A stretch of DNA of 64,000 nucleotides. Origin: an uncultured Elusimicrobia bacterium (lineage in GTDB: Bacteria; Elusimicrobiota; Elusimicrobia; Elusimicrobiales; Elusimicrobiaceae). Positions 1 through 64,000 of this stretch are shown here, in pieces (within the stretch, counting starts at the first letter, position 1; the number at the start of each line of letters is the position of its first letter). The translations under genes were made by a program, and so were the position numbers. A model generated the notes under the pieces. The model had not been told where the DNA came from. It saw only the letters and a program-made list of their open reading frames with translations, and did no database searches. The DNA is taken from positions 1 through 64,000 of the forward strand of contig CAMECJ010000007.1 in assembly GCA_945913025.1 (NCBI GenBank), in the 5' to 3' direction.

Positions 1-2
1 AG

Positions 3-95
3 GTAGCGCGGGGGGTCTACTTTGGGTTGGTGGACTTTAAAGCGCAGAACGGGCGCGAGCACTGCCAGAAGGTGGTAAAAGTTTTAGTACCGTAG
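3..95 (+). CDS. C-terminal end of a surface or secreted protein (partial)
   Basis: An open frame enters from the left edge and ends at TAG 93-95. The visible tail reads VARGVYFGLVDFKAQNG and then a short strand ending in KVVKVLVP. The pattern GVYF..., a charged turn and a final hydrophobic strand resembles the last strands of FlgD-like Ig or type IX secretion C-terminal domains. That resemblance is by eye over about 30 residues only. A hairpin follows directly, so this gene probably ends its transcription unit. The next gene encodes a PorV/PorQ-like protein, a family tied to type IX secretion in Bacteroidota, which makes the reading more attractive but does not prove it. Confidence 0.5.
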   Translation, partial: VARGVYFGLVDFKAQNGREHCQKVVKVLVP

Positions 96-102
96 GAAAA
101 AC

Positions 103-132
103 CTTTGGAGGGTGATCAAACATCCTCCAAAG
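103..132 (+). terminator. Hairpin after the partial first gene
   Basis: Arms 103-114 and 121-132 pair over 12 bases with one G-T wobble, leaving a six-base loop. An A/T-rich stretch follows, but there is no clean T-run, so efficiency is uncertain. Confidence 0.5.
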
Positions 133-174
133 AATATATTTAAGTTCCGGTTATAGGTTGGATAAATTAAATTT

Positions 175-1152
175 ATGAATATACGAATAAGAGTTTTAGC
201 TGCTTGTTTAACAGTTGCTTTAAGCACCGTTCAGGCGTTTGCCATTAACGAACGCGCCGGTACGAGTGCGAGCGCGTTCTTAAAGATTGACGCTGGATCC
301 CCCAGAGCGCAGGCGTTGGGTAATGCGTATGTGTCCATCGCGGACGGACCGGAAGCGCTGTTCTGGAACCCCGCCGGTGCGGCGTCTGCCACGACGCGCG
401 AACTCCAGTTTGCGTATTTGGATTATTTGCAGGGATATAAGGCCCGCACCTTGGCTTACTTACAGCCGATCGGGAAAACCATTATCGGCGTGACGTTTAA
501 CTATATGGATATGGACGATTTTGATTTCCGCGATAAATGGGGTAACCAAAACCCCACCGTCGGAGTGCCCGTGCGCAACTTTGTGGGCAGTTTGTCTTTA
601 GCGCGCGGATTTTTTAACCAGAAACTCCAAATCGGCGGTACGGCCAAGTATATTACGGAACGGTTGTACAACGGCGAAGGATATAATAACTATGATAACG
701 TCGGTTTTGACGTGGGGGCAAAATTGCGCCTCGTCAACTGGCTGGGCTTGGGCGGCGCGATTATCAATATCGGCGATAAAGAAGAAATGCCGCGCGGCCT
801 TCGCTTAGGGGCGGATTTAAACACCCGCTATTTTACGGTTTCGGGCGAATACATTAAATACCGCGACGACGATTACCGCTACGGCGTAGGGTTGGAAGTC
901 CATATCCCTGAGGACCTTTTGCAGGTGGCCCGTTTTGATTTGCGCATCGGTTATTATTCGCGCGAAAATACGGGTATCAACGGGGAATCGTGGGTAAAGG
1001 ACGTTGGTTTGGATGAAACCTCTAAGGTTTCGTTCGGGTTTGGGCTGTACAGCTCCGAACTTTTCGGCTACGGCGCGTCTTTAGATTATGCGGTAACGCC
1101 GTTTGGGGCGCTGGGAACGTCGCAGCAGATAGCGGTGTCTATTCAGTTTTAA
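175..1152 (+). CDS. PorV/PorQ-family outer-membrane beta-barrel protein
   Basis: 325 residues. A signal peptide covers about residues 1-23 and ends ...VQAFA. The mature start has the family pattern GSPRAQALGNAYVSIADG followed by EALFWNPAG, typical of PorV/PorQ (UPF0164) proteins of the FadL-like barrel group. The rest alternates polar and hydrophobic residues as barrel strands do and ends in QIAVSIQF with a terminal Phe, a usual outer-membrane assembly signal. In Bacteroidota PorV shuttles type IX cargo to the surface; whether it does so here is unknown. It lies just upstream of the pilus genes, only three bases before the next small pilin-like gene, so it probably heads or belongs to that operon. 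No strong ribosome site is visible before ATG 175. Confidence 0.8.
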   Translation: MNIRIRVLAACLTVALSTVQAFAINERAGTSASAFLKIDAGSPRAQALGNAYVSIADGPEALFWNPAGAASATTRELQFAYLDYLQGYKARTLAYLQPIGKTIIGVTFNYMDMDDFDFRDKWGNQNPTVGVPVRNFVGSLSLARGFFNQKLQIGGTAKYITERLYNGEGYNNYDNVGFDVGAKLRLVNWLGLGGAIINIGDKEEMPRGLRLGADLNTRYFTVSGEYIKYRDDDYRYGVGLEVHIPEDLLQVARFDLRIGYYSRENTGINGESWVKDVGLDETSKVSFGFGLYSSELFGYGASLDYAVTPFGALGTSQQIAVSIQF

Positions 1153-1155
1153 CGT

Positions 1156-1335
1156 ATGAAAACACAGGGAACGCTGTTTAATAAAAGAGGTCAAACCGCG
1201 GTAGAATATATTGTAACGGCGGCAGGTCTTTTTACGGCGATTATTTCCTTTTATGTGCTCTATTCGCACCTGGTTCCGCAGCAGTTTGACCAAGGCGCCA
1301 AAGTGATTTTGTCGGAATATAACACCGGAAGTTAA
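1156..1335 (+). CDS. Small Flp-type pilin-like protein (59 aa)
   Basis: ATG 1156 to TAA 1335. The N-terminus reads KRGQTAVEYIVTAAG, the class III (Flp/TadE) prepilin signal: a basic leader, Gly12 as the residue before cleavage, Gln13 as +1, and Glu17-Tyr18 at +5/+6, then a single hydrophobic helix to about residue 37. The short C-terminal part is polar. It starts three bases after the PorV-like gene and precedes the larger Flp pilin, so it is probably a minor pilin or pseudopilin of the same system. The assignment rests on the signal, length and position. Confidence 0.7.
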   Translation: MKTQGTLFNKRGQTAVEYIVTAAGLFTAIISFYVLYSHLVPQQFDQGAKVILSEYNTGS

Positions 1336-1361
1336 TCTTTTAAAAATTAGGAGGACGGAGT

Positions 1362-1592
1362 ATGAAGTTTATCGTTGCTTTGCAAAACAAAATGGACGGC
1401 TTGAGAGCCAAAGCTCTTGACTGCCTGAAGAAAAAAGAAGGCCAGAACACGATCGAATACGTATTGATGCTCGTAGTGGTCGTGGGTGTGGCGGGTTTGG
1501 CCGGCATGCTTATCAAAAAGTTTATGCCTGAACTTTTTGAAAACGTCAAAGGTAAAATCTTGGGCGGTATGAATTCTTCTGCTGAATATTAA
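1362..1592 (+). CDS. flp: Flp-family type IVb major pilin candidate
   Basis: 76 residues. The leader is unusually long for Flp (27 residues) and ends KKEG; predicted cleavage is Gly27/Gln28, with Glu32-Tyr33 at +5/+6. A hydrophobic helix (VLMLVVVVGVAGLAGMLI) follows, then a short tail. A strong AGGAGG at 1349-1354 gives the best ribosome site among the neighbouring pilin genes, as expected for an abundant subunit. It would be processed by a TadV/CpaA prepilin peptidase, which is not in this window, and assembled by the TadA/TadB/TadC machinery encoded downstream. Confidence 0.85.
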   Translation: MKFIVALQNKMDGLRAKALDCLKKKEGQNTIEYVLMLVVVVGVAGLAGMLIKKFMPELFENVKGKILGGMNSSAEY

Positions 1593-1597
1593 TTCGT

Positions 1598-2083
1598 ATG
1601 AAGTTTTTTAGGAAGCGTGGCGGGCAGGTAACCGCAGAACTGATGTTGATTTTGCCGGTATTTATGCTGATGATTTTTTTCGTGCTTGAATACGGCAACA
1701 TCGCCTATCACACGCTTATTGCCAACCACGCTTCCTATGAATTTGCGCGCATCGCCTCGCTGGTGTCCGTTAAAAAGCCCAGCGGCCGGCCGGACCGGAC
1801 GGTAATGACGCAAAAGATTAACCAAGCCAAGCAGAAAGTGTTTGGCAGCAAGGCGGGCGGTATAGGCGTTACCGTAAAGGTGGAAAACACCGGTACGGAT
1901 CCGATGTATAAAAAACACCGCCACGAAGACGTAATCGTTACGGTTACGTATCCCGTCCGTTTGGCGTTTCCCGGTACCAGTTTTATTTTGGCCAGCGAAC
2001 CCCGTCGGGAAGGTATACGCAAAATTAAAGCCGTTGCGCGTATGCCGATTGAAAAACTGTATCTGAGTTCGGATACCAAATAG
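1598..2083 (+). CDS. TadE-like pseudopilin
   Basis: 161 residues. The N-terminus has KRGGQVTAELMLILPVFM: predicted cleavage Gly9/Gln10, Glu14 at +5, then one membrane helix to about residue 30. The remaining 130 residues form a periplasmic domain with several beta strands, as in TadE. It begins five bases after the Flp pilin stop and is clearly in the same operon. TadE/TadF proteins are minor pseudopilins needed for Flp pilus biogenesis. Confidence 0.85.
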   Translation: MKFFRKRGGQVTAELMLILPVFMLMIFFVLEYGNIAYHTLIANHASYEFARIASLVSVKKPSGRPDRTVMTQKINQAKQKVFGSKAGGIGVTVKVENTGTDPMYKKHRHEDVIVTVTYPVRLAFPGTSFILASEPRREGIRKIKAVARMPIEKLYLSSDTK

Positions 2084-2122
2084 ATTTGAATTGTTAATTT
2101 AACAGCCGTTTAAGGAGACAAA

Positions 2123-2878
2123 ATGAAAAAAGGAATTTTCCTGCCGTTTGTGGTGGCACTTTTAGCGGCCATCGTATATGCGATGATTGTCAGCAGCGCG
2201 GAGAAAAAGCTGAATGCTTCCAAAAATATCCAGCAAGTGTTTGTACCCGTGCGTGACATTAAAGAACGCGAAGTGATTAAACGCGATATTCTGAAAACCG
2301 TTCCGGTTCCGGCGGCATATTTGCAGAAAGACGCGTTTACGTATTCTACCGCCGCCGACTTTAAAGCCATCGAAAATGCAGTGGCGCGTATCCAAATTCC
2401 CAAAGGCAATCAGATTTCCAAGTATGCCATAACCTCGCTGTCTCCCGAGGCAGGGTTGTCCAGCAAAATTCCGGTGCAAATGAGAGGTTACGTTATCAGT
2501 GTTCCCCTGACTACTGCCAGTATGATTAAACCCGATGACAACGTCGATGTGCTTTTGACCTTTGAAGCGATGATGAAAAACGGTTCGCGCCAAAAAGTGG
2601 CTTTGACGCTGTTGCAGAACGTGAAAGTGCTGGGGGTGGGGTCTGACTTGGGCCAAGGGCTTGATGCCCGTTCGGCCGCTGCAATGAAAAATAAAGAAGA
2701 GGAAGCCGCCGCATATTCGGATAACTCGGTGCTTTCTCTTTCGCTGTCTCCGCGCGATGCACAATATTTGGCGCTTGCGCAGGCCGAGGGTGACATTTCC
2801 GTCATCTTGCGTTCTCACGGCGACGTAACTAACTATTTGATGGAAATTGCTACATTCGATAAATTATTTAACAATTAA
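2123..2878 (+). CDS. cpaB: Flp pilus assembly protein CpaB/RcpC
   Basis: 251 residues. An N-terminal signal anchor covers about residues 4-24. An SAF-type domain follows (VFVPVRDIKEREVIKRDIL, about 40-75), then the RcpC/CpaB region around GYVISVPLTTASMIKPDDNV and a beta-rich C-terminus. The length matches the family. CpaB is a periplasmic, inner-membrane-anchored protein thought to connect the pilus channel with the secretin and possibly bind peptidoglycan. A ribosome site AAGGAG lies before ATG 2123, and the secretin gene follows after 13 bases. Confidence 0.9.
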   Translation: MKKGIFLPFVVALLAAIVYAMIVSSAEKKLNASKNIQQVFVPVRDIKEREVIKRDILKTVPVPAAYLQKDAFTYSTAADFKAIENAVARIQIPKGNQISKYAITSLSPEAGLSSKIPVQMRGYVISVPLTTASMIKPDDNVDVLLTFEAMMKNGSRQKVALTLLQNVKVLGVGSDLGQGLDARSAAAMKNKEEEAAAYSDNSVLSLSLSPRDAQYLALAQAEGDISVILRSHGDVTNYLMEIATFDKLFNN

Positions 2879-2891
2879 CACGGAATAAATT

Positions 2892-3638
2892 ATGACCAAT
2901 ACAAAATTCGTTACGAAATTGTCACTTGCGGTATTACTGCTCGGGGTGTTAGCCCCGGTGGAACTGCACGCCAAAAAAACGCGATTGGTTGCCGTCAGCG
3001 CCGATGTGGTGGAAATCAGCGGTACAATGCAAAGCGTCAAAGGGTTTTCTTGGAACCAGCTGTTTGATTTTGAAGAAGCCACTATCCCGGGTATTTTGTC
3101 CTTGGGCGAGTTTGAACGCAAAACAGCGGTTACCACGCGTTTGCGCTTGATGGAAACAGAAGGCCGCGCACAGGTCTTGTCCAACCCTAAAATAGTAACG
3201 TCTTCCGGCAACAGTGCCAAAATTACGGTTGGCGGTAAAATCCCAATACCGATTGTAAATAACCAGGGCGTTGGTTCCCAGTTGGAAGAATATGGTATTT
3301 TGCTTAACGTGCTTCCGACGATTATTCCGGAACGCAATAATATTATTGATTTACAAGTCCAGCTGTCCGTATCCACGGTGGACTATTCCAGAACGGTGGT
3401 GATTGGTACGGCTACCGCGCCGTCTTTTACCAACCGCGATGTGGAAACCCACGTGGAAATTAATAGCGGCGAAACTTTGGTTATCGGCGGGCTAAAAAGC
3501 AGCGCGCGTAACGTATCCGAGGACCGCGTGCCGTTCTTGGGTCGTTTGCCGCTTATCGGTCTGTTGTTTAAGAGCAAAGACGTTACCGAAGAGCAGCGCT
3601 CGCTCTTCTTGTTCATTACGGTCGAAATCGTAGAGTAA
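2892..3638 (+). CDS. Short secretin (CpaC/RcpA-type) domain protein
   Basis: 248 residues with a signal peptide ending near LHA at residue 27. The secretin domain fills most of the protein: LSNPKIVTSSGNSAKITVGG, then VEINSGETLVIGGL, and the closing VPFLGRLPLIGLLF block, ending ...LFLFITVEIVE. Typical CpaC/RcpA proteins are roughly 400-500 residues with N-terminal BON/N1-type domains. Here almost nothing lies between the signal peptide and the secretin domain, so this is a minimal secretin. It should form the outer-membrane pore of the pilus system. It lies between cpaB and the ATPase gene, the usual order. Confidence 0.85.
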   Translation: MTNTKFVTKLSLAVLLLGVLAPVELHAKKTRLVAVSADVVEISGTMQSVKGFSWNQLFDFEEATIPGILSLGEFERKTAVTTRLRLMETEGRAQVLSNPKIVTSSGNSAKITVGGKIPIPIVNNQGVGSQLEEYGILLNVLPTIIPERNNIIDLQVQLSVSTVDYSRTVVIGTATAPSFTNRDVETHVEINSGETLVIGGLKSSARNVSEDRVPFLGRLPLIGLLFKSKDVTEEQRSLFLFITVEIVE

Positions 3639-3645
3639 ACATGTT

Positions 3646-6168
3646 ATGGCTGAAGAGTTAGAACCTCAGAAATCCGACGCAAAAATTATCGCGTTTGCCG
3701 GCCCCAAAGAAGGCGCCGGACGCACAACGCTGGTGCTGAACTTGGCATTAGGGTGGGCGGGTATTCAAAAACGTCCGGTACTCATCGTGCCGCTTGATCC
3801 GCTTGCGCGTCAGGAGCACAGCTTTTATTTGGATATCGCCAAACCTGTCAGTGTGGCGGATTTGTTAAAAGTGTTAGGTAATACCTCCATAGCTGTTGTT
3901 GGCGGTCTTTTGCGCGGGAAGATTTCTATGTCCCAGTGGGGAGTCGGTTTGTTACCTCTGGGTAATACGCGCGCGCAGGCGGCTTCTATCAGCCCGAAAA
4001 TTTTAATTCCCATTTTGTCCCGTTTGGCACAGACGTTTGATATTTTTTTGGATGTAGATTCTTCTTTCCCGATGCAGGCGTTTGCGTTTGATATCGCTGA
4101 CAAGATGTTTTGGGTATCCAACGCCACCCGCACACATATTAATTCTACCGTACAGCTGTTTAACGATTATAAAGAACAACGCTATCCGATGGACCGCGTC
4201 AGCGTGATTTGTAACGGATACGATATACCCGGTTCCATTCCTTACGAAGAAATGGAACGATTCTATTCCCAGCTGGGGCGCGAAGTGGACGTATTTCTTC
4301 CATGGGATGCCGATGTTATGGCGACGTCCAACCGCCGCGAGGTGGAAATTATTACCAACCCGCAGTCCGAATGGGTAAAAGGGCTCCGCCTTGTTCTGGC
4401 CAAAATCCGCGATTTGAAACCGGCTCCTAAAGACTGGATGGCTTCGGTATCGGATGAAGAATTTTCTCAAGCGTCTAAAGAAATTTGGTCGCCCGTATTG
4501 TTTGATGACGGCCAAGGGGCTGCTTCCGGCCAGAATCATATTATCGCTGAGGGGGAAGAAGCAAGCAACGCGAAGTTGTCTTTTTGGGACGATTTAAAAC
4601 AAAAAGTGCACAAAGAGGTCGTGCATACGCTGGAAATTGAGCATATTGTAATCAGCGAAGAAAGTTCCGCCAGCGAACAGACCCGCAAACGCGTGGCCGC
4701 CATTGTGGACGACATCTTGCAAAAACAGCCTAACCTTCAGTTCTCGCGTGACCAGCGCACGCGTTTTACGTCGGAACTGTTGGACGAAATTTTAGGTTTG
4801 GGTCCGCTGGAAGTGCTGATGCGCGATCCGGCTGTTACCGAAATTATGGTTAACGCCTTTGATAAGATTTTCATCGAACAAAAAGGTAAGTTGACCTTAA
4901 CCAAATACAAATTTAGAAATAATGAACAAGTGGTGCAGGTCATTAAACGTATTGTGGCGCCGCTGGGCCGCCGTATTGATGAATCTGTTCCTCTTGTGGA
5001 CGCGCGTTTGAAAGACGGCTCCCGCGTAAACGCCATTATTGCGCCTTTGGCCGTATCGGGGCCGACGCTTACTATCCGCCGCTTCTCATCCAAGCCGTTC
5101 GGTCCGGAAGATTATTACCGCTTTGGCACAATCAGTCCGGAATGTATGGAGTTTGTAAAAAAATGTGTGAAAATCCGCAAAAACATCATCGTTTGCGGCG
5201 GTACGGGGACAGGTAAAACCACATTCTTAAACGCAATTTCCGGTTATATTTCCAACGATGAACGTATTATTACCGTGGAAGATACCGCGGAGTTGCGTCT
5301 CCAACAGCCGCACTGGGTGTCTTTGGAAAGCCGTCCGCCGAACGTGGAAGGAAAAGGTGCCGTTACCATTCAGGATTTGGTAAAAAACTGCTTGCGTATG
5401 CGTCCTGACCGCATTGTGGTCGGGGAGTGCCGCGGCGGCGAAGCGCTGGATATGTTACAGGCAATGAACACCGGTCACGAAGGTTCGCTGACCACCATTC
5501 ACGCCAACACTCCGCGCGACGGATTATCCCGCTTGGAAGCGATGTGTATGCAGACGGGCGCCGATTTGCCGATTTTTGCTATTCGCGAAATGATTTCTTC
5601 CGCCGTCAATATGATTGTGCAACTTTCCCGTTTTTCAGACGGCTCCAGAAAGGTAACTTATATTACCGAAATGCACGGACAGAAAGACGGCGAAATCCAG
5701 TCTACCGACTTGTTCCGCTATGTGCAGACGGGTGTAGACGAAAATGGTAAAGTGCAGGGGTTGTTCGCCCCTACAGGGAATTTACCTACGTTTTATGAAG
5801 AATTTGCGGCTAAGGGTCAGCCGGTGGAAGAAGAGGTTTTCCATAAAAATGCCGTTCCGCTGGACGAAAATGGCGAGCCGGATCGCGAAGCTATCAGAAA
5901 ATTAGTGGCTTCTATGCAGGGTAAAGCAGCGCAAAGTGTACCCGTACGGGATGTGCCGACGGCTCCCGCCGTTGCGGCTAAACAGCCTGCCGCCCCGAGC
6001 GCTCCGGTTTCCGGAGTATCGCCCGAGGCGCCGTCTGTTCCGGCAAAAACGGCGGAGGTGCAAAACACGCCCGCAGTGCCGGCTGCACCGCGCCCGCCGG
6101 TTCCGCAGGCTCCGGCTGCGCCTCAAATACCGCAACCTCCGCGGGGAAATGTTCCGCCGCAGGCATAA
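3646..6168 (+). CDS. TadZ/CpaE-like plus TadA/CpaF fusion ATPase
   Basis: 840 residues combining two genes that are usually separate. Residues 10-260 are a MinD/ParA-like domain (TadZ/CpaE, pilus localisation) with a deviant P-loop [10 protein letters not shown] at 19-28; the usual Lys of the GKT triplet is Arg26, so nucleotide hydrolysis may be impaired. Residues about 320-680 are the TadA/CpaF secretion ATPase: Walker [10 protein letters not shown] at 518-526, Walker B DRIVVGE, and the His-box [13 protein letters not shown]. The last ~100 residues are Pro/Ala-rich and probably disordered. The TadA half powers Flp pilus assembly at the cytoplasmic face of the inner membrane. No stop or frame change separates the halves. 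Confidence 0.9.
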
Positions 6169-6203
6169 CGGGTTGCCGTAAATTGAACGGAAGGTTTGTA
6201 GAT

Positions 6204-7829
6204 ATGACGAAAAAAATGTATGTTTGGATGGGAGTTTTGCTGTGTGTTGCGCCGCTGTTTGCACCGGCGGATGCACCGGCCCGTTCGCTTAGCGCCAAAG
6301 ACCGCACCAAAATCAAGTGTTCTATGGAGAAAATGCGTATTTTGGCGGAATTTTTTGACGTCAAAAAATCCAATGCCGAAAAAATATACGAACTGCCCGC
6401 TGAATGCAGCGGCGGTAAGCCGCGTAAAATCACAATGCCGGAGTGGTTTGGCAAAGAACTTCCGCGTATGGAAAATACCAAAGTGGTGTACGTTCCCGGC
6501 GAGGGTACCTACAGCGAAGTGGATTTGTGGCGGCAGGCGTTTTCAAACGTATATTTCTTTTTGGAACGGGCCGATAAGTCGTTGGACCCGAATATTCCGT
6601 TGGTGCTTGACCAACTTTCCCGCGGGTTCGTGTCTGACCGTATTCGCTTAGTGGCCACCTTGGACCGTTTGAACAAAGATTTGCTGCGCAATAACAAGCT
6701 TCTTATTATGAAAGACAGTATGGACGGGCGCGCGCGTTCTATGCTCTCTACGTTTGAGCTTATTAATAACGAATTTTTCAGCACGATAGAATCTTTTTCC
6801 AGTCCTGTTTCCTATCGGGAGGACAAATACCGTAAATCCGTGATGGCAGTAGTTATTTTGTCTAACCACTTGTTTTCCCAGTTTATGGGGCCTGTCATTC
6901 CGGCCGCACCGCCGGATCCGAAAATTTTTGCCACTACCCGCGCGGACCGCGCGTACAGCTTGTTTATGCTGTTGTTGGGATCGGCTTTGGCGGGATTTTC
7001 CGTCTATCTTCTGTTGGACAATCGCCGTGAAAATATTTTACGCCTCATGGCGGAATATAAAGAGAAAAGCCTTGTTTGGGCGGAAGATTTCAACCGCCAG
7101 TTTGTTACCATTGATATTAAATACATTGTATTTGGTACGGTCGGTATTTTTGCTGTGTTGGGGCTTTTGCTGGGGCTGATGGTAGGCGGCTTTGGCGGCG
7201 TGTTTGTCTTTTTACTTGTCTTGTTTGCAGGTGGTGTAATTAGTATCCGTATGCCGGCCGCCGTGTTGGACGCGCTGAAAAAAAGCCGCGGCAAACGTGT
7301 GAATGCGCAATTGATGGATTCGCTGATTTTGCTTTCCAACTCGCTGCGTTCGGGTATGGACATTGTGCAGGGATTTGAACTGGTGTCCAAAGATATGCTT
7401 CCGCCTATTGCTGACGAATTTGGGTTGGTGGTTAAAAACTATCAGCTGGGTACTCCGTTCGAGAAAGCGCTTGACGGCCTTACGGACCGCGTAGACAGCC
7501 GTATGCTTGCTTATATTATTAAGGCGATTATCATTCAGCGTCAGGTGGGTGGTAATTTAACGGTCATTTTCTCGCGTTTGGTGGAAAATATCCGCGAAGA
7601 AAGCAAGTTAGAAGAAAAATTGCAGGCTATGACAGCACAGCAAAAAATTCAGTCTATTGTCGTCAGTATTATGCCGTTTGTAATGATGCTCGTTATGTTT
7701 ATTTTCAACCCTTCCCAAATGATCGGTTTCTATACAAGCCCGGTGGGAATTTTCGTATTCTTGTTCTGCATCATTTGGATTGGCATCGGTATGAAAGTGC
7801 TTAAGAAAATGGGAGAGGTGCGGGTATAA
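6204..7829 (+). CDS. tadB: TadB-like inner-membrane platform protein with long periplasmic N-domain
   Basis: ATG 6204 is preferred over an upstream TTG at 6183 because GGAAGG at 6189-6194 is correctly spaced and the protein then opens with a signal peptide (MTKKMYVWMGVLLCVAPLFA). Residues ~25-245 are a predicted periplasmic region of unknown fold. Membrane helices lie at ~250-272 and ~305-349. The T2SSF domain (DSLILLSNSLRSGMDIVQGF, about 370-480) and two closing helices follow. Normal TadB is about 300 residues, so the 220-residue exported N-domain is extra. The stop codon overlaps the start of tadC. TadB and TadC together form the platform that extracts pilins under TadA power. Confidence 0.85.
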   Translation: MTKKMYVWMGVLLCVAPLFAPADAPARSLSAKDRTKIKCSMEKMRILAEFFDVKKSNAEKIYELPAECSGGKPRKITMPEWFGKELPRMENTKVVYVPGEGTYSEVDLWRQAFSNVYFFLERADKSLDPNIPLVLDQLSRGFVSDRIRLVATLDRLNKDLLRNNKLLIMKDSMDGRARSMLSTFELINNEFFSTIESFSSPVSYREDKYRKSVMAVVILSNHLFSQFMGPVIPAAPPDPKIFATTRADRAYSLFMLLLGSALAGFSVYLLLDNRRENILRLMAEYKEKSLVWAEDFNRQFVTIDIKYIVFGTVGIFAVLGLLLGLMVGGFGGVFVFLLVLFAGGVISIRMPAAVLDALKKSRGKRVNAQLMDSLILLSNSLRSGMDIVQGFELVSKDMLPPIADEFGLVVKNYQLGTPFEKALDGLTDRVDSRMLAYIIKAIIIQRQVGGNLTVIFSRLVENIREESKLEEKLQAMTAQQKIQSIVVSIMPFVMMLVMFIFNPSQMIGFYTSPVGIFVFLFCIIWIGIGMKVLKKMGEVRV

Positions 7830-8719
7830 TGAATAGCTTGGCTTTGACGTTAGGGCTTAAAGTGCTGTTGTCTATGGGTATGTTCGCGGTATTTTTGACC
7901 GTGTTCGGCCTTTTGGCTCCTAAAGAGAAAAAAGATAATTTGATGGATGTGGACGTCCGCCGTTTTAAGTCCACTTCCAGTTTCTCGCGCTTAAAACCGG
8001 AAGAAAAATTTTTGGACCGTGTAGCCGTTTTCTGTCTGCATACCTTTCACTTGGAGTCCAGTTTGGAAGAAATGCATCTGCTTTTGGGCAGTCCGGAAAA
8101 ACCGCAGCCCGTCGATATTTTATATACTAAAATTATCGCTTCGATGGCGATTCCGGCGGCCATGATGCTGCTGTTCCAATCCATTTGGCCGGTAGTGCTT
8201 GTTCCGCTTTGTTTTTATGTGCCGGATGTGCTGCTTAAAAGCAAAATCCAGCAGCGTCAGGCGGAAATTTTGGGAAATTTCTCCACCACGGTGGACTTGG
8301 CGGCTTTGATTATTGAATCCGGTTTGGATTATTTAACCGCTTTTGAAAGAATTATCAAAATTGCGAAAGAGAAAACGATTTTGGAAGAAGAATTGGAAAA
8401 AACGATTAACGAAATTAAGTTGGGGTACTCCCGCCGTGAAGCGTTAGAGCGGTTTTCCGCCCGTACGGGGGTACAGGAAGTGCGGTCTTTGGTTGGGTTG
8501 ATTATTCAGTCGGATGAGTTAGGTACCAGCTTGGTGGATTTGCTGCGCAATTTCTCGTCGGATTTGCGTTCGCGCCGTTTGTCCCGTGCGGAAAAATTGG
8601 CGGCGCAGGCGTCCACAAAGATGTTGTTTCCGCTTTTTATGTTTATCTTCCCAACAATTTTTATTTTAATTTTAGCGCCGATGGTGATGGGCCTTGTCAA
8701 CGGCGGTATGGGATTTTAG
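7829..8719 (+). CDS. tadC: TadC-like inner-membrane platform protein
   Basis: 296 residues. One N-terminal helix, a central pair of helices (~105-135), a T2SSF domain around FSTTVDLAALIIESGLDYLT, and a C-terminal hairpin of helices (LFPLFMFIFPTIFILILAPM). Length and helix layout match TadC. ATG 7829 overlaps the stop of tadB by one base, so the two products are translationally coupled, as expected for obligate partners. Confidence 0.88.
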   Translation: MNSLALTLGLKVLLSMGMFAVFLTVFGLLAPKEKKDNLMDVDVRRFKSTSSFSRLKPEEKFLDRVAVFCLHTFHLESSLEEMHLLLGSPEKPQPVDILYTKIIASMAIPAAMMLLFQSIWPVVLVPLCFYVPDVLLKSKIQQRQAEILGNFSTTVDLAALIIESGLDYLTAFERIIKIAKEKTILEEELEKTINEIKLGYSRREALERFSARTGVQEVRSLVGLIIQSDELGTSLVDLLRNFSSDLRSRRLSRAEKLAAQASTKMLFPLFMFIFPTIFILILAPMVMGLVNGGMGF

Positions 8720-8729
8720 AGGATATTGT

Positions 8730-10193
8730 ATGAAAAAATATTATATTTGGGCGTTAGTTTTATTGTTGGTTCCGTCCTTTTTGGGAGCGGCTGCGTTTCG
8801 CGGCGATGTTCCCGTCCGCCAGCACGGTAAAGAAGAAGGAATGCTGCTGGACTTGAGTAAAATTTCTATGGGTACTTTAAACGACGTGGAAGAAAAGAAA
8901 CAGTATTTGTCCACCGTCCAGTTGGAAAAACAACGTATCCAGAACTATACGCTGCGTATGGTGTATGAGAACGCTTACATCCTCTATAAACACGGCGACT
9001 ACCAGCGTGCGCAGGAAATGGCACAAACCATTCTCAGTATCGATCCCAATTTTAAGCAGGCCCAAACGCTGGCCAAGCAAGCCCAGCACATGGGAACATA
9101 CGGAACGATTTCCGAGTCGCAAGTCATCGAAGCCAAATTTCAGGAAACTATCCGCTTGTATGACAGCGGACGCTTGGTGGAAGCAAATGATAAATTAAAT
9201 GAAATTTTAACCATTCAGCCCGCCAACTCCAAAGCGGCCGCGTGGAAACGCAAAATTGATTATGATATTGCCAAAGAATACGCCCGCCGCGGAGACGTGG
9301 CCTACGAAAAAGGTGATTATCAGGCCGCGCTTGATGCGTGGTACAATTCCCTTTTGATGCGCAAGGACGATTCTAAACTGGTTTCCAAAATTGCGGACAC
9401 GGAAAACAAACTGCGTAAACAGCAAGTAGAAGAATCGATGAAACAGGCCTTGGAATTTTATAATCAAGGCCAATATGTGGAATCCTACGCTGTGTTTGAG
9501 CGCATTACGAAAATCCAACCCGGTGATCCGCGCGTACAGAAATATATGTCCCAGTTAAAAAACGAAATTGCCGCAGGGTATTATAATGCGGGGAATAAAT
9601 CGTATAACGCGAGCCGCTTTGACCAAGCTATTTCTTACTGGACAAATGCTAAGAAATGGGGGGCGGATTCTGCTTCGATGGACGGACTGATTAAGCGCGC
9701 CCGCGATGCTAAGGAAAACCGTCTGCGTATACAGAAAGAACAGGCTGTCCAAGCCGCACAACAAGCCAAACAACAGGCGGAGGAAGCCGCTAAAAAAGCT
9801 GAAGAAGTCCGGAACGAAAGCGATACGGAAGACGAAGACCCGCTGGAAACGGTTACTATGGAAGAAACTAACATCCCGGGTTTTAATGGCGCTCCTTTAA
9901 TCCCTGGTGGGAAAGGATCCGCTGCTGGCGGTACGTCCGCTGCCGGCGGTACGTCCGCTTCCGGCAACCCGCTCGACCCGAACGAAACGCTGCCTACTTT
10001 GGGCGGTACCACCAGCCGCGTGTCGGCGGAAGCCAGCGCCGCTTCCCGCGCAAAATATATTGAGGGGTTGGACGCTTTTAACCAAGATGATTACGAACGG
10101 GCCCGCGCTGCGTGGATAGTGGCCAAACAGCTTGACCCGGGTAACAGTGACGCCGATTTGGGGCTTCGCAAAGTGGAAGAGTTGATGAAATAA
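8730..10193 (+). CDS. Exported TPR protein (TadD-like position)
   Basis: 487 residues from ATG 8730, chosen because AGAGG at 8717-8722 precedes it and a signal peptide follows (MKKYYIWALVLLLVPSFLGA). An upstream in-frame TTG lies inside tadC. TPR-type helix pairs occupy about residues 70-320. An Ala/Gln/Glu-rich coiled coil (KEQAVQAAQQAKQQAEEAAK) lies near 330-360, then a low-complexity Gly/Ala/Ser linker with a repeated GGTSA unit, and a final TPR unit at the C-terminus. TadD, a TPR lipoprotein, holds this place in many Tad loci. This protein is larger and lacks a lipobox, so the TadD match is by role only. Confidence 0.75.
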   Translation: MKKYYIWALVLLLVPSFLGAAAFRGDVPVRQHGKEEGMLLDLSKISMGTLNDVEEKKQYLSTVQLEKQRIQNYTLRMVYENAYILYKHGDYQRAQEMAQTILSIDPNFKQAQTLAKQAQHMGTYGTISESQVIEAKFQETIRLYDSGRLVEANDKLNEILTIQPANSKAAAWKRKIDYDIAKEYARRGDVAYEKGDYQAALDAWYNSLLMRKDDSKLVSKIADTENKLRKQQVEESMKQALEFYNQGQYVESYAVFERITKIQPGDPRVQKYMSQLKNEIAAGYYNAGNKSYNASRFDQAISYWTNAKKWGADSASMDGLIKRARDAKENRLRIQKEQAVQAAQQAKQQAEEAAKKAEEVRNESDTEDEDPLETVTMEETNIPGFNGAPLIPGGKGSAAGGTSAAGGTSASGNPLDPNETLPTLGGTTSRVSAEASAASRAKYIEGLDAFNQDDYERARAAWIVAKQLDPGNSDADLGLRKVEELMK

Positions 10194-10208
10194 CGAGGCG
10201 GAAACGAA

Positions 10209-11330
10209 ATGAAACTGACATCTAAATGGATTTTGTGGTTTGTTTTGGTAACGGTATACGCATCTGTTATCGGCGGCCTGTTCTATTACAATTTGTTTAA
10301 ATTCGTGTTTGACAAAAAACTTCAAAACGAAATGGTGGAAATGGTGCGTTTCCGCGCACCGTCTTTAGTACAGGGATTGGCGGCCCGCCCCAAAGGCGAA
10401 GCGCCGTTTGTGGAAGCCGAAATTATGAAAGGTATGGCCCGCAACGACGACCGTATTTCCAGCCTTATCTATTTGAACTACGACGGTTCTATCCGCTGGC
10501 ACGAAAACACCAAGTTTTTGCGTATGCCGTACTCGGATTATAATAATTCCGTCGGTTTTGAAACCAATGCCGTCGTACAGGCCATTCGGGATCGTTTACC
10601 CCGCGCCATTTTGACGCAAGACGGCAACTCCTATGATATGGCTATTCCGCTGCTGGCGAAAGACAATATGGTCGCCGGCGTGGTAAATGTAACCGTCTCG
10701 CGCGCCAACGCAAAGAAGCTGATTCACTCCTCTATGGTGCGCTATGTATTCGGTGCGTTTATTATGGTGCTTCTGATCGGCGGGGTATTGTATTTATTTC
10801 TGCTTCTTAAAATCTTGCGTCCTTTGCAGGCGCTTAAAGACAGCATTGAAGCCGTATCGCTTAACAATTTGTCTCTTTCGTATAGTGAGCGCCGAGACGA
10901 AATCGGCGAAGTGGCCGATTCCGTTAAATCGCTTTTGGCCAAAATCCGAGAGGACATTAAAGGCTTGGAGAATATGGAGCTTATGTCCCTTGAAAAAGAG
11001 CAAAAATGGTGGAAAACTATTTTGGCCGTTACCGTGCCCAAAGGTTCCCGCGCAATGGTAATTGACGAAAACAACAACATCTTATATACTAATTTTGAGC
11101 TTAAAGTCCCGGGAAAAGATGTCGTGCATCTGTTGGATATTTTTGACGGACGCCAGCAGGAAATTATCCAAGTGGTGGGCGAAGCGCTTGAAAACCCGAC
11201 TAAGGTTCTGCGCAGTTCTGTGATAAATAAAAACGTGCAATTTTTGGTAAAAGCCGTACAGCTGCCGGATGACGCAGGTAAAAACCGCATTGTGCTGGTG
11301 TTGGAACCTGAATCGGATACCAAAAAATAA
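10209..11330 (+). CDS. HAMP-domain membrane sensor-like protein without kinase domain
   Basis: 373 residues. A membrane helix at ~8-28, a periplasmic region to ~175 resembling single-Cache/PAS sensors (SSLIYLNYDGSIRWHENTKF), and a second helix at ~178-203. A HAMP segment follows (ILRPLQALKDSIEAVSLNNL, with RRDEIGEVADSVKSLL). The C-terminal ~110 residues contain a PAS-like stretch (RAMVIDENNNILYTNFEL) but no histidine kinase, GGDEF or chemoreceptor domain. It lies between the TPR gene and a small membrane protein inside the pilus operon. It may sense envelope state and pass it to a partner; the partner is unknown. Confidence 0.7.
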   Translation: MKLTSKWILWFVLVTVYASVIGGLFYYNLFKFVFDKKLQNEMVEMVRFRAPSLVQGLAARPKGEAPFVEAEIMKGMARNDDRISSLIYLNYDGSIRWHENTKFLRMPYSDYNNSVGFETNAVVQAIRDRLPRAILTQDGNSYDMAIPLLAKDNMVAGVVNVTVSRANAKKLIHSSMVRYVFGAFIMVLLIGGVLYLFLLLKILRPLQALKDSIEAVSLNNLSLSYSERRDEIGEVADSVKSLLAKIREDIKGLENMELMSLEKEQKWWKTILAVTVPKGSRAMVIDENNNILYTNFELKVPGKDVVHLLDIFDGRQQEIIQVVGEALENPTKVLRSSVINKNVQFLVKAVQLPDDAGKNRIVLVLEPESDTKK

Positions 11331-11353
11331 ATGCGTCAAATTTAGGAGATTAT

Positions 11354-11623
11354 ATGAAAGTAGAAATTAAAAAAATCGGTATTTCGTCGTTGCTTTTTTC
11401 CGTATTTCCGTTGGCCGTTTTTGTGGTAATGTTGGTCAGCGCATTTATGGAAGTATTTAATCCGGAGGCCTCGGTTAATATGGCTTACGTAATGGGGCTT
11501 GTGATGCGCGCCATTCAAGGAACGCTTCTCGTTTTGGTGTCGTCGGTATTTTTCTTACTGGCGTACAACTTGCTGTGCGCGGTGGGCATCCGCGGCGTAC
11601 GGGTTGAATTAGAAGATAAATAA
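11354..11623 (+). CDS. Small two-helix membrane protein, unknown function
   Basis: 89 residues with two hydrophobic segments (about 13-33 and 55-78) and a conserved-looking C-terminus ending GIRGVRVELEDK. The layout of two helices followed by a hydrophobic turn and an acidic strand resembles small DUF3566-like membrane proteins, but the match is only by eye. AGGAG lies just before ATG 11354. It is probably co-transcribed with the flanking genes. Confidence 0.65.
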   Translation: MKVEIKKIGISSLLFSVFPLAVFVVMLVSAFMEVFNPEASVNMAYVMGLVMRAIQGTLLVLVSSVFFLLAYNLLCAVGIRGVRVELEDK

Positions 11624-11636
11624 GGGGAAGAACCAG

Positions 11637-12575
11637 ATGAAAAAATTATTTGCCGTAGTGCTTTGCGCCACCGTAGCGGGGATGTCTTTTGCTGCTCCCG
11701 CCAAAAAAGCGGCCAAAACGCCCGCCAAGGCGCAGGCTGAATTCGTAATCGTCGAGTCCGACGTTTACGCCGCCGGAAAAGAAGATCCGCAGCTTACTGC
11801 CGGTATCGCCCAGTTTCTGGATATGACTCCGTCCGTTACCCATGTATCTTACAAAGATGCGGCAGCGGACCCGAAGCTTGCCAACTTGGATTACAGCTTT
11901 TTACCGCTTTATTTGATTAAAAAGAATAAAGACGTCCGCGCCAAACTGAAAAAACACTTGGAATACGGGTATGCGCGGGAAAATGATGATTTTATTATTT
12001 TGCCCCGTCAAACCCGCAGCGGTGTGTACAGCGGCAAAACGGCTAAACCGGACGTGATGGAGATTTTTGTAATGTCCCAGTGCCCGTACGGAGTAATGGC
12101 CGAAAACTTGGTGATTGAAGCCCAAAAAGCAGGGACCTTCCCGAAAGATAAAGAAGTCCGCGTGCGCTATATTGTGGATTATTCCGACGAAAAAGGTTTT
12201 AACAGCTTACACGGATCCGGCGAATGGGAAGAAAACGTCCGTCAGCTGCTGATTGCCAAATACTATCCTTCCAAATTCTGGAAATACTTGGAAATCCGCA
12301 ATAAAGATTACCGCTCCAGCCGCTGGGATAAAGCCATGGAGCAGGCGGGTATCAATCCTAAGAAAATTATGAAAAAATTTGATACCGAAGGGTTGGAACT
12401 TTTAAAAGAAGAAGCCAAATACGGTAAAGAATACGGCGTAAACGCTTCGCCTACTTTCTTGTGGGAAGGCCAAGTCCAGTTGGATTTCGGTTCCGCTTCC
12501 AAAATCGACGGCTTTGGTTTTTTAAATCCCAACGCCTCTAAAGCAGACGCCGCCGCTCCCGCAGGCAGCTGCTAA
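11637..12575 (+). CDS. Exported thioredoxin-fold (DsbA-like) protein with single-Cys CPYG motif
   Basis: 312 residues with a signal peptide (residues 1-20, ending SFAAP). An N-terminal region to ~135 of unknown role is followed by a thioredoxin-like domain: strand MEIFVMSQ, then CPYG with Cys149, a helical insertion, and the cis-proline loop NASPT near residue 280. The active site lacks the second Cys of CxxC. The only other visible Cys is the last residue, after a flexible Ala/Pro tail (APAGSC). It could act as a monothiol oxidoreductase or isomerase for the cysteine-containing proteins of this locus; that is an inference. It is the last gene before a strong terminator. Confidence 0.7.
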   Translation: MKKLFAVVLCATVAGMSFAAPAKKAAKTPAKAQAEFVIVESDVYAAGKEDPQLTAGIAQFLDMTPSVTHVSYKDAAADPKLANLDYSFLPLYLIKKNKDVRAKLKKHLEYGYARENDDFIILPRQTRSGVYSGKTAKPDVMEIFVMSQCPYGVMAENLVIEAQKAGTFPKDKEVRVRYIVDYSDEKGFNSLHGSGEWEENVRQLLIAKYYPSKFWKYLEIRNKDYRSSRWDKAMEQAGINPKKIMKKFDTEGLELLKEEAKYGKEYGVNASPTFLWEGQVQLDFGSASKIDGFGFLNPNASKADAAAPAGSC

Positions 12576-12595
12576 CAGAAAAAATTGGCAGAAAG

Positions 12596-12626
12596 CGGGG
12601 GCTGGAATTTTTCCGGCCCCCGTTTT
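12596..12626 (+). terminator. Intrinsic terminator of the first pilus operon
   Basis: Arms 12596-12605 and 12613-12622 form a GC-rich 10-bp stem with one wobble pair, followed by TTTT. It ends the unit that began near position 175. Confidence 0.85.
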
Positions 12627-12640
12627 CCAAAGAAGGAGAC

Positions 12641-12680
12641 TTTTTAACGGACGGACGGCATAGCGCCTTTCCGTTAAAAA
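12641..12680. other. Stem-loop in the leader of the two-component operon
   Basis: Perfect 11-bp inverted repeat: arm 12641-12651 (TTTTTAACGGA) pairs with 12670-12680, with an 18-base spacer. It lies between the terminator of the preceding operon and the histidine kinase gene. It may be a leader structure or an operator; no activity can be read from the sequence. Confidence 0.45.
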
Positions 12681-12784
12681 GCCTTTATAAGCAGCTTCGC
12701 GTGTGGCGGATTGTTTTCGGCGCACCGGACGGAGTCTTTCTCTGTAAGTGCGGGTTTGCCGGACGGAAAGAAAAAGAGCAGAGT

Positions 12785-14683
12785 ATGCAAATAAGAAGAT
12801 TTCGCGGATTATTCTTTAAAGCGGTTTTTGTGCTGATTCTTATTTCGGCGGTATTGACCTGTATTATCGGGTTTCACGTAATGCGGGTAGACAGCCTTGT
12901 GTTAAAAAACGAGATTCTGCAAAAACAAGAAACTGTTGCCCGCCGTTTGGCGACGTCGGCTTTGCTTCACATCTCCCATACCTCGCGGTTGTTTTCCGTA
13001 TTTACTGACTTGCATACCGATTTGGGCGGACACGATTTTTTAAATCAACCCGATTTGGATTATTTGCGCCGCCGGAATCCGTCCATTTTTTACTTGGCGG
13101 CATTGGACACTTCCGGTAAACAAGTATTTTCTTCCGGTACGTCTGCCGCATCTTTTGAGTACCAAAAAGTTGCCGCCGATATTTTGGACACCTGCGTAAA
13201 ACAAGGCAAAGATTATATCGGAAATATATACCGCTTAGGTCCGGATGATTTATTTTTATTGTTGGCCTTTCCCGTATTGGAACATTTATATGACCAAAAA
13301 GTGCGGGGGGTTTTGGTGGCCGAACTGGATTTGCGGGAGATGGGGCTTGCCTTGTCGCAGGCATATCCTTTGGATATGGAAGCGATGCTTGTTGCGCCAA
13401 ACGGGGAAATTATTTCGTATAACGGCGCACCCAACGGGCTGGCCCGTAACGTGCCGCCGGAGCTGACGCAGAAATTGCGCAGTATTGAAGAACAACTGGG
13501 GGAAAAAACTAGCGGAGAAGTAAAACTTTCCGACGGTAAAAAAATTCTGGTGGCTTCGGCGGCGCTGGACTTTGCCGGTTGGAAAGTATATGTAGACCAG
13601 TCGGCCGGTATGGCTTCGCAATTGTTTTTGCAGAGTACGTTTTACCCTTCTTGGGATGTGATGTTTGTTGTGTTGGGAATGCTTCTTTTTGTTCTGGGAG
13701 TGAGTTATTTGGTTATTGTTCCCATTACGCGCCCGCTGGAGCGGCTTCGCAAGGCTTCTGTACGGATGCGGGATGAAGAAGATGCGGTAATTAAAAAGTC
13801 CGACTTGGAATTTCCGAATAACGAACTCGGCGAGTTGGCGCAGGCGGTGGTGCAAATGTCGGAGAGGTTGCAGGTGCGCCGCATGGAGCTTTTAAGCGCG
13901 CAGCGTCAGCTCTCGCGTGTGAATCAGGAACTTGAAAAACGTGTGGAAGAACGTACGCGCGAATTAAAAGCAGCAAGCAACGAACTGGTAAAAACCGAAC
14001 GGCTGGCCGCTATCGGCCAGATGGCTTCCATTATCAGCCACGAAATCCGCAATCCGCTGGCGGTAATCAGCAACGCCACGCGTTTGTTAAAAGTGCTGGT
14101 GCCTTCTCCCACACCCAAGGCGGCTAAGCAATTCGGCATTATTGAGGCCGAAATTAAACAGGCCAACAGTATCATCAGCGAGGTGCTGGGGTATGCCCGT
14201 ACGCGCGAGATGATGCTGAGTACGATTGATTTAAACAGTTACTTGCGCGAAATTTTACTTTCCCAGCCTATGCCCGCAGGTATTACGGTGCGGGATGAAA
14301 TTGAACAGGAAAGCGTGCGGATTAAAGTGGATGCGGAAGAAATCAAACAGGCATTCCGCAATGTGATTGCTAATGCGGTGGAAGCCATGCAGGGTTCCGG
14401 TACGCTGACGGTGGGTACACGCATCGGCCGCCGGCTGGTGTGTATTTTTGTATCGGATACGGGCCACGGAATTTCCGAGGAAGTCCGCCATAAAATGTTC
14501 GCGCCGTTTTTTACCACCAAGGCGCGCGGCACGGGGCTTGGCTTGGCCGTAGTGGGCAAAGCCATCGCGCGTCATCAAGGAAAACTTTTTATTAAAAGCG
14601 CAATCGGCAAAGGAACTTGCTTTCAAATTTATCTGAAAATTTACAGAAAACCCGGAGACACTAATTATGGAGAAACAAATTAA
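12785..14683 (+). CDS. Membrane sensor histidine kinase
   Basis: 632 residues from ATG 12785, where a membrane helix begins directly (FFKAVFVLILISAVL). An upstream GTG at 12701 would add 28 unlikely residues. A Cache-like periplasmic sensor spans ~40-290, a second helix follows (VMFVVLGMLLFVLGVSYLVI), then HAMP, a coiled coil, and a HisKA domain with His419 in ISHEIRNPLAVIS. The HATPase domain is complete (DTGHGIS, GTGLGLAVVGKAI). It overlaps the next gene by 17 bp. With the two downstream regulators it makes a three-protein phosphorelay between two pilin gene sets, so pilus regulation is the natural guess. Confidence 0.88.
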   Translation: MQIRRFRGLFFKAVFVLILISAVLTCIIGFHVMRVDSLVLKNEILQKQETVARRLATSALLHISHTSRLFSVFTDLHTDLGGHDFLNQPDLDYLRRRNPSIFYLAALDTSGKQVFSSGTSAASFEYQKVAADILDTCVKQGKDYIGNIYRLGPDDLFLLLAFPVLEHLYDQKVRGVLVAELDLREMGLALSQAYPLDMEAMLVAPNGEIISYNGAPNGLARNVPPELTQKLRSIEEQLGEKTSGEVKLSDGKKILVASAALDFAGWKVYVDQSAGMASQLFLQSTFYPSWDVMFVVLGMLLFVLGVSYLVIVPITRPLERLRKASVRMRDEEDAVIKKSDLEFPNNELGELAQAVVQMSERLQVRRMELLSAQRQLSRVNQELEKRVEERTRELKAASNELVKTERLAAIGQMASIISHEIRNPLAVISNATRLLKVLVPSPTPKAAKQFGIIEAEIKQANSIISEVLGYARTREMMLSTIDLNSYLREILLSQPMPAGITVRDEIEQESVRIKVDAEEIKQAFRNVIANAVEAMQGSGTLTVGTRIGRRLVCIFVSDTGHGISEEVRHKMFAPFFTTKARGTGLGLAVVGKAIARHQGKLFIKSAIGKGTCFQIYLKIYRKPGDTNYGETN

Positions 14684-15788
14684 AATTTTAGTCGTGGACG
14701 ACGACAATAACTTGCGCGAAACGCTGGTGGATTTGCTCGAAATTGAGGGCTATAAAGTGTATCAGGCGGGAAGCTCTGCCGAATGTTTGGAGCTTTGCGC
14801 CAGCGAGTTTTTTAACGTAATTCTGATGGATTATAACTTGCCTGATGATACGGGACTGGAACTTATCCGCAAGATCCGCGTGTTCAACCGGGATTCGCAG
14901 ATTATTATGATTACGGCTTACGCTTCCATTAACGCCATTATGGAGGCGCTCCAAGAATCTGTCTACGATTTTTTAATCAAACCCGTGGATTTTGATTATT
15001 TAAAACGCAGCATCAACCGCGCGCTGGACAAGTATTTTCTGGAAGAAAGCAACAAAGCACTGCTTGCCGAGCTGAAAACGCGTAACGAAGATTTGGACCG
15101 TTTAAACAATATGAAATCCAAATTTTTTTCCATTGTGTCGCACGACTTATCCAACTCGCTGATGACGCTTAAAATGAGCTTTGATATGCTGAAAAAGAAA
15201 ATGACGCCCAATGAAGACCAGCAGAAAAAAATGATGTTTATGGATGAATCCGTCGCGCAAATTGAACATTTGATAAAAGACCTAGTGGACTGGGCCGCCA
15301 TTGAAAAAGGCAAACTGCGTATTGAGAAAACCCATTTTGAACTGACGGAAAGTTTAAAGAAAACGGCCGAAATTTTTAAAGCCAAAGCCGCCAAGCGCAA
15401 TATTCTGGTTACGTTTGAAAGCTGCGGTGCGGTGCCCGTATTTGCTGACGAAAAACGGATCCGCCAGGTAATTTCCAATTTGCTTGAAAATGCGGTGCGT
15501 CATACGCCGGATAACGGAACGATTGGAATTGTTGTTAGCAAAATAGATGAAAAAAATGCTAAAGTGTCGGTAGTGGATTCGGGAGACGGGATTGAACCCG
15601 AACAGGCTCCGCACTTGTTTACGAGTTTTATCCAAGTGGGGGCGAAGGACCGTGTAGGCCGCCTGGGACTGGGGTTGTCTATCGCTAAAGATATTGTGCT
15701 CAACCATGACGGCCGCATTTGGGCGCAAAGTGACGGACTGGGCAAGGGGGCATCGTTTAATTTTACGCTGCCGATTGCCAATGCTTAA
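14667..15788 (+). CDS. Receiver-histidine kinase hybrid, cytoplasmic
   Basis: 373 residues with reversed hybrid order. The N-terminal receiver domain has acidic residues DDDNN, phospho-acceptor Asp55 in LMDYNLP, Thr in ITAYAS and Lys in LIKPVDF. A kinase module follows with His159 in SIVSHDLSNSL and a HATPase domain (NLLENAVRHTPD, DSGDGIE, GLGLSIAKDIV). No membrane helix is present. It would receive phosphate, probably from the membrane kinase upstream, and hand it on or act as a checkpoint before the LuxR-type regulator 30 bp downstream. Confidence 0.88.
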   Translation: MEKQIKILVVDDDNNLRETLVDLLEIEGYKVYQAGSSAECLELCASEFFNVILMDYNLPDDTGLELIRKIRVFNRDSQIIMITAYASINAIMEALQESVYDFLIKPVDFDYLKRSINRALDKYFLEESNKALLAELKTRNEDLDRLNNMKSKFFSIVSHDLSNSLMTLKMSFDMLKKKMTPNEDQQKKMMFMDESVAQIEHLIKDLVDWAAIEKGKLRIEKTHFELTESLKKTAEIFKAKAAKRNILVTFESCGAVPVFADEKRIRQVISNLLENAVRHTPDNGTIGIVVSKIDEKNAKVSVVDSGDGIEPEQAPHLFTSFIQVGAKDRVGRLGLGLSIAKDIVLNHDGRIWAQSDGLGKGASFNFTLPIANA

Positions 15789-15818
15789 GATTTTAACAAC
15801 GTTACGGGAGTATACTCA

Positions 15819-16505
15819 ATGAATAAAAAGAAAAAAGTGACGGTGCTGATTGCGGATGACCAAACGCTGTTCCGGGAAGGGATTAAAGACGTACTGACCG
15901 GAGAAAAGTGGATGGAAGTCGTTGGCGAAGCCGCCGACGGTTTGGAGGCCGTAGCCAAGGCCAAACAGCTGAAGCCCGACGTGGTGCTGATGGACATTAA
16001 ACTGCCCAAAATGGACGGTATTAGCGCCACCCGCCAGATCCGTTCGTGCTGTCCAGAAGTCAATGTGCTGATGCTTTCCAGTTTTGAGGACGAAGCCCAC
16101 GTGCTGGACGCCATTCAAGCGGGAGCCAATGGTTACTTATCCAAAATGCTTCCGGCGGTGGAACTCGTTAATTCCATCAAAACATTTACAACCGAAGGGT
16201 TGATGATTCCGCAGCAATTAATGGGTAAGCTGTTGCACGGCCTGCGCAGAATGGGCGACGGCGGAATGCCTACCCAAGCGACGCTGACTAAAACCGAAAT
16301 TAAGGTGTTGGACTTTTTGGGCAAGGGGCTGAGTAATAAAGAGCTTGCCAAAGAGCTTAATTGCAGCGTTAAAACGATTAAAAACCATTTGAACAGCGCT
16401 TTTCATAAATTGGGCGTTTCCAGCCGCACGGAAGCGGTGGTAAAAGCGATTGAAAAAGGGTTGATTTCATCGGAAGGAACCATAGTTTCCGAAGAAGAGG
16501 AATAA
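15819..16505 (+). CDS. NarL/LuxR-type response regulator
   Basis: 228 residues. The receiver domain has Asp59 in LMDIKLPK and the usual Lys in NGYLSKML. A C-terminal LuxR helix-turn-helix covers about 150-215 (LSNKELAKELNCSVKTIKNH). The length and linker are standard. It starts 30 bp after the hybrid kinase and is the only DNA-binding output of this signalling set. Its nearest possible targets are the pilin-like genes directly downstream and the promoter at 18.4 kb. No binding site was identified. Confidence 0.9.
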   Translation: MNKKKKVTVLIADDQTLFREGIKDVLTGEKWMEVVGEAADGLEAVAKAKQLKPDVVLMDIKLPKMDGISATRQIRSCCPEVNVLMLSSFEDEAHVLDAIQAGANGYLSKMLPAVELVNSIKTFTTEGLMIPQQLMGKLLHGLRRMGDGGMPTQATLTKTEIKVLDFLGKGLSNKELAKELNCSVKTIKNHLNSAFHKLGVSSRTEAVVKAIEKGLISSEGTIVSEEEE

Positions 16506-16510
16506 TTTTA

Positions 16511-16687
16511 ATGTGTTTAAAAGGGCCGCATAAAGTATTTTTACTTCGGCAGAAAGGACAGGCAACTATCGAATATGTGCTTATGCTTGCGACGATAGTT
16601 GTTGTTCTGGCGGCCTTTTTAACCGCGTTTAACACGCATATTGTACGTTTTTTCTTTTCCTTTATTGGGATGTTGTTGACGAACTGA
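16511..16687 (+). CDS. Second Flp-type pilin-like protein (58 aa)
   Basis: ATG 16511 to TGA 16687. The signal is RQKGQATIEYVLMLATIV: predicted cleavage Gly16/Gln17, Glu21-Tyr22 at +5/+6, then one long hydrophobic helix and a short hydrophobic tail (FFFSFIGMLLTN). It starts five bases after the response regulator and ends one base before the next gene. It is probably a Flp paralogue of the pilin at 1.36 kb, in a separate set with its own TadE/TadG-like partners. Confidence 0.75.
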   Translation: MCLKGPHKVFLLRQKGQATIEYVLMLATIVVVLAAFLTAFNTHIVRFFFSFIGMLLTN

Positions 16688-16688
16688 T

Positions 16689-17804
16689 ATGAAAATACTT
16701 CGCCGGTGTATTTGGAAATTACAAGACCGCAAGGCGCAAATTTTGCTGCCTTCGGTTCTTTTGGCGCCTATTTTCGTGCTGGTCATCTATTTGTTGTTTG
16801 AAACCGCTAAGGTTTCTATGTCCAAGGTCCGCCAGCAGTTTGCTTTGGATAATGCGGCGTATTCCCAAATGTCCTCCGCCAGCACGTATTTAAACGCGGT
16901 GGCAATGGTAAACGGTCCGCTTCCGTACCGCGTAATGCTGTATTACGCAAACGAAGCCCCTCTATTAAATGCCTCAGAGAAAGCTCAGGCGAACGGCTTG
17001 CCGCCTCAAATTACTATTTTTAAATTATTTTACGAGGGCGGCGGTATTCCGGCTATTGGGCCTGATTATGAAACGGGGGTAAACCCACCGCCTGCCGCTG
17101 AATCGATAGACTGGGGGTTAAAATATTCTAGCAAAGCGGATACTCCTTCTCGTCGGGATTGGGAAAAAGAAAAGCCGGCCGCCCCTCCCAGTGAACATGT
17201 TGTAATGATGAGTAAAGACTTGCTGGATAATTATTATTTTCCGCATACAATGGCAATTCCGGTCATTACGCAGTATTTAACCAATTTTGCTTATGTAAGA
17301 AGTATCTATGAATCGCAGTCTTATGTATATAAAGAAGTGAGTAAAAATGCAATTATGTTCCGGGAAGCATATTATTTAAATGTCAACGATTGTAAGCGTT
17401 CCGAATGTGCACGCCAAAGTGCTTCTACAATACGCCAGTTTACTACATTGGGTACTATTCCGTTTGAAATACCTCAGTTGCGGTTTTATATTTCCGATTC
17501 AGATAAAAGCGGAGTAATCGGTTCTGCTTATCACGTAGACTTTAACTCCCGGGATTTGTTAGATAAAGACTTGTTCCAATTTGCCTATTTAAATCCGTCT
17601 AGTTCAAGCAAGCTGCGTACTTTGGCGCGCGGGGTTTTATTGAAACAATCCTTTAAATTGCCCCGAAACCATTTTAATATTAATTTGGAGCAAAAATATA
17701 AGCCGTATGTTCGCACCCGTGTGCAACTGCTTTGTCCGCGTTCCAGCAATAATTGCGTATGGCCGAATCCATTACCTAAATACGGCGTAAAATTGGAACC
17801 TTAA
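16689..17804 (+). CDS. TadG-like large pseudopilin
   Basis: 371 residues. A prepilin-like N-terminus (DRKAQILLPSVLLAPIFVL) gives one membrane helix at about 17-38 followed by a ~330-residue exported domain. The predicted processing site would be Ala16/Gln17, and +5 is Pro rather than Glu, so processing by a prepilin peptidase is doubtful. This agrees with TadG-type proteins, which keep the helix but vary at the signal. The exported part carries several Cys (CKRSECARQ; LCPRSSNNC) that could form disulfides. Gene order Flp, TadG-like, TadE-like with 1-2 base gaps indicates an operon. Confidence 0.7.
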   Translation: MKILRRCIWKLQDRKAQILLPSVLLAPIFVLVIYLLFETAKVSMSKVRQQFALDNAAYSQMSSASTYLNAVAMVNGPLPYRVMLYYANEAPLLNASEKAQANGLPPQITIFKLFYEGGGIPAIGPDYETGVNPPPAAESIDWGLKYSSKADTPSRRDWEKEKPAAPPSEHVVMMSKDLLDNYYFPHTMAIPVITQYLTNFAYVRSIYESQSYVYKEVSKNAIMFREAYYLNVNDCKRSECARQSASTIRQFTTLGTIPFEIPQLRFYISDSDKSGVIGSAYHVDFNSRDLLDKDLFQFAYLNPSSSSKLRTLARGVLLKQSFKLPRNHFNINLEQKYKPYVRTRVQLLCPRSSNNCVWPNPLPKYGVKLEP

Positions 17805-17806
17805 CT

Positions 17807-18352
17807 ATGGAAAGAGCATTAACTTTTTTTTCTTCCCGCAAAGGGCAGGCGACCACAGAAACCGTGCTGCTGTTTCCGCTTTTTGTGATTTTCATTTTGT
17901 TTATTATCAAAATTTTCGGACTGTTGATTTTAAACCAAAAATTGGAAATTGCTGGCTATTATGCGGCGCGGCGTTTTCAGCTGCAATCCCACGAAACGGA
18001 TTATTATGCCAACACATGGGACAGGCGCTTTTTGATAAAAGATATTCAGAAAAAAGTGGAAAACTATTTGGGTTTTGATAACCCGGGTATGAAGAAATTT
18101 TTAAGCTTAAATACGTTAAAGATGGACGTTAATGTTTCCGGTACGTGGGTAAAAATTACCATTACCGCGCGCACGAAGCCGCCGCGCATTCCTTTTTTGT
18201 GCAAGTATAATAAAGACAGAGTGTGCGACAAAGACGATAAATGCTTAAAAGGATATGCCTTCCTGTGCGAGACAGGCGGCGAGGTGCGTATTATTAAATA
18301 TGTGGGCCATAACGAACGGCCTGCTCCGTATCAGCGCCCTGAAGAAAAATAA
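17807..18352 (+). CDS. TadE-like pseudopilin, second copy
   Basis: 181 residues. The class III signal SSRKGQATTETVLLFP gives cleavage Gly13/Gln14 and Glu18 at +5, with a hydrophobic helix to ~35. The exported domain contains a cysteine cluster around FLCKYNKDRVCDKDDKC and FLCETGG that the TadE protein at 1.6 kb lacks. It begins two bases after the TadG-like gene and closes the second pilin set. Confidence 0.78.
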   Translation: MERALTFFSSRKGQATTETVLLFPLFVIFILFIIKIFGLLILNQKLEIAGYYAARRFQLQSHETDYYANTWDRRFLIKDIQKKVENYLGFDNPGMKKFLSLNTLKMDVNVSGTWVKITITARTKPPRIPFLCKYNKDRVCDKDDKCLKGYAFLCETGGEVRIIKYVGHNERPAPYQRPEEK

Positions 18353-18399
18353 GTTGCGGGCGGTTTTGGCGTTTTTGTGCAAGATTGGGTTAAAATATC

Positions 18400-18428
18400 T
18401 TGACAAACGCGTATTTTCTGCCTATACT
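18400..18428 (+). promoter_or_regulatory. Near-consensus sigma-70-type promoter
   Basis: TTGACA at 18400-18405 and TATACT at 18423-18428 are separated by exactly 17 bp. Transcription would start near 18435, about 80 bp before the first gene of the unknown envelope cluster. Confidence 0.8.
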
Positions 18429-18517
18429 AAAGGAGTAAGCTGAAAACTCTTTGTTTGAGTATACCTGCGGGTATGGGTCAACGAGAGTTATTTATATTAT
18501 TATGTAAAGGGGTTTTT

Positions 18518-19966
18518 ATGTTTAAGTTAAAGCCGGGAAATGTATTTCAAAAAATAAATACAATGGACAAAAAACAAGCTTACACGTGGGCAGCTGTGGT
18601 GGTGGTTTGTTTAATTGCGCTGATTACGCTGGCTTCTTTTTTGGGAGATGCGGAAGATACTTCTTTTGACGGGTTTAATACCCGCGGGTATGATTTGGCG
18701 CAGATGCCCTTTGTAAACGACGAGGCGGAAGAATACTTGTTGGCTTCCAAGTATCCGGATATGCAAAATAACGGCGCCGCGATGCTTTACAGCCAAGAAG
18801 AAAAAGAAGCCCGCCAGGAAGCGGATGCCGAAAAATCCGCTGCGGACGGAGAGGATGCAGATTCAGATTCGGACGCCGCAGCCTCTTCTTCAGGCGGTTA
18901 TGCGTCGCGCGGCTATTCCGGCCGCGGCGGCGGTGCGGGCGGCGGATCGCCCACGCAGGTAGGGTCGCTCGGTTCGGCCAGTATGGGCCACGCGGGCGGC
19001 AGCGGCGTGAACAGTACCTTTGGCGCCCCCAGGGGGGATTTTTCTCCTTATAAAAGCCAGGAGAAAGGCTCGGAAATCCAGTACCAATTAAAAAATTCGG
19101 ATGCGCGTAAAGCGCTTTCGCAGTTTGCGCGGGGCAGCAGTGCGGCTGCAGGGCTGATGAACGGTAAAGGAGGAAACGCCAAAAAAGCGTTGATGGGGGG
19201 CAATATTAAGGGCAGTAATGCCTTTACGGAAACGGGGGTAGACCTCAGTAAAGCAGGCGGTTTGGCGCTAGATACAAATGCTCCAACTTCTTCTGCGGAT
19301 TTAAGCAATTTGGAAAAGAATGTAGGAGACGGGGCCAATAACGCAAAAGACGATAAAGATGATTTTAATAACGACCTTCAAGAAACTTTTTGGGATAAGC
19401 TGATGCAGCAGCTGGTTAGTGGTATTGTGGAAGGATTAACCAGTTCCTTTAACGAATGGTTAGGGAATCAGGTGGACCAATGGCAGACGAATCGAGAGGC
19501 AAGGGGTCTTGCAAATGATTATATGCGGGGGCAAAGTGATAAATTTTATGGTATGGATGCGAACTCTGCTGATGTGCCTGACTACATTAAAGATAAAGAC
19601 TGGTATAAGGAAGGTGTGGGTAATACCTTGGGAGAAAGGTATAGTGATTATCAAAACCAACAAAAGGTAAATACTTGGATAGAAAACCATCCAGAGTCCA
19701 CTTGGCAGGAGCAAAGAAACTATTTTCTTGATCATAACGAAACGCAGACGCCAAAAGATTTTTATAAAAATGAGATGCAGTCTACATTTAATGACCATCG
19801 GGAAGAAGGCAGTGTTTGGTATACTGCTAATCAAAAAAAACACGATTATATAAGCGCCCATGGGTCCGGAAATAGGAGTTCTTCTTCGTCGAATAGTGAT
19901 TGTGTGAAAAAATGCAACAGCATACAAGATTCCGAAAAGTATAGATCGTGTGTAAATAAATGTTAG
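18518..19966 (+). CDS. Membrane-anchored low-complexity protein with C-terminal twin CX3C motif
   Basis: 482 residues. ATG 18518 is chosen because AAAGGGG lies at the right distance and MFKLKPGNVF opens a normal cytoplasmic leader; an in-frame TTG at 18455 is less likely. A single helix (TWAAVVVVCLIALITLASFL) lies at about residues 27-46. Acidic and then Gly/Ser-rich low-complexity sequence follows to ~240, then a hydrophilic helical region. It ends with CVKKCNSIQDSEKYRSCVNK plus a final Cys, a CX3C-X10-CX3C pattern able to make two disulfides. I do not recognise the family. It is the first gene after the promoter at 18.4 kb and shares its architecture, not clear sequence, with the next proteins. 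Confidence 0.7.
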   Translation: MFKLKPGNVFQKINTMDKKQAYTWAAVVVVCLIALITLASFLGDAEDTSFDGFNTRGYDLAQMPFVNDEAEEYLLASKYPDMQNNGAAMLYSQEEKEARQEADAEKSAADGEDADSDSDAAASSSGGYASRGYSGRGGGAGGGSPTQVGSLGSASMGHAGGSGVNSTFGAPRGDFSPYKSQEKGSEIQYQLKNSDARKALSQFARGSSAAAGLMNGKGGNAKKALMGGNIKGSNAFTETGVDLSKAGGLALDTNAPTSSADLSNLEKNVGDGANNAKDDKDDFNNDLQETFWDKLMQQLVSGIVEGLTSSFNEWLGNQVDQWQTNREARGLANDYMRGQSDKFYGMDANSADVPDYIKDKDWYKEGVGNTLGERYSDYQNQQKVNTWIENHPESTWQEQRNYFLDHNETQTPKDFYKNEMQSTFNDHREEGSVWYTANQKKHDYISAHGSGNRSSSSSNSDCVKKCNSIQDSEKYRSCVNKC

Positions 19967-19989
19967 CAAGTAACCGTTAGGAGGAATTT

Positions 19990-21564
19990 ATGAATATCTT
20001 TAAATGGATAAGGTGCAGGGCCGGAAAGATGGCTCTTTCCACTATACAGACGATGGGGCTCTCGGCCGTCGTCGGTGCGGCGGGTATTGCCGCTTGGCAG
20101 TATTTGGGTTCCCCCGCGGAAACGAATAATACATTTACTCCTGCGGCTTATGACCCGGGTGAAGTGGTGTATGTGGCGGGGGCGAATACGGGCTCTTATG
20201 CGGGCGGTTCGTATGCCGGCGGAGGGGAATCGGCGTCCTCTGTGCAGATTTCTACTAATACGTTTAAACGCTTGGAACAGCAGGAAATGGCGCGTCAGGC
20301 AGAGGCGGAAATGGCTGAATATGCGCCGGATTATTCTTCTGTGCCTTCCACTCCCACCCAAGTCTATCAAATGGGCGGCACGGAAGGTTTGGGAACAGGG
20401 GCGAACGCCGTTAATGAATTTAATGTACAGACCAACCCTATGGCCGCTATGCAGCAGCAGATAAAGGGCGTGTCGGATATCGTAGCAAGAGCGCAGCAAC
20501 AAGCCCAGCCGCAGCCTCAAGCTCCTGCGCCTGCTTCGGGTGCGCCGCAAGGGCTGCCTGCTTTGGCCAGCGCTTCTAAAAATTGGGGTTCTTCCGCGGC
20601 TACCGGCGGCTCGTCCGGCAATGCGTTTAACTCGTCTTTCTCGGTGCAGGACAGCGGGAAAAATGGAAAAGGATCAGACGCTTTAAAACAAGTCGGTAAT
20701 CTGATGGATTCTGCTCAAAATACGCTAAGAAATACAATGGAGGGAGCTCGTTTGCGTGCCCAATCTTCGTTTGGGAGTGAAAATCTGGGCGGAAACCGCG
20801 ATGCTACCGTGCTGGCGGGGGGTAAAGATTCCAAAGAAGCCAGAGATTTAAAATTTATCAGCAAGCGTTCCAATGATGCTGCTAAAAATAAATTCAGAGC
20901 CGCAAATGAAGGCTCGCGTGCCTTTTTAGCCAGTAATAAAATTTCAGGCGGTTTGATGATTTCCAGTGAAAATGTGACTACGGGGCAAGGCCAGGGGTCT
21001 AAAGATTTTTCAGCGGATGAAAGTGTCCAATTGCGCGGAATCAAAACGTGGGAAACATCGCCTGGTAATACCGTTGATCTTGAGCAACGCAAAAAAGCCC
21101 GTGATGATTTACGCAAATGGGTTTGGATAGCTGTGCCTGCTGCCTTGGCTTCAATTCCATGGATTTGTCTTCTTGTGTTCCTAGGTACTTCAACCCCATG
21201 GCCTATAAATCTTCTCTGGTGGTCATTGGCTATTATACTCGCAGGTACTTTAATTGGTCTTAATGCTACTTTATTGGCAAAGAGTGTTTCCTATGCTAAA
21301 ACATATGGAGGGTCGTCCTTATCAACTTGGGCTGGCATATTAGGTGGAACTGTTGCCACGATGGTTGGTCTTAGTTTGGTGCCAGCGGTTGGTAGTATAC
21401 TAGGCCCATATTCCGCTTGGTTATTGTCAGGGGGTGGTGCTCTCGTCGGTTTAGGCTCTTCTTGGTTAACAACAGGGTTAACGAAAGATAATGAATTGGA
21501 TAATCCTGAGGCTTTGCTCAATCCGGAGATTGATGCTTCACAAGGGAATGGAGGTAATTCATGA
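19990..21564 (+). CDS. Unknown envelope protein A: N-terminal anchor, conserved motif, four C-terminal helices
   Basis: 524 residues. An N-terminal hydrophobic segment (about 13-36) is followed by ~250 residues of Ala/Gly/Ser/Gln-rich sequence. A conserved block lies at residues ~286-324 (FISKRSNDAAKN, then RAANEGSRAFLA and SGGLMI). Four predicted membrane helices occupy about residues 375-505. The block and four-helix domain recur in the protein at 21879-23363, so the two are paralogues. A good ribosome site AGGAGG lies before ATG 19990. The stop overlaps the next start (ATGA). No known domain was recognised. Confidence 0.7.
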   Translation: MNIFKWIRCRAGKMALSTIQTMGLSAVVGAAGIAAWQYLGSPAETNNTFTPAAYDPGEVVYVAGANTGSYAGGSYAGGGESASSVQISTNTFKRLEQQEMARQAEAEMAEYAPDYSSVPSTPTQVYQMGGTEGLGTGANAVNEFNVQTNPMAAMQQQIKGVSDIVARAQQQAQPQPQAPAPASGAPQGLPALASASKNWGSSAATGGSSGNAFNSSFSVQDSGKNGKGSDALKQVGNLMDSAQNTLRNTMEGARLRAQSSFGSENLGGNRDATVLAGGKDSKEARDLKFISKRSNDAAKNKFRAANEGSRAFLASNKISGGLMISSENVTTGQGQGSKDFSADESVQLRGIKTWETSPGNTVDLEQRKKARDDLRKWVWIAVPAALASIPWICLLVFLGTSTPWPINLLWWSLAIILAGTLIGLNATLLAKSVSYAKTYGGSSLSTWAGILGGTVATMVGLSLVPAVGSILGPYSAWLLSGGGALVGLGSSWLTTGLTKDNELDNPEALLNPEIDASQGNGGNS

Positions 21565-21869
21565 ACCCAAAACGGCCCCCGAAGTTGGAAGATTTACAAG
21601 AAACGATCCGTAAAGCTCAGCAGCTGCCCCGTCCCCTTGTATGGAGTTTGCGTATTGCTTTTATGGTGTTGTTTTTGGTGTGGCTCGGCGGAGCTGTTTA
21701 CTTGCATCTCGTGGTTAAAGAAGACGAGCGGGCGATTGCCAGAATCCAGCAGCAATCCCAGCAAAAAGAGGAGCGTCTGCGGCGGGAGGCAGCTTACCGC
21801 CAATTTGTATTGCAGCAGCAAAATCCTCAGAACAAGGTTAGGAACGCGGTGGACGGTGTAAAAAAATAG
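21561..21869 (+). CDS. Small single-helix membrane protein with coiled-coil tail
   Basis: 102 residues: a cytoplasmic leader rich in Pro/Lys, one helix at about 30-52 (LRIAFMVLFLVWLGGAVYLH), then a charged Gln/Glu/Arg-rich helix (IARIQQQSQQKEERLRREAA) likely to form a coiled coil. The start overlaps the stop of protein A by four bases, and protein B follows after nine bases. Tight coupling between the paralogues suggests a stoichiometric partner, comparable in shape to FtsL/DivIC-type bitopic proteins, though no homology is claimed. Confidence 0.68.
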   Translation: MNPKRPPKLEDLQETIRKAQQLPRPLVWSLRIAFMVLFLVWLGGAVYLHLVVKEDERAIARIQQQSQQKEERLRREAAYRQFVLQQQNPQNKVRNAVDGVKK

Positions 21870-21878
21870 GAGAGTTTT

Positions 21879-23363
21879 ATGAACTTATTTAATCTCTTAA
21901 AAAGTAAAGCCGGAAAATTTGTGATGGGGGCTTCCCAAGCAGCGGGAGTTTCGGCAATGGTGGGTATATTAAGCGTTTCCGTCATGTACAATACGGCATC
22001 CGAGCAGCTTGAGGACCAGCCCATCCGTACTTCTTTTTCCGCTTCTGATTCATATAACTATGAAGGCTTAAACCGCCGTGCGGACGGGATGTTGACCTCT
22101 ATGAACATCCAAAACCGTGCGGGCCGGCAAGGCGTAGCTATAGGAGCCGACCGCGAACGGTTGGAAGGAACGGCCTCAAACAATGATTTCGGTCTGGCGG
22201 CCGCGGATAATTTGGGGAAACGCATTTCTGTCCCTAACGTGGGAAGTTCTGCTGTGGTTTCCGAAACCGACGGTTTAGGTACCGGCGGCGTGGATATGAC
22301 GGAAATTCCGGCGGGCGTGAGAACAGGCGCCCCCGGTTCTTCACCTGCGGGCGTTCCTCCCGTTTCGGTTTCGTCTCGGGCGCCGGCCGCTCCTACTGCC
22401 GCCGCTCCTACTGCGCCCGCTGCCTCCGGCGGAAATTCGGGCGGACGTTTGGCCCCTGCCTCTATGGCCCGCGCATCGGGAAATTCTTTTAACGCGTCGT
22501 CCGGTTCTGTGGGGGGCGGTGCGTCCGGCGGTACCGCCGGCAGACGGAATGCCCCTTCCCGTCCGGAAGGGTATAACTTTTCCGGTTCGATGCCCGGCGG
22601 TTCCAATATGGTTTCCGCTTATGAGACGTTGGGTAAGGGCGGCAACGGTTCCACTTTTATAGCAGGGGGCCGTGGTTCTACTGCTGGCCCAGGGCGCCGT
22701 TCGTTAAAAAATAAAGATAATGATTTAAAAGATATTTCCAAACGTTCGGCGGATGCCGCGCGGAACAGCAATCGTGCCGCGAACGAAGGCTCGCGCGCGT
22801 TCTTGGCCGGAGGCCAGAACTCGGGCGGTATGGTAATTGACAGCGGGGAAGAGCTGGCGACTACGGGTTCTGCAGATTTTGAAACTCCGACGAATAGCAA
22901 CTTAAAGGCAATTGGCAATTGGGAACAACTAGAGGATGATTTCGGCGACCGCAAAGCCAAAGCCCGCAAAAAATTGACGTGGATGTGGTTGGGTACAATA
23001 GCAGGCGGTATTGCGTTGCTGTATGCGGCGGCATTTGCCTTATCAGCGCTTAAAGGGCCATGGTATTGGGTGGTCGCGGGCCTTTTTTTGGCGGCAATAG
23101 CCGTTCCTTGTTTCTTTTTAATAAAAGAAGCCATGGCTTATAAAAAAGATTTTGGCAGGGGGGCGAGTGATGTCTTGATGACAATAATTTGTTCCCTTAC
23201 AGGCTTTGCATTAATAGGTGGTATGACGTTTACCTGTATTAAACCCGATGTGGCAAAAAAGTGGCTGACGACCAAGATGGTAAAGAAATTAATTGGTTTG
23301 GCAAGCAGTGTAGGTCTGGGGCTTATTATGAGTACTATGATGAGCGGATTCAGCGGAAAATAA
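21879..23363 (+). CDS. Unknown envelope protein B: paralogue of protein A
   Basis: 494 residues with the same plan as the protein at 19990: an N-terminal hydrophobic segment (about 11-33) and long Gly/Ala/Ser/Pro-rich sequence. The conserved block lies at ~282-320 (DISKRSADAARN, RAANEGSRAFLA, SGGMVI). Four predicted C-terminal helices follow (~365-490). The N-terminal leaders also align (MN-F---K--AGK). Most of the central region is repetitive and probably disordered or fibrous. A G-rich ribosome site precedes ATG 21879. A hairpin lies just after the stop. Function unknown. Confidence 0.7.
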   Translation: MNLFNLLKSKAGKFVMGASQAAGVSAMVGILSVSVMYNTASEQLEDQPIRTSFSASDSYNYEGLNRRADGMLTSMNIQNRAGRQGVAIGADRERLEGTASNNDFGLAAADNLGKRISVPNVGSSAVVSETDGLGTGGVDMTEIPAGVRTGAPGSSPAGVPPVSVSSRAPAAPTAAAPTAPAASGGNSGGRLAPASMARASGNSFNASSGSVGGGASGGTAGRRNAPSRPEGYNFSGSMPGGSNMVSAYETLGKGGNGSTFIAGGRGSTAGPGRRSLKNKDNDLKDISKRSADAARNSNRAANEGSRAFLAGGQNSGGMVIDSGEELATTGSADFETPTNSNLKAIGNWEQLEDDFGDRKAKARKKLTWMWLGTIAGGIALLYAAAFALSALKGPWYWVVAGLFLAAIAVPCFFLIKEAMAYKKDFGRGASDVLMTIICSLTGFALIGGMTFTCIKPDVAKKWLTTKMVKKLIGLASSVGLGLIMSTMMSGFSGK

Positions 23364-23374
23364 ATGACTGTTTT

Positions 23375-23408
23375 ACAGCAGTGGGATGACTAATCATTCC
23401 ACTGCTGT
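23375..23408 (+). terminator. Hairpin between envelope genes, possible attenuator
   Basis: Arms 23375-23389 and 23394-23408 pair over 15 bases with one wobble and a four-base loop. The T-run after it is short (TTTCC), so it may only partly terminate and reduce expression of the next gene. Confidence 0.55.
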
Positions 23409-23422
23409 TTCCTTGTATTTTT

Positions 23423-24967
23423 ATGCCAAACGAAACCGAAACCGAAAAAGAACAGCAGGAAAAACAACCGTTTTTCTCTGCCGTGTGGGAAGAAACCAAA
23501 AGCGCTTTTTGTTCCAAAAAAGCGTGGATGATTCTCGTGTTCTTTTTGGTTTTGTTGGTTATTGGCGGATTGGTGCCGGTGGGCAAAATCCCGTTTTTGC
23601 GCAATTTGGCGTATGCAATGGGATATACGCCGGATGAAACCGAAAAAATTTCGCTCTTGCGGGCGCTGTTTTCGTGGAATGAACATCAAAAAATTTTGCG
23701 CGGGGAACTGCCGGATCCGGATGCCGTATCCGTCTTTGGCGAGGGCGGCGGCTTTTTGGCTGCTTCCGCTGCGCCGGCGCAAAATAAACTGATTAATCTG
23801 CGCGCCGTTAATGATTCGCTTGCGCGCAAAGGCCAGGCGCAGGACGTGCTGAGTATGTTTTCTTCTACAGGCAATATGGGGGAGGATGCCCGTCCTTCGG
23901 ATATTAAAATCGGCAATACGACCGTTTCCGCCACCACGCGCGCCGATGCGGCTAAAACCGGAGAGGTATTTTTCGGGGCAGACGCATCCGCCGTCGTGCG
24001 GGATAAAACACACGGATACGATTCCATCGGTGCGCTTAAAAAAATCGCTAATCCGAATATTACGGGTGTCGTTTCGGACGATTGGATGGGCCGCCTGGTG
24101 GATAAAGCCACCCGCTCGGATTCCGGCCTGGCCAATATCGCCAAGAATATCGATAAAGGCGGTACGCTTACCGGTTTTGGCGGTGTGCAGGAATTGGGCC
24201 AAAGCCGCGCCCAGCGGGATATGTACCACGCGTGGCTGTATGGCAAGGCGGCGCGCCGTACGCCTAATCCTATTTTGAAAAAAACCTTGGCTTCCGCCAG
24301 TTTTGATAGTGTGGAAATGCCGCGGTCCGTATTTTCCGCGTCGGGATTTTCCGGCGTGGGAATTAACCCCGATGACGTAGTAGCCGATATGGACAGCGTA
24401 AAAAAATATTTGGAATTGGATCAAACCTGCCAGCAGTCGATTAGTCAAGTAGGCGATGCCGTGGGGCAGCTGAAAAGTGATATATATACTATGGTAAAAG
24501 GCCTGCGTTTCCCCGCTACGTGTGAGGAAGCCGCAGGCAGCAATTACGGCAGCCAACTATCCACGATTACGGAGAAGTGTCTTTCCATACGCAGCCAATA
24601 TACGAACAACTTGGACGAAAGCTGCAATATCAGGGGTACGCAAGGCAGCTGTTCAACTGAAACACTCTCCGGACGGTTTAACGAATACCGCGCTTATTGC
24701 AACGAGGCGCAGGCCCAGTGCAACCTGCTGACGGATCCGGCCCAGCAAGACGCATGCCGGAGCGACATTAAAACGGCGGAAAATTTTACAGGCGAAACTT
24801 TTTGTGACCCTAACTGCGGTTCTGCAGCTGTGTCCGAAGCTACGCAAAATACGTTTAACGTAGATGAAAACGGGGATCCCGTCGATCGGGATGACGACCG
24901 GAACATCAGTCCGTTTACGCCGGGACTGGATATGAACTCAGGCTTTTGGGTGGGAAATGCGGACTAA
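23423..24967 (+). CDS. Membrane-anchored protein with cysteine-rich C-terminal domain, unknown
   Basis: 514 residues. A charged cytoplasmic leader of ~33 residues, one helix (WMILVFFLVLLVIGGLVPVG), and a long exported part. The last ~180 residues contain more than ten Cys (e.g. CEEAAGSNYG, CSTETLS, AYCNEAQAQCNL, FCDPNCGSAA), so an oxidised, disulfide-bonded domain is likely. No known domain was recognised. It follows protein B after the hairpin at 23.4 kb and precedes the 1253-residue protein. Membership of the cluster rests on anchoring, composition and orientation. Confidence 0.68.
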   Translation: MPNETETEKEQQEKQPFFSAVWEETKSAFCSKKAWMILVFFLVLLVIGGLVPVGKIPFLRNLAYAMGYTPDETEKISLLRALFSWNEHQKILRGELPDPDAVSVFGEGGGFLAASAAPAQNKLINLRAVNDSLARKGQAQDVLSMFSSTGNMGEDARPSDIKIGNTTVSATTRADAAKTGEVFFGADASAVVRDKTHGYDSIGALKKIANPNITGVVSDDWMGRLVDKATRSDSGLANIAKNIDKGGTLTGFGGVQELGQSRAQRDMYHAWLYGKAARRTPNPILKKTLASASFDSVEMPRSVFSASGFSGVGINPDDVVADMDSVKKYLELDQTCQQSISQVGDAVGQLKSDIYTMVKGLRFPATCEEAAGSNYGSQLSTITEKCLSIRSQYTNNLDESCNIRGTQGSCSTETLSGRFNEYRAYCNEAQAQCNLLTDPAQQDACRSDIKTAENFTGETFCDPNCGSAAVSEATQNTFNVDENGDPVDRDDDRNISPFTPGLDMNSGFWVGNAD

Positions 24968-24990
24968 TATAAAAAGCGCAAAATTCCCCC

Positions 24991-25018
24991 TTGAAAAAAC
25001 GAAATTTAATTGTATAAT
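24991..25018 (+). promoter_or_regulatory. Promoter for the 1253-residue protein gene
   Basis: TTGAAA 24991-24996, 16-bp spacer, TATAAT 25013-25018. The start site would be near 25025, leaving a leader of about 165 bases. Confidence 0.75.
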
Positions 25019-25024
25019 AGAAAT

Positions 25025-25189
25025 AGGGATATGTTCATACAAGTTGTTACGGAGTGGGGGACCATCTTCGAACAACAAACTTTTTATTATGGTTATGGTG
25101 TAAAACGGGAGGCTTTTCCAAAAGTCTGCCCGGGCAGTGAGGGGCCCGCCCTCGCTTTTGCAGTTTTAAAAAATTAACAGGAGGCTCTT
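25025..25189 (+). promoter_or_regulatory. Long structured 5' leader
   Basis: About 165 untranslated bases between the promoter and ATG 25190. The 3' part is very GC-rich with overlapping complementary arms: CGGGC with GCCCG, and GAGGG with CCCTC, cannot both pair. A ribosome site AGGAGG stands just before the start. It matches no riboswitch class I recognise. Confidence 0.45.
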
Positions 25190-28100
25190 ATGCCTGAAGA
25201 AAAAAAGGATAAAAAAGTTGTTCCTTTGGCTGGAAACGAGGCCAAAAAGGACAGCTTTACTTTTAGCGATAAGATCAAGAACAGCAAACCTGCCGCTTCT
25301 AAATCTTTCGCTAACCGTATTTCTTCCAAGATTGGGAGCGACGGTAAACCTAAAAAAACTCTTTTTGAGAGGACCAAAAGAGATGCGCCGTTCTTTATTG
25401 CGGCGCTTGCGGCGCTTTTGTTGCTGCCGTTTTTGTATAAATACTCCGGCAGTATAGAAGAAGAGCCTTCTATGGTTACCCCGGGTTTGGAAGGAACGGA
25501 GTTTGATCCCACCCGTTCCGGCTTTGATACGCTGACGGGCGACCCCGAAAACCAGATTGCGCAGCTTTCCGGCCGTGATTCGCTGTCTTTAATCAAGGGC
25601 TTTGGCGGCGAGCCGGCAGAAGCTTCGGACGAACTTCCGTACAGAAGCGATTTGGAGAGAAGCGGTTTTGATGATGATTACGGCAGATCCAGCAATCGGA
25701 CGAGTGAACGTAACGAAACAAACATCACACGGTATCGCAAACAAGCCGCGCCCGCTACGCGCGCCGCTTTTAAGAAGACCAATATCAATCCGCTCCGCAG
25801 TGCGGGGTTGACCTCGCGCGGCGGCGGAAAATTAGGTGTTGGAATGTGGGGCGGCGGGCTGAAGCAGGCCGCTAACCGTGTGCAAGCGGAGGCGCCAAAA
25901 TCTTCCCCCAAACCGGTTTCCTTGCAGCCGCTGCAGGCGGCGGGGAAACCTTCCCGTTCGTATTTCGGCCAAGGGGCGGCGGCGGAAGCCAGACGCTCCA
26001 AAGACGCTATGTCCAAAGCCAATGCGGTGCAGGCCCTGCGGGACGCGCAGATGCGGGCCATTGAACCCGGTAAAATCGGCGGTATTCTCAGCGGAGAGAC
26101 GGGCGGCCCTGGCGGCGGTAACGGTAAGTTGGAGCGCAACTTTGCCTACAACGGTAAAGAGCCTTGGTGGTGGGACATGATGAAAAAACGCTCCCAAATG
26201 GAGTGGGAGAAATGGTTCAACTACAAATGGGGTTGGATTGACTGGGCCACCGGACTTGCGCAAAAACTGGCCGACGGTTTATTGTCCTGCTTGATTACGG
26301 GTACCGACGATTGGTCTATGGGTAAGATGTTTGGGGCTAAAGAAGGAAGCGGAAAAGACCCAACGTGTTGTGGTGTCAAGGAAAAGAACTGGCAAGGTTT
26401 TATTGGTACTACTTCCATTCCTTTTAGTAAAGAAGCTTGCGACGGTTTGAAAAAGAATCCGCAATATGCCGAAAAATGTAAAGACGGTTGGGATCCTGGT
26501 TCCAAAGCGGAATCCAATTTGGGCTTTTTCGGCGCTCGTTGGGATTGTCTGACCAACGGGGCTTTAAATGCCCGCAAAAATCGTAAAGCCTCCGAAGGTT
26601 TAGCGGAAGAAGGCGACTGCAATACCTTCTACAAAGACGGTCGTTATACCGCCTCGTACAGCGGCAAATATTCCCTGTACCATTATATTGTGGGTGTACG
26701 CAGCACTGATTGGACGAAATATGTTAATGGTTCAAATGATGACCGCTATAGTTTGTTATATGTCGGGTATATAGGCAAGGGCGCCACTTTCTCCGTCAAT
26801 CCGGAGGTTACAGGACAGCTGATTAACCGCAAAGCGTTTATTCCGCTGTTTATTGAAAGCGTTGCTGTAAAAAGTAAAAAAGTAAAAAATAAAGGAGTCG
26901 GGGATAAAGTAACGACATCCGCTGGTGACGATGATGAAGAAGCACGGATGGCGGCTTTGGTGAGCAAAAAAGGCAAAGCCACGGAATTAAAATATAAGGA
27001 TTTGCTGGACAAATTAAGTCACGGCGGGTTTAGAGCGAGCAATCAAGAAGACGGAGGCTCGGTATTAATGTCTGTGAAAGGCGGCAAACGCGGCAAAAGC
27101 TGGGAAACGGGCGCGCGCTGTGCGTATCCTTTGGCGTTTGTTTCCTGCCACAATACGGCTATAGCTACAGATGCCTTTGGGAAACTGAATACAAAGGGTA
27201 ATCCGGCTGCGTTTTTAATGTTCCCCAATGTGGGTAAAACAGATGATGCTGTATGGAAAGATGTGCACCAAATGTTCGTCGCAACGTACAGAGTGGAAGA
27301 CCGTTTGAATGAAAAGGATGTTCCACTGGGCTATTTTGCAGTGACGAATGACAATTCGCAGGGCTATGCTCCTGACGATAGGAAGGTGAAAGGGAAGGAC
27401 GGCTCTCATAATCGAGTGAATACATACAACATTGCTGCTTCCGGAGAAGGCGCCAAAGCCGTACTCAATGCTATGGGTGGAGAAACTGATGCTTCCAAGT
27501 CTGCCGCGGTAACGTGGGAAGTCCGCCAAAACTGGGATGCTGAAACGCCGTGGAGCCACGGCAAGTTTATTGCCTCCGGCAGCGGCCAGAATTTTAATTC
27601 TAAGACTGGCGGAGTGGAAGCACAAGCCTTGCCCGGTATTGTAGTATCGTCTGCCACCTGTGTGTACGGCGACGAAGGCGAAGTTGTTAGTATTGAGCCG
27701 GATCCCCAGACAGACTGCAAGAAAGGAGAGCGTGAAACGAGACAAAATCCCAACGATGGTTGTGATGAAGAGCGCACTTGCCCGAATGGATACTGGACCG
27801 ACTGGGGAAAAAAAGATCCTAACTGTAGCTGTAAAGACGGAACAGAGCAAAGTTTGCCGGATGAGCCGAAAGGCTGTCACTGGAAAAAAGTCTGCGCAAA
27901 TAATCAATGGGGAGATCCTGTTAATACAAATCCGAACGATCCCGCTTGTAAGGGTACTACTCCCCCGACTCCGCGCACTAAAGTAAGTTTTTATACCAAC
28001 TTTACTGACATGCCGGAGCAGGTCTTGTCGGTGCCGGCGCGTTCTAATCCGAGTTCCGACAATGCAGGTAATCTGTGGAAGAGCTGTAAGATTCAGGATA

Positions 28101-28951
28101 TGTCGAACACGCCGATTTTTATGGATTCGGAAACTACCGAATTCTTGAAACAGGCTATTGATAGTTATAATGGTAGGGCAAAAGAGACTGAAATGAACGC
28201 CTATGCACAACAGATTGGTGAGAATGGCGCGATGGTGGCTCAAGTGGTAGATGCTATGCGCATTATGCAAGCCGTAGGGAAAAAAGATGTGCCGAAAAAT
28301 ACGGTTTGCGCGGTAGGTAAGGCGATTGCCATTCAGTCTAAAGATCCGCAGGTTACTACACGGAGAAATGCATTGGGTTCCTTTTTGGCCTTTATTAACA
28401 TAGACTCTTCGTTCTACCCTGCGCATTACTATCGGAAGGAGAATGAGCCAGAAACGGCAAAACATAGAGATGATCGTTTCTACGGTTGCGCAGGTGGAAA
28501 AGCTCAACAATATGATGGTACCGATATGTCTGGCTACCACTATGGCCTTTATAACTGGAATGAAAAGAAGTATGGAGATCTGAAACTAAATAATACTACA
28601 GACAGAGAACCCTATATCGAAGAATTGAAGCAAGGCATCTGGAAGGATTTTCCGTTGAGAGCATTGGCTAAAAAGGGAGATACTCCTCTGTTTACTCGTG
28701 TAGACGAAGGTACGTTAGATGGAAGCACCAATAAGACGATTGATGATGTGAACAGACAACTGTATCATAGGAAGTATCAGAGTCTGTTGAGGATCGGACA
28801 GACTTGTGGATATGGAAACGATACAATGAGTATAGAGGATGCGTTAAAATATATTCAAGTGTTATGTGCAAGTGGCGCCCAACAGAAACCTACGAATGGC
28901 CGTGCAAATCTGTGTAGCAGAGCGTATAAAGAATCTGAGTATGCGCCGTAA
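25190..28951 (+). CDS. Giant membrane-anchored cysteine-rich envelope protein, unknown
   Basis: 1253 residues. A basic cytoplasmic leader of ~63 residues, one helix (FFIAALAALLLLPFLYKY), then an exported region. Residues ~75-310 are low-complexity. From ~320 a Trp-rich part (EPWWWDMMKKRSQMEWEKWF) opens a globular region with many Cys. At 843-920 two ~40-residue repeats each carry several Cys (C-x2-G, then GC-x4-C and a Trp). The C-terminal ~300 residues are globular and unrecognised. The gene has its own promoter, leader and strong terminator, so it can be expressed apart from the five cluster genes before it. It could be a surface adhesin or the main structural part of an envelope machine; both are guesses. 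Confidence 0.72.
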   Translation: MPEEKKDKKVVPLAGNEAKKDSFTFSDKIKNSKPAASKSFANRISSKIGSDGKPKKTLFERTKRDAPFFIAALAALLLLPFLYKYSGSIEEEPSMVTPGLEGTEFDPTRSGFDTLTGDPENQIAQLSGRDSLSLIKGFGGEPAEASDELPYRSDLERSGFDDDYGRSSNRTSERNETNITRYRKQAAPATRAAFKKTNINPLRSAGLTSRGGGKLGVGMWGGGLKQAANRVQAEAPKSSPKPVSLQPLQAAGKPSRSYFGQGAAAEARRSKDAMSKANAVQALRDAQMRAIEPGKIGGILSGETGGPGGGNGKLERNFAYNGKEPWWWDMMKKRSQMEWEKWFNYKWGWIDWATGLAQKLADGLLSCLITGTDDWSMGKMFGAKEGSGKDPTCCGVKEKNWQGFIGTTSIPFSKEACDGLKKNPQYAEKCKDGWDPGSKAESNLGFFGARWDCLTNGALNARKNRKASEGLAEEGDCNTFYKDGRYTASYSGKYSLYHYIVGVRSTDWTKYVNGSNDDRYSLLYVGYIGKGATFSVNPEVTGQLINRKAFIPLFIESVAVKSKKVKNKGVGDKVTTSAGDDDEEARMAALVSKKGKATELKYKDLLDKLSHGGFRASNQEDGGSVLMSVKGGKRGKSWETGARCAYPLAFVSCHNTAIATDAFGKLNTKGNPAAFLMFPNVGKTDDAVWKDVHQMFVATYRVEDRLNEKDVPLGYFAVTNDNSQGYAPDDRKVKGKDGSHNRVNTYNIAASGEGAKAVLNAMGGETDASKSAAVTWEVRQNWDAETPWSHGKFIASGSGQNFNSKTGGVEAQALPGIVVSSATCVYGDEGEVVSIEPDPQTDCKKGERETRQNPNDGCDEERTCPNGYWTDWGKKDPNCSCKDGTEQSLPDEPKGCHWKKVCANNQWGDPVNTNPNDPACKGTTPPTPRTKVSFYTNFTDMPEQVLSVPARSNPSSDNAGNLWKSCKIQDMSNTPIFMDSETTEFLKQAIDSYNGRAKETEMNAYAQQIGENGAMVAQVVDAMRIMQAVGKKDVPKNTVCAVGKAIAIQSKDPQVTTRRNALGSFLAFINIDSSFYPAHYYRKENEPETAKHRDDRFYGCAGGKAQQYDGTDMSGYHYGLYNWNEKKYGDLKLNNTTDREPYIEELKQGIWKDFPLRALAKKGDTPLFTRVDEGTLDGSTNKTIDDVNRQLYHRKYQSLLRIGQTCGYGNDTMSIEDALKYIQVLCASGAQQKPTNGRANLCSRAYKESEYAP

Positions 28952-28962
28952 AGTCTCAATCT

Positions 28963-29000
28963 ATCCCCGAGAGGAGTTTTCCTCTCGGGGATGATTTTTT
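28963..29000 (+). terminator. Strong intrinsic terminator
   Basis: A 13-bp perfect stem (28963-28975 with 28980-28992), four-base loop, and TTTTTT at 28995-29000. It closes the envelope cluster. Confidence 0.92.
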
Positions 29001-29009
29001 AGCGGAGTC

Positions 29010-29076
29010 AGATCCCGTATTACAACCCTACGGGATGACTCATAATAACACTTATTACACCCCTACGGGATAATCC
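29010..29076. repeat. Short palindromic repeat, one full and one partial copy
   Basis: The full copy at 29010-29047 has arms ATCCCGTA (29012-29019) and TACGGGAT (29029-29036), followed by GACT. A degraded copy lies at 29051-29076. The same unit recurs at 30868 and 30912, so this is a dispersed intergenic family. Confidence 0.7.
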
Positions 29077-29132
29077 CTTCCTAACCCCCTTTTTCATTTG
29101 CCCCGTTCTTCCCTTTTTTCTATCATATACGT

Positions 29133-30803
29133 ATGCTCGTTAAACGGATCAATTCCTTTTTGCTGTGTGCCGTTCTGGTGATTGCGGGGCCCGTGCCCGC
29201 GCGGGCGTTTTTCCCGTTTTCCTTCCGTAAACAGGAACTCAAAACTGATTACTCCCAAACCGTTTGGGATCAAATTATGCGGGACCAATCTGCCTCCGAT
29301 ATGCGCCGCGGTATGGGCGAAATGGCTCAGGCGCGCTATCGGGAAGCTTCCAACAGTTTCGCCAAAGCCGTAGTTAAAAACGCCAAAGACCCTATGGCGC
29401 ACCTGTTGTTTGGCGCGTCCTTGTATTGGGAAGGCAAGGTGGATGAAGCCATAACGGAGTACAACGAGGCCCTGCGCCTTGCGCCGAATACCGCTATGGC
29501 ATACCAATTATTGGGGATTGCGTACGGCTGGAAAGGCGATGTTGCGCAGGCGCAGGAATACTTTTTAACCGCTAATAAATTGGACCCGGGCAAGGCCGAT
29601 ACCCATATGAATTTAGGCTCCACATACGCCGTACAAAATCATTTGGATAAAGCCTTGGAGCATTTCCGCCGTGCGGCGGAACTCGCACCGCGCGAGCCGT
29701 TATATCACTACCAGTTAGGTACGCTTTACGAATCGCTGGGGCGCGACGGGCAGGCGGAAGCTTCATTTAAAAAAGCGTTAAAATTGTTCCCGTCTTACGA
29801 GGACGCACAGCTTAGTTTGGGGGCTTTGTACGAAAAACTGGGCAGCACGGAGGACGCGTTAAAATACTACAAAAAAGCCGTAAAAACCAAATCCGGCGAT
29901 TATGTGGCCCGTCTGCGTTACGCTTTTTTATTGGTGCGGCAGGGGCAGGAAGATAAAGCGCGCCGGACCTTGGAGGAAGCGTTTTCCATTTCGCGTTTTA
30001 AGCAGGAAGGGCTTGCGCTGAACGCGGTGTACCGCGCCAGCGGCCGCAGCGCGCAGTCGTTTGAAAAACAAATTGAAAAATTTCAAAACAGTTTGTCCAA
30101 TGTCTCTGCGACGAAAGCGGTTAATGTGGAAGTGTCTTTGGAATATGAGCCCGTTTCCGAGGGGGATTTATCTGCCCAAAACACATTTGAACGGGCGTAT
30201 GAACGGCTGCGGGCCGATAACGCGTTTGGCGCTTCTGTTGTTCCGCGGGCGTTTAAGCGGAGGTTTACGCTCCCCGCCGCCGACGTGCAAACGCGCGAAA
30301 ACCAAATAGCGGAGTTTATCTCCGGCGTTCGTCAGGCGGTGGCGCGGGAAGAGGGGAAATATAACGTCAGTTTGTCGCTTCAGGGCCGCACGGCGGATTT
30401 TGCGTCGCCGCGCGCGCTGACGCAAAACGACGGGGCTCCGCCTAAGGCCGTGTACGATCCGCGCATTGTGGGGAACGATATGGGACTTTGGGTAATGGGT
30501 AAAACGTGGCTTAGATTTGTAGATGAAGCGGCGGAAGAACTGCAAGATTATCGCTGTCCCTCCGGCAATATCTGCGCGCTTTTGACGGGCCTTGCCGGCC
30601 TGGCGCGCGGGGATGCGGCGGCGCAGAGCTCTTTTGAAGAAGCAGTACGATCGGCGGCGGATCCGCTCGGCTGGCTTGGTTTGGGTACGGCCGCCGTAGT
30701 GGCGGGGGCGGACGAAGCGGCCCAGAACTACTACCGCCGCGCGCTGGAAGCGGATCCCGCCAATAAAACGGCCTTACGCAACTTAAAAGTGTTGGAGGAG
30801 TAG
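29133..30803 (+). CDS. Exported tetratricopeptide-repeat protein
   Basis: 556 residues with a signal peptide (residues 1-25, ending PARA). A run of about six to seven TPR units covers ~45-290, with clear signatures such as AMAYQLLGIAYGWKGDVAQA and PLYHYQLGTLYESLGRDGQA. A middle region (~300-440) lacks repeats and is of unknown fold, and the C-terminus returns to TPR-like helices (AAQNYYRRALEADPANKTAL). It stands alone between terminator/repeat regions. TPR proteins of this type scaffold periplasmic or outer-membrane complexes; the partner cannot be read from context. Confidence 0.75.
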   Translation: MLVKRINSFLLCAVLVIAGPVPARAFFPFSFRKQELKTDYSQTVWDQIMRDQSASDMRRGMGEMAQARYREASNSFAKAVVKNAKDPMAHLLFGASLYWEGKVDEAITEYNEALRLAPNTAMAYQLLGIAYGWKGDVAQAQEYFLTANKLDPGKADTHMNLGSTYAVQNHLDKALEHFRRAAELAPREPLYHYQLGTLYESLGRDGQAEASFKKALKLFPSYEDAQLSLGALYEKLGSTEDALKYYKKAVKTKSGDYVARLRYAFLLVRQGQEDKARRTLEEAFSISRFKQEGLALNAVYRASGRSAQSFEKQIEKFQNSLSNVSATKAVNVEVSLEYEPVSEGDLSAQNTFERAYERLRADNAFGASVVPRAFKRRFTLPAADVQTRENQIAEFISGVRQAVAREEGKYNVSLSLQGRTADFASPRALTQNDGAPPKAVYDPRIVGNDMGLWVMGKTWLRFVDEAAEELQDYRCPSGNICALLTGLAGLARGDAAAQSSFEEAVRSAADPLGWLGLGTAAVVAGADEAAQNYYRRALEADPANKTALRNLKVLEE

Positions 30804-30818
30804 CGGGCGGTTTTTATC

Positions 30819-30850
30819 CGTCATTCCGGAGTGTTGTGATCGGGAATCTG
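30819..30850. repeat. GTCATTCC-type intergenic palindromic repeat
   Basis: Begins CGTCATTCCGG and ends CGGGAATCTG, an imperfect inverted repeat. It is related to the copies at 31005, 31905, 32049 and 55040. Confidence 0.6.
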
Positions 30851-30867
30851 TTGTTTTTTAAGGAATA

Positions 30868-30978
30868 GATCCCGTATTACAACCTTACGGGATGACTTAA
30901 TAAAAACAGCAAGATCCCGTATAGAGACCCCGTATAACTACCTTACGGGGCAGGCTCTTACGGGATGACTTAATAAAA
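30868..30978. repeat. Tandem and nested copies of the ATCCCGTA palindromic repeat
   Basis: A full copy (30868-30903) is followed by a second (30912-30978) whose loop holds a further copy: the inner arms CCCCGTA and TACGGGG lie between the outer arms ATCCCGTA and TACGGGAT. Both end GATGACTTAATAAAA. The nesting implies insertion of one element into another. Confidence 0.65.
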
Positions 30979-31004
30979 AAACGTCATTGTGCGCCACCCC
31001 CGCC

Positions 31005-31033
31005 GTCATTCCGGGGAGTCGTAATCCGGAATC
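31005..31033. repeat. GTCATTCC-type intergenic palindromic repeat
   Basis: Starts GTCATTCCGG and ends CCGGAATC, outer arms complementary; same family as 30819-30850. It lies in the leader just upstream of rsmA. Confidence 0.6.
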
Positions 31034-31058
31034 TGTGTCTTTATATTAGGAAATTTTT

Positions 31059-31832
31059 ATGCAAAAATACGGACAGCATTTTTTAATTGACCGCCATGTC
31101 ATTAACCAAATCGTGGACGCGGCATTATTATTGCGGGCGGAAAATTTGGTGGAAATCGGCCCCGGTAAAGGCGCGCTGACACAGCAGCTTATCGCGCGCG
31201 GACAAAAACATTTTACGGTTGTGGAAATCGATCTGGAAATGGTTTCTTACCTGCAAATGCACTTGCCCAAAGAAGCGGGTGTAAAAATCACGCAGCAAAA
31301 TTTTTTGGATTTTGATTTGTCTCTTTTGCCGCCTGTGCCGACGGAGTTCGTCAGTAATTTGCCGTATATTGACGCGGCGGATATTTTGGATAAAGTACTT
31401 GCTTACCCGTTCTTTTTCTCGGCGGTGTTTATGTTTCAAAAAGAGCAGGCCCAGCGTATCCGCGCCCAAGCGGGGGAAGAATTTTACGGGCCGCTTTCCA
31501 TTTTCAGCCAACTGCGCGCTCGGATCAGCCCCGTTTGTAAAGCGGGCCGCGGCAGTTTCAGTCCGCCGCCGAAAGTGGAAAGCGCGGTACTTGCTTTTGA
31601 AAGATTAAAAGAACCTGTTTTTATATCGGAAGAAGAATGGCAAAAATTTAAGAAGCTGGTTTTATCCGCTTTTGCGCATAAACGAAAAACGGTGTTTAAT
31701 TCGCTGACGCTTGGCGGATATCCAAAGGATGTAGTGGCGGATTCTATTGCCAAATTAAATTTATCTCCGACGGTGCGTGCCGAGCAAATTTCACCACAAA
31801 ATTATGTGCAATTAAATAAATTATTATCGTAA
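31059..31832 (+). CDS. rsmA: 16S rRNA dimethyladenosine transferase RsmA (KsgA)
   Basis: 257 residues. The N-terminus QKYGQHFLID is diagnostic. The SAM-binding motif is VEIGPGKGALT, the acidic motif VVEIDLEM, and the catalytic NLPY is followed by IDAADI. The C-terminal helical domain includes SAFAHKRKTVFNSL. The length is normal. It dimethylates two adjacent adenines near the 3' end of 16S rRNA. A terminator follows. A diverged second copy of its last ~107 codons lies at 32731-33050. Confidence 0.95.
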   Translation: MQKYGQHFLIDRHVINQIVDAALLLRAENLVEIGPGKGALTQQLIARGQKHFTVVEIDLEMVSYLQMHLPKEAGVKITQQNFLDFDLSLLPPVPTEFVSNLPYIDAADILDKVLAYPFFFSAVFMFQKEQAQRIRAQAGEEFYGPLSIFSQLRARISPVCKAGRGSFSPPPKVESAVLAFERLKEPVFISEEEWQKFKKLVLSAFAHKRKTVFNSLTLGGYPKDVVADSIAKLNLSPTVRAEQISPQNYVQLNKLLS

Positions 31833-31849
31833 GTTTTGGAAACAAGCTA

Positions 31850-31894
31850 AACAAATCAAGGCTTTTTTGAAGGTCTTGATTTGTTTTTTTTTTT
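31850..31894 (+). terminator. Terminator of rsmA
   Basis: AACAAATCAAG pairs with CTTGATTTGTT around a ten-base loop, followed by a long T-run (about 31883-31894). Confidence 0.88.
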
Positions 31895-31904
31895 GATAAC
31901 ATAA

Positions 31905-31934
31905 GTCATGCCGAGAAGTTTCTGCTCGGGATCT
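31905..31934. repeat. GTCATGCCGAG-type palindromic repeat
   Basis: CCGAG/CTCGG arms inside GTCATGCCGAG...CTCGGGATCT. Member of the GTCAT repeat family, in the leader of the prepilin gene. Confidence 0.5.
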
Positions 31935-32030
31935 CCCTTTTATGGTTTATTTCGTTAAAAGCGGTAGATTCTGAGACCCTGCAGGCCGCCAGACTCATCA
32001 GGATAACTTTTTTGACAGGAGAAAACGAAT

Positions 32031-32618
32031 ATGAAAGGTTTTAGTGCCGTCATCCTGAATTTATTTCAGGATCCAGCCATTAATAAAAGAAAATCTTCCG
32101 CTTGGATACTGAAACAAGTTCAGTATGACCATACGATTAAAGGTTTTACGCTGATCGAACTGTTGGTGGTTGTGCTTATCATCGGTATTTTGTCTGCCGT
32201 GGCATTGCCGCAATATCAGCGTGCGGTAGCCAAAACGCGTGCGGCGGAATTGGTGGCGCAAACAAATGCGCTTTGGCGCGCGCAACAGTTGTATTTCTTA
32301 GAAAACGGAACGTATACGGAGAATATGGATGATTTAACGCTTTCGCTCCCTGCAGGGTGCGAAAAAGCCGCCGGCAATTCCTATGTGTGCGGGCATATCT
32401 CTTATGGAAGCAAAGAGGCGGGCGGCTGGCGTGCGGGGGGAAGCAGCATGTTACTTCATATAAATTATTACCGTTACTTGGGGGATTTGGGGCAGCAAAC
32501 GGCATACTGTCAAATTATTGGAAATGATTTGGCGTTAGGACGGTTTTTGTGTGTTTCTCTGGGCGGAGTGGAAATCGGCACGGCGGCGGGGAGACCCTTA
32601 TATCGGATTTCTTTGTAA
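32031..32618 (+). CDS. Type IV prepilin with repeat-extended leader
   Basis: 195 residues from ATG 32031, with AGGAG upstream. The prepilin motif is [17 protein letters not shown], predicted cleavage after Gly38, Glu at +5. The mature part continues [20 protein letters not shown] and has two Cys (GCEKAAGNSYVC) near a likely D-loop. The leader is 38 residues instead of the usual 6-10 because a palindromic element (32049-32129) is inserted in frame. The 10-bp sequence AAAGGTTTTA occurs on both sides (32034-32043 and 32139-32148). Deleting 105 bp would give a normal MKG-FTLIE start. No assembly genes are nearby. Confidence 0.85.
   Translation: MKGFSAVILNLFQDPAINKRKSSAWILKQVQYDHTIKGFTLIELLVVVLIIGILSAVALPQYQRAVAKTRAAELVAQTNALWRAQQLYFLENGTYTENMDDLTLSLPAGCEKAAGNSYVCGHISYGSKEAGGWRAGGSSMLLHINYYRYLGDLGQQTAYCQIIGNDLALGRFLCVSLGGVEIGTAAGRPLYRISL
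32034..32148. repeat. Palindromic element inserted in prepilin leader, flanked by 10-bp direct repeats
   Basis: Arms 32049-32074 and 32104-32129 are inverted repeats matching at 22 of 26 positions. The flanks carry AAAGGTTTTA at 32034-32043 and 32139-32148, exactly 105 bp apart, as a target-site duplication or slippage would leave. The coding frame stays open throughout. Confidence 0.8.
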
Positions 32619-32637
32619 AAGTTAACCTCTCAAGTTG

Positions 32638-32730
32638 TATTCCAAAATCCGCTCTTTGACGTTGAAAGGGCGGATTTCGTTTAGCTTGAGTTCGCGTACG
32701 GCGGTTTCCAACAATACCGTGGTGTCCGCC
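32638..32730 (-). pseudogene. Fragment of ftcD 3' end
   Basis: Aligns without gaps to 34153-34245 of the intact glutamate formiminotransferase gene, with about eleven mismatches. It lacks the last ten codons and everything upstream. It is joined directly to an rsmA fragment at a shared CTGCG. Confidence 0.88.
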
Positions 32731-33050
32731 TGCGCGCGCGGATCAGCCCCGTTTGTAAAGCGGGCTGCGGCAGTTTCAATCCGCCGCCGAAAGTGGAAAG
32801 CGCGGTACTTGCCTTTGAAAGACTCAAAGAACCCGTTTTTTCTTCGGCAGAAGAGTGGAAAAAATTCAAGAAACTGGTCTTATCCGCTTTTGCGCACAAA
32901 CGTAAAACATTATTTAATTCGCTGACGCTTGGCGGATATCCCAAGGATTCGGCGGCAAAGGCGCTTGCCCAATTACATTTACCGCCGACGGTGCGTGCCG
33001 AGCAAATCAACCCGCAAACGTACGTCAAATTGGCGGCGTTGTCGGCATAA
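32731..33050 (+). pseudogene. Fragment of rsmA 3' end
   Basis: Aligns without gaps to 31513-31832 of rsmA (constant offset 1218) and ends at the equivalent TAA. The reading frame is intact (SAVLAFERLKEPVFSSAEEW, SAFAHKRKTLFNSLTLGGYP), but the methyltransferase domain with SAM site and NLPY is missing, so it cannot be active. It diverges from rsmA at both silent and amino-acid-changing sites, most in the last 35 codons. This looks like a different allele rather than a recent duplicate. Confidence 0.9.
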
Positions 33051-33087
33051 GTTTTTATTGAAAATAAATTAAGAATTTGTAAGAGCT

Positions 33088-33117
33088 CTTGATTTGTTGC
33101 GTTTTATTGGTATAATA
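33088..33117 (+). promoter_or_regulatory. Promoter of the unknown secreted protein gene
   Basis: TTGATT, a 16-bp spacer, then TATAAT about 30 bp before ATG 33143. The -35 part coincides with what would be the right arm of the rsmA terminator in the duplicated segment. Confidence 0.6.
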
Positions 33118-33142
33118 ATAGAAAAAGTATCTAGGAGGTTGT

Positions 33143-34135
33143 ATGTTGCGGAAAATAATCAAAATGTCCGTCTTTTTATGTATGTTTTTTGCGGTTGGAA
33201 TAGCAGAGGCGCAGAGTTTTGCTTCGTCTGCCAAACAACGGTATAATGACTTTGCAGCAAAATCACGGGAGCAATTTGCCGAATTTGCGAATAAAGGCCG
33301 CAAGACGCAAGATGAATTTGCTGCGTCGTCCCGGGAAAAGGTTGGAAATAAGGGAAGCGGCCAGCTGGAGCAAAAGCCGGCAGCTTCGGATACAACGTCT
33401 TTAAAAATTCCGGTCAAATCCCCCACCTCGGGAGAAACTTACTTTTTGTCGCCCAGCGCGGCCGACGTATATGCTAAGAACGGTTCGTTGGACGGTTTGG
33501 TAAAGGTAACTGTTTCCGACGGGGAAGTATATGCGCTGCCGGAAGAAAAAATGTCTTATCCCATATGGTATGAGTCGGAAAAATCCCGATTGAACAAAAA
33601 CGGAACGCGCCATACGGAAGGAAGCGCCGAGGGACAACCTGCCGAAAATTTATGCCCGCCTAATACGCCGGAATGTGAGGACCTGCTTGTTCTGTGGCCC
33701 TATATGGGCGTTAAGTCGCATGAGATCCCGAACCTGGTTCGCGGGGCTGAGAAGAATGGATTCGCGGAAACCTTGAAGAAAGACAAACGCTTGTGTTTGG
33801 GTATTTGTGACAACGGTATTAAGGTTGTGGAGCGTCGTCAGCGGAAACGTTTGCTCGGCGAGAGTTTCGATGTCGCCTCTTTGGAACAATTTATGTGGGA
33901 AGGCGGCTTTACCGCTTCCGGTTGGTTGTACACGTTTGAAGATTTTTGCCGGCAAGGCCGCGGCGGCAAGTTAAGTGAAGGGCAAATCGATCAACTTAAG
34001 CCTTTTGCTAAGCGAACGGAAAAAGCTTGGAAGAAAAAAGAAATTCCCGTTATTCGTTTGTCTAATCGGGATCCGTGGGGTGTTCTTGACGACGGTGCAT
34101 TGGCGTATGCCTTGTCTTGTATTAAAGATTTTTAA
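33143..34135 (+). CDS. Secreted protein of unknown function
   Basis: 330 residues with a signal peptide (MLRKIIKMSVFLCMFFAVGI, cleavage near AEAQS). Residues ~25-75 are a charged helical stretch with imperfect repeats (RYNDFAAKSREQFAEFANKG; RKTQDEFAASSREKVG). From ~90 a compact domain includes four or more Cys (NLCPPNTPECED; KRLCLGICDNG). No known domain recognised. ATG 33143 follows AGGAGG with good spacing. Its end overlaps the convergent ftcD end by 14 bp. It is the cargo of the second rsmA-ftcD interval created by the tandem recombination. Confidence 0.65.
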   Translation: MLRKIIKMSVFLCMFFAVGIAEAQSFASSAKQRYNDFAAKSREQFAEFANKGRKTQDEFAASSREKVGNKGSGQLEQKPAASDTTSLKIPVKSPTSGETYFLSPSAADVYAKNGSLDGLVKVTVSDGEVYALPEEKMSYPIWYESEKSRLNKNGTRHTEGSAEGQPAENLCPPNTPECEDLLVLWPYMGVKSHEIPNLVRGAEKNGFAETLKKDKRLCLGICDNGIKVVERRQRKRLLGESFDVASLEQFMWEGGFTASGWLYTFEDFCRQGRGGKLSEGQIDQLKPFAKRTEKAWKKKEIPVIRLSNRDPWGVLDDGALAYALSCIKDF

Positions 34136-35096
34136 TTTGTAGTTTTAGAACGTACTCCAAAATCCGCTCTTTGACGTTGAAAGGGCGGATTTCGTTTAGT
34201 TTGAGCGCACGTATGGCGGTTTCCAATAATATCGTTTTGTCCGTCTGCGTGGACGCGTAAAAGCGGCCCGCATTTAAAAACGCTTCTTCCGGCGCAAGAC
34301 CGATGAGCTCGCTCCCCGTTACGGCAAGGCCGCGCTTGGCGGCTTCTTTTTTACAGGCTTCAAAGGTTTGCGCAAGGCCCGTCTTACGGTAATCGGTTAA
34401 ATTGAAAGAAACCTGCGCACAATGATAATCCGCCATATACCAGCCGATGGCTTTTAACGCGGGCAGCCCGCCGTTCTTTTCGCGCAGGACGGACGCAATT
34501 TGTTTGGCGGAGGTTGCGTCTTTTGTGTTTAAAGAGATATTAAACGCGATTAAAAAATTCCGCGCGCCGATAACGGCTGCGCCCGTTTTTTGTACGCCCG
34601 TAGAAAATTCCCGCGGGCCGAAATCGGGTGGAAGTTCTTTGAGCTTTTGCGGCAGACTTTCGTATTCGCCTTTGCGGATAAACGATAAATTTTTGCGCTG
34701 CGGCGTTTGCGCGTTTGCTTCATACAAATAAACGGGAAGGTTGAGTTTTTCCGCCGCGTCCCGCGCCAGTTTTTCTGCTTGGAAGGCGGCTTCTTCAAGC
34801 GTCATATTTTTAACAGGGATAAACGGACAGACGTCCGCCGCCCCCAAGCGCGGATGTGCGCCGGAGTGAACACGCATATCAATCCGTTCCGCCGCCGCTT
34901 GAATAAGCGCAAATGCGCTTTGGCGCACATCGTCCGGCGCGCCCGCCAGCGTAAACACGGTGCGGTTGGCATCCGTGTTATTGTCAACGTGTAAAAGTCT
35001 CGCGGGAGAAGCGTTTTTCGCCGCGTCGGCAAGGAGCTTGATGATTTTTTCGTCGCGGCCTTCGGATATATTGGGGACGGCTTCCATTATTTTCAT
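34122..35096 (-). CDS. ftcD: Glutamate formimidoyltransferase (histidine degradation)
   Basis: About 324 residues from ATG at 35096 (MKIMEAVPNISEG), the usual family start; an in-frame GTG at 35120 would add eight residues. The active-site block HSGAHPRLGAADVCPFIPV contains the catalytic His. The protein covers both halves of the formiminotransferase fold, with no fused cyclodeaminase domain. It moves the formimino group from formiminoglutamate to tetrahydrofolate. No other hut genes are nearby, so it may serve one-carbon supply by itself. A diverged piece of its 3' end is found at 32638-32730. Confidence 0.92.
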   Translation of the reverse strand: MKIMEAVPNISEGRDEKIIKLLADAAKNASPARLLHVDNNTDANRTVFTLAGAPDDVRQSAFALIQAAAERIDMRVHSGAHPRLGAADVCPFIPVKNMTLEEAAFQAEKLARDAAEKLNLPVYLYEANAQTPQRKNLSFIRKGEYESLPQKLKELPPDFGPREFSTGVQKTGAAVIGARNFLIAFNISLNTKDATSAKQIASVLREKNGGLPALKAIGWYMADYHCAQVSFNLTDYRKTGLAQTFEACKKEAAKRGLAVTGSELIGLAPEEAFLNAGRFYASTQTDKTILLETAIRALKLNEIRPFNVKERILEYVLKLQIKNL

Positions 35097-35173
35097 AAGA
35101 CCATTATAAATTTTTTGCACTTTCTCCGCAGGGAAAAATAATAATAATTTGTGTTATTTTTTTGGATTTATGC

Positions 35174-35210
35174 TACAATAACTATAGATACTTATTAAGT
35201 TTAAGTATCT
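35174..35210 (+). promoter_or_regulatory. Extended -10 promoter and 5' stem-loop of the cold-shock gene
   Basis: TGC-TACAAT (-10 at 35174-35179) with the TG extension. A perfect 9-bp stem-loop (35186-35194 with 35202-35210) begins where transcription should start, as found in stable or thermoregulated csp leaders. Confidence 0.55.
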
Positions 35211-35239
35211 GATAATTCATAAAAGGAAGTATTTGTAAA

Positions 35240-35443
35240 ATGCCTAAAGGAAAAGTTAAGTGGTTTAATGACCAGAAAGGTTACGGTTTTGTAACCCCCG
35301 AAGACGGTTCTAAAGATCTCTTTGTTCACTATCAGGAAATTCAGGGCGACGGTTTCAAAACCTTGGCCGAAGGCCAGGAAGTTGAATTCGAAGTCGTAGA
35401 ATCCGAAAAAGGCCCGAAAGCCGTTAAAGTCGTCAAACTTTAA
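35240..35443 (+). CDS. Cold-shock protein (CspA family)
   Basis: 67 residues, a complete [23 protein letters not shown] contains RNP1 (KGYGFV), and LFVHY is RNP2. It ends with the standard acidic/basic strand [10 protein letters not shown]. Cytoplasmic single-stranded nucleic-acid-binding chaperone. AAGGAAG at ~35222-35228 serves as ribosome site. The leader hairpin and the strong terminator show a monocistronic transcript. Confidence 0.95.
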
Positions 35444-35460
35444 TTTTTTGAAAGACTTTA

Positions 35461-35494
35461 AAAAATGCCCGAGGGTTTTTCCTCGGGCATTTTT
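35461..35494 (+). terminator. Terminator of the cold-shock gene
   Basis: A 13-bp stem (35461-35473 with 35480-35492), six-base loop, ending in TTTTTT. Confidence 0.92.
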
Positions 35495-35534
35495 TCTGCC
35501 CTTGCGGGCGGTTTTTAGAAGGAGAAGGCAGAAA

Positions 35535-36899
35535 ATGAGTAAAAAATATGCCCAAGCTTCGTTGGGCGAGCTGTGGCACTTATCGTATCCGTTAATCGTA
35601 TTGATGGCGTCGCAGGTGGTAATGCAGTTTGCGGACCGGATGTTTTTGGCGTGGCATTCGCACAATGCCTTGGCCGCGTGCGTTCCCGCCGGCGTATTGG
35701 CGATGACGTTCGCCTCTATGTTTATGGGGCTGGCCAGTTATACAAGCGTGTTTATTTCGCAGTACTACGCTAAGAAAAAATATGCGTCGGTAACGGTATC
35801 TTTGTGGCAGGGGGTCTTTTTGGCGGCGATGTCTTCGCTCCTTTTGGCGGGTTTAACGCCTGCCGGTTTTGCGCTGATTAACGCATTCGGACACGAAACG
35901 CAGGTGCGCGTGTTGGAACTGAAATACTTTGGCATTTTGAATTTATTCGGCGGTCTTGCGGTAATCAATAATGCGCTGGCGAGTTTTTTCAGCGGGCGCG
36001 GGCAAACCAAAATCCCGATGTGGACGGCGCTCATCGGCAATTTGATAAACATCGGGTTGGATTATGTGATGATTTTCGGCAAACTCGGCTTTCCCGAAAT
36101 GGGTATTGCGGGGGCGGCGTGGGGAACCATTATCAGCCAAGGCACCATAACGGCGATGTTCGGCGCGCTGATTTTTGCGCGCAAAACGCGCAGGGAGTAT
36201 AAAATCAGCAAGCTGGCGGGTTTTTATAAGCCGGTATTTTCGCGTCTGCTGCGTTTCGGGCTGCCCAACGGGTTCGGTTTTTTAATGGATATTTTGTCCT
36301 TCACGCTGTTTACGTTTATGGTGGGCAATATTGATACGATTTCTTTGCAGGCCAGCAACGTCGTAATGTCTATGCAGCCGGTGGTGTTTGTGGTTCTGTT
36401 GGGGTTGGGAATCGGGATTCAAATTTTAGTCAGTAAATACCAAGGAATCAAACGGCCCGATTTAAGCGTGCGCGTGGTTAAAAATGCGTGTAAAATCGGT
36501 TATGCGTATGCGTTTGGCATAGGCTTGTTGTTCTTTTTCGGTGCGCCCTTTTTCGTCAATTTGTTTATTCCGCCTTCGTCGGCTGATGCGGCGGCGATTG
36601 CGGCCAAAACGTATCCGCTGATTAAACTGGTCAGCTTCTTTGTGATTTTTGACGCCACTTACCTGATTTTCGGCGAGGCCATCCGCGGCGCGGGCGACAC
36701 CAAATTCTATATGTACGTCATGTTGTGTTGCGCGTGGGGAATGTTAATTCCGGGCACGTGGTATATTGTTTACAAGTTGCGGTTATCCGTGTTTTGGGTT
36801 TGGAGCTGGCTGACGTTTTACGCTGCCTTAACAGCGCTGCTGATGTGGTGGCGTTTTTTGCGCGGAAAGTGGAAAAGCATTGTGGTTACGGCAGGCTGA
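35535..36899 (+). CDS. MATE-family efflux transporter
   Basis: 454 residues from ATG 35535, preceded by AAGGAG; an in-frame TTG further upstream lies before the csp terminator and is rejected. About twelve membrane helices in two six-helix halves. The MATE signatures are LSYPLIVLMASQVVMQFADR near the N-terminus and SGRGQTKIP with GNLINIGLDYVMIF in the middle. Members export cationic drugs or metabolites using a sodium or proton gradient. The gene stands alone after the csp terminator, so it probably has its own promoter in 35495-35520, but none is obvious. Confidence 0.88.
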   Translation: MSKKYAQASLGELWHLSYPLIVLMASQVVMQFADRMFLAWHSHNALAACVPAGVLAMTFASMFMGLASYTSVFISQYYAKKKYASVTVSLWQGVFLAAMSSLLLAGLTPAGFALINAFGHETQVRVLELKYFGILNLFGGLAVINNALASFFSGRGQTKIPMWTALIGNLINIGLDYVMIFGKLGFPEMGIAGAAWGTIISQGTITAMFGALIFARKTRREYKISKLAGFYKPVFSRLLRFGLPNGFGFLMDILSFTLFTFMVGNIDTISLQASNVVMSMQPVVFVVLLGLGIGIQILVSKYQGIKRPDLSVRVVKNACKIGYAYAFGIGLLFFFGAPFFVNLFIPPSSADAAAIAAKTYPLIKLVSFFVIFDATYLIFGEAIRGAGDTKFYMYVMLCCAWGMLIPGTWYIVYKLRLSVFWVWSWLTFYAALTALLMWWRFLRGKWKSIVVTAG

Positions 36900-36917
36900 T
36901 GAATTTTTACCTCTCAT

Positions 36918-38384
36918 TTATTCTTCCGGCAGATTAAGCAGTTTTTTGATGATGTCCTCGTGAATACGCAAAATCGCTTCGTTTTTGTCGGCCAAATTGT
37001 TGGCCATTAATACAAATGCAATTTGTTTTCCGTTTTTGTCCGCCGCATATCCGGCGGCGGTTTTTACGCCGTCAATCGTGCCGCCCTTTACGCGTACGCG
37101 GTTGACGGCTTTATAGGGTTTTAAGAAACGTCTCAACAGCAGTAAATCGCCGCGGTCATCCGGCGTGGCCAGCGAATTATAATAATAGGTAAAGTGGGGG
37201 CTTGTAGTCATAAACGCAAGCGTGCGCAGCAGCGTGCGCGGCGTGACTAAATTATCCCGCGCAAGTCCGCTCCCATCGTAGATGACCGCGTCTTGCGCTC
37301 CCGCCAATTTATTTTTTTGTAAAAATTTATTTAACTCCTCCAACCCGTTTTGGAGGCTCCCCTTTTTGCCGGCAGCTACGGCCAGCTGGCGCAGGAGCAT
37401 ATCCGCGTACAAATTAAAACTGCGTTTGTTGACGATGACGATAATGTCTTTGAGCTTGGGCGACTGCGAGGCGTGTAATAACGTCATCGGTGCGTAATCG
37501 GGCGCGGTGCGCGTCGTTCGGATTTCGCCCGTCAGGAGAACCCCCTGTTTTTCCAGTTCTTCTTTAAGCGCGTATGCGGCAAAAAACGCCGGATCCGGCA
37601 TCGCGGCGGAAATCGTAAAACCCGTTAAATTGGTGGGAATGGTGCCGTAAATTTCCAATTCATTTTGGCGCGGCGCGCCGTAAACGTAAGCGTTGTCTTT
37701 TTTATTTTTTCCGTCAGTGGTTACAAAACTGGTCAGCGTCAGTGCGGGTATTTTGGGGTCGGTGCCGGAAATTTCTGCCGGCTGCCCGTGGCGGAATTGG
37801 GGAGAAAAATGAATTTTAAATAAATTATCGTTAAAAGAAAGCGGACTGGCCGGCGCGGCGTAATAATTGCCGATATTTTCCCAGTTTACTTTGGGGGCGA
37901 CGGACGGACCTTCAAATAACGAAACGTCCGCAATCAAGTCTCCTTCCACGCGGGTAATGCCCGCATCTTTGACGGCTTGTGCCCACTTTTTGACGACGGC
38001 TTGCCACGTTTCTGCGCCCGGTACCCGCGCGGAACCCAGCGTCGGGTCGCCTCCGCCCTGCAGGTATAGGCTGCCGCGGAGTATGCCGTTTTCGTCCGGC
38101 AGGGTTCCGGCGTATAATTGGGTTTGAAAGCGGTAGTCCGGCCCGAAGGTTTCCAGGGCGGCGGCGGTAGTCAGCAGTTTGAGCGCCGAGGCGGGCGTCA
38201 GACGGGTGTCTGCGTGAACGGAAAAGATTTCTGCTTCCGGCGCATCTGTATAGGCGGCCGCACCGCCCCACAAAGCGCCGTTTAAAACAGGATGCTGTAA
38301 ACGAGCGGAAACATATTCCTGTACCGTTTGGGCAAAGACGGATACAGCAGCACAGATATAAATAAATAATAAAAAATACCGCAT
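36918..38384 (-). CDS. dacB: D-alanyl-D-alanine carboxypeptidase/endopeptidase (PBP4, S13 family)
   Basis: 488 residues with a signal peptide (about 1-18). Catalytic motifs are SALK (Ser66, Lys69), SFN before LYADMLLRQ, and KGG in RVKGGTIDG, plus the family block YDGSGLARDNLVTP. The large insert between the first two motifs is typical of class C PBPs. A periplasmic peptidoglycan hydrolase that trims or cleaves cross-bridges. No clear ribosome site precedes ATG 38384; the upstream sequence is A/T-rich. Confidence 0.92.
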   Translation of the reverse strand: MRYFLLFIYICAAVSVFAQTVQEYVSARLQHPVLNGALWGGAAAYTDAPEAEIFSVHADTRLTPASALKLLTTAAALETFGPDYRFQTQLYAGTLPDENGILRGSLYLQGGGDPTLGSARVPGAETWQAVVKKWAQAVKDAGITRVEGDLIADVSLFEGPSVAPKVNWENIGNYYAAPASPLSFNDNLFKIHFSPQFRHGQPAEISGTDPKIPALTLTSFVTTDGKNKKDNAYVYGAPRQNELEIYGTIPTNLTGFTISAAMPDPAFFAAYALKEELEKQGVLLTGEIRTTRTAPDYAPMTLLHASQSPKLKDIIVIVNKRSFNLYADMLLRQLAVAAGKKGSLQNGLEELNKFLQKNKLAGAQDAVIYDGSGLARDNLVTPRTLLRTLAFMTTSPHFTYYYNSLATPDDRGDLLLLRRFLKPYKAVNRVRVKGGTIDGVKTAAGYAADKNGKQIAFVLMANNLADKNEAILRIHEDIIKKLLNLPEE

Positions 38385-38453
38385 ATATATTAGATTATCA
38401 AAATTTAACTAAATAAAACCGTCCCGTTACACACAGGACGGCAAGCGTTAAAA

Positions 38454-40061
38454 TCAGTTAAACCAGGGGTACCATTTGTCTCGGTCGCGAATGTTAATCA
38501 GCAGCGACAGCGCCAGCATATCGCGCGCGTTTAAGGCTTGGGGTTTATCCAGGGTGCACGTAAATTTATCAAATGCCTGATGCGCGTTTTGAATGACGCC
38601 GGAGGAATCCATCTGTCCTAAAATGCGGTAGTCCGCACGTAAGAATCCCCACAGGTGTCCGCAAAGTTTGCGCAAAACAGCGCGGGCGGCGGAGGTTTCC
38701 GTCACATTGGCGAGCAGGTGTCCTTCCCGATCAAACAGCTCCCAACGGCGGCAGAGGGAAAAATGCTTACGCGCGGCGGTCAGCACATCTTTGGAACGGG
38801 CAAAGTAAATTTCGTATTTTTCCTGCGTCAGCCCAAATCCTTTTTGCAGCACTACCGCGGCTTTTTGTCCTTTGCGGTCAAACAGCGTAATTTCCCGAAG
38901 CACCAGCTGGGACCAGACAATCCCGCAGAAAAATACCAGTAATCCCAGCGGAATCGCCAGCGAGCAGGCGGAGTAGATTGTATTGTATGTAAACGCGCTT
39001 ACGGGCAGCAGGTTGGCGTTTTCGCAGAGGCCGGCGGCGGCCAGCGTAAGAAACGTTACCGCGATCAGCAGCAGTCCGCCGAACAAGAATACGCTGTCCC
39101 ACCGTAAGGAAAGAGACGTAAGGATATTGCCTTGGTTATCTCTGGCGCGGAAAATTAAAGAGGGAGTGCCGTACAGACGCATAAAACGAATGGGGTATAA
39201 AGAGTTAGGGTTTGCCGGTGTCTCGGGCGTCCTGCGGTGGATAAACATGCGTACGGTCAACGCGGCGGCCTGCAAACAAACGTATAAGAACAGGAGCGCC
39301 ACAAGCGCGTCAAATCCATGCCCCAGTTGACGTACGTATGGCGGCATATTGGCGGATAAAAGCGTATTGCCTTTTATCCGCGAAAGTTGTTTTTTGAGTT
39401 TTGCTAAAACATTTGGGCGGGGCGCCTTTTTTACGGTTTGGGCGGCGGGTTTGACGGCGGGTGCCGCTTCCGCAGGCGCGCTTAACGTTTCTTCTTCCAC
39501 CGCAGGCAGCGCGGCAATATCATACGCGCGCGGGTCATTAACCGCCATTTCCAACGCCGGCGTTTCGCCTTCGGTTTTGCTGGGGGAAATAAACGAAAAA
39601 ATTAAATCCGTTTCCGCGTACGATAAATCTTTGGCCAGAACGGAATATGCTTTGCCGTTAATTAAAAAATAACCTGCGCCGAAATCATTTTTTGGCGTAA
39701 AAAAATTGATGTAGACAAAAGGTTCTCCTGTGGAAAATGCAATGCGCTTGATTTCTTCGCCCGTATACGTATTGCCCACCACCTGCATTTTTTTGCGTTT
39801 GACGTCAATTAAGTCCGCGTTTATTTTTTCTTCGATACAGGTTTCGGTGGTACAGTCCGTAGTTTTCACGTCCAAGCGGGCCGAGTTTTTTTGAATGGAA
39901 AGCACGCTGTTTGCAGGCGGATTTTTAACGGCCGTCCAGCCCGAAGGCATATCCAGTGTGAATGCTCCGTCGGAGGACGTAAAAGTTCCGCCGTGCGCCG
40001 TCAGGGCACCGGAGAACAGCAAACAAGCCAAAACCGTTTTTAAAAAAAGGCGGTGTGCCAT
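38454..40061 (-). CDS. Exported N-domain plus polytopic membrane protein, unknown
   Basis: 535 residues. A signal peptide to ~22, then a ~145-residue exported domain (FTSSDGAFTLDMPSGWTAVK) that looks like PsbP/DUF1795-type domains. A Pro/Ala/Lys-rich linker follows, then four predicted helices (about 245-375) and a C-terminal cytoplasmic region of ~160 residues with no recognised motif. It has two Cys (TTDCTTETCIE) in the exported part. It lies beside dacB on the same strand, 69 bp apart, so a link to the cell wall is possible but unproven. Confidence 0.6.
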   Translation of the reverse strand: MAHRLFLKTVLACLLFSGALTAHGGTFTSSDGAFTLDMPSGWTAVKNPPANSVLSIQKNSARLDVKTTDCTTETCIEEKINADLIDVKRKKMQVVGNTYTGEEIKRIAFSTGEPFVYINFFTPKNDFGAGYFLINGKAYSVLAKDLSYAETDLIFSFISPSKTEGETPALEMAVNDPRAYDIAALPAVEEETLSAPAEAAPAVKPAAQTVKKAPRPNVLAKLKKQLSRIKGNTLLSANMPPYVRQLGHGFDALVALLFLYVCLQAAALTVRMFIHRRTPETPANPNSLYPIRFMRLYGTPSLIFRARDNQGNILTSLSLRWDSVFLFGGLLLIAVTFLTLAAAGLCENANLLPVSAFTYNTIYSACSLAIPLGLLVFFCGIVWSQLVLREITLFDRKGQKAAVVLQKGFGLTQEKYEIYFARSKDVLTAARKHFSLCRRWELFDREGHLLANVTETSAARAVLRKLCGHLWGFLRADYRILGQMDSSGVIQNAHQAFDKFTCTLDKPQALNARDMLALSLLINIRDRDKWYPWFN

Positions 40062-40203
40062 ATTTGGTTATTATATTAAATTTTGGCGCGGTTTTAACGT
40101 CTTATCGTTTCTACGCGCGCGAAAACCATTAATTGTGATTGTAGGTCGGATTTAAAATTGATATCATATGAATATATAGAAGTTTTAACTGGGGAGTGTA
40201 TTT

Positions 40204-41262
40204 ATGGCAGAAAAAAACATCACGTCCGCGCGGTTGTCGGCTTTGCGCAAGATGATGTGCAACAATAAGCTGGATGGTCTAATCGTGACCAATAATTTGG
40301 ACCAGCTGTATTTAACAAATTTCTTTTTTTATCCGGAGGAAACCGTTCTGTTGGTAACCGGCAGGACGGTCCTGTGTTTTACGCGTGAATTGTATGTGCA
40401 GCCGTTTGGAAAATTCGCTCCCCAAACTAAAGTCATCGGAAGCGAAACCCGTACGGCTTCAGCCTTGGCAAAAGCCAAAGAGCTGGGGCTCAAGCGCGTG
40501 GGGTTTGACGCGGCAAAAGAATCATACCAAAACGGGAAGATGATGTCCGCCTCCGGCTGTATAGAAGTGGGCGGATTTATTTCCAAACTGCGTGAAACCA
40601 AAGACGCGGCGGAACTGAAACTGATGCGCGAATCCAACCGTATTGCTTACCTCGCGTATGAATACGTCAAGCCCCGCGTGAAAACCGGAATGACGGAAAG
40701 CGAACTGGCCGCCGAGCTGGAACGGTTTATGCGCGCCAAAGGCGCATCCGGCCCGTCGTTTTTGACGATCGTCGGCTTTGGCGAAAATTCCGCCAATCCT
40801 CACCACGAAACAGGTAACCGGAAGTTAAAAGCAAATGATGCGGTGCTCATTGATTTCGGCTGTATTTACAAAGGCTATTGTTCCGATATTACCCGCAGTT
40901 GGTGGCACGGCAAAAACGAACCCGCCGAATATAAGAAGATTTGGAACATTGTGGACAAAGCACGAAAAGCGGGCATAAAAGCCGTCAAAGCGGGCGTTTC
41001 CAATAAAGACGTGGATGCGGCGGCGCGCAAAGTGATTGCGGACGCAGGTTACGGCGCGTTTTTTACGCACCGTACCGGTCACGGCGTGGGGATTGAAATC
41101 CACGAAAACCCCTATAACAGCCAGACTGCCCAGTCGGTATTGGCGGAGGGAAATGTCGTGACGGTGGAACCCGGTATTTATCTGCCCGAAAAATACGGCG
41201 TACGTTTGGAAGATACGATGTTTACTTCTAAAACAGGTGCTAAAATTTTAACGAGGAAATAA
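40204..41262 (+). CDS. M24-family aminopeptidase (Xaa-Pro type), first copy
   Basis: 352 residues. An N-terminal creatinase-like domain (~1-125), then a pita-bread metallopeptidase domain with all five metal ligands: Asp in LIDFGCIYKGY, Asp in YCSDITRSW, His in HRTGHGVGIEIHE, and Glu in VVTVEPGIYLP and VRLEDTMF. It should remove N-terminal residues before proline or cleave X-Pro dipeptides in the cytoplasm. GGGGAG precedes ATG 40204. The stop overlaps the start of a paralogue by one base. Confidence 0.92.
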   Translation: MAEKNITSARLSALRKMMCNNKLDGLIVTNNLDQLYLTNFFFYPEETVLLVTGRTVLCFTRELYVQPFGKFAPQTKVIGSETRTASALAKAKELGLKRVGFDAAKESYQNGKMMSASGCIEVGGFISKLRETKDAAELKLMRESNRIAYLAYEYVKPRVKTGMTESELAAELERFMRAKGASGPSFLTIVGFGENSANPHHETGNRKLKANDAVLIDFGCIYKGYCSDITRSWWHGKNEPAEYKKIWNIVDKARKAGIKAVKAGVSNKDVDAAARKVIADAGYGAFFTHRTGHGVGIEIHENPYNSQTAQSVLAEGNVVTVEPGIYLPEKYGVRLEDTMFTSKTGAKILTRK

Positions 41263-42329
41263 TGGCGGCAATTAAAGATTTGGCTTCTGTGCGTATGCAG
41301 GATTTCCGCCGCGTATTAAAAGCCGCGGATTTGGACGGATATTTAACCGTTTCTCCATTGGAGCAGCGGTATTTGTCCGGTGTAGAATTGTCCGAGGGAG
41401 AAGCCGTTTTTTTGGTAACTCCCGCCAAAGCGTATTGCATTACGAAAAAGCTGATCGTCAGCAAAATGACGCCCGTTTCCGCATTTTTAAAAACAGAGGA
41501 TGTTCCGTACGGCACAATGTTGGAAGGGGCGTTGGCCAAAATCAAAAAGTTGGGTTTAAAACGGGTATCGTTTGATCCGTCGCTTGTGGATTTTGAGACG
41601 GGAAAAAGACTGGAGAAAGAAGGCTTTGTCCGTGCGGACGGTTTAATCGGCGAGATGCGCCTGAAAAAATACGATGACGAGCTTGCACGACTTAAAAAAG
41701 CGTGTAAAATCGCGGCCGGAGCGTTTGAAGAAGTAAAACCGCAAATTAAAACGGGAATGACGGAAGATGATGTGCGCGTGTTAATGGCGGTGGCTATGTT
41801 CAAGCGCGGCGCGGATTCCATTCCGTTTAACATCGTTTGTTTCGGCGAGAATACCGCAGACGCCCACCATACACCTTCTAAAAAACGCAAATTAAAAGCA
41901 AGTGAAGCCGTGCTGATGGATTTCGGCTGTTTTTACGAGGGGTATACGTCTGATATGACGCGCAGTTGGTGGCACGGGAAAAACGAGCCCGCCGAATATA
42001 AAAAGATTTGGAACATAGTGGACCAGGCCCGCGCGGCGGGGGTAAAAGTGTTGCGTGCCGGCATAACTGCGGGCGAAGTGGACGCGGCCTCCCGCCAAGT
42101 GATTGAGGCGGCGGGATACGGCAAAGAATTTTTCCATACCACGGGGCACGCCATCGGCTTAGTGGAACACGACCGGCCTATTTTGCGCTCCGGCGCGCCG
42201 GACGTATTGGAAGAAAATTACGTAGTAACGGTGGAGCCCGGCATTTATTTTGAAAATAAATGGGGTGTCCGTCTGGAGGACAGTTTTCTGGTAACGAAAA
42301 CGGGCTCCGAAAAACTGACGCACAAATAG
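41262..42329 (+). CDS. M24-family aminopeptidase (Xaa-Pro type), second copy
   Basis: 355 residues, a diverged paralogue of the preceding protein with the same two domains. Ligands kept: LMDFGCFYEGY, SDMTRSWWHG, HTTGHAIGLVEHD, VEPGIYFENK and VRLEDSFL. The His motif is GHAIG rather than GHGVG, and the N-domain differs most, so substrate preference has probably changed. Translationally coupled to the first copy (TAATG). EF-P, which is often next to an X-Pro peptidase gene, follows 34 bp later. Confidence 0.92.
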   Translation: MAAIKDLASVRMQDFRRVLKAADLDGYLTVSPLEQRYLSGVELSEGEAVFLVTPAKAYCITKKLIVSKMTPVSAFLKTEDVPYGTMLEGALAKIKKLGLKRVSFDPSLVDFETGKRLEKEGFVRADGLIGEMRLKKYDDELARLKKACKIAAGAFEEVKPQIKTGMTEDDVRVLMAVAMFKRGADSIPFNIVCFGENTADAHHTPSKKRKLKASEAVLMDFGCFYEGYTSDMTRSWWHGKNEPAEYKKIWNIVDQARAAGVKVLRAGITAGEVDAASRQVIEAAGYGKEFFHTTGHAIGLVEHDRPILRSGAPDVLEENYVVTVEPGIYFENKWGVRLEDSFLVTKTGSEKLTHK

Positions 42330-42363
42330 ATTCGGGCTTCGGCCCTATAACGAGGTATAACTT

Positions 42364-42930
42364 ATGTTAAGCACAACTCAATTTCGCGAAGGACTTATTT
42401 TTGAGGACGAAAACGGACAACTGGTAGAAATTATCGAATTTCAGCACCACCGCAAAAGCCAGGCCCGCGCGGTAGTACGCGTGAAGCTGCGCAATATCAA
42501 TACCGGAGCCATGATTGAAACCGCCTACCGCCCCGAAGATAAATTTAACGAGGTGGAAGTGGAAAAACGTCCGTTTACGTATTTGTATACTGCAGGCGAT
42601 AGGGCTATATTTATGAACTCCGAAACCTATGATCAAGTGGAAGTGGAAACCAAAAAACTGGGCGATTTGACCAAATACTTAAAAGATAATATGGATGCTA
42701 CCGGTATCTATATCAACGAGCAGCTCTTTAACGTGGAATTGCCTATTAAAGTTCCGTTGAAGATTGCGTCTACCGTTCCGGGGGTAAAAGGCAACACCGT
42801 AGCCAACACTACCAAAGAAGCCACGTTGGAAACCGGCGCAGTGATTAAAGTGCCGCTTTTTATCAATGAAGGCGACGTGGTGCTCGTGGATACCCGCAGC
42901 GGCAGCTACGTGGAACGCGTGGCCGCGTAA
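42364..42930 (+). CDS. efp: Elongation factor P
   Basis: 188 residues with the three EF-P beta-barrel domains; the C-terminal signature region reads LETGAVIKVPLFINEGDVVL. It relieves ribosome stalling at polyproline stretches, which are common here (e.g. the TadA C-terminus). The tip loop of domain I reads HHRKSQARAVVRVKLRN instead of the usual PGKG loop. By my alignment the Lys that is post-translationally modified in E. coli is replaced by Gln33, with Lys31 nearby. No EpmA, EpmB or EarP gene is in the window. The stop overlaps the next start. Confidence 0.93.
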   Translation: MLSTTQFREGLIFEDENGQLVEIIEFQHHRKSQARAVVRVKLRNINTGAMIETAYRPEDKFNEVEVEKRPFTYLYTAGDRAIFMNSETYDQVEVETKKLGDLTKYLKDNMDATGIYINEQLFNVELPIKVPLKIASTVPGVKGNTVANTTKEATLETGAVIKVPLFINEGDVVLVDTRSGSYVERVAA

Positions 42931-43409
42931 TGCGTTTTTGGGGGCGCGCTGTTTTTGTATTGGCCGCAGTGTTTGGCTGTTCGTGTAACTTGCGCGCCCT
43001 GACCGTTTCGTACGGTGATTTGTTTGAAGTGTCGGGCGTTTTCCGTGCAGCGGATAAAGTGCTGCTTCCGCTTACCCGCGGCAAGTATGCCAACATCCGC
43101 ATTTTGACAAGAGAAACGCTTGAATTTGTAAAAGCCTGTCCGGAGTTTTGCGTGCAGGACGCGGGATCCGGCGAAATAAAAGTGGAAGAAATTCGCGCTG
43201 CCAAAACGCGCGGCGGAATGTGGATTGCGGACGTATCGGTCGACGGGCATTGGCTGATTACGTTTTTAATTTTTCAGAACAAGAACGGGTACGGGATTAA
43301 GCCGCCGGACGAAGTCCGGTTTTTAGACAAGGGCTTGCTCGTCCGTACGGAAGAAGCGTTGGCGTCGTCGGCGGACAAATTGCGCGCCAAAGAGGAAACC
43401 CCTTTATGA
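42930..43409 (+). CDS. Small exported protein, unknown
   Basis: 159 residues with a signal peptide (RFWGRAVFVLAAVFG, cleavage near LRALT; the Cys residues there might instead form a weak lipobox). The mature part has two Cys (KACPEFCVQD) and is mostly beta-strand by pattern. No known domain. It overlaps the efp stop by one base and the next gene by four, so it is co-translated with efp and the DUF192 gene. Confidence 0.65.
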   Translation: MRFWGRAVFVLAAVFGCSCNLRALTVSYGDLFEVSGVFRAADKVLLPLTRGKYANIRILTRETLEFVKACPEFCVQDAGSGEIKVEEIRAAKTRGGMWIADVSVDGHWLITFLIFQNKNGYGIKPPDEVRFLDKGLLVRTEEALASSADKLRAKEETPL

Positions 43410-43744
43410 AATGTACGTTAAAACGCACCGGTGAAATCTTAGCTGCTGATGTAGAACTGGCCAATACGTATTTTACGCGTTTGAAAGGTTTGATGTTCCG
43501 CAAAAACTTGGCTGCAGGAAAAGGGCTTTTGTTGGATCCCTGTCCGCAAATTCACACATGTTTTATGCGTTTTGATATTGACGCCGTATTTGTGGATAAA
43601 AACGGAACGGTTTTATATGTGAAAGAAAATATGAAGCCATGGCGTTTCGGCCGTTTTGTGCGCGGCTCGCGCCGGACGCTGGAGTTGGCTGGCGGTACGT
43701 TAAAAGGCCGCGTGCGCGAAGGGGATGAACTCGTTTTGGATTGA
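43406..43744 (+). CDS. DUF192 family protein
   Basis: 112 residues. The family hallmarks are TRLKGLMFRKNL near residue 25, the CFMRFDIDAVFVDKNG block, and KPWRFGRFVRGSRRTLEL. Family members are about 110-150 residues and often carry a signal peptide; this one does not. Structures show a small beta-barrel, but the function is unknown. Its start overlaps the previous stop by four bases. Confidence 0.88.
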   Translation: MKCTLKRTGEILAADVELANTYFTRLKGLMFRKNLAAGKGLLLDPCPQIHTCFMRFDIDAVFVDKNGTVLYVKENMKPWRFGRFVRGSRRTLELAGGTLKGRVREGDELVLD

Positions 43745-43770
43745 TTTTAATTTGTTTTAGAGAGGTTACA

Positions 43771-44538
43771 ATGAAGATTCAACACTTGCTTTTATCGTTG
43801 GCCGTTTGCGTTTTATGTACGTGCGGCGTGTCGGCGCGGAATGTGTGGGACGATTTCGGTGCAAATGTTACGCATCAAAACGTCCGTGCGTTTACGAAAG
43901 ACTTGGGCGGCCTGATAGGCTCAGGTACCTATACCACGGGCCGTATTTTGGGTTGGGGCGGATTTCAAATTGGTCCGCGCGGCAGTATGGTTTTTAAAAT
44001 GAGTGAAGCCAACGGGGAGACTTTTGCCGAAAGACAGAAAACCGCTTTGGGCGACAGAGACGAAGTGGGCGAAGTGTTTTATCCATGGCTGCAGGCCGAT
44101 ATCGGGATGCCGTTTCGCATTGACGGATTTATCCGTGCCAGCAGTTACCAAGGTTTGACGATTGCCGGCGGGGGACTGCGGTGGGGGATTACGCGCCCGA
44201 ATGAAATGTTGGGCTCGTTTCAGCCAATGCTTGTGGTGGCGGCACACAGTGCAAGTGCGCGCGATTTTTCCGCATCGCATTATAACGCCAGTTTAGTGCT
44301 GTCTATGAAATTTAAATATTTTGTTCCCTATATTGGCGGGGGTGTAGATTATACCACGCTCAACATCAACCGTGCGGATTTGGAGCCGTCGCTCATCGGT
44401 ACGCGCGAACACGCGGCCACCGCCCGCGCCACGGCCGGATTTAATTTTAAACTGCCGTCTTATTTGGATCTTAGTTTGGCGGCCAACTACGCTTATTACG
44501 GGTTGGGGGCGGAAGCGTCTCTTTCCCTGCGGTTTTGA
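43771..44538 (+). CDS. Probable outer-membrane beta-barrel protein
   Basis: 255 residues from ATG 43771 (AGAGG upstream); an in-frame TTG at 43741 lacks a ribosome site. Signal peptide about 1-22 (ending GVSA). The mature protein alternates in strands rich in Tyr, Phe and Gly, such as SMKFKYFVPYIGGGVDYT, and ends EASLSLRF with a C-terminal Phe, consistent with a small barrel of 8-10 strands. It is unlike the PorV-type protein at 175. The function cannot be assigned. Confidence 0.65.
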   Translation: MKIQHLLLSLAVCVLCTCGVSARNVWDDFGANVTHQNVRAFTKDLGGLIGSGTYTTGRILGWGGFQIGPRGSMVFKMSEANGETFAERQKTALGDRDEVGEVFYPWLQADIGMPFRIDGFIRASSYQGLTIAGGGLRWGITRPNEMLGSFQPMLVVAAHSASARDFSASHYNASLVLSMKFKYFVPYIGGGVDYTTLNINRADLEPSLIGTREHAATARATAGFNFKLPSYLDLSLAANYAYYGLGAEASLSLRF

Positions 44539-44643
44539 TATAGACTTTAGGTCCGGACCCAAGGCAAAATAGGTCTTTTGGCCCTTGTTTTAAAGCCGTA
44601 TAAAGGATTAAATATAAATATATCTGGCAGAAAAGGAGATTTT

Positions 44644-45249
44644 ATGAAAATCGGCAAGTATGCAGGCATATTCGTTTTATCGGCTGTTTGTTTGGCCTTT
44701 GGTGTACACGGCCAGGCACAGACACAAAAAGAATTAACGAATAAAGTATCCCGCCAAGCTGCAGAGGCACAAAAACAGAATGAAGCCAACAAGCTAACAG
44801 GGACACGTGCAAAAGCTGAGGCTGAAGCTGTTAAGGCGCGGCAAGCTGAAATTGAGAAATTGCTGGGACCGGCTGTAGCCGTTATGGAAAAATATGATTT
44901 TGATCCGGCCTACTTGGGTGAAGCGTTGAGCGTCTGGATCCCGCAGGCAATGGTAAATGCCAAAGAAGCCAAGATGATTGAACAAGGGCAGGAAATTTCT
45001 GATCCCGTTGAGCTGAGTGTTGAGGAAATGCGCGCTGCGCAATATGCGGTTTTTGTAGCGCTTCCTTCAACATATAACGTAAACCCGATATATACTACGG
45101 AATATATTAACTCACATCCGGTAGAGAACTGGTCGCGCTATCGGGCTTATTGTGTGCGCGCGTTGGAGTTGGTGGAGCAAGCGTTGGAAGGGATTGCCCA
45201 AGAAAACGAGGGCTTTGAATATACCTATCTCAAAACGTATACCCATTAA
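44644..45249 (+). CDS. Exported helical Ala/Glu-rich protein, unknown
   Basis: 201 residues from ATG 44644, preceded by AAGGAG; the longer in-frame TTG version is rejected. Signal peptide about 1-24 (ending HGQAQ). Residues 25-70 are a charged coiled-coil-like helix (SRQAAEAQKQNEANKLTGTR). The rest is globular with a YNVNPIYTTEYINSHPVENW stretch and a single Cys. Monocistronic, closed by a strong terminator. No family recognised. Confidence 0.65.
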   Translation: MKIGKYAGIFVLSAVCLAFGVHGQAQTQKELTNKVSRQAAEAQKQNEANKLTGTRAKAEAEAVKARQAEIEKLLGPAVAVMEKYDFDPAYLGEALSVWIPQAMVNAKEAKMIEQGQEISDPVELSVEEMRAAQYAVFVALPSTYNVNPIYTTEYINSHPVENWSRYRAYCVRALELVEQALEGIAQENEGFEYTYLKTYTH

Positions 45250-45265
45250 TTTGATTGCTTTTTTT

Positions 45266-45301
45266 GAACCCCCCGCCGTATTAACGGCGGGGGGTTCTTT
45301 T
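45266..45301 (+). terminator. Strong intrinsic terminator
   Basis: A perfect 14-bp GC-rich stem (45266-45279 with 45284-45297), four-base loop, then TTTT. Confidence 0.93.
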
Positions 45302-45418
45302 GTTAAGCGGCATACCCTAAAACAATTTGGCTCAACTAATCAAAAGCGTGCGGACAAGAAGGGAGCCCCCTGCCTCTGGGTCTTGACCCGTTTTTATGTA
45401 TATTTATTAAAATAAAGT

Positions 45419-47089
45419 ATGAAACATTGCCTTCTTTTTTTACGTCGTTACAAGGGATATTTGCTGTTTGCCGCGCTGCTTATCGGTTACGGGGGGTGGG
45501 GGATAATGCGCGGGCAGGTGTCTACGTGGGATTTGATGAATTATCATCTGTACAACGCTTACGCTTTTATAAACGGTCGTTTTGGTACGGACATTATGCC
45601 TGCCGGCGTACATACCTTTTTAAATCCGTTATCGGATGTGCCCTATTATTTAATGATCCGGTATTTAAATGATTATCCTCGCGTGATTGCATTTTTAATG
45701 TCGTGCTGGAACGGGGTGCTGCTGTTTTTGTTTTACAAATTTTGCACATTGGTGTATGGGCGGAAAGAGTGGCTGTGGACGTGTTTTGCAGTGGTTATGG
45801 CGGCGGGGGGATATATGTTTGTCACGCAGACAGGGTCACAAAATAACGACATTGCGCTTAATGCCATAGCCTTGTTTAGCGTTTATTTGTTTTTCCGGTT
45901 TTTGTTTAAAAATACGCGGAAGCGGAGCTGTTTGTTCTGGGCGTCGTTTATTGCGTGCGGGGCAACGGGCCTTAAATATACGCTGGCGTGCGTGCCGATA
46001 GCCATGTTTGCGGTGCTGTGTGCGAATTACCGGCATCTGAAAGACGTTCGGGAAGATTTTGGGGCGTTTGTCTTGGGAGGCTTAACGGGTTTTTTGGTTA
46101 CGAACGGCTACTTTATGTGGCGGTTGTGGGAGCGGTATGATAATCCGGTATTTCCGTTTTATAACCAGATTTTTAAGTCGCCGTATTTTGAACCGGAGCA
46201 TTTAAAAGATATCCGTTTTTATCCGCAAACGGCGGTACAATGGCTGTTTTTCCCGTTTTTGCGCTTTTTAAAACCGGAAGGGATTATTTCGGAAGTATTG
46301 CGAGATTATCGGCTGGCTGCGGGGTTTGTTTCTTATTTCATTGTATTGGGGGTATGGTTGAAAGGAATAGGAAAGCGTGCAAATTTAGCATGGCGCAGGA
46401 CGGGGAGGGTGCTGTTGTTTATCGCGGTGTTGTACGGGGTGTGGCTGAACACCTTTGCTATATTGCGTTATGTGATTATATTGGAGATGATTAGCTGTTT
46501 GCTGGTGGTGTACGTCATTAAATTGCTGCCCGTACGCAAGGTGTTCTCCGTTTGTTTGGCGGTATTGGGCTGCACTCTTTTAATGCAATCTGTTTCTAAA
46601 GAGAACTGGGGGGAAAAACGCTTTGCGTTTGCCGGAAAAGCCATCGATATAAAACCGTCCTTGCCAAAGGTGGAACCCAACGCGCTGGTTATTTTTTGGG
46701 GATCGCCGATGTCGTTTTTGGCGCCGTTTTTTCCGCAGGATGCGGTTTTTGTCGGCGGCGTAAGGTATCCTGCTTATAATCATCATTTTTTTACCGTTAG
46801 GCAGCAGGCCCGTTTATTAAATTTTTTGCCGGAGATTTATTTTAAACATCGTTTTGATGAAACAATTAAAGAGCTCATCCGTAAACACTCCGGCCCGATA
46901 TATATCGTAAGCGTTCCTTGGGAGCTTATGCTTGCCCCTCAGACGCTGGCCCCTTACGGCTTGGAAAAAACAGGCGAACGGTGTCAGTGGTTTAATTCAA
47001 ATATAAATGTTTATTTGTTCCGCGGCGCCGGCTGGACCGTGTGCCGCGTGCGGAAAACGTCTGCGGCGGTTATGGCGGGCGGAAACTGA
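45419..47089 (+). CDS. Polytopic membrane protein, putative GT-C-type glycosyltransferase
   Basis: 556 residues with about ten membrane helices. The first loop reads STWDLMNYHLYNAYAFINGR, then LNPLSDVPYYLM. This WDL-NYH / NP-D-PYY pattern is found in a family usually annotated as hypothetical membrane or GT-C-like proteins, where acidic and aromatic residues of the first periplasmic loop would bind a lipid-linked sugar. The C-terminal ~100 residues are soluble. It stands alone between two terminators. The glycosyltransferase role is an inference from topology. Confidence 0.65.
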   Translation: MKHCLLFLRRYKGYLLFAALLIGYGGWGIMRGQVSTWDLMNYHLYNAYAFINGRFGTDIMPAGVHTFLNPLSDVPYYLMIRYLNDYPRVIAFLMSCWNGVLLFLFYKFCTLVYGRKEWLWTCFAVVMAAGGYMFVTQTGSQNNDIALNAIALFSVYLFFRFLFKNTRKRSCLFWASFIACGATGLKYTLACVPIAMFAVLCANYRHLKDVREDFGAFVLGGLTGFLVTNGYFMWRLWERYDNPVFPFYNQIFKSPYFEPEHLKDIRFYPQTAVQWLFFPFLRFLKPEGIISEVLRDYRLAAGFVSYFIVLGVWLKGIGKRANLAWRRTGRVLLFIAVLYGVWLNTFAILRYVIILEMISCLLVVYVIKLLPVRKVFSVCLAVLGCTLLMQSVSKENWGEKRFAFAGKAIDIKPSLPKVEPNALVIFWGSPMSFLAPFFPQDAVFVGGVRYPAYNHHFFTVRQQARLLNFLPEIYFKHRFDETIKELIRKHSGPIYIVSVPWELMLAPQTLAPYGLEKTGERCQWFNSNINVYLFRGAGWTVCRVRKTSAAVMAGGN

Positions 47090-47202
47090 AAATTCCCAAG
47101 TCTTTCAGCTTGCGGAATACACAATACATATTTTCCGGATGCTGTACGCCGCACGCTGTAATCCGTACCTTGCAGGCGGCACTCTGGAGATTTTTATAAC
47201 AT

Positions 47203-47234
47203 AAAAAACCTCCGATGAAAATCGGAGGTTTTTT
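47203..47234. terminator. Bidirectional terminator between convergent genes
   Basis: A 14-bp stem (47203-47216 with 47221-47234): A-run on one arm, T-run on the other, so it works in both directions for 45419-47089 and 47255-47815. Confidence 0.92.
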
Positions 47235-47254
47235 GTCGTCTTTCGGTAAAACCG

Positions 47255-47815
47255 TTATTTAGCCAAACTTTTCCACGCTTTGGATTCTTCTTGCAGCGCT
47301 TTTTTGGCGTCTTTGGCGGCCTGTTTGGCTTCAGCTTTTTTGGCTTCGGCGGCTTTTTTGTCCGCTTCTTTTTTGGCGGCCGCGTCGGCTTTGGCCTGTT
47401 TCAAAGCCGCTTTATTGGCTTCTTTTTTGGCTTTGGCTTGTTCTTTTAACGCTTTGGCTTTTGCTTTGGCGTCTTGTTTGGCCTGTTTGGCTTTCGTTTT
47501 GGCTTCGGCTTTTTTAGCTTCGGCAGCTTTTTTGTTGGCTTCTTCTTTTGCCTTGGCTTGTTCTTTTAATTCTTTCGCTTTGGCTTTTGCCGTTTCAGAA
47601 ACAGCAGGTTGTTTGGAAGCGTTTTCTTTGGCGGTTTTTACTTTTGCCGCGGCGTTTTCTTTTTTTGCCTGAATGTTTTTTCTCAGCGCGCTGACTTTAG
47701 ACAAGGTGCAATTGTTGATGCAGGTAACATCTTCCTTAGTGCAGCCGCAGTCGTTGGCGGCGTAAGCGGCGGCGGTTAAACCGAACGCTAAAGCAAGTAC
47801 GATCACTTTTTTCAT
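47255..47815 (-). CDS. Exported Lys/Ala-rich helical repeat protein
   Basis: 186 residues. Signal peptide (KKVIVLALAFGLTAAAYA), then a short Cys motif (CGCTKEDVTCINNC, two closely spaced Cys pairs). More than 130 residues of Lys/Ala/Glu repeats follow (AKELKEQAKAKEEANKKAAE and variants), predicted to be one long, strongly basic helix. A protein of this kind might bind DNA, LPS or peptidoglycan by charge. AAGGAG precedes ATG 47815. The composition resembles histone-H1-like or TolA-like tails, but no homology is claimed. Confidence 0.7.
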   Translation of the reverse strand: MKKVIVLALAFGLTAAAYAANDCGCTKEDVTCINNCTLSKVSALRKNIQAKKENAAAKVKTAKENASKQPAVSETAKAKAKELKEQAKAKEEANKKAAEAKKAEAKTKAKQAKQDAKAKAKALKEQAKAKKEANKAALKQAKADAAAKKEADKKAAEAKKAEAKQAAKDAKKALQEESKAWKSLAK

Positions 47816-47846
47816 TACGTATTTTCTCCTTATAGTTTAAAAGTCT

Positions 47847-47874
47847 TATATATTATTTTACTAAATTGGCGCAA
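47847..47874 (-). promoter_or_regulatory. Likely promoter of the Lys/Ala-rich protein gene
   Basis: On the minus strand TTGCGC (47874-47869) is followed after 16 bp by TATATA (47852-47847). Confidence 0.4.
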
Positions 47875-47939
47875 AATTCCCAACGCGGGATTTTGGATTA
47901 TAATGACGGTAAAGGCTGTAGTTTTGCTAAAATATAACT

Positions 47940-48998
47940 ATGGAAAGTGTTATCGTCCCGTTGTGGGTTAATATTTTATTGGGGATTATTGTCGTTAATC
48001 TGTTGGTTTGGCCGCTCGCTTCGCGTTGGGTGGAGAGCCATTTGGAGCTGTTTTTGCTGGGGGTCGGCGCGGCGGCGGTAACCGTCAGCGGCGGCTGGAG
48101 CGTGGATTTTTTATATGAAACGCTTAATTATCCCGTTAACGTGGCGTTTATCGTGCTGATTGTCAGTGTTATTTTTAATAATTATTCGCGCTATATTTTC
48201 CGCGTATTGTTCGCTTTTTTTAAAAAAATGGAGCCGCGCTACAGCTTTGCGGTACTCATTTTCCTGCTGGGGATGACTTCTTCTCTTGTTAGCGTGACGG
48301 TTTCCGCCTTGGTGTTGGCTGAGGTGTTGAAAGTGGTCAATTTGGAACGGACGGCCACCGTGCGCATTACGGTGTTTGCGTGTTACGCCATCGGTTTGGG
48401 CGCGGTGATTACGCCGCTTGCCGAACCGTTGGGGTTGATTATCAACAATGCGCTTTCCGTTCCGCCGCATAACGCCGATTTCTTCTTTTTATTAAAACAT
48501 TTCTTTTGGTGGATTGCCCCTGCTGTTTTGCTTCTTTCCGCCGCGGCGGGATATTTTGCGCGTAATGCGGGAACCACGCTGCAAATGCATATCCGCGAAG
48601 ATAAAGAAACCTACTCTTCTATGCTGCGCCGCACGCTGCATATCTATATGTTTGTAGCCGCGCTTAATTTAATCAGCACGGGGCTTCGCCCGTTAGCGCA
48701 AAGCACCATTACGCATTTGGGCGGAAAGGTGCTCTTTTTGGCGAATGCGGTTTCGGTTATTATTGATAACGCCACGCTTGCCGCCATTGAAATCGTACCT
48801 TCTATTTCGATGAATGATTTGGTCTATATGGTTATCGGCCTTGCCGCATTTGGCAGCATGTTGGTGCAGGGAAATTTGCCCAACATTGTGGCCGCCGAAA
48901 AGCTGGGTATTAAAAGCCGGGAGTGGGCGTCTGTCGCTGTGCCGACGGGGCTTATTCTGATGGGCGGTTACTTCATTATCCTTTCTGTTTTTTTATAG
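47940..48998 (+). CDS. DUF1646 family membrane transporter-like protein
   Basis: 352 residues with about ten helices, including hairpin-like segments CYAIGLGAVITPLAEPLGLI and FLANAVSVIIDNATLAAIEI. These Asn/Pro/Thr-rich re-entrant loops resemble the ion transporter (ArsB/NhaD, citrate transporter) fold, and the whole matches what I recall of DUF1646. A cation or anion antiport role is likely, substrate unknown. Start ATG 47940 lacks a strong ribosome site. Divergent from the Lys/Ala-rich gene. Confidence 0.7.
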   Translation: MESVIVPLWVNILLGIIVVNLLVWPLASRWVESHLELFLLGVGAAAVTVSGGWSVDFLYETLNYPVNVAFIVLIVSVIFNNYSRYIFRVLFAFFKKMEPRYSFAVLIFLLGMTSSLVSVTVSALVLAEVLKVVNLERTATVRITVFACYAIGLGAVITPLAEPLGLIINNALSVPPHNADFFFLLKHFFWWIAPAVLLLSAAAGYFARNAGTTLQMHIREDKETYSSMLRRTLHIYMFVAALNLISTGLRPLAQSTITHLGGKVLFLANAVSVIIDNATLAAIEIVPSISMNDLVYMVIGLAAFGSMLVQGNLPNIVAAEKLGIKSREWASVAVPTGLILMGGYFIILSVFL

Positions 48999-49008
48999 AT
49001 ATTCTCTG

Positions 49009-49062
49009 CTGCGCCGAATAGGCCTTTGGGCTCTTGTATTTTCCCAACCGTATGCGGCGCAG
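49009..49062 (+). terminator. Imperfect hairpin after the DUF1646 gene
   Basis: CTGCGCCG (49009-49016) pairs with CGGCGCAG (49055-49062), with a second inner stem TTGGG/CCCAA. There is no T-run after it, so a terminator role is tentative. The stretch on to 49238 has no gene that I can support; it holds a 14-bp palindrome at 49105-49118 and repeats of CTAGGT near 49150-49180. Confidence 0.4.
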
Positions 49063-49238
49063 AACCCTCTCAACCGTGTATATATTATGGCGCAGAACTT
49101 AAAGCAAGGAGCTCCTTGTGTAAAGAGGTGCGGACGAATGGCTGTAGATCTAGGTCCCGGCCTAGGTTTTATCTAGGTCTAAAGACCCTGGCATTTTGTG
49201 CGCGGAACAGGGTATACTAAAAAAAAGGAGCTTAATAT

Positions 49239-50393
49239 ATGAACAAGATTATTTCCATTTTGACGGTTGCGGGCTGTATGGGTGTGTTGACGCCGGATGC
49301 TTGGTGCCAAGCCGGTAAATTTGCTACACAGTTAATTAAAAAAACTCCTTATTCCGCTTTAGATATTTTGGGCAGTCGTTTTGCTGCGGGTGAGGCGGCT
49401 GCCAGAACACAGGCTTCTCTGGCAAGAACCGCACAAATGGCCGCAATGAGGCATTCCCCAAATTTGCTTCGCTCGGATCTCGTACGGAAGCAAAGCGCGT
49501 TTAATACTGTTATTGCCCACGAGATTAATCCTACTCCAATCCCCAATTTGCGGCCGCGTTTGGTGGTGCCTTCCTTGGAACAGACGCAGGAAGCTGTCCA
49601 AGAGTATATGGACTTTTTTACTGATTTTAAAGCCATGCGCCACGAAGTAGATCCCGTTTTGGGAAACGCTCTGTTGGAAAGAACTAATTTATTAGAAACA
49701 ATGCATCCCTCTCAGTTGGGCTATTACACAGGGCTTGTTCGTTCAGTAGACTTTCGCTTGAAGAAACTGCAAAAAACCGTTTTCTCTACTGATCCTGCAT
49801 TAGCAGAAGTAGAGACATACCTTAACTTTGCGGAGAGTAAATTTAACAAGTTCTACACGCCGGACATTACGCCCAACGGTTCTGTGGTCCGTCCGTTTGT
49901 ACAGGAAGAATTTTGGATGGAATATGACTGGCATAAGCCTCCGCGGGATGAGGCGCTGACAGCGTTGCCGGAGAACGTCCATATGGCGGTTTTAAACGAT
50001 ACAGAAGATATTTTGGATATGTATAAACTGTGGGAACAGCAAGGGCGTTTTCCCAAGGGCTGGAAAGTGTCTACCTATGATGATACGATGAATCTGCTTA
50101 ACGCAGTGAAATCCGGCCAGAAATTTGATTTAATTATATCGGATATTAACGTCCCTGGCGGCGGCGGCCGGTATTTTGTCCACAGTTTACGAGAAATGGG
50201 CATACAAACGCCGGTAATCGGGTGCAGCGGGTATACGCGCGACAAAATTGATTCCGAAGAATTATTTTTAATAGGATTTGACGGCTATATGTACAGCGAC
50301 GATATGTTTGAAGAATCCTCCGGTTTTTATAAATGGAAATCGTATATTAGCAATTATTATTACTATCAACGAGTAGGCGGTTGGCCGCGCTGA
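49239..50393 (+). CDS. Exported protein with response-regulator receiver-like domain
   Basis: 384 residues. Apparent signal peptide (MNKIISILTVAGCMGVLTPD, cleavage near AWCQ). A ~210-residue helical region follows. Residues ~245-365 look like a receiver domain: AVLNDTEDILDMY (acidic residue after strand 1), phospho-acceptor-like Asp in DLIISDINVPGGGG, and PVIGCSGYT (Ser/Thr after strand 4). FDGYMYSDD stands where the conserved Lys should be. The end ISNYYYYQRVGGWPR is shared with the partial gene at 63342. A receiver outside the cytoplasm would be unusual. AAGGAG and a TATACT -10 (49211) lie upstream. Confidence 0.65.
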   Translation: MNKIISILTVAGCMGVLTPDAWCQAGKFATQLIKKTPYSALDILGSRFAAGEAAARTQASLARTAQMAAMRHSPNLLRSDLVRKQSAFNTVIAHEINPTPIPNLRPRLVVPSLEQTQEAVQEYMDFFTDFKAMRHEVDPVLGNALLERTNLLETMHPSQLGYYTGLVRSVDFRLKKLQKTVFSTDPALAEVETYLNFAESKFNKFYTPDITPNGSVVRPFVQEEFWMEYDWHKPPRDEALTALPENVHMAVLNDTEDILDMYKLWEQQGRFPKGWKVSTYDDTMNLLNAVKSGQKFDLIISDINVPGGGGRYFVHSLREMGIQTPVIGCSGYTRDKIDSEELFLIGFDGYMYSDDMFEESSGFYKWKSYISNYYYYQRVGGWPR

Positions 50394-50436
50394 TTGTTTG
50401 CCGTACTGCTTCAATCTCTTGGGAACTGTTCTCTTC

Positions 50437-50465
50437 TTGACAGACTTCGCCGATGAAGTTATAAT
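50437..50465 (+). promoter_or_regulatory. Consensus sigma-70-type promoter of the hydrogenase operon
   Basis: TTGACA 50437-50442, 17-bp spacer, TATAAT 50460-50465. The start site is near 50472. Confidence 0.88.
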
Positions 50466-50469
50466 GGGG

Positions 50470-50489
50470 AAAACGGTTCCCGTTTTTTT
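50470..50489 (+). promoter_or_regulatory. Terminator-like hairpin at the very start of the hydrogenase leader
   Basis: AAAACGG (50470-50476) pairs with CCGTTTT (50480-50486), and a T-run follows. It overlaps the expected transcription start, so it could be an attenuator or simply a stable 5' end. Confidence 0.4.
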
Positions 50490-50569
50490 CTGCGAATAAA
50501 AGTCTTACCCTAGTTTTGTCGGCTGCAGTTTGCCGTGCCGTATGTTTTACCCATCGTATAGGAGAACTT

Positions 50570-51055
50570 ATGACAGACAGATTCGAACCCGCCGCGCGGA
50601 TTCTTAAAGACCATCAGTACGACAGTTCCAAACTAATTCCCATCCTCCAAAAAGTGCAGGACGAGTATAAATATCTCCCCGAAGATATTATGCGTTTTAT
50701 CGCCAACGAGTTGGAGATTTCTCCCGCCAAAGTGTTTGGTGTGGCTACGTTTTTTGCACATTTTGCCATTACGCCCAAAGGCAAGCACATTATTAAAGTG
50801 TGCAACGGTACTGCCTGCCACGTAAAGGGTTCCTCTTTCGTCATTAACACTGTAAGAGATATTTTGAAATTGAAAGACGGGCAAGATACTACCGACGATA
50901 TGATGTTTACCTTGGAGTGCGTATCCTGCTTGGGCGCGTGCGGTTTGGCGCCCGTTATGGTACTTGACGACGTGGTACACGGTCAGATTACGCCGGCCAA
51001 AGCGGCGGAACTGATTGACGCTGTGGTAAAAGCGGAGGCCCAAAATGGCAACTAA
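50570..51055 (+). CDS. hydC: NuoE-like [2Fe-2S] subunit of the [FeFe] hydrogenase (HydC)
   Basis: 161 residues from ATG 50570, with AGGAG upstream (an in-frame TTG at 50516 is rejected). Helical N-terminal part (KVQDEYKYLPEDIMRFIANE), then a thioredoxin-like [2Fe-2S] domain with four Cys: CNGTACHVKG and CVSCLGACGLAP. It matches NuoE/HydC of trimeric NAD-dependent hydrogenases. It passes electrons between the flavin subunit and the hydrogenase or a second acceptor. It overlaps the next gene by 11 bp. Confidence 0.92.
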   Translation: MTDRFEPAARILKDHQYDSSKLIPILQKVQDEYKYLPEDIMRFIANELEISPAKVFGVATFFAHFAITPKGKHIIKVCNGTACHVKGSSFVINTVRDILKLKDGQDTTDDMMFTLECVSCLGACGLAPVMVLDDVVHGQITPAKAAELIDAVVKAEAQNGN

Positions 51056-52928
51056 GAATATTGAAAACATCGCAAAAGAATATAATTCGGCGTACAAAAA
51101 CATTACGGGCCGCGTGGTTATCTGCGGCGGAACGGGGTGTATTGCCGGCGGTTCGTTGAATGTGTACGAAGCGTTTCAAAAAGAAATGGAAAAACGCAAC
51201 ATCGGTTTTTGTCTGCAAATTACCAAAGACTGCCACGAAAATTATTTAAGCCTCAGCGGCTGCCGCGGTTTCTGCGCGCAGGGGCCGCTCGTGAGCGTGG
51301 GCGACATTTTCTATACCAAAGTAAAACCCGAAGACGTGCCCGAAATCGTTGAAAAAACGCTTTTAAAAGGGGAAGTGATTGATCGTTTGTTATACCACAA
51401 TCCCGCCTGCGACAAAAAAGCCAAAACGGTGGCGGACATTCCGTTTTATTCCCAGCAGGAACGCATTTTGCTGCACGACTGCGGACGTATCAACCCCGAA
51501 GATATTAACGAATATATCGCCCACGGCGGTTATGCCCAGGCCAAACGCGCGTATACGGAAATGACGGACGAAGAAGTTTGTAAAGAAATGATTGCTTCCG
51601 GTCTGCGCGGGCGCGGCGGCGGCGGATTCCCGACGGGTAAAAAATGGGATTTAACCCGCGTGGAACCCGGCCCGAAAAAATACGTCATCTGCAACGCCGA
51701 TGAGGGAGACCCTGGCGCGTTTATGGACAGAAGCGTTATGGAAGGCAACCCCAACGCCGTACTCGAAGGGATGATGATTGCCGCGCGAGCCATCGGCGCC
51801 GACGAAGGGTATATTTACGTGCGTATGGAATATCCGCTGGCGATTCAGCGCGTGCGCACGGCCATTAAACAGGCCGAAGAATTAGGCATTTTAGGCGAAA
51901 ATATTTTCGGCTCCGGCAAGAATTTTAAAATCAACGTAATGGAAGGCGCGGGCGCGTTCGTCTGCGGCGAAGAAACCGCGCTGATTGCCTCCGTGGAAGG
52001 CAAACGCGGTATGCCCAAAATCAAACCGCCGTTCCCCAGCCAGTGCGGTTTGTTCGGCAAACCCACGGTCATCAATAACGTGGAAACCTTAGCTACTGTC
52101 GCCAAAATTTTGGAAATGGGCGCGGAAGAGTTCCGCAAAATCGGCACGCTGGGCAGCCCGGGCACCAAAACGTTCGCCGTTACGGGGCACATCGCCAACA
52201 CGGGGCTCGTGGAAGTTCCCATGGGCACCACGCTGCGCCAGGTGATTGACGACGTGGCCGGCGGTACCACCAACGACGACGGCACCGTCAACAAAGCCGC
52301 CTTTAAAGCCGCGCAAATCGGCGGCCCTTCCGGCGGTTGTCTGACCAAAGAACATTTGGATTTGCCGCTTGATTTTGATTCCTTAAAATCCGCGGGCGCG
52401 ATGGTTGGTTCCGGCGGGCTTGTGGTGATGAACGACAAAACGTGTATGGTAAACGTGGCGCGCTTCTTCCTGGAATTTACCCAGCGCGAATCGTGCGGCA
52501 AATGCGTGCCGTGCCGCGAAGGTACGGAGCAGATGCTTACCATGCTTAACGACATTGTGGAAGGCCGCGCGACGCTCAAAACGCTGGAAAATTTGGAAGA
52601 TCTTGCCAAAGCGGTACAAAAATCTTCCCTTTGCGCGCTTGGCAAAACGGCGCCGAATCCGGTGCTTTCCACGCTCAAACATTTTAGAGAAGAATACCTC
52701 GCCCACGTGGTGGACAAACGCTGCCCCGCCGGAGTGTGCAAGGCGCTGGCGCGCTTTGAGATCGCGGCGGACAAATGCAAAGGCTGCGGCATGTGCAAAC
52801 GCGCGTGTCCGGTGCAGGCCATCAGCGGCGAAGTGGGCAAACCGCACCGCATTGATCCTAAAAAGTGCATCAAATGCGGCGGATGTAAATCCACCTGCAA
52901 ATTTGGCGCGGTCACAGTAGGAGCGTAA
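51045..52928 (+). CDS. hydB: NuoF-like flavoprotein subunit of the [FeFe] hydrogenase (HydB)
   Basis: 627 residues. N-terminal thioredoxin-like [2Fe-2S] domain (CGGTGCIAGG; CRGFCAQGPL), then the NuoF core. NADH/FMN site: GLRGRGGGGFPTGKKW and CNADEGDPGAFMDR. SLBB region, then the 4Fe-4S motif SCGKCVPCREGTEQM. The C-terminal extension is a 2x[4Fe-4S] ferredoxin (CKGCGMCKRACP, CIKCGGCKSTC). This domain set is the electron-bifurcating HydB type, which couples NADH and ferredoxin oxidation to hydrogen production in the cytoplasm. Confidence 0.95.
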   Translation: MATKNIENIAKEYNSAYKNITGRVVICGGTGCIAGGSLNVYEAFQKEMEKRNIGFCLQITKDCHENYLSLSGCRGFCAQGPLVSVGDIFYTKVKPEDVPEIVEKTLLKGEVIDRLLYHNPACDKKAKTVADIPFYSQQERILLHDCGRINPEDINEYIAHGGYAQAKRAYTEMTDEEVCKEMIASGLRGRGGGGFPTGKKWDLTRVEPGPKKYVICNADEGDPGAFMDRSVMEGNPNAVLEGMMIAARAIGADEGYIYVRMEYPLAIQRVRTAIKQAEELGILGENIFGSGKNFKINVMEGAGAFVCGEETALIASVEGKRGMPKIKPPFPSQCGLFGKPTVINNVETLATVAKILEMGAEEFRKIGTLGSPGTKTFAVTGHIANTGLVEVPMGTTLRQVIDDVAGGTTNDDGTVNKAAFKAAQIGGPSGGCLTKEHLDLPLDFDSLKSAGAMVGSGGLVVMNDKTCMVNVARFFLEFTQRESCGKCVPCREGTEQMLTMLNDIVEGRATLKTLENLEDLAKAVQKSSLCALGKTAPNPVLSTLKHFREEYLAHVVDKRCPAGVCKALARFEIAADKCKGCGMCKRACPVQAISGEVGKPHRIDPKKCIKCGGCKSTCKFGAVTVGA

Positions 52929-52944
52929 CCACGGGAGAGGCCTT

Positions 52945-54681
52945 ATGGAAAACGAAAACTTTGTAACTATCGAAGGGAAAAGAGTCGCCATTGAAGGCGA
53001 AAAAAACTTGTTGGAACTTGTCCGCAAAGCCAATTTCAACATTGTTACGTTCTGTTACCACCCTGAACTGGCCGCCTACGGCGCGTGCCGTTTGTGCTTG
53101 GTGGAAGTAGAGGGAATGGGCATTGTGGCTTCGTGCACGGTTGCCCCAAAAGCGGGGATGAAAGTGCGCGTAAACAGCGACGAAATCCGCAAGTTGCGCC
53201 GCATTAATTTGGAGCTGTTGCTGTCCTCCGGCAACCACAACTGTACGCTGTGCTCCAAATCGGGCAACTGCAAACTCCAAAAGCTCGCCAAAGATTTGGA
53301 CGTAACGGAAATCCGCTTTAAATCCAAAAAACTGGACAGCCATAAAGACGCTACGTCGCCCGCTTTGGTGCGCGATCACAGTAAGTGTATCCTGTGCGGA
53401 AACTGCGTACGCATTTGTAACGAAGTGCAGGGTATCGGCGCGATTGATTTTGCGTTTCGCGGGTTCCGCTCCAAAATCGCCACCGCGTTTAATAAAGAGC
53501 TCGGCCAAAGCCACGAATGCGTGTCCTGCGGCCAGTGCGCGCGCGTCTGCCCGACGGGCGCATTGATGCCCAATTCTTCGGAAATCGAAGAAGTTTTTAA
53601 AGCAATTAACAATCCCAAAAAGAAAGTGGCCGTGCACATCGCTCCGGCGGTGCGCGTGGGCCTTGGCGAAATTTTCGGCCTGCCGCAGGGGCAAAATGTA
53701 GACGGGAAAATCGCCGCCGCGCTTCGTATGCTGGGGTTTGACTACGTGTACGATACCGCTTTCGCGGCCGACCTGACGATTGTGGAAGAAGCGACCGAGT
53801 TTCTGGAACGTTTCAAAAAAGGAACAAACCTGCCGCAGTTTACCAGCTGCTGCCCCGCGTGGGTCAATTATGTGGAAAAATTCGCGCCTGAATTTATCCC
53901 CAATTTGTCCACCGCGCGTTCGCCGATGCAGATGATGGGGCCCGTATTAAAAGCCGATTTTGAAGAAAGAGGCGGCAAACGCGAAGACCTCGTCGTGGTG
54001 GCGGTGATGCCGTGTTCGGCCAAAAAATCCGAAGCTAAACGCGGGGAATTTTATGTAGACAGCAACCCCGATACGGATTACGTGGTTACCACGGTTGGAC
54101 TTGCGCGTATGATTAAAGAAGCGGGTATTGATTTCGTCAATTTGGAAAACGAATGGTTTGATATGCCCTTCGGCACCAAAACGGGTGCGGGCGTGATTTT
54201 CGGTGCGTCCGGCGGCGTGATGGAAGCGGCGTTGCGTTATGCGCTTGCCGAGTTGGATCCCGCCAACGCACGCAGCGTCAAATTTACGAGCCTGCGCGAC
54301 AGCAAAGTATTCAAAGAGAAAACCATTACGGTGGGCGATTTAAAAATCCGCACTGCGGTGGTAAGCGGCCTTAAAAACGCGCGCAAACTTTTGGACGAGA
54401 TTAAAGCCGGTAAGAACCAGTACGACTTTATTGAGGTTATGTCCTGCCAAGGCGGTTGTGTGGCCGGAGCCGGACAGCCGCAGTTTGACGGCTGGGCGCC
54501 GCGCAAAAAACGCGCCGAAGGCTTGTATCAGGAAGATACGGAACTGGCCTATAGACCGCAGGACAACAGCGGCGTATTGGCGTTGTACGGGCGTATTTTG
54601 GACAAGATTGGCGGCAAGGTGGCGCACCAACTGCTGCATACGCACTACAAAGACAAGAAGGACCGCACCGGACAGAAATAA
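52945..54681 (+). CDS. hydA: [FeFe] hydrogenase catalytic subunit (HydA)
   Basis: 578 residues. N-terminal [2Fe-2S] domain (CYHPELAAYGACRLC), His-ligated 4Fe-4S region (HNCTLCSKSGNCKL), two ferredoxin clusters (CILCGNCVRICNE, CVSCGQCARVCP), then the H-cluster domain. L1 is TSCCPAWV (Cys302/303), L2 MPCSAKK (Cys357), and L3 MSCQGGCVAGAG (Cys501, Cys505). All ligands are present. The C-terminus has no extra domain. It reduces protons to H2. The maturases HydE/F/G are not in the window. Confidence 0.96.
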   Translation: MENENFVTIEGKRVAIEGEKNLLELVRKANFNIVTFCYHPELAAYGACRLCLVEVEGMGIVASCTVAPKAGMKVRVNSDEIRKLRRINLELLLSSGNHNCTLCSKSGNCKLQKLAKDLDVTEIRFKSKKLDSHKDATSPALVRDHSKCILCGNCVRICNEVQGIGAIDFAFRGFRSKIATAFNKELGQSHECVSCGQCARVCPTGALMPNSSEIEEVFKAINNPKKKVAVHIAPAVRVGLGEIFGLPQGQNVDGKIAAALRMLGFDYVYDTAFAADLTIVEEATEFLERFKKGTNLPQFTSCCPAWVNYVEKFAPEFIPNLSTARSPMQMMGPVLKADFEERGGKREDLVVVAVMPCSAKKSEAKRGEFYVDSNPDTDYVVTTVGLARMIKEAGIDFVNLENEWFDMPFGTKTGAGVIFGASGGVMEAALRYALAELDPANARSVKFTSLRDSKVFKEKTITVGDLKIRTAVVSGLKNARKLLDEIKAGKNQYDFIEVMSCQGGCVAGAGQPQFDGWAPRKKRAEGLYQEDTELAYRPQDNSGVLALYGRILDKIGGKVAHQLLHTHYKDKKDRTGQK

Positions 54682-54714
54682 GTATAACGGCTGTTCTTAA
54701 CGTGCAATTTGCGC

Positions 54715-54752
54715 ACAAGGGATAAGAAATATCTTTTTCTTATCCCTTGTTT
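54715..54752 (+). terminator. Long hairpin after hydA
   Basis: A perfect 15-bp stem (54715-54729 with 54736-54750) and six-base loop. No T-run follows, but strength and position support termination. Confidence 0.75.
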
Positions 54753-54796
54753 CTTCCTGGGGCAACCATTTTCCAAAATCTGTTTTGGTTGTTATT

Positions 54797-54914
54797 CCCT
54801 GCCTTAACCCGTCTATAAAATACGTTCCGTACGGGATAAGCATTTTATTTGTCTGAGCCGCAGGCGAGTTGTAAAATGCGCCGTACGGAACTGAATTTTA
54901 TGGGTGCGGCAGGG
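54797..54914. repeat. 118-bp imperfect palindrome in a gene-free stretch
   Basis: Arms 54797-54834 and 54881-54914 share CCCTGCC, ACCC, ATAAAAT and GTTCCGTACGG in inverted order with small gaps. Inner arms GCATTTTA (54840-54847) and TAAAATGC (54872-54879) extend the stem. A separate perfect 11-bp hairpin lies at 54927-54952. Together with the hydA terminator these fill the 343-bp gap. It could be a small non-autonomous mobile element or a structured RNA. Confidence 0.6.
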
Positions 54915-55024
54915 CAGTCTTTTTGGTTCTTTTTCTACTGTTAGAAAAAGAAGAAGGAGGGGCTTGACCCGTTTTTTTTTTTGATATCATGGGGATAATT
55001 CTGAGTAGTAGGGGGATGTCTCTC

Positions 55025-55666
55025 ATGTATAAAAATACCGTCATGCTGAACTTGTTTCAGCATCCATATCAAAGGGGAAAAAGACTTAATAAACAGCCTG
55101 GATTCCGGGTCTACGCCCAGAATGACGGAGGAGAGAAAGGTTTTACGCTGATTGAATTATTAGTCGTTGTCTTAATTATCGGTATTTTGTCGGCCGTTGC
55201 GCTGCCGCAGTACCAAAAAGCGGTGGAAAAAAGCCGTGCTTCGCAGGCACTTGCGGTGTTAAAATCAGTTGCTGCAGCGCAAGAGGCGTATTATATGGCT
55301 AACGGTACGTATGCTAGAACTTTTGACGAACTGGATATAGAACTCCCGTGGAGCGGTACGGAAAAATGGTACAGCAACGCAACGGATACGCGTTCCAACG
55401 GGGAATGGTCTATGCAGTTGTTGGGGGAGTCTGGGGCAAATGGGGTGTATATCGGTCGATTGAAAGGTAAATATAAAGGCGGCGGTTTTGGTTATTTTTT
55501 TGTTACACCGAATAATTCCCAATATGATAAAAACAGGGTGCTTTGTTTGGAGCGTAAAAGCGGAGGAATTGTTTTTAGCGGAGCCGAGGGCGAGTATTGC
55601 CGGCAGGTGATGGGCGGTACTTTTAAAGGAGGGGAAGCGAATGTCCGCCAGTATACGCTGCCTTAA
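55025..55666 (+). CDS. Type IV prepilin with repeat-containing leader
   Basis: 213 residues from ATG 55025; AGGGGG at 55010-55015 is well placed. ATG 55016 and 54989 are in frame but have worse spacing. Mature start [17 protein letters not shown], Glu at +5, then [20 protein letters not shown], very close to the prepilin at 32031. The leader is about 40 residues; its first half is encoded by a GTCATGCTGAA...CAGCATCC palindrome (55040-55065). The mature part ends with a Cys pair typical of a D-loop ([11 protein letters not shown]... EYCRQVMGG). It overlaps the convergent thiamine gene by four bases. Confidence 0.85.
55040..55128. repeat. GTCAT-family elements within the prepilin leader
   Basis: The first element at 55040-55065 is a near-palindrome (CATGCTGAA / TTTCAGCATCC). 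The second at 55100-55126 reads GGATTCCGGG...CAGAATGAC, which in reverse matches the GTCATTC...GGAATC repeats at 30819 and 31005. Confidence 0.65.
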
Positions 55667-56298
55667 TTTTCTTCTGTGTACACCAGCATATAACCCGTTT
55701 TAAGGGTAATTTGAAAATATTTTCCCGTCGTTTGGTTGCTTAGGCTCCGTCCGGCGCGCGTCCAAGAAAGACGTGCATTAGTCAGCGGATATTTCAGCCC
55801 TTTCAGTGTTACGCCCGTACACGTTTTTAGCGGAATCAAACTCACGCGTGCACCGCGTTTGCACGCAAATTTCCGCGTGGCTGCCAAGGGATAAATTGTC
55901 CAGTTAGGCGATGCAAAGCAAATCTCTATTTTATTTACATACGGATAGACCGATAAAAAATTGCCGAGCGTAAAATCCATTCTTCCGCCAGTAAACCCGC
56001 AAATTACGCATTTTTTGCAGTTGTGTTTTGTCAGATAGTCGAGTGCCTTTTCCAAATCTGTATTATGCTGGTTATCTACAAAAATAAATTTATCGTTGCC
56101 TAGTTGTTTTTTGGCGGCGGAGGAAACAGAATCCAAATCGCCGATAACAATGTCCGGCGTTATGCCGCAAGATAAAGCGCGGTCGGCCCCGCCGTCGGCC
56201 GCTAAAACAAAATCCGCCCGTTTCGCCTGCGCGCGTAAAAAGTCTGCCGGTAAGGTTTCCCCATTACCGATCAGTAATACATTGGAAAACTTTGTCAT
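55663..56298 (-). CDS. Thiamine pyrophosphokinase
   Basis: 211 residues. Motifs in order: LLIGNGE at the start, [33 protein letters not shown] (the NTD-EKAL substrate/Mg site), then [16 protein letters not shown], where the usual GGR-DH reads GGRMDF. The C-terminal beta-sandwich is complete ([12 protein letters not shown]). It makes thiamine diphosphate from imported thiamine and ATP. Its start overlaps the end of a sodium/solute symporter gene by 35 bp, so the transporter is probably for thiamine or a precursor. No thiamine synthesis genes are nearby. Confidence 0.9.
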
Positions 56299-57691
56299 AT
56301 TTGCTCCGGCAAAGAATTAAAATAATAAGGCCCGTTGCTACACCGATGTAAAACGGATCCAAAGCTTCCAGTAGTTCGTGCTTGGGGATAAACCGCCACG
56401 CGGTCATCGCCGCCGCGCTGGTAAGCGAGGAGCGCACAAATAACCGGTCGCTGATGCGGTGCGGCCATAGGTAGCCGGCTAAAATCGGTACTAAGAGACA
56501 GGCCGAAAAGTAAGAACCGAGCACCAACCAGATTTCTTTAAAACTTCCTTTAAACAGCTGTGCCATTATAATCGCCAATATTCCCACGATAAAAATAGAG
56601 ATGCGGTTTGAGAATACCACGTTTCGGAAGCGTTTGCGAAAGAAATCAAAACTTAACGTGTTGGACGAAATGAATAAAAACGAATTAAGCGTGGAAAGAA
56701 TAATCGCCAATATGCCGGCGACAAAAAAACCTCGCAGTCCGGCGGGGAGCAGTTGTACGGAGTAGAAAAAGTACGCCTGCGCTGGCTCGGCATTGGGCAG
56801 AACGGCGCGCGCATATAAAGAACCCGCCGTGGTGCAGAGGTCGAAGCAAAACCAAATAACCGTGGAAATAAGAACGCCTTTTTTGACGACGGCCGGACTT
56901 TTTGCCGCAAAACACCGTTGGTAGAAGCTGGGGTCAATAAGGGCCGACAGCGCGATAAAGCCCCAAATCAGCGTGTTGGCCCACGAATTTCCGCCCGTAA
57001 CAGAAAAGTGTCCGGCGGGCAGATTGGCTTTTAAAAAAGAGAGTCCGCCAAACGCGTGCAGTGAAAACAAGACGACCAAAAGCACCGCGCCGCACATCAC
57101 AAAAAATTGTACCAAGTCCGAAAACACGACGGAGCGGAACCCTCCCCACGCCGTATACAAACAGGTAAACAGCGTGCCGTAAATCATTCCTTGCAGCACG
57201 CTGAGTCCAAATACCATATGCAGGAACATTCCTAAACTGAGGACGTAGGCCACGGGCGTAATGTAAAAAAACGTGAATACTGCGGCCACTTTGGCTGATT
57301 TCGGGCCGAACATCTGGTTAGTTAAATCAGGCAGCGTCATTGAGTTAAACCGCGCCACTTTTTCGGCGATGAAGAACGCAAAAATCAAATAGGCCGCATA
57401 CCAAAACAACCCTTGCGTGATAAAGTTATAAATGCCGTAATTAAACGTAATTTCGTTCACGCCGAAGATCCCGCCGTACCACGTGGCGACGAGCGTCGCC
57501 ACAAAGAGCGGAAGCGTCAGCTGCCGCCCCATCAGCAGATAGTCCAGCGGGGTCATTTCAGCCGTCTGTTTGCTCTTTTTCAGCCGGACATTGCCGTACA
57601 GCGCGGCGGCGAAGGTAATGCCCAACACGGCTGCAAAAACAAGCCAGTCCGCCCAATGAAAATAAGAAACGGTTTTCAGTTCGCTTAACAT
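56264..57691 (-). CDS. Sodium:solute symporter family transporter, probably thiamine-related
   Basis: 475 residues with about 13 helices. SSS features: an N-terminal helix, LDYLLMGRQLTLPLFVATLV, then TWYGGIFGVNEITFNYG, and AWGGFRSVVFSDLVQFFVM. PanF/PutP-like family, cytoplasmic-membrane import driven by sodium. Overlap with the thiamine pyrophosphokinase gene suggests thiamine uptake; some SSS proteins have been predicted as thiamine transporters from such contexts. No TPP riboswitch was found upstream: only 16 bases separate the start from the hairpin ending the upstream gene. Confidence 0.8.
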   Translation of the reverse strand: MLSELKTVSYFHWADWLVFAAVLGITFAAALYGNVRLKKSKQTAEMTPLDYLLMGRQLTLPLFVATLVATWYGGIFGVNEITFNYGIYNFITQGLFWYAAYLIFAFFIAEKVARFNSMTLPDLTNQMFGPKSAKVAAVFTFFYITPVAYVLSLGMFLHMVFGLSVLQGMIYGTLFTCLYTAWGGFRSVVFSDLVQFFVMCGAVLLVVLFSLHAFGGLSFLKANLPAGHFSVTGGNSWANTLIWGFIALSALIDPSFYQRCFAAKSPAVVKKGVLISTVIWFCFDLCTTAGSLYARAVLPNAEPAQAYFFYSVQLLPAGLRGFFVAGILAIILSTLNSFLFISSNTLSFDFFRKRFRNVVFSNRISIFIVGILAIIMAQLFKGSFKEIWLVLGSYFSACLLVPILAGYLWPHRISDRLFVRSSLTSAAAMTAWRFIPKHELLEALDPFYIGVATGLIILILCRSKYDKVFQCITDR

Positions 57692-57706
57692 TTGCTTTCC
57701 TGTTAA

Positions 57707-57732
57707 AAGCCCCTTGGCGGGCCAAGGGGCTT
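57707..57732 (-). terminator. Terminator after the first YfcC-type gene
   Basis: GCCCCTTGGC pairs with GCCAAGGGGC around a very short loop; on the minus strand TTTT follows. Confidence 0.85.
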
Positions 57733-57741
57733 ATGGTTATT

Positions 57742-59136
57742 TTACCAAATATAGTAGGCCGGAATAAGCAGCAGCATAGAAAGTGTAATCAAAATGATTT
57801 CAAGCCGCATAAACCATTTTACCCACATCGGGTACGATATGCCCGCAAGAGCGAGCGCCCCCATTGTGACGGGCGCTGTCGGGATAATCGGGTTGCCCCA
57901 GCCTTCGCCGAACTGGTAGGCTAAAATAACCGTTTGGCGCGATACGTTGACAAGATCCCCCAACGGAACCATAATCGGCATTGTCAGCACCGCTTGGCCG
58001 GAGCCGGATGCGATAAAAAAGTTCAGCACCGTTTGGATAACGAACATGGCCTGCGAAGCCAAAATGGGGTGCAAATTGCCCACGCTTTGCGTCATCACGT
58101 GCAGGAACGTATCCAAAATATGCCCGTTGGTAGCAACGATGACGATAGAGCGCGCTAGCGCCATCAGCACGCACACACCCATCATTGATTTGGCGCCGTC
58201 GATGATAGCGTCGGTGGATTGGTCCAACGTTAGTTTGCCGAAGTATGCACAGGCAATCGTTACGCCCAAAAATACGGCGGCGATTTCAATCATATACCAT
58301 TGGTAGCGGATAACGCCGTAAAACAGTACAATCATTCCGATTAAAAACGACGCTATTACCAACTTGTGCGCGCGGGTCAGCCGGAAGGTTTCGTCCACCA
58401 CCACGTCGTTGATAATGTTCAGTTCGGCGCGTTTTTCCAGGTCCATTTTGTACGTTAGGCTTTTGGTGGGATTTTTCCGCACGCGTTCGCCGTACCACGT
58501 AAAGAACGCGGCTACTACGGACGTGAAAATAAACCATACCAAAAGACGGTACTGCCAGCCGGAGTACATCGGCAGCTGGGCGATCGTCTGCGCGATGCCG
58601 ACGGTAAACGGGTTGACGAACGCAGACGAAAACCCCGTAAACGCGCCGATAAACGGAATGGACATTCCGATTACCGTATCGTATCCCAGCGAGAGCGCAA
58701 GCGGAATAAAGATGGGGATGAAAATCAGCGTTTCCTCCTCCATTCCGAACAACGCCCCGCACAGGGAGAACAGAAACATACACACGGGGATAAAAACCTT
58801 TTTGTATTGGGGCTTACTGGCGAAGAAAAAGCTTACCTTTTTTATCAGCGTGTTAATGGCGCCGGTACGTTCGATAATCGTAAACAGTGCGCCAACCACC
58901 AAAATAAACGCGATAATTTCCGCGCATTGGGTAAAGCCTTCCACCGGAGCGGCGAGAATATTGCCGGGGTTTTGCGGTTCTTTTGCTACGGTGTGATAGG
59001 AACCTGCTATGGCATAGGTACGTCCGTCTGTTTCTATGCGGTCGTATTGGCCGGCGGGGACGATCCACGTCAGCGCGGCCACAAACACCATAATGGAGAA
59101 CACCAAAAAGTAGGTGTTACACAGCATTTTTTTCAT
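57742..59136 (-). CDS. YfcC-family (DcuC-like) transporter
   Basis: 464 residues with about 12 helices. The N-terminal ALTWIVPAGQYDR, the LFGMEEETLIFIPIFIPLAL stretch and FVNPFTVGIAQTIAQLP are typical of the YfcC / C4-dicarboxylate anaerobic carrier superfamily (ion transporter fold), as are the second-half motifs ASGSGQAVLTMPIM and GNPIIPTAP. The substrate could be an amino acid, peptide or dicarboxylate. It is a paralogue of the next gene, in the same direction, and ends at the hairpin near 57.72 kb. Confidence 0.85.
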   Translation of the reverse strand: MKKMLCNTYFLVFSIMVFVAALTWIVPAGQYDRIETDGRTYAIAGSYHTVAKEPQNPGNILAAPVEGFTQCAEIIAFILVVGALFTIIERTGAINTLIKKVSFFFASKPQYKKVFIPVCMFLFSLCGALFGMEEETLIFIPIFIPLALSLGYDTVIGMSIPFIGAFTGFSSAFVNPFTVGIAQTIAQLPMYSGWQYRLLVWFIFTSVVAAFFTWYGERVRKNPTKSLTYKMDLEKRAELNIINDVVVDETFRLTRAHKLVIASFLIGMIVLFYGVIRYQWYMIEIAAVFLGVTIACAYFGKLTLDQSTDAIIDGAKSMMGVCVLMALARSIVIVATNGHILDTFLHVMTQSVGNLHPILASQAMFVIQTVLNFFIASGSGQAVLTMPIMVPLGDLVNVSRQTVILAYQFGEGWGNPIIPTAPVTMGALALAGISYPMWVKWFMRLEIILITLSMLLLIPAYYIW

Positions 59137-59188
59137 TTACTTTTGTTTTCCTCTTTCTCGTACAAGTTGGTACGTCTTTTTTGCAAGC

Positions 59189-59233
59189 AAAAAGCGTCCC
59201 TCCGGCTCAAACAAAATAAATGCGGAGGGACGC
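59189..59233 (-). terminator. Terminator between the two YfcC-type genes
   Basis: GCGTCCCTCCG (59194-59204) pairs with CGGAGGGACGC (59223-59233); the minus-strand read ends in TTTTT (59193-59189). The two transporters therefore seem to be separate units, or joined by partial read-through. Confidence 0.88.
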
Positions 59234-59241
59234 AAAAACGC

Positions 59242-60708
59242 TTATTGCCACTTCATTAAATACGGCGGCACTAAAAACGCAAACGACAATAAATACATTA
59301 CGACTAAAAGCGGCAGCATCCATTTCAGCCATTTCGGGTACGCAATACGCGCAAACCCGATGGCGGCAATGGTAACGGGGTCGGTGGGGATAACCATATT
59401 CATCCAGCTGCCGCCCAGTTGGAAGGCGAGCACCATCGTCTGGCGCGTAATGCCGATGAGATCTGCCAGGGGAGCCAAAATAGGCATTGTTAGCACGGCT
59501 TTACCGGAGCCGGAGGGAATGAAAAAGTCGATAATCGTTTGCAGCATCATAGCCGCCCAGGACGCACATACCGGATGCAGGTGCTTAATGCCGGAGGACA
59601 TCCAGTCCAAAAGCGTATCCAAAATGTGCCCGTTGTTGGCGATAATGACAATGGCCTGCGCAAAGCACAAAAGCATAGCAATTTCGGCCATACCGCGCAC
59701 GCCGTCAAAAAACGCATCGTTAAATTGCTGCATACCCATCTTGCCCAAAATACCGCACAGAAATCCGACGCCCAAAAACAGCGCGGCGATTTCCGTAATG
59801 TACCAGCCGGATTCTTCCAGCTTCAGCATCGTCATCAAATCTACGCCCCACATGTCATAAATCATAGAGCAGATTTGCGGTTTAAGTACGCCGATGATCA
59901 GCCCCAACATTCCAAGGCCGAACGCCGCTAAGACCCATTTCTGGCGGCGGGTCATTTTGGTTTCTTGTTTATTGAGTTTTAATTCTTTGCGTTTTTCGAT
60001 ATCAAATTCGTACGTTAAACTTTTGGTGGGATCTTTACGGATTTTACGCGCGTAAACGCTCAGCCACGTAATGACCACCGCGGTGCAGATAATCCAAATA
60101 ATAAAGCGGTAGCCAATGCCGGAATACAGCGGCACCTGGGCGATTCCCTGCGCAATGCCGACGGTAAACGGATTGGTAAACGCTGCGGCAAAGCCCACGC
60201 CCGCGCCGATAAACGGAATGGCGGTGCCGAGGGCGGAGTCGTACCCCAGCGAAAGGGCCAGGGGAATAAAAATGGGAATAAAAATCAGTGCTTCTTCGCA
60301 CATTCCAAACGTGGCCCCGCACAGCGAGAATACAATAATCCCAAGCGGAATAAACAGAAAACGCAAATTCGGCCGTTTTTGAAAAAATCCGCTGGCGGCC
60401 TGAATGCCCGCCGCAATAGCGCCCGTTTTTTCCACTACCGCCAGTACGCCGCCGATAACGAGCAGGAATACGATAACCTCGGCTGTATTGGAAAAACCTT
60501 GAACGGGAGCTTTTAATACATCAAAAAGACCCTGCGGATTGGCAGGAACAGAATGATAGGTGCCGGCGACGACGACCCTGCGTCCGTCTACATCCATTTT
60601 GTCATACGCGCCGCTGGGCACAACCCACGTCAGCGCGGCTACGATTGCGATAATGGAAAGAATAATCGCAAACGTGTTAAGCTTTATTTTGGACAGAATT
60701 TTAGACAT
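59242..60708 (-). CDS. YfcC-family (DcuC-like) transporter, second copy
   Basis: 488 residues, same fold and motifs as the protein at 57742: ALTWVVPSGAYDKM, FGMCEEALIFIPIFIPLALS, TNPFTVGIAQGIAQVP, PSGSGKAVLTMPILAP. It has about 24 more residues, mainly an insert in the middle (ICSMIYDMWGVDLMTMLKLE). The two copies have diverged enough that different substrates are likely. The start ATG is at 60708, with a Gln/Lys-type basic leader before the first helix. Confidence 0.85.
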   Translation of the reverse strand: MSKILSKIKLNTFAIILSIIAIVAALTWVVPSGAYDKMDVDGRRVVVAGTYHSVPANPQGLFDVLKAPVQGFSNTAEVIVFLLVIGGVLAVVEKTGAIAAGIQAASGFFQKRPNLRFLFIPLGIIVFSLCGATFGMCEEALIFIPIFIPLALSLGYDSALGTAIPFIGAGVGFAAAFTNPFTVGIAQGIAQVPLYSGIGYRFIIWIICTAVVITWLSVYARKIRKDPTKSLTYEFDIEKRKELKLNKQETKMTRRQKWVLAAFGLGMLGLIIGVLKPQICSMIYDMWGVDLMTMLKLEESGWYITEIAALFLGVGFLCGILGKMGMQQFNDAFFDGVRGMAEIAMLLCFAQAIVIIANNGHILDTLLDWMSSGIKHLHPVCASWAAMMLQTIIDFFIPSGSGKAVLTMPILAPLADLIGITRQTMVLAFQLGGSWMNMVIPTDPVTIAAIGFARIAYPKWLKWMLPLLVVMYLLSFAFLVPPYLMKWQ

Positions 60709-60822
60709 TTTTCTTCTGCGTTTCCTCTGTATTTTTTATAATTTGTAACAAATTATTATTTTACTAAATATCTGTGATAAAATAGGATAAAACTTTTCCG
60801 TTCCGCTTTTTTTAGGAGAAAT

Positions 60823-60930
60823 ATGAAAGTTTGGCCCGTTTGTTTATCATGTCTGTTTACCGGTTTTTTATGGGCGTGCAGGAAAATTTTATCCCGCCCG
60901 CGTTTTCCGTCTGGTTGTTGTACGGTTTAA
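60823..60930 (+). CDS. Possible 35-residue lipoprotein-like peptide
   Basis: ATG 60823 follows a good AGGAGAAAT and ends at TAA 60928-60930. The product begins MKVWPVCLSCLFTGFLWACR: a hydrophobic stretch ending LWAC, a plausible lipobox, with only ~16 residues after it. It ends 19 bp before rsmI and may be a leader peptide for it, or the strong ribosome site may be coincidental. Confidence 0.3.
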   Translation: MKVWPVCLSCLFTGFLWACRKILSRPRFPSGCCTV

Positions 60931-60949
60931 TTTTATATACTTTTACTAT

Positions 60950-61660
60950 ATGCTTTATATTGTTCCCACGCCTATCGGCAATTTGCAGGATATCACGCTT
61001 CGCGCGTTGGAAATGCTCAAAACCGCCGACGCCGTTTTGTGCGAAGATACCCGCCGTACCCAAATTTTGCTTTCCCATTTTGGTATTTCCAAACCGGCGT
61101 ATCGTTATAATGAAAACGACGAACGATCCGTCGCCCGTTGTCTGGAAGTACTACAAAACGGCAAGACGTGCGCCTTGGTATCGGACTGCGGAACTCCGTG
61201 TATTTCCGACCCGGGGTGGAAACTGGTTAAAGAAGCTGTAGCGGCGGGGATAAAAGTATCTTCTCTCCCGGGGCCCAGTGCGGTATCGTGTGCGCTGGCG
61301 GGCGCGGGGATAACAGGCGGCGCGTTTACGTTTTTGGGTTTTTTGCCGCGTAAAGCGGGCAAAGCCGCTAAAATGATTTCCGCCGCGTACGGATTAAAAA
61401 TTCCTGTCGTTTTGTATGAATCGCCTTACCGCGTGATAAAGATGTTGGAGCTTATCGCCAAAACATTGGGGGAAAATACGCCCGTTATTTTGGCGCGCGA
61501 ACTTTCCAAAGTGTATGAAGAATGGCTGCGCGGTACGGCTAAAACGCTGGCGGAAGAACTTTCTAAAAAAAGCAAAGTACAGGGCGAATTTGTAATGATC
61601 ATCGACAGGCCCTCCGCACCGGAACGGGAGAAAGAAAATGAGCCGGACACTTATTTTTAA
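60950..61660 (+). CDS. rsmI: 16S rRNA (cytidine-1402 2'-O)-methyltransferase
   Basis: 236 residues. Tetrapyrrole methylase fold with RsmI signatures: LYIVPTPIGNLQDITLRALE at the start, LCEDTRRTQILL, SDCGTPCISDPGWKLV, and SLPGPSAVSCALAGAG. The C-terminal half includes YESPYRVIKMLE and ARELSKVYEEW, also typical. The length is slightly short because the C-terminal helix is reduced. Together with RsmA at 31 kb it modifies the decoding region of 16S rRNA. It overlaps the next gene by 23 bp. Confidence 0.94.
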   Translation: MLYIVPTPIGNLQDITLRALEMLKTADAVLCEDTRRTQILLSHFGISKPAYRYNENDERSVARCLEVLQNGKTCALVSDCGTPCISDPGWKLVKEAVAAGIKVSSLPGPSAVSCALAGAGITGGAFTFLGFLPRKAGKAAKMISAAYGLKIPVVLYESPYRVIKMLELIAKTLGENTPVILARELSKVYEEWLRGTAKTLAEELSKKSKVQGEFVMIIDRPSAPEREKENEPDTYF

Positions 61661-62276
61661 AGTATCGGAAATGAGCGAAAAAGACATTTTGCAGGCTGCC
61701 CGCGCGCTGACGGCCGGCGCGGTGGCCGTGGTGCCTACGGATACGGTATACGGCATTGGCACGGGAGCGCTTTGCGAAGATTCCATTCAACGAATTTATA
61801 CGCTTAAAAACCGTCCGGCTTCCAACCCGCTGCAGATATTAACGGGTTCTTTGGAACAGGCGCGCCGAATGGCGGAATTTTCCGGCGGGGCCTTGCGTCT
61901 TGCACAAAAGTTTTGGCCCGGCGGACTGACAATGATACTGTCTCCGTCGCCAGAAGGGCGCACGCTTGCGCGCGGATTTACGGGGATTGGTCTGCGGGTG
62001 CCAAATTGTACTTTTTTGTCGGCTTTGCTGTACGCAATGCCGCTGCCGCTTGCTTGCACCAGCGCCAATCTGCACGGCCAGCCGGTGCTGACAGAGGAAA
62101 CAGACGTATTGGAAACTTTTGACGGAAAGGCAGATTATATTTTTTTGGACGGGATATTAAATCCGGTGGCTTCCAGCGTGGTGGATTTGACGGGCGAACC
62201 CGTCCTTTTGCGCGAGGGAGATATTTCCCGTGCGGAATTGGAGCGCGTATGGGGCGGCCCTTTTTACGTTAAATAA
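61638..62276 (+). CDS. Sua5/YrdC/YciO-family protein (threonylcarbamoyl-AMP synthase)
   Basis: 212 residues. Motifs: AVVPTDTVYGIGTGAL, IYTLKNRPASNPLQIL (usually K-RP---PL), WPGGLTMIL, ACTSANLHGQPV and SSVVDLTG. These form the L-threonylcarbamoyladenylate site for the tRNA t6A modification. The start at ATG 61638 has GGGAGAAAG upstream and overlaps rsmI; a second Met at 61671 is possible. Coupling of two RNA-modification genes is sensible. Confidence 0.9.
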   Translation: MSRTLIFKVSEMSEKDILQAARALTAGAVAVVPTDTVYGIGTGALCEDSIQRIYTLKNRPASNPLQILTGSLEQARRMAEFSGGALRLAQKFWPGGLTMILSPSPEGRTLARGFTGIGLRVPNCTFLSALLYAMPLPLACTSANLHGQPVLTEETDVLETFDGKADYIFLDGILNPVASSVVDLTGEPVLLREGDISRAELERVWGGPFYVK

Positions 62277-62288
62277 CGGAGAAATCTT

Positions 62289-63263
62289 ATGAGTTTATGG
62301 CAGATGTTTTTATCTTATTCATTGTTGGTGGCGGGTATTTTGTCGCTTCTGACGTATTGGATTACCAAGCGGTTTGTGCTGCGGAAAATGAACCGTACCA
62401 TTATGAAAGTGGAACACAACTACCAGCAGCAAATTTCTTCTTTGCAGATGCAGCTTTCCGGCAAAGTAAATATGTTAGAGGGAATAGTAAACAAGCTGCG
62501 TCTTTCCAATCAGGAATTAACGCGGCTGAATGAAATCCGCTCCAGATTTATGGCTATCGCCGCACACGATTTGCGCCAGCCTCTTTCGTCTATTCAAGGG
62601 TTTGCTTCTGTGTTGATGATGGACGCGCCGCAGGGCGGGGGCACAAACGACCAAATTGCGTTAAACAATATTTTAAAGGCCACCGATAATATGAATATGC
62701 TGATGGCGGATTTGGTGGATATTTCTGTTATTGAATCCGGCCGTTTTAAGGTGGAAGGACAGCCGTTTAATTTTAATGCGCTTGTCAGTGATGTGGTAAC
62801 GCTCCAGTCCGTCAATGCGCAAAAGAAAAAGATTTTTTTGCAGAAAACGTCTTATCCGACGGAAATTACCGTCACGGCGGACCGATTCCGCATTTCGCAG
62901 GTACTTAGCAATTTGCTGGGCAATGCGATTAAATTCGCGCCTCAAGGCGGCCGCGTGGAAACGCGTTTTTTTGTAGAAGACGGCTGGGTGGAGTGTCAGG
63001 TTTCCGACAACGGGCCGGGGATTTTACATTCGGAAAAAAGTAAAATTTTCCAAAAGTTCCACCAGTCCGAAAATGACCGCAACCTAAAAAAACAAGGCTG
63101 GGGGTTAGGTTTATCCATCGCGCAGGAAATTGTAAATGCGCACGGCGGAGAAATCGGTGTGGAAAGCGCTGGTCTTGGGCAGGGGGCTATGTTTTGGTTT
63201 AGAATCCCGCAGGAACCTGTTCCCGCCAAAGACGCGCCCTCTTCGGATCCGAAGCAGCAATAA
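62289..63263 (+). CDS. Membrane histidine kinase without obvious sensor domain
   Basis: 324 residues. One N-terminal helix (about 4-26), a short coiled coil, HisKA with His93 in AIAAHDLRQPLSS, and a HATPase domain (NLLGNAIKFAP, DNGPGIL, GWGLGLSIAQEIV). The periplasmic part is only a few residues, so it must sense through the membrane or cytoplasmic partners. No response regulator gene is adjacent. It ends in a terminator. The receiver-like gene downstream is on the other strand and appears exported or truncated, so pairing with it is doubtful. Confidence 0.85.
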   Translation: MSLWQMFLSYSLLVAGILSLLTYWITKRFVLRKMNRTIMKVEHNYQQQISSLQMQLSGKVNMLEGIVNKLRLSNQELTRLNEIRSRFMAIAAHDLRQPLSSIQGFASVLMMDAPQGGGTNDQIALNNILKATDNMNMLMADLVDISVIESGRFKVEGQPFNFNALVSDVVTLQSVNAQKKKIFLQKTSYPTEITVTADRFRISQVLSNLLGNAIKFAPQGGRVETRFFVEDGWVECQVSDNGPGILHSEKSKIFQKFHQSENDRNLKKQGWGLGLSIAQEIVNAHGGEIGVESAGLGQGAMFWFRIPQEPVPAKDAPSSDPKQQ

Positions 63264-63268
63264 AATTT

Positions 63269-63299
63269 AACTCCCCGCATTGTAATGCGGGGAGTTTTC
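63269..63299 (+). terminator. Intrinsic terminator of the kinase gene
   Basis: A perfect 12-bp stem (63269-63280 with 63285-63296), four-base loop, followed by TTT. Confidence 0.9.
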
Positions 63300-63341
63300 T
63301 TACACATTATCCCGTTTTTGATACGTTTTCAAACCAAGCAG

Positions 63342-64000
63342 TTAACGGCTCCAACCGTGCAGGTTTTTGTAATAATAGTAGTTGGAGATTCCGCGTAAAT
63401 ATTCCAAATAACCGTAGTGTTTATCGTTTAAACGGGGCGAATACCACAGGTAGCCGTCAAATCCGTATTTAAAGAGATTTTCTTCGGATTCTTCCCCGCG
63501 CCGGCTTTTGCTGTAGGCAATAACGGTTGCTTTTTTATTCAGTTTACGCAGCTGCGGCATCATTCCGGCTCCGCCGTTGGGTACCATTAAATCGGTGATA
63601 ATTAAATCGTATTTGGTTCCGTTGTAAAGTTTATCTAACAAGGCATTTCCTTCGTAAAATACATCCAGCACAGCGTCTTTTCCCAAGTAACCTTTGGCGG
63701 CCCAACTTTGAAAATTAACACGCGGTGTCCAATCGTCATTAAGAAAGGCAATGTGTAATCCGGTTGGCACTTGCTGGAGCAGTTTTTCGCGCTCTTGTTG
63801 GGCAAATTGGGGGGTAAGTTCTGGTGCGTCCTCCGCCATATCTATTAAGAACGGGGACATCTGGAGCATCCAAAAGTTCATACTGGTACTTTGTTCGGCG
63901 TTAGACAGCGGCAGCAGATAGTCTGTGCCGTCCGGATTAAACAGGTAAAATTCGTTTTTCTTCAGTACGCGGTCGTCCGTGCGGGGGGATACGTAACCGG
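63342..64000 (-). CDS. Receiver-like domain protein, partial (runs off the right edge)
   Basis: The frame is open from the right edge to the stop at 63342; a Met at 63881 is internal, since upstream codons continue without a stop (GYVSPRTDDRVLKKNEFYLF, then NPDGTDYLLPL). The visible 219 residues contain IAFLNDDWTPRV, the Asp-bearing YDLIITDLMVPNGGAG, VIAYSKSRRG, and FDGYLWYSPR. The end ISNYYYYKNLHGWSR is nearly the same as the end of the protein at 49239. The two define one family of degenerate receivers. The N-terminus, and so any signal peptide, lies outside the window. Confidence 0.7.
   Translation of the reverse strand, partial: GYVSPRTDDRVLKKNEFYLFNPDGTDYLLPLSNAEQSTSMNFWMLQMSPFLIDMAEDAPELTPQFAQQEREKLLQQVPTGLHIAFLNDDWTPRVNFQSWAAKGYLGKDAVLDVFYEGNALLDKLYNGTKYDLIITDLMVPNGGAGMMPQLRKLNKKATVIAYSKSRRGEESEENLFKYGFDGYLWYSPRLNDKHYGYLEYLRGISNYYYYKNLHGWSR

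What the first reader, a model, noticed from the sequence alone, without database searches (positions are those of the whole stretch)
3646..6168. TadZ-TadA fusion with Lys-to-Arg change in the TadZ P-loop
The localisation ATPase and the assembly ATPase are one continuous 840-residue chain. The MinD-like half keeps [10 protein letters not shown], where the GKT Lys is Arg, while the TadA half has an intact Walker A. Fusion would fix 1:1 stoichiometry (hexameric TadZ on hexameric TadA), and the P-loop change suggests a structural rather than enzymatic N-half.
Basis: partly seen in the sequence, partly recalled or inferred. Interest (0 to 1): 0.6.

Follow-up and report, generated by a model that had tools for sequence, protein, structure and literature searches.

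The report
TadZ–TadA fused pilus motor protein
In a little-studied group of bacteria, the protein that places the Tad pilus machine and the motor that drives it are made as one chain; the fusion is old and widespread in the group, while the odd P-loop residue first noticed is an ordinary local variation.

Summary
The 840-aa ORF is real. It joins a TadZ/CpaE-type MinD-fold domain (about residues 13-260) to a complete TadA/CpaF motor inside a Tad pilus locus. The TadZ P-loop reads [10 protein letters not shown] (Arg, codon CGC) and the TadA Walker A is intact.

The fusion is no artefact. It occurs throughout the phylum (Elusimicrobiota; one relative's contig matches Endomicrobium proavitum's published chromosome length exactly). 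It also occurs in 10 of 80 TadA loci sampled elsewhere, mostly Bdellovibrionota.

The Arg is neither fusion-specific nor diagnostic. In the window's class 143 of 152 fused sequences keep Lys; Arg arose at least three times in the family; and 21 of 42 stand-alone TadZs lack the Lys, 6 of them with Arg.

The stronger signal lies elsewhere: in the phylum's other classes the whole TadZ P-loop has decayed (Lys 2 of 30) while the domain is kept and TadA's Lys stays invariant (183 of 183). Fused TadZ also lacks the receiver-sized N-domain of most stand-alone TadZs, and AlphaFold predicts a flexible linker of about 50 residues.

Most likely, covalent tethering replaces receiver-domain ring building and part of ATP-driven TadZ recruitment. 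1:1 stoichiometry follows if one chain is made; "hexameric TadZ" is unsupported.

The parts
1156..1335 (+). small Flp-type pilin candidate 1 (59 aa)
   Evidence: ORF with KRGQTAVEYIV...; weak Flp_Fap hit at 1180-1257, E 0.038, below cut-off
1362..1592 (+). small Flp-type pilin candidate 2 (76 aa)
   Evidence: ORF with KKEGQNTIEYVLMLVVVVG...; reading as pilin is inference
1598..2083 (+). TadE-like minor pilin
   Evidence: PF07811 E 9.7e-11
2123..2878 (+). RcpC/CpaB
   Evidence: PF16976 E 8e-18
2892..3638 (+). short secretin (248 aa)
   Evidence: PF00263 E 9.4e-42
3646..6168 (+). fused TadZ-TadA, 840 aa
   Evidence: ORF; fused in relatives
3682..4428 (+). TadZ/CpaE-type ParA/MinD domain, residues about 13-261, no receiver domain in front
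   Evidence: hhalign class N-halves vs stand-alone TadZ 99.9; PDB 3ea0 by sequence and fold; AlphaFold
3700..3729 (+). TadZ P-loop [10 protein letters not shown]; Arg26 codon CGC at 3721-3723
4417..4566 (+). predicted flexible linker, residues about 258-307
   Evidence: AlphaFold pLDDT under 50 at 258-262, 264-268, 272-277, 282-307
4567..5850 (+). TadA/CpaF motor (NTD1 to C-terminal domain)
   Evidence: CpaF 8rkd/9e24 E about 5e-115; T2SSE; fold match to CpaF
5197..5223 (+). TadA Walker [10 protein letters not shown]
6183..7829 (+). TadB with about 300-aa N-terminal extension
   Evidence: PF00482 at residues 383-506 only
7829..8719 (+). TadC
   Evidence: PF00482 E 2.6e-15
8694..10193 (+). repeat-type protein taken as TadD-like
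   Evidence: ORF, homologues in the same place in L095 and L096; TPR reading is by eye

Best explanation
The gene encodes a two-domain motor subunit of a complete Tad pilus machine. Shown by sequence and prediction: a TadZ/CpaE MinD-fold domain without the receiver domain, a flexible linker of about 50 residues, then a full TadA/CpaF ATPase, with TadZ attached where CpaF carries its disordered NTD0. Inferred: TadA forms a hexamer, so each motor carries six tethered TadZ domains, probably as three neighbour dimers or as free recruiters. TadA hexamerisation replaces the receiver-mediated TadZ ring, and tethering raises local TadZ concentration so far that ATP-driven TadZ dimerisation and recruitment become partly dispensable. 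That would explain why the P-loop may drift (Arg, Ser, Ala in the window's class) and was lost altogether in the other classes, while TadA's P-loop never changes. The window's Arg is one tolerated variant, not a switch in function.
For: Single ORF. In 225 loci from the phylum, 174 distinct TadA genes: 161 fused, 8 without TadZ, 4 cut by edges, 1 masked (fetching favoured strong matches). TadA Walker Lys 183 of 183 against TadZ Lys 145 of 183. Class of the window: Lys 143 of 152, glycine scaffold 152 of 152; other classes: Lys 2 of 30, scaffold 5 of 30. Eroded N-halves are still TadZ by profile and keep other positions, e.g. Asp at residue 49 in 29 of 30. The TadZ half evolves faster than the TadA half at all depths. 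The fused TadZ P-loop lies at frame residue 18-64 in 10 of 10 outside fusions, against 99-227 in 38 of 42 stand-alone TadZ frames. AlphaFold: two confident domains, linker under 50 pLDDT, pTM 0.61. CpaF NTD0 is disordered; its deletion leaves phage infection at wild-type level but is reported to reduce retraction (PMC11300603, passages). CpaE sits as dimers around CpaF, with receiver domains likely joining the dimers (PMC13170226, passages). No second TadZ seen in the window's genome: the other MinD-like hits with a KGG P-loop look like Soj and Mrp.
Against: No experiment. Stand-alone TadZs also lose the Walker Lys in 21 of 42, so Lys loss is not a consequence of fusion. Loss of the glycine scaffold needs only one change on the tree, so the 'eroded' set is close to one event. 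The relative position of the two domains is not predicted. No clear amphipathic membrane helix was found in the linker.
Confidence: 0.6

Rival explanations
1. The TadZ half is still a nucleotide-switched ATPase in this genus; Arg26 keeps enough phosphate contact, and the change is neutral or tunes affinity.
For: Signature Lys, glycines and Thr are intact; glycine scaffold 152 of 152 in the class. Lys is the rule in the genus, with window and L012 the only Arg among L001-L042. Denise 2019 states that TadZ has an atypical Walker A, binds ATP and has low ATPase activity (PMC6668835, passages).
Against: Arg, Ser and Ala all occur within the class, which suits relaxed constraint better than tuned catalysis.
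Confidence: 0.3
2. The fusion is a neutral gene joining; TadZ and TadA associate anyway, and fusion changes neither stoichiometry nor control.
For: In Caulobacter the unfused proteins already form one ring complex.
Against: Fusion goes with absence of the receiver domain and has been kept across the phylum; the Caulobacter model has two CpaE per CpaF, which a fusion cannot reproduce.
Confidence: 0.2
3. Two products are made from the ORF by internal initiation or proteolysis.
For: GTG and TTG codons exist in the linker.
Against: Only one ATG (codon 265) between the domains and no evident ribosome-binding site.
Confidence: 0.05
4. Assembly artefact.
For: None found.
Against: Same fusion in dozens of assemblies, in single-contig genomes G108 and G218, the latter matching the PacBio chromosome of Endomicrobium proavitum in length.
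Confidence: 0.01

Closest known systems
TadZ/CpaE (ParA/MinD superfamily, Tad pilus localisation ATPase)
   Same: Fold, deviant Walker A with drifting Walker Lys, place in a Tad locus
   Different: No receiver domain in front; fused to TadA; P-loop wholly lost in the phylum's other classes
TadA/CpaF motor ATPase
   Same: About 43% identical to CpaF in the fold search, with the same NTD1-NTD2-CTD order; motor motifs present
   Different: TadZ in place of the disordered NTD0; TIGR03819 score below its cut-off (329.8 against 373.15)
FHA-domain TadA (KilF of the Myxococcus Kil system)
   Same: TadA with an extra N-terminal domain; short secretin in the same locus (PMC8460266, passages)
   Different: The extra domain is FHA, not TadZ
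FlaH-FlaI of the archaellum / Epd-type archaeal pili
   Same: Secondary ATPase gene next to the major motor ATPase (PMC6668835, passages)
   Different: Separate genes; FlaH's mechanism on FlaI is recalled, not looked up
NCBIfam NF047398 AAA_KGGVGR (P-loops with Arg)
   Same: Arg at the Walker Lys position
   Different: Window domain scores 16.6 bits against a cut-off of 90

Membership tests
TadZ/CpaE | ParA/MinD fold related to TadZ | tested here: met
   hhalign 99.9 for class N-halves vs 42 stand-alone TadZs; 3ea0 rmsd 2.9, TM(target) 0.79
TadZ/CpaE | encoded in a Tad locus next to TadA, TadB, TadC, secretin | tested here: met
   for the window; for neighbours
TadZ/CpaE | deviant Walker A of the KGGxGK[ST] type | tested here: not met
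   signature Lys, Gly, Thr kept, Walker Lys is Arg; but the same site varies in 21 of 42 stand-alone TadZs, so this feature is not strict
TadZ/CpaE | N-terminal atypical receiver domain | tested here: not met
   MinD fold begins at residue 13; 38 of 42 stand-alone TadZ frames have the P-loop at residue 99-227, 4 also lack the front domain
TadZ/CpaE | places the pilus machine in the cell | not testable with these tools
   -
TadA/CpaF | T2SSE fold with Walker A, acidic and His boxes | tested here: met
   Walker Lys 183 of 183; G, E, R, E of GECRxxE 183 of 183; H and N of HxN 183 of 183
TadA/CpaF | NCBIfam TIGR03819 cut-off | tested here: not met
   329.8 bits against 373.15
TadA/CpaF | C2-symmetric hexamer | not testable with these tools
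   known for CpaF
NF047398 AAA_KGGVGR | score over the curated cut-off | tested here: not met
   16.6 against 90 bits

The most novel reading that the evidence does not exclude
Elusimicrobiota built TadZ permanently into the Tad motor before their classes parted, without a receiver domain, and in all classes but the window's turned it from an ATP-switched localiser into a nucleotide-free docking domain carried by the TadA hexamer: a Tad machine whose positioning factor no longer cycles and whose TadZ:TadA ratio is fixed at 6:6 instead of 12:6.
Probability: 0.4. Interest if true: 0.55.

Novelty: new variant of a known kind. Interest (0 to 1): 0.4.

Why it matters
How TadZ/CpaE acts on the motor, and in what ratio, is open; the Caulobacter model (six CpaE dimers on a CpaF hexamer) rests on fitting predicted models into subtomogram-averaged density. 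A natural one-chain version fixes the ratio and ties TadZ to the position of CpaF's NTD0, a segment reported to affect retraction. The gradient inside one phylum, from canonical P-loop through Arg/Ser/Ala to no P-loop, in a chain whose second P-loop never changes, is a ready set of natural variants for asking whether TadZ needs ATP. The isolate Endomicrobium proavitum carries an eroded form and, if G108 is Elusimicrobium minutum (size recalled), that isolate carries an Arg form.

Tried and rejected
Viral contigs: no relative. Hydrophobic moment of the linker: no clear membrane helix. The first motor tree had a wrong row: L227 was cut at its TadZ P-loop instead of the TadA one; corrected and rebuilt. 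One script failed on a pattern. Two further tests of clade unity did not finish, so I claim nothing on whether all TadZ-TadA fusions share one origin.

Considered and rejected: assembly artefact; two separate genes; the Arg as mark of a structural domain; an independent fusion in this genus.

Rows dropped before counts: one search left out frames under 600 aa and duplicates (184 kept); the counts use 183, without L083, which is masked by N. The 600-aa filter favours fused genes, so the fused share is taken, not. In one search one row (L071, family f6) is counted apart from the class (no Walker Lys, no scaffold). The 23 'FHA' rows of the tree were labelled by long N-extension without a TadZ hit and by eye, not by a domain search. 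In 'other classes' are 30 rows of related lineages, not 30 events.

Full report
What is there. The window holds a Tad pilus locus at its left end. Two small pilin-like ORFs (one with a sub-threshold Flp_Fap hit) are followed by TadE, RcpC/CpaB, a short secretin, the fused protein, TadB and TadC (Pfam), and a repeat-type protein read as TadD-like. A prepilin peptidase lies elsewhere in the genome. The fused ORF is 840 aa. Residues 13-261 are a ParA/MinD-type domain, residues about 301-735 are TadA/CpaF. The P-loop of the first is [10 protein letters not shown], that of the second GGTGTGKTT.

Identity of the halves. The TadA half matches CpaF in the PDB with E about 5e-115, aligned to CpaF residues 85-483, and with 43% identity by fold search. 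CpaF's residues 1-79 (NTD0) are described as disordered; their removal leaves phage infection at wild-type level, and loss of NTD0 is reported to reduce retraction (PMC11300603, passages). TadZ therefore sits where NTD0 would be. The TadZ half matches 3ea0, a ParA-family ATPase of Chlorobium tepidum (sequence; fold: rmsd 2.9, TM(target) 0.79). Profiles of fused N-halves of the class match stand-alone TadZs at 99.9. AlphaFold (58 rows, mean pLDDT 85.7, pTM 0.61) gives two confident domains and a low-confidence linker at about 258-307. The relative orientation is not determined.

Is the fusion real and how wide is it? In the nearest 60 genomes and the window's own, 61 of 61 have a match at E 1e-3, many full-length in one frame (some matches are other ATPases). 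At E 1e-40, 175 of 196 genomes of the class and 237 of 294 of the phylum match; the rest had none at that threshold. Among 225 loci I fetched there are 174 distinct TadA genes: 161 fused, 8 without TadZ, 4 cut by an edge, 1 masked. Fetching favoured strong matches, so 161 of 174 is not an unbiased rate, and the HMM used was built from these sequences. The external test is the hhalign comparison.

Outside the phylum. Ten are TadZ-TadA fusions by HMM. Seven are of Bdellovibrionota or cluster with them (one of these, L269, is titled only 'bacterium'; another is the complete chromosome of Bdellovibrio sp. qaytius, CP025734.1). The other three are one Deltaproteobacteria/Myxococcota MAG, one WOR-3 MAG and one Eremiobacterota MAG. 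The architecture is thus not private to the phylum. On a TadA tree the window's class forms a clade (99), the other classes with the four unfused copies another (94), and eight outside fusions a third (96), with weak branches between. One clade for all Elusimicrobiota is not rejected (p-AU 0.713). The four unfused TadAs of the phylum group with the fused ones of the other classes, so they most likely lost TadZ.

The P-loop. At the Walker Lys position the 183 aligned fused sequences have K 145, R 14, Q 10, S 7, A 2, V 2, and T, C, L once each, while TadA's Walker Lys is K in 183 of 183. In the window's class: K 143, R 4, S 3, A 2 of 152, and the glycine scaffold is intact in 152 of 152. In the other classes: K 2 of 30, scaffold 5 of 30. 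On the representative tree the Lys state needs 5 changes, the scaffold state 1. Within the window's family Arg needs 3 changes, with codons CGC, AGA, AGG and CGC against AAA/AAG. CGC differs from AAA and AAG at all three bases, so the Arg is neither a sequencing slip nor brand-new. Among 42 stand-alone TadZ frames in the 80 outside loci: K 21, R 6, T 6, C 5, S 2, V 1, A 1, scaffold 37 of 42. What does stand out is the total loss of the P-loop in the other classes with the domain retained: the Endomicrobium-type N-halves still match stand-alone TadZ (probability 95.8; pairwise E-value, hence optimistic), and across the other classes several positions are kept, none of them in the P-loop. Against this, the direct match of the Endomicrobium-type profile to the class profile was poor (9.4); the link runs through the stand-alone and intermediate sets.

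Mechanism. Shown: one chain, predicted flexible linker, no receiver domain. From the literature: CpaE was modelled as six dimers around the CpaF hexamer, with receiver domains likely linking dimers (PMC13170226, passages); TadZ binds ATP and has low ATPase activity (PMC6668835, passages). Inferred: in the fusion the TadA hexamer is the scaffold, so the receiver domain is not needed, TadZ is always recruited, and the ratio is 6:6. ATP-dependent dimerisation then matters less, which permits drift and loss. Because stand-alone TadZs also lose the Lys, fusion is at most one of the permitting causes.

Print. Searches for TadZ+TadA+fusion, CpaE+CpaF+fused, Elusimicrobi+Tad pil, Elusimicrobi+pilus assembly, Bdellovibrio+CpaF+Tad, TadZ+domain architecture, joint terms such as TadZ-TadA (50 papers, 20 listed) and Elusimicrobiota+type IV pil listed no title or abstract start describing this fusion. 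I opened only some of these papers, and most subscription journals are not held. [quoted passage not shown] A 2024 comparison of Endomicrobia says only that pilins are the sole appendages encoded (PMC11257099, passages). The two primary TadZ papers of 2012 were not held.

Verdict. Observation confirmed. New variant of a known kind, moderate interest.

Noticed in passing
window 2892-3638: The secretin is only 248 aa, little more than the secretin domain; the Myxococcus Kil secretin is also described as short and lacking N0.
   Followed up: no
window 6183-7829: TadB is 548 aa, its T2SSF domain only at residues 383-506; relatives in the family have 535 and 545 aa (L095, L096), whereas TadB in other classes is about 280-299 aa. 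The extra N-terminal part (possible signal peptide and periplasmic domain) had no Pfam hit.
   Followed up: partly
L078 3776-5564; L079 4607-6520: In other classes a second, unfused TadA stands directly after a short secretin, without a TadZ found nearby, besides a fused copy elsewhere in the genome.
   Followed up: partly
window 5881-6165: The fused protein ends in a Pro/Ala-rich tail of about 100 residues, longer than in most relatives (open frames mostly 735-790 aa).
   Followed up: no
window 3790-3792 (residue 49): Residue 49 is Pro or His in most of the window's class, but Asp in 29 of 30 sequences of the other classes, where the P-loop is lost: Asp and P-loop seem to trade places.
   Followed up: no
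L226-L305: About 23 of 80 outside TadAs carry a different long N-extension without TadZ match; several look like FHA domains, labelled by eye.
   Followed up: no
L289, L291, L299: Selenomonadales/Veillonellaceae loci carry two TadZ-like genes in tandem, one without the front domain.
   Followed up: no

What the first reader, a model, noticed from the sequence alone, without database searches (positions are those of the whole stretch)
18400..29000. Unrecognised cluster of membrane-anchored envelope proteins next to Tad pilus genes
Six consecutive genes encode bitopic or polytopic proteins (102 to 1253 residues) with long Gly/Ala/Ser-rich regions and Cys-rich exported domains, none matching a family I know. 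Seen in the sequence: two strong promoters, tight coupling of three genes, a final strong terminator, and location directly after a kinase/regulator set and a second pilin set. Inference: they build one envelope complex, perhaps the base, sheath or cargo of a modified Flp apparatus.
Basis: partly seen in the sequence, partly recalled or inferred. Interest (0 to 1): 0.8.

Follow-up and report, generated by a model that had tools for sequence, protein, structure and literature searches.

The report
Envelope module of Elusimicrobia Tad pilus
Six neighbouring genes that match no described family turn out to be a conserved block at the end of the pilus locus of a whole class of bacteria (Elusimicrobia), and most likely build an inner-membrane-anchored scaffold that lets an unusual Tad pilus cross and grip the cell envelope.

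Summary
Six genes (A-F, 18518-28951) follow tadG-tadE2, encode membrane-anchored proteins with no family match, and lie between an 11/12 promoter match and a strong terminator.

The cluster is not a genus oddity. F was found in 189 of 341 Elusimicrobiota genomes, only in one class. All F-bearing families also carry the fused TadZ-TadA ATPase of this Tad type. The order tad ... tadG-tadE2-A-B-D-E-F recurs in two distant families. F lies 20-23 kb downstream of tadZ-tadA in 37 of 39 congeners with both on one contig. Linkage is broken in family f2 (0 of 43, though A-F stay together elsewhere) and in the E. minutum genus, where F stands without B/D.

A, B, D and E are related to each other, F weakly so; B and D are clear paralogues. 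N-termini are conserved and distal ends diverge. In seven relatives F ends in a degenerate OmpA-like, wall-binding-type domain, absent from this window's F.

Most likely A-F form a periplasm-spanning accessory scaffold or wall anchor of a class-specific Tad pilus. Membership in the Tad locus is well supported; the scaffold role is inference. The two structure predictions were too poor to test it.

The parts
1156..2083 (+). Two Flp-like small pilins (1156-1335, 1362-1592) and TadE1 (1598-2083)
   Evidence: PF07811 TadE E 9.7e-11; Flp_Fap / Flp1_like below cut-off, with GQTAVEY and GQNTIEY type III signals
2123..3638 (+). CpaB/RcpC (2123-2878) and short CpaC secretin (2892-3638, 248 aa)
   Evidence: PF16976 E 8e-18; PF00263 E 9.4e-42
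3646..6168 (+). Fused TadZ-TadA (CpaE-CpaF) ATPase, 840 aa
   Evidence: PF00437 E 4.9e-61 at 384-663 with an N-terminal MinD/ParA-like region; in 142/149 genomes of the order
6207..10193 (+). TadB (6207-7829), TadC (7829-8719), TPR protein (8730-10193)
   Evidence: PF00482 E 8.8e-17 and 2.6e-15; TPR
10209..16505 (+). HAMP protein, small TM protein, Dsb-like protein (11637-12575), two kinases (12785-14683, 14667-15788), NarL-type regulator (15819-16505)
   Evidence: HAMP PF00672 E 3e-5, just below cut-off; the rest from sequence; block order conserved across the class
16511..18352 (+). Third Flp-like pilin (16511-16687), TadG-like (16689-17804), TadE2 (17807-18352)
   Evidence: PF04021 class III signal E 2.5e-4, below cut-off; PF07811 E 4.2e-5; position immediately before A conserved
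18400..18428 (+). Promoter-like site before A (TTGACA-17-TATACT)
   Evidence: 11/12
18518..19966 (+). Gene A: N-in bitopic protein, 482 aa
   Evidence: Alignment A1; HMM-HMM to f2 A family E 2.7e-15
19990..21564 (+). Gene B: linker plus helix-pair motif plus C-terminal TMs, paralogue of D
21561..21869 (+). Gene C: small bitopic protein, TM then probable coiled coil
   Evidence: conserved position in most loci read
21879..23363 (+). Gene D: paralogue of B; disordered 46-275, helix pair 276-311, TM helices 348-477
   Evidence: AF2 model, mean pLDDT 43, low confidence
23375..23408 (+). Stem-loop, possible terminator between D and E
23423..24967 (+). Gene E: N-terminal TM, conserved PVGKIPLLRNLAYAMGY stretch, Cys-rich distal part
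   Evidence: homologous to f2 E family at 264-420, E 8.7e-6
24991..25018 (+). Promoter-like site before F (TTGAAA-16-TATAAT)
   Evidence: 11/12
25190..28951 (+). Gene F: 1253 aa, one TM; conserved N-terminal third, variable Cys-rich distal part
28962..28993 (+). Intrinsic terminator after F

Best explanation
A-F encode an inner-membrane-anchored, periplasm-spanning accessory complex of a class-specific Tad (type IVc) pilus machine in Elusimicrobia. A, B, D, E and possibly F derive from one ancestral protein: a cytoplasmic N-terminus, a transmembrane helix, a long flexible Gly/Ala/Ser linker, a short conserved helical motif, and then a member-specific end. In B and D that end is a polytopic membrane domain; in E and F it is a Cys-rich, probably disulphide-bonded exported domain. 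C is a small, probably coiled-coil partner. The conserved N-terminal halves would assemble around the IM motor and platform (TadZ-TadA, TadB, TadC, CpaB). The linkers cross the wall, and F, the longest and most conserved member, reaches peptidoglycan or the outer membrane with an exchangeable distal domain. The complex would do the secretin-to-wall anchoring and alignment that CpaD and CpaI do in Caulobacter; no gene with a CpaD or CpaI role was recognised in this locus. Shown: gene set, order, class-wide distribution, linkage, paralogy (strong for A-B-D-E, weak for F), N-conserved/C-variable gradient, OmpA-like ends in some F. Inferred: assembly into one complex, location, anchoring role.
For: Superlocus porV-tadE1-cpaB-cpaC-tadZA-tadB-tadC-TPR-HAMP-...-kinases-narL-tadG-tadE2-A-B-D-E-F is colinear in f15 (G214, G230) and in f1 genera g14 (G094), g1 and part of g15, with the small TM and Dsb genes variable. 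F lies 20.0-23.3 kb downstream of tadZA on the same strand in 37/39 g1 genomes with both on one contig, 28.7 kb in g14, 32 and 38 kb in two f15 genomes. F occurs in 189/341 genomes, all from families with strong tadZA matches; by my count 181 of the 189 have a detected tadZA, and families without a strong match have no F. HMM-HMM with reversed and shuffled controls: A-B 69 vs <=23, B-D 265 vs <=41, B-E 44 vs <=22, D-E 50 vs 35, A-F 31 vs <=15. Identity falls along F 84-62-33-27-18-32% and along A 64 to 22%. PF00691 finds F's C-terminus in 7 genomes of g12/g15 (E 1.6e-4 to 0.012), 7 of the 11 sub-cut-off hits in 22 genomes. Caulobacter CpaD (OmpA-like collar) and CpaI (bridge): PMC13170226.
Against: In all 43 f2 genomes scored, F and tad are on different contigs. 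E. minutum keeps F without detectable B/D and away from tad. G030 and G111 carry A-F away from tad. OmpA-like hits are below Pfam's cut-off and absent from F of this window, of the f2 genomes tested and of f15. Families f3, f10 and f11 have the tadZA type but no F found. Tad and F are both clade markers, so co-occurrence is not independent evidence. AF2 models were poor (mean pLDDT 43 and 37.5), so no fold supports the assignment. Distal hypervariability also fits a surface-displayed role.
Confidence: 0.5

Rival explanations
1. Displayed cargo: the conserved N-terminal parts are an anchor and export signal, and the variable Cys-rich ends of F, E and A are adhesins or contact factors presented through or beside the Tad secretin, like exchangeable pilus tips.
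For: F and A are conserved near the N-terminus and divergent distally; F carries many Cys and in relatives Pro/Thr-rich or Gly-rich stalks (L040); within genus g12 two F have OmpA-like ends and one does not; Myxococcus Kil pili have exchangeable, disulphide-rich tip proteins (PMC12075869); a Dsb-like gene is in the locus.
Against: No prepilin-type G-x4-E motif before the N-terminal TM in A-F, whereas TadE1/TadE2 have it; B and D are polytopic; OmpA-like ends in some F point to the wall rather than outside.
Confidence: 0.25
2. Independent envelope complex (for example wall or division related) that merely sits next to tad in some lineages.
For: Unlinked in f2, where the cluster lies by a murC-like gene; near kdsA/lptB genes in E. 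minutum and G030.
Against: Same tadE2-A junction region in two families of the class; family-level distribution nested inside that of the tadZA type.
Confidence: 0.2
3. Surface-contact sensor: A-F transmit pilus or wall strain to the kinases and NarL regulator encoded between tadC and tadG.
For: Kinase, hybrid kinase-receiver and NarL genes lie inside the superlocus in the linked genomes read.
Against: The two-component genes stay with tad, not with A-F, where the two separate (f2, E. minutum).
Confidence: 0.05

Closest known systems
Caulobacter Tad/Cpa machine, CpaD and CpaI (PMC13170226)
   Same: Same core (CpaB, secretin CpaC, CpaE/CpaF, CpaG/CpaH, TadE-type minor pilins); an OmpA-like wall-binding element associated with the secretin
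   Different: Here TadZ and TadA are fused, the secretin is only 248 aa, no CpaD or CpaI gene was recognised, and the candidate wall-binding element (F) is an inner-membrane protein within a partly paralogous gene set
Myxococcus Kil system with exchangeable Tip complexes (PMC12075869)
   Same: Tad machine with extra genes whose distal, Cys-rich domains vary between lineages
   Different: Kil tips are TadE/F/G-type minor pilins with a prepilin cleavage site; A-F lack a prepilin motif and B/D are polytopic
OmpA-like domain (PF00691)
   Same: C-terminal part of F in seven g12/g15 relatives gives a weak match
   Different: Below the family cut-off, and not detected in this window's F

Membership tests
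Tad / type IVc pilus locus | TadA-type ATPase, TadB and TadC platform proteins, TadZ | tested here: met
   PF00437 E 4.9e-61, two PF00482 genes, MinD-like N-terminus fused to TadA
Tad / type IVc pilus locus | Secretin and CpaB/RcpC | tested here: met
   PF00263 E 9.4e-42, PF16976 E 8e-18
Tad / type IVc pilus locus | Flp-type pilins and TadE minor pilins | tested here: met
   TadE over cut-off for two genes; three small Flp-like ORFs with type III signals but below Pfam cut-off
Tad / type IVc pilus locus | Prepilin peptidase | tested here: met
   One PF01478 gene in the genome at C3:102160, outside the locus
Tad minor pilins / Kil-type Tip (for A-F) | Prepilin motif G-x4-E before the first TM | tested here: not met
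   Absent before the N-terminal TM in A-F; present in TadE1/TadE2
CpaD-like wall anchor (for F) | OmpA-like wall-binding domain | tested here: inconclusive
   Weak PF00691 hits in 7 relatives, none in this window's F
CpaD-like wall anchor (for F) | Outer-membrane lipoprotein | tested here: not met
   F has an internal TM at 65-83 and no N-terminal lipobox in its sequence
Any described protein family (A-F) | Match above a curated cut-off | tested here: not met
   Pfam, NCBIfam; PHROGs and PADLOC only short C-protein matches near 1e-3; no meaningful PDB match for A4, A2, A3 profiles

The most novel reading that the evidence does not exclude
A-F are a new type of envelope-spanning machine part: a heteromeric assembly made from paralogous, mostly disordered inner-membrane proteins sharing a docking motif, which arose once in Elusimicrobia and replaced the usual alignment and wall-anchoring parts of a Tad pilus.
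Probability: 0.3. Interest if true: 0.8.

Novelty: new variant of a known kind. Interest (0 to 1): 0.6.

Why it matters
A Tad superlocus conserved across a whole, barely cultured class carries six or more undescribed envelope proteins. If they are part of the machine, Tad pili come in a second build whose periplasmic section is made of unrelated, largely disordered proteins, and a system thought to be well catalogued would have a clade-specific core that sequence-based detectors miss. It also gives uncharacterised genes in gut Elusimicrobia, including cultured E. minutum (F only), a concrete, testable role.

Tried and rejected
Rejected: genus-specific oddity (F profile found class-wide). Rejected: obligate linkage to tad (f2, E. 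minutum, G030, G111). Rejected as loss: missing F in G003, G100 and G113; the tad contig ends at or just after tadG in G003 and G113 and within B in G100, so these are probably assembly gaps. Tried, no use: PDB sequence searches of F, B/D and E profiles gave only chance-level hits; AF2 of F 346-1253 (mean pLDDT 37.5) and D (43.1) too poor for a fold search, so none was run. I suspected by eye that F of G092 ends in the g1-type domain; an HMM test against shuffled controls did not support it. g1 F C-terminus versus OmpA-type C-terminus: no HMM-HMM similarity. No F match in phages. Weak database hits (TrbC, IcmF, OqxB, DUF4191) were all far below cut-off and dropped. Whether A-F occur outside the phylum could not be tested well: the single genome-contig scan used one close-relative query.

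Full report
Setting. The window is contig C7 of a 1.76 Mb genome. A close-relative search returned Elusimicrobia records (UBA1436, a sheep-colon Elusimicrobiaceae MAG). G091, a single contig of 1,643,562 bp, is taken to be Elusimicrobium minutum from my own knowledge of its genome size.

What is there. Before the finding lies a complete Tad locus: Flp-like pilins, TadE1, CpaB, a short secretin, a fused TadZ-TadA ATPase, TadB, TadC and a TPR protein. A HAMP protein, a Dsb-like protein, two kinases and a NarL regulator follow, then another Flp-like pilin, TadG and TadE2. Genes A-F come next, bounded by an 11/12 promoter match and a 14-bp-stem terminator; F has its own 11/12 promoter match. None of A-F passes a family cut-off, and PHROGs and PADLOC give nothing meaningful.

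Conservation in the genus. In seven of eight inspected relatives A-F sit at the same place and in the same order after tadE2 and, usually, before a TPR gene plus ksgA. C was not found in G016, and the TPR/ksgA pair is not next to F there. A-F diverge much faster than the machine: about 30-60% identity in the cluster against roughly 75-93% for tadZA, cpaC and tadC. Within F the first 90 residues are 84% identical, residues 91-345 62%, and the rest 18-33%; A drops from 64 to 22%. The conserved stretch includes the long linker, so that linker is constrained.

Distribution. A profile of the F N-terminus first found F across the order and weakly beyond it. Adding those sequences (A7) gave 189 of 341 genomes, in families f1, f2, f9, f12, f13 (one genome), f14 and f15 of one class, and none outside the class. 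The RDP-x-SL[IV] motif and the residues around the TM are shared widely. The same 341 genomes searched with the fused TadZ-TadA give strong matches in all those families and in f3, f10 and f11; elsewhere matches are weak or absent. By my count from the two lists 181 of the 189 F-bearing genomes also have a match; the eight without are MAGs of varying quality.

Linkage. On single contigs F is 20.0-23.3 kb downstream of tadZA in 37 of 39 g1 genomes, about 20 kb in three g15 genomes, 28.7 kb in g14 and 32 and 38 kb in two f15 genomes. Reading the DNA between shows that the same superlocus runs from porV through tadE2 into A, B, several D copies, E and F. Two distant families share it, so the linkage is either ancestral to much of the class or arose repeatedly. 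It is broken in f2: in G046 the tad block ends at tadG-tadE2 and the A-F cluster lies elsewhere between a murC-like gene and dnaX/recR. In E. minutum the tad block also ends at tadE2; F lies alone near kdsA and no B/D was detected.

Relatedness inside the cluster. In f2 the families are clean enough for HMM-HMM comparison. B and D are paralogues (E 2.2e-34). A is related to B (3.7e-8) and B and D to E (1.4e-4, 2.4e-5), above reversed and block-shuffled controls, although for D-E the reversed control is fairly high (35 against 50). F is weakly related (score 31 against at most 15 for A-F). One F-E shuffle scored 137, a reminder that low-complexity profiles can misbehave. The common architecture is N-in TM, linker, a short helical motif and a distal part. 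A low-confidence AF2 model of D shows the linker disordered, a helix pair at 276-311 over the conserved motif, and TM helices after 348.

Distal ends. PF00691 (OmpA) finds the C-terminus of F in E. minutum, a second g12 genome and five g15 genomes at E 1.6e-4 to 0.012, all below the family cut-off; they are 7 of the 11 sub-cut-off hits among 22 genomes. It does not find this window's F, the f2 F tested or the f15 F, and the g1 C-terminus is not similar to the OmpA-type end. The distal domain therefore differs between genera, and within g12.

Mechanism. In Caulobacter, CpaD (OmpA-like lipoprotein) collars the secretin and contacts peptidoglycan, and CpaI bridges secretin and CpaB (PMC13170226). 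No gene with those features was recognised in this locus, and the secretin is short. An inner-membrane family with wall-crossing linkers and, in some lineages, OmpA-like ends is a reasonable replacement. This is inference. The main rival is display of variable domains at the cell surface, as in Kil tips (PMC12075869), but A-F have no prepilin motif before their N-terminal TM.

Novelty. [quoted passage not shown] none of the literature found here describes A-F. I file the whole as a Tad locus with a new accessory module, not as a new system.

Limits. Genomes are mostly MAGs; co-occurrence within one clade is not independent evidence; linkage rows were transcribed by hand from tool output into the script; names of organisms are mostly unknown; structure prediction gave nothing usable.

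Noticed in passing
3646-6168: TadZ and TadA are fused into one ATPase (840 aa; about 745 aa in many relatives); matches in 142/149 genomes of the order, nearly always single copy, so it looks like a class-level marker of this Tad type.
   Followed up: yes
2892-3638: The CpaC secretin is only 248 aa, with the secretin domain starting near residue 87; no CpaD or CpaI gene was recognised after it.
   Followed up: partly
1156-1335, 1362-1592, 16511-16687: Three small Flp-like pilin ORFs, one directly before tadG, easily missed at usual ORF cut-offs.
   Followed up: partly
L103, L101, L104: In G003, G100 and G113 the tad contig ends at or inside the A-F module, suggesting that the region is hard to assemble.
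   Followed up: partly
L040:6986-11206, L079:16191-19862: F of G030 carries a collagen-like Gly-rich repeat and F of G046 a TPxSP proline-rich stalk before the distal domain.
   Followed up: no
L096-L100: B/D-type genes are multiplied in G094 and G230 (several copies each), so copy number of this paralogue varies.
   Followed up: no
L091:5037-7547: In f15 genomes G210 and G194 a long, probably secreted protein (836-887 aa) follows F; the G210 one has no Pfam match.
   Followed up: no
G070:C23: In G070 F lies about 15 kb upstream of tadZA instead of downstream; possible rearrangement or misassembly.
   Followed up: no

Follow-up and report, generated by a model that had tools for sequence, protein, structure and literature searches.

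The gene for a TPR protein and that for the rRNA adenine dimethylase RsmA/KsgA are separated, in the Elusimicrobia genome considered here (1.76 Mb in 27 contigs), by 255 bp containing four palindromic repeats, which we call E1 to E4. The following features are numbered from the first letter of the window, that is, of the whole 64,000-nucleotide stretch of DNA that was analysed.

29010–29039, minus strand: further copy of the 25-nt class, upstream of the TPR gene (repeat scan)
29133–30803, plus strand: TPR protein gene, left neighbour
30804–31058, no strand: repeat cluster of 255 bp from the TPR gene to rsmA, missing in 29 of 29 relatives read
30820–30849, plus strand: E1, CGTC-type REP of the 25-nt class, GTC + ATTCCGGAGTGTTGTGATCGGGAAT + CT (sequence, repeat scan)
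30820–30896, no strand: E1–E2 doublet of 77 nt, tags outward, a single long hairpin (z -5.0)
30867–30896, minus strand: E2, CGTC-type REP of the 25-nt class, GTC + ATCCCGTAAGGTTGTAATACGGGAT + CT (sequence, scan, folding)
30884–30906, no strand: first copy of a 23-bp direct repeat, CTTACGGGATGACTTAATAAAAA (E2 head and flank)
30912–30969, minus strand: E3, composite (nested) CGTC-type REP of 58 nt (sequence, searches, folding, alignment)
30928–30950, minus strand: inner hairpin of E3, CCCCGTA ... TACGGGG (sequence, alignment)
30957–30979, no strand: second copy of the 23-bp direct repeat (E3 head and flank), 73 bp on
31005–31034, plus strand: E4, CGTC-type REP of the 25-nt class, GTC + ATTCCGGGGAGTCGTAATCCGGAAT + CT (sequence, repeat scan)
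31059–31832, plus strand: rsmA/ksgA rRNA adenine dimethylase gene, right neighbour

E3 comprises a GTC tag, outer arms of 8 bp (ATCCCGTA at 30914–30921 and TACGGGAT at 30959–30966), a CT tail and, inside the loop, a second hairpin, the arms of which (CCCCGTA at 30928–30934 and TACGGGG at 30944–30950) have the same orientation as the outer copy and in which CCT occupies the position of the GTC tag. An earlier note on this DNA had described a repeat nested in a repeat, and the hairpin at 30912–30969 does hold another, at 30928–30950, in its loop; the right-hand end given there, 30978, lies 9 bp beyond the element proper and covers the greater part of the flank ACTTAATAAAAA. This flank comes after both E2 and E3, the simple copy hairpin at 30869–30893 being that of E2 and the outer nested copy beginning 20 bp further on. 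The exact-arm pattern is not attributable to chance, there being two matches in the window versus 0.01 on average over 100 shuffles. When folded as a single strand of DNA, the composite attains -16.3 kcal/mol versus -5.6 +/- 1.7 for 200 shuffles of it, none of which is as low (z -6.3), and strong hairpins of E3 are found on either strand. A genome-wide listing of the elements, as proposed in the earlier note, returned 76 places for the pattern TCCCGTA-N9-TACGGGA with at most 2 mismatches, versus 5 for the reversed control pattern.

The family to which these copies belong was characterised on contig C1 together with the window (462 kb in all), where a scan demanding GTCAT, and hence missing repeats with changed tags, found 52 tagged hairpins of 20–27 nt, versus random-sequence means at equal composition of 8.5 for C1 and 0.8 for the window. 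The 25-nt class (n = 29) has the approximate consensus GTC-ATyCCskA-rnGTykywA-TmsGGrAT-CT, with G and T at loop positions 11–12 conserved in 26 and 25 of the 29 copies, respectively, and the tail CT in 25. While the tag itself was demanded by the scan, the base preceding GTC in this class was free to vary and is C in 17 of 29 copies, G in 6, A in 4 and T in 2, E2 and E3 both carrying AGTC. The 8-bp stem shows compensatory changes, pair 7/19 being GC in 11, TA in 10 and AT in 4 of 25 distinct copies; the AT pairs and the minimum of at least 7 stem pairs were likewise demanded by the scan and are not independent evidence. The loop, of 9 nt in the 25-nt class and 37 nt in the composite, exceeds the 4–5 nt of the published definition. 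A second class in the same genome, of 21–22 nt, has a loop of 5 nt in its 21-nt form and the tail CCA in 14 of 18 copies. Neighbouring copies no more than 150 bp apart form 19 pairs, 8 with tags outward, 6 inward and 5 in the same direction, and the lengths of the outward pairs are nearly constant: 76, 77, 77 and 77 nt where the first copy is of 25 nt, and 81–87 nt for the 21-nt class. Judged by their sequence, both classes are CGTC-type REPs, of which the 25-nt class is aberrant in loop and tail.

CGTC-type repeats, often paired, also lie in the open frame ahead of the mature parts of type IV pilins (window 32031–32618 and 54989–55666; L008:2284–2883; contig C1), as exemplified by VILNLFQDP...KQVQYD before GFTLIELL. 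In C1 and the window 7 of 24 pilin-like starts are preceded, within the same open frame, by a complete repeat; some of these repeats may precede the true start codon, and the duplicated pilin cassettes may reflect one event. Behind a pilin gene there is, in addition, a partial second copy of rsmA (window 32724–33041), which covers residues 150–255 at 80% identity and, at the DNA level, matches at 87% over 278 bp.

How the cluster came to lie between the TPR gene and rsmA can be judged from the 56 relatives with an rsmA match, 29 of which were read at this locus. Far from all copies being fixed and syntenic in relatives, the state of affairs that the earlier note had set against its own reading, no repeat lies between the two genes in any of the 29; they adjoin, with a gap of 0–11 bp in 28 and, in the remaining one (L046), a TPR alignment running to 1498 followed by rsmA from 1501, and in two genomes, G004 and G011, repeats occur on the opposite side of rsmA. 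Since the junction is repeat-free in all 29, the cluster was acquired in the lineage of the present genome; and since rsmA identity reaches 71% at best in the closest relative, the comparison speaks for acquisition rather than for its recency, and does not bear on E3 alone. The empty sites which the earlier note had hoped to find in relatives thus exist for the cluster as a whole, with none in a genome close enough to isolate E3. The same comparison bears on the possibility that what maintains the hairpins in the TPR–rsmA interval is a role in attenuating transcription or stabilising mRNA, their mobility being irrelevant. Their intergenic position and the strong E3 hairpins on both strands would suit such a function, but in each of the 29 relatives read the two genes adjoin with no repeat, related repeats turn up within open frames preceding pilin genes as well, and the window contains no match to an Rfam RNA family (nor any tRNA), such that we regard an RNA-level role as very unlikely to account for them.

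The composite is not confined to this site. A search of the genome for arms 20–50 nt apart yielded two true nests and one neighbouring-arm match, the latter (29013–29070) being merely neighbouring sequence with a similar arm, and a search with the core sequence in 66 genomes of the genus added a third nest in this genome and one each in G042 and G065. The five sites (the window, C4:92701, C15:20420, G042:C280 and G065:C4) have in common, by alignment, GTCAyCCCGTAAGAGCCTGCCCCGT.A.GTAGT; the left and inner parts are nearly invariant and the junction into the inner hairpin is identical in all five, while the right-hand loop varies much as it does in plain copies. The C4 and C15 composites both lie inside one 363-bp segment duplicated at 92.6% identity, and in this segment, as in G065, a second palindrome follows the composite (by eye) in the fashion of an ordinary doublet. 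In a 257-Gb contig collection the core gave four matches (L096–L099), about two being expected by chance for 19 fixed bases according to our estimate. Two of them (L096 and L098) look accidental, that in an Endomicrobium (L097) is ambiguous, and that in an Elusimicrobiales MAG (L099) is identical to the G042 copy in both sequence and flank and is probably the same record.

These recurrences weigh on the question of where the nest arose. The earlier note had taken it as a sign of active or recent mobility, which would most directly mean that the copy at 30914–30966 received another one in its loop by transposition in this very lineage. The 88% identity over 25 nt between the inner hairpin region and E2, as well as the absence of the cluster from the relatives read, accord with such an event; on the other hand, the inner copy has no GTC tag, and the same composite with the same internal junction is present at four other places in three genomes, this genome included, which insertion at this site could accommodate if all of them descended from the window copy. 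We therefore consider nesting in situ highly improbable. What survives of the mobility claim is that the elements are dispersed and come and go, as the repeat-free junctions indicate; insertion at this particular site, as a sign of active or recent mobility, is not supported. Because the same composite is found at four further places in three genomes, E3 is most likely a pre-formed long-hairpin variant, older than its arrival here and copied as a unit.

Simple duplication, which the earlier note had dismissed in favour of mobility, has left its traces nonetheless, both in the duplicated segment that contains two of the other nests and at the window site itself. The 23-bp direct repeat common to E2 and E3 is exact, and no other copy within these 462 kb is preceded by its 10 bp of flank; therefore local duplication, or recombination by way of the arm that the two have in common, shaped this copy. 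Could such processes alone suffice, with E2 and E3 as tandem duplicates and the loop lengthened by template switching between the arms? The exact repeat at a spacing of 73 bp, the flank unseen before other copies and the general propensity of hairpins to favour template switching all point in this direction, and tandem duplication may indeed explain the flank of E3; but it leaves the internal AAGAGCCTGCCCCGT at other loci and in other genomes unexplained, and as a complete account we hold it to be rather unlikely. Under the preferred reading, that of a pre-formed composite, the simplest origin would be the entry of some 28 nt of element sequence into the loop of a 25-nt element, after which the composite would have been copied or recombined as a unit; at the window site the head of E3 and its flank may then have been duplicated with, or converted by, the simple neighbour E2, as the 23-bp repeat suggests.

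Enlarged loops are also found elsewhere. A search for them gave six matches in genome G000 (two being E3 and four being two neighbouring copies in one direction), six long-loop copies in G042 and, in G065, the composite. A second type of enlarged loop, with a GTTTGGCGGCCCGCAGGGT-like insert, was noted at L001:1123, L019:1977, window 31966–32007, L101:1436 and G042:C323:5341, and occurs in several copies in G000, G042 and G065. Since other enlarged loops exist, the data suggest that the loop tolerates cargo. The composite, for its part, is an instance of a hairpin the loop of which can hold extra sequence while the element occurs at several places in several genomes.

One question then is which enzyme, if any, is associated with these repeats. 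In REP systems of the GTAG type the mobilising enzyme is a Y1 (HUH) tyrosine transposase, the RAYT, and the presence of two Y1_Tnp matches in this genome, together with the similarity of the doublets to the REPINs and BIMEs, would be in keeping with such an agent. However, the tag is GTC rather than GTAG; Y1_Tnp is present in 11 of 61 genomes only, one of the two matches here having an internal stop; and none of the 16 matches in the genus has a repeat within 400 bp, the match being taken at position 1501 in all loci, although contig ends truncate some of these, and one gene region accounting, in pieces, for two of the matches. Moreover, 8 of the 11 Y1_Tnp-bearing genomes hold at least 6 repeats, and yet no match is flanked. 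The Y1 transposase was consequently rejected as a partner, and mobilisation of the repeats by a GTAG-type REP/RAYT mechanism appears extremely improbable.

In the same 61 genomes the picture is quite different for GIY-YIG domains. There are 23 matches in small open frames, distributed over 15 genomes ("small" meaning below 150 aa, a cut-off chosen after the matches were known), and a CGTC-type palindrome lies within 400 bp of the domain in 22 of the 23, within 160 bp in 21 and on both sides in 15. Of 415 ordinary frames in the 462 kb of this genome, which is the most repeat-rich of the set, 37 have such a palindrome no farther than 400 bp away and 4 are bracketed by them, distances being reckoned from the domain match for GIY-YIG and from the ends of mechanically called frames for the control. 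At the rsmA loci of relatives a repeat was found in 2 of 29, or 2 of 8 in nuclease-bearing genomes. The larger GIY-YIG frames, of 152–312 aa, which are weaker matches outside the 23, are repeat-flanked in 0 of 8 cases, and UvrC loci in 0 of 16, a weak control inasmuch as these loci belong mostly to genomes poor in repeats and their downstream side falls within the gene itself. Among the small genes, the one at L066 lacks any repeat within 400 bp, and the sole repeat of that at L065 is 400 bp away.

At the level of whole genomes, at least 6 repeats are present in 15 of 15 genomes with a small gene versus 10 of 46 without it (Fisher 4.6e-8, uncorrected for kinship). These ten, with 6–66 repeats and no small GIY-YIG match (G034 with 66, G042 with 44 and G054 with 24, for example), count against the enzyme being strictly required, or else reflect loss or incomplete assembly; several are incomplete, G034 is 95% complete, and in G042 the composite is present and the small nuclease was not detected.

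The class of the adjacent repeats also bears a relation to the nuclease phylogeny. On the GIY-YIG tree, for which a class could be given to 22 of 23 rows (that of L065 from one repeat 400 bp off), repeat class changes 5 times versus a shuffled mean of 10.1, with 0 of 200 shuffles as low, and the 25-AT class forms one group with support 93/94. The 25-CT class, to which E3 belongs, requires 3 changes and, taken by itself, clusters no more tightly than expected by chance (107 of 500 shuffles need as few); strong support is confined to 3 of 20 inner branches. Repeat class tends to follow nuclease clade, the match being partial. Within the present genome there are two small genes. That at C4:161399 has CT-tailed repeats of 25 and 24 nt, the class of E3, 117 and 23 bp upstream, and that at C2:66539 lies beside 21-nt repeats. 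Next to the latter gene is a tandem array with a period of 101 bp, in which inverted 21-nt CGTC-type repeats alternate (L007:795–1450, i.e. C2:65833–66488). Both products match PF01541 as a small stand-alone domain (2e-18 for the C2 protein, 1.1e-17 for the C4 match), no NCBIfam model scores above its cut-off for the small GIY-YIG protein, and in the PDB SLX1 alone is matched, weakly (best E 0.005).

Outside the phylum, homologues were found in 33 records of a plasmid collection, from which 15 loci were sampled. Clear CGTC REPs flank 7 of the 15 (Photobacterium, N. gonorrhoeae, Neorhizobium, Shinella, Rhizobium, Azospirillum and Aeromonas), with 31 of 600 in the shuffled control, and around the N. 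gonorrhoeae homologue, at 58% identity, 9 CGTC REPs lie no more than 400 bp away. A Spirosoma locus, which would raise the count to 8 of 15, was set aside as its hit looks accidental, with a stem unlike that of the family. No CGTC element was found at another 7 of the 15, among them those of S. meliloti and N. aromaticivorans, two organisms given as CGTC-bearing in the relevant part of a published survey (Di Nocera et al. 2013, PMC3733652). On a Planktothrix plasmid (L142) the small GIY-YIG gene sits between an MmeI-type restriction-modification system and DISARM drmA, with no CGTC repeats within 400 bp. Among the matches listed in a literature search no paper links GIY-YIG to REPs.

Taken together, we regard it as probable that E3 is a pre-formed composite of a CGTC-type REP family serving as single-stranded DNA hairpin substrates for small GIY-YIG nucleases. 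The genes for these putative Ssn-like enzymes, of about 95–105 aa, lie at other places in the genome and have repeats of the same class as neighbours, and in the likeliest model E1 to E4 would be cut, when single-stranded, by the C4 nuclease. Nicking might occur at the tagged base of the hairpin whenever the DNA becomes single-stranded during replication, DNA uptake or repair, and the nicks, together with recombinational repair, could lead to doublets being copied to new places. A wider proposition, which we advance only tentatively, is that CGTC REPs and small GIY-YIG proteins constitute an enzyme–repeat system, in which each clade would have its own stem-loop class, defined by loop length and tail, and genes and repeats would move together, composites with loop insertions such as E3 indicating that recognition by the enzyme involves tag, stem base and tail and leaves the loop free to take cargo. 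The passages of the 2013 survey on the family leave open what, if anything, mobilises CGTC REPs (PMC3733652), and the association described here offers a good lead on the enzyme behind the repeats. Since the genus provides natural pairs of nuclease and repeat class (21, 22-CCA, 25-CT and 25-AT), two of them in one genome, specificity is directly testable by substrate swap.

Among known systems, REPINs, BIMEs and the doublets described here have in common that short palindromes, arranged as inverted pairs, fold as one hairpin; unlike REP/RAYT systems, however, the present repeats have neither a GTAG tag nor an associated RAYT. A parallel for the enzyme is Ssn, a family of GIY-YIG nucleases reported to cut single-stranded DNA site-specifically at NTS repeats in Neisseria. 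The substrate class in the present genus differs from the NTS in both loop and stem. Nevertheless, as with Ssn, a small stand-alone GIY-YIG protein is encoded near many short palindromes and the repeats are arranged around its gene (22 of 23 within 400 bp versus 37 of 415 ordinary frames), cleavage here being putative.

The repeats themselves find their nearest counterpart in the CGTC-tagged REP superfamily, which, according to the survey's passages on it, includes the dRS3 of Neisseria and the RPE-4 and RPE-6 of Rickettsia, and the members of which lack a dedicated transposase (Di Nocera et al. 2013, PMC3733652); the string "elusimicrob" has 0 occurrences in its main text. The published elements are there defined by the tag CGTC or a variant, a stem of 8–9 bp with AT as the first two pairs, loops mostly of 4–5 nt, with exceptions acknowledged, and a 3-nt tail, mostly CCA (PMC3733652). 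Set against this part of the definition, the 25-nt class differs by its 9-nt loop, its conserved GT and its CT rather than CCA tail, and the survey's passages on CGTC REPs describe no composite that has an inner hairpin (PMC3733652). Yet, in so far as these passages permit comparison, the resemblances are extensive: the tag GTC mostly follows C, the 8-bp stem has AT as its first two pairs and is succeeded by a short unpaired tail, there is no link to a transposase (0 of 16 Y1_Tnp matches, Y1 being the sole family searched), and the copies form doublets and occupy intergenic as well as some intragenic positions.
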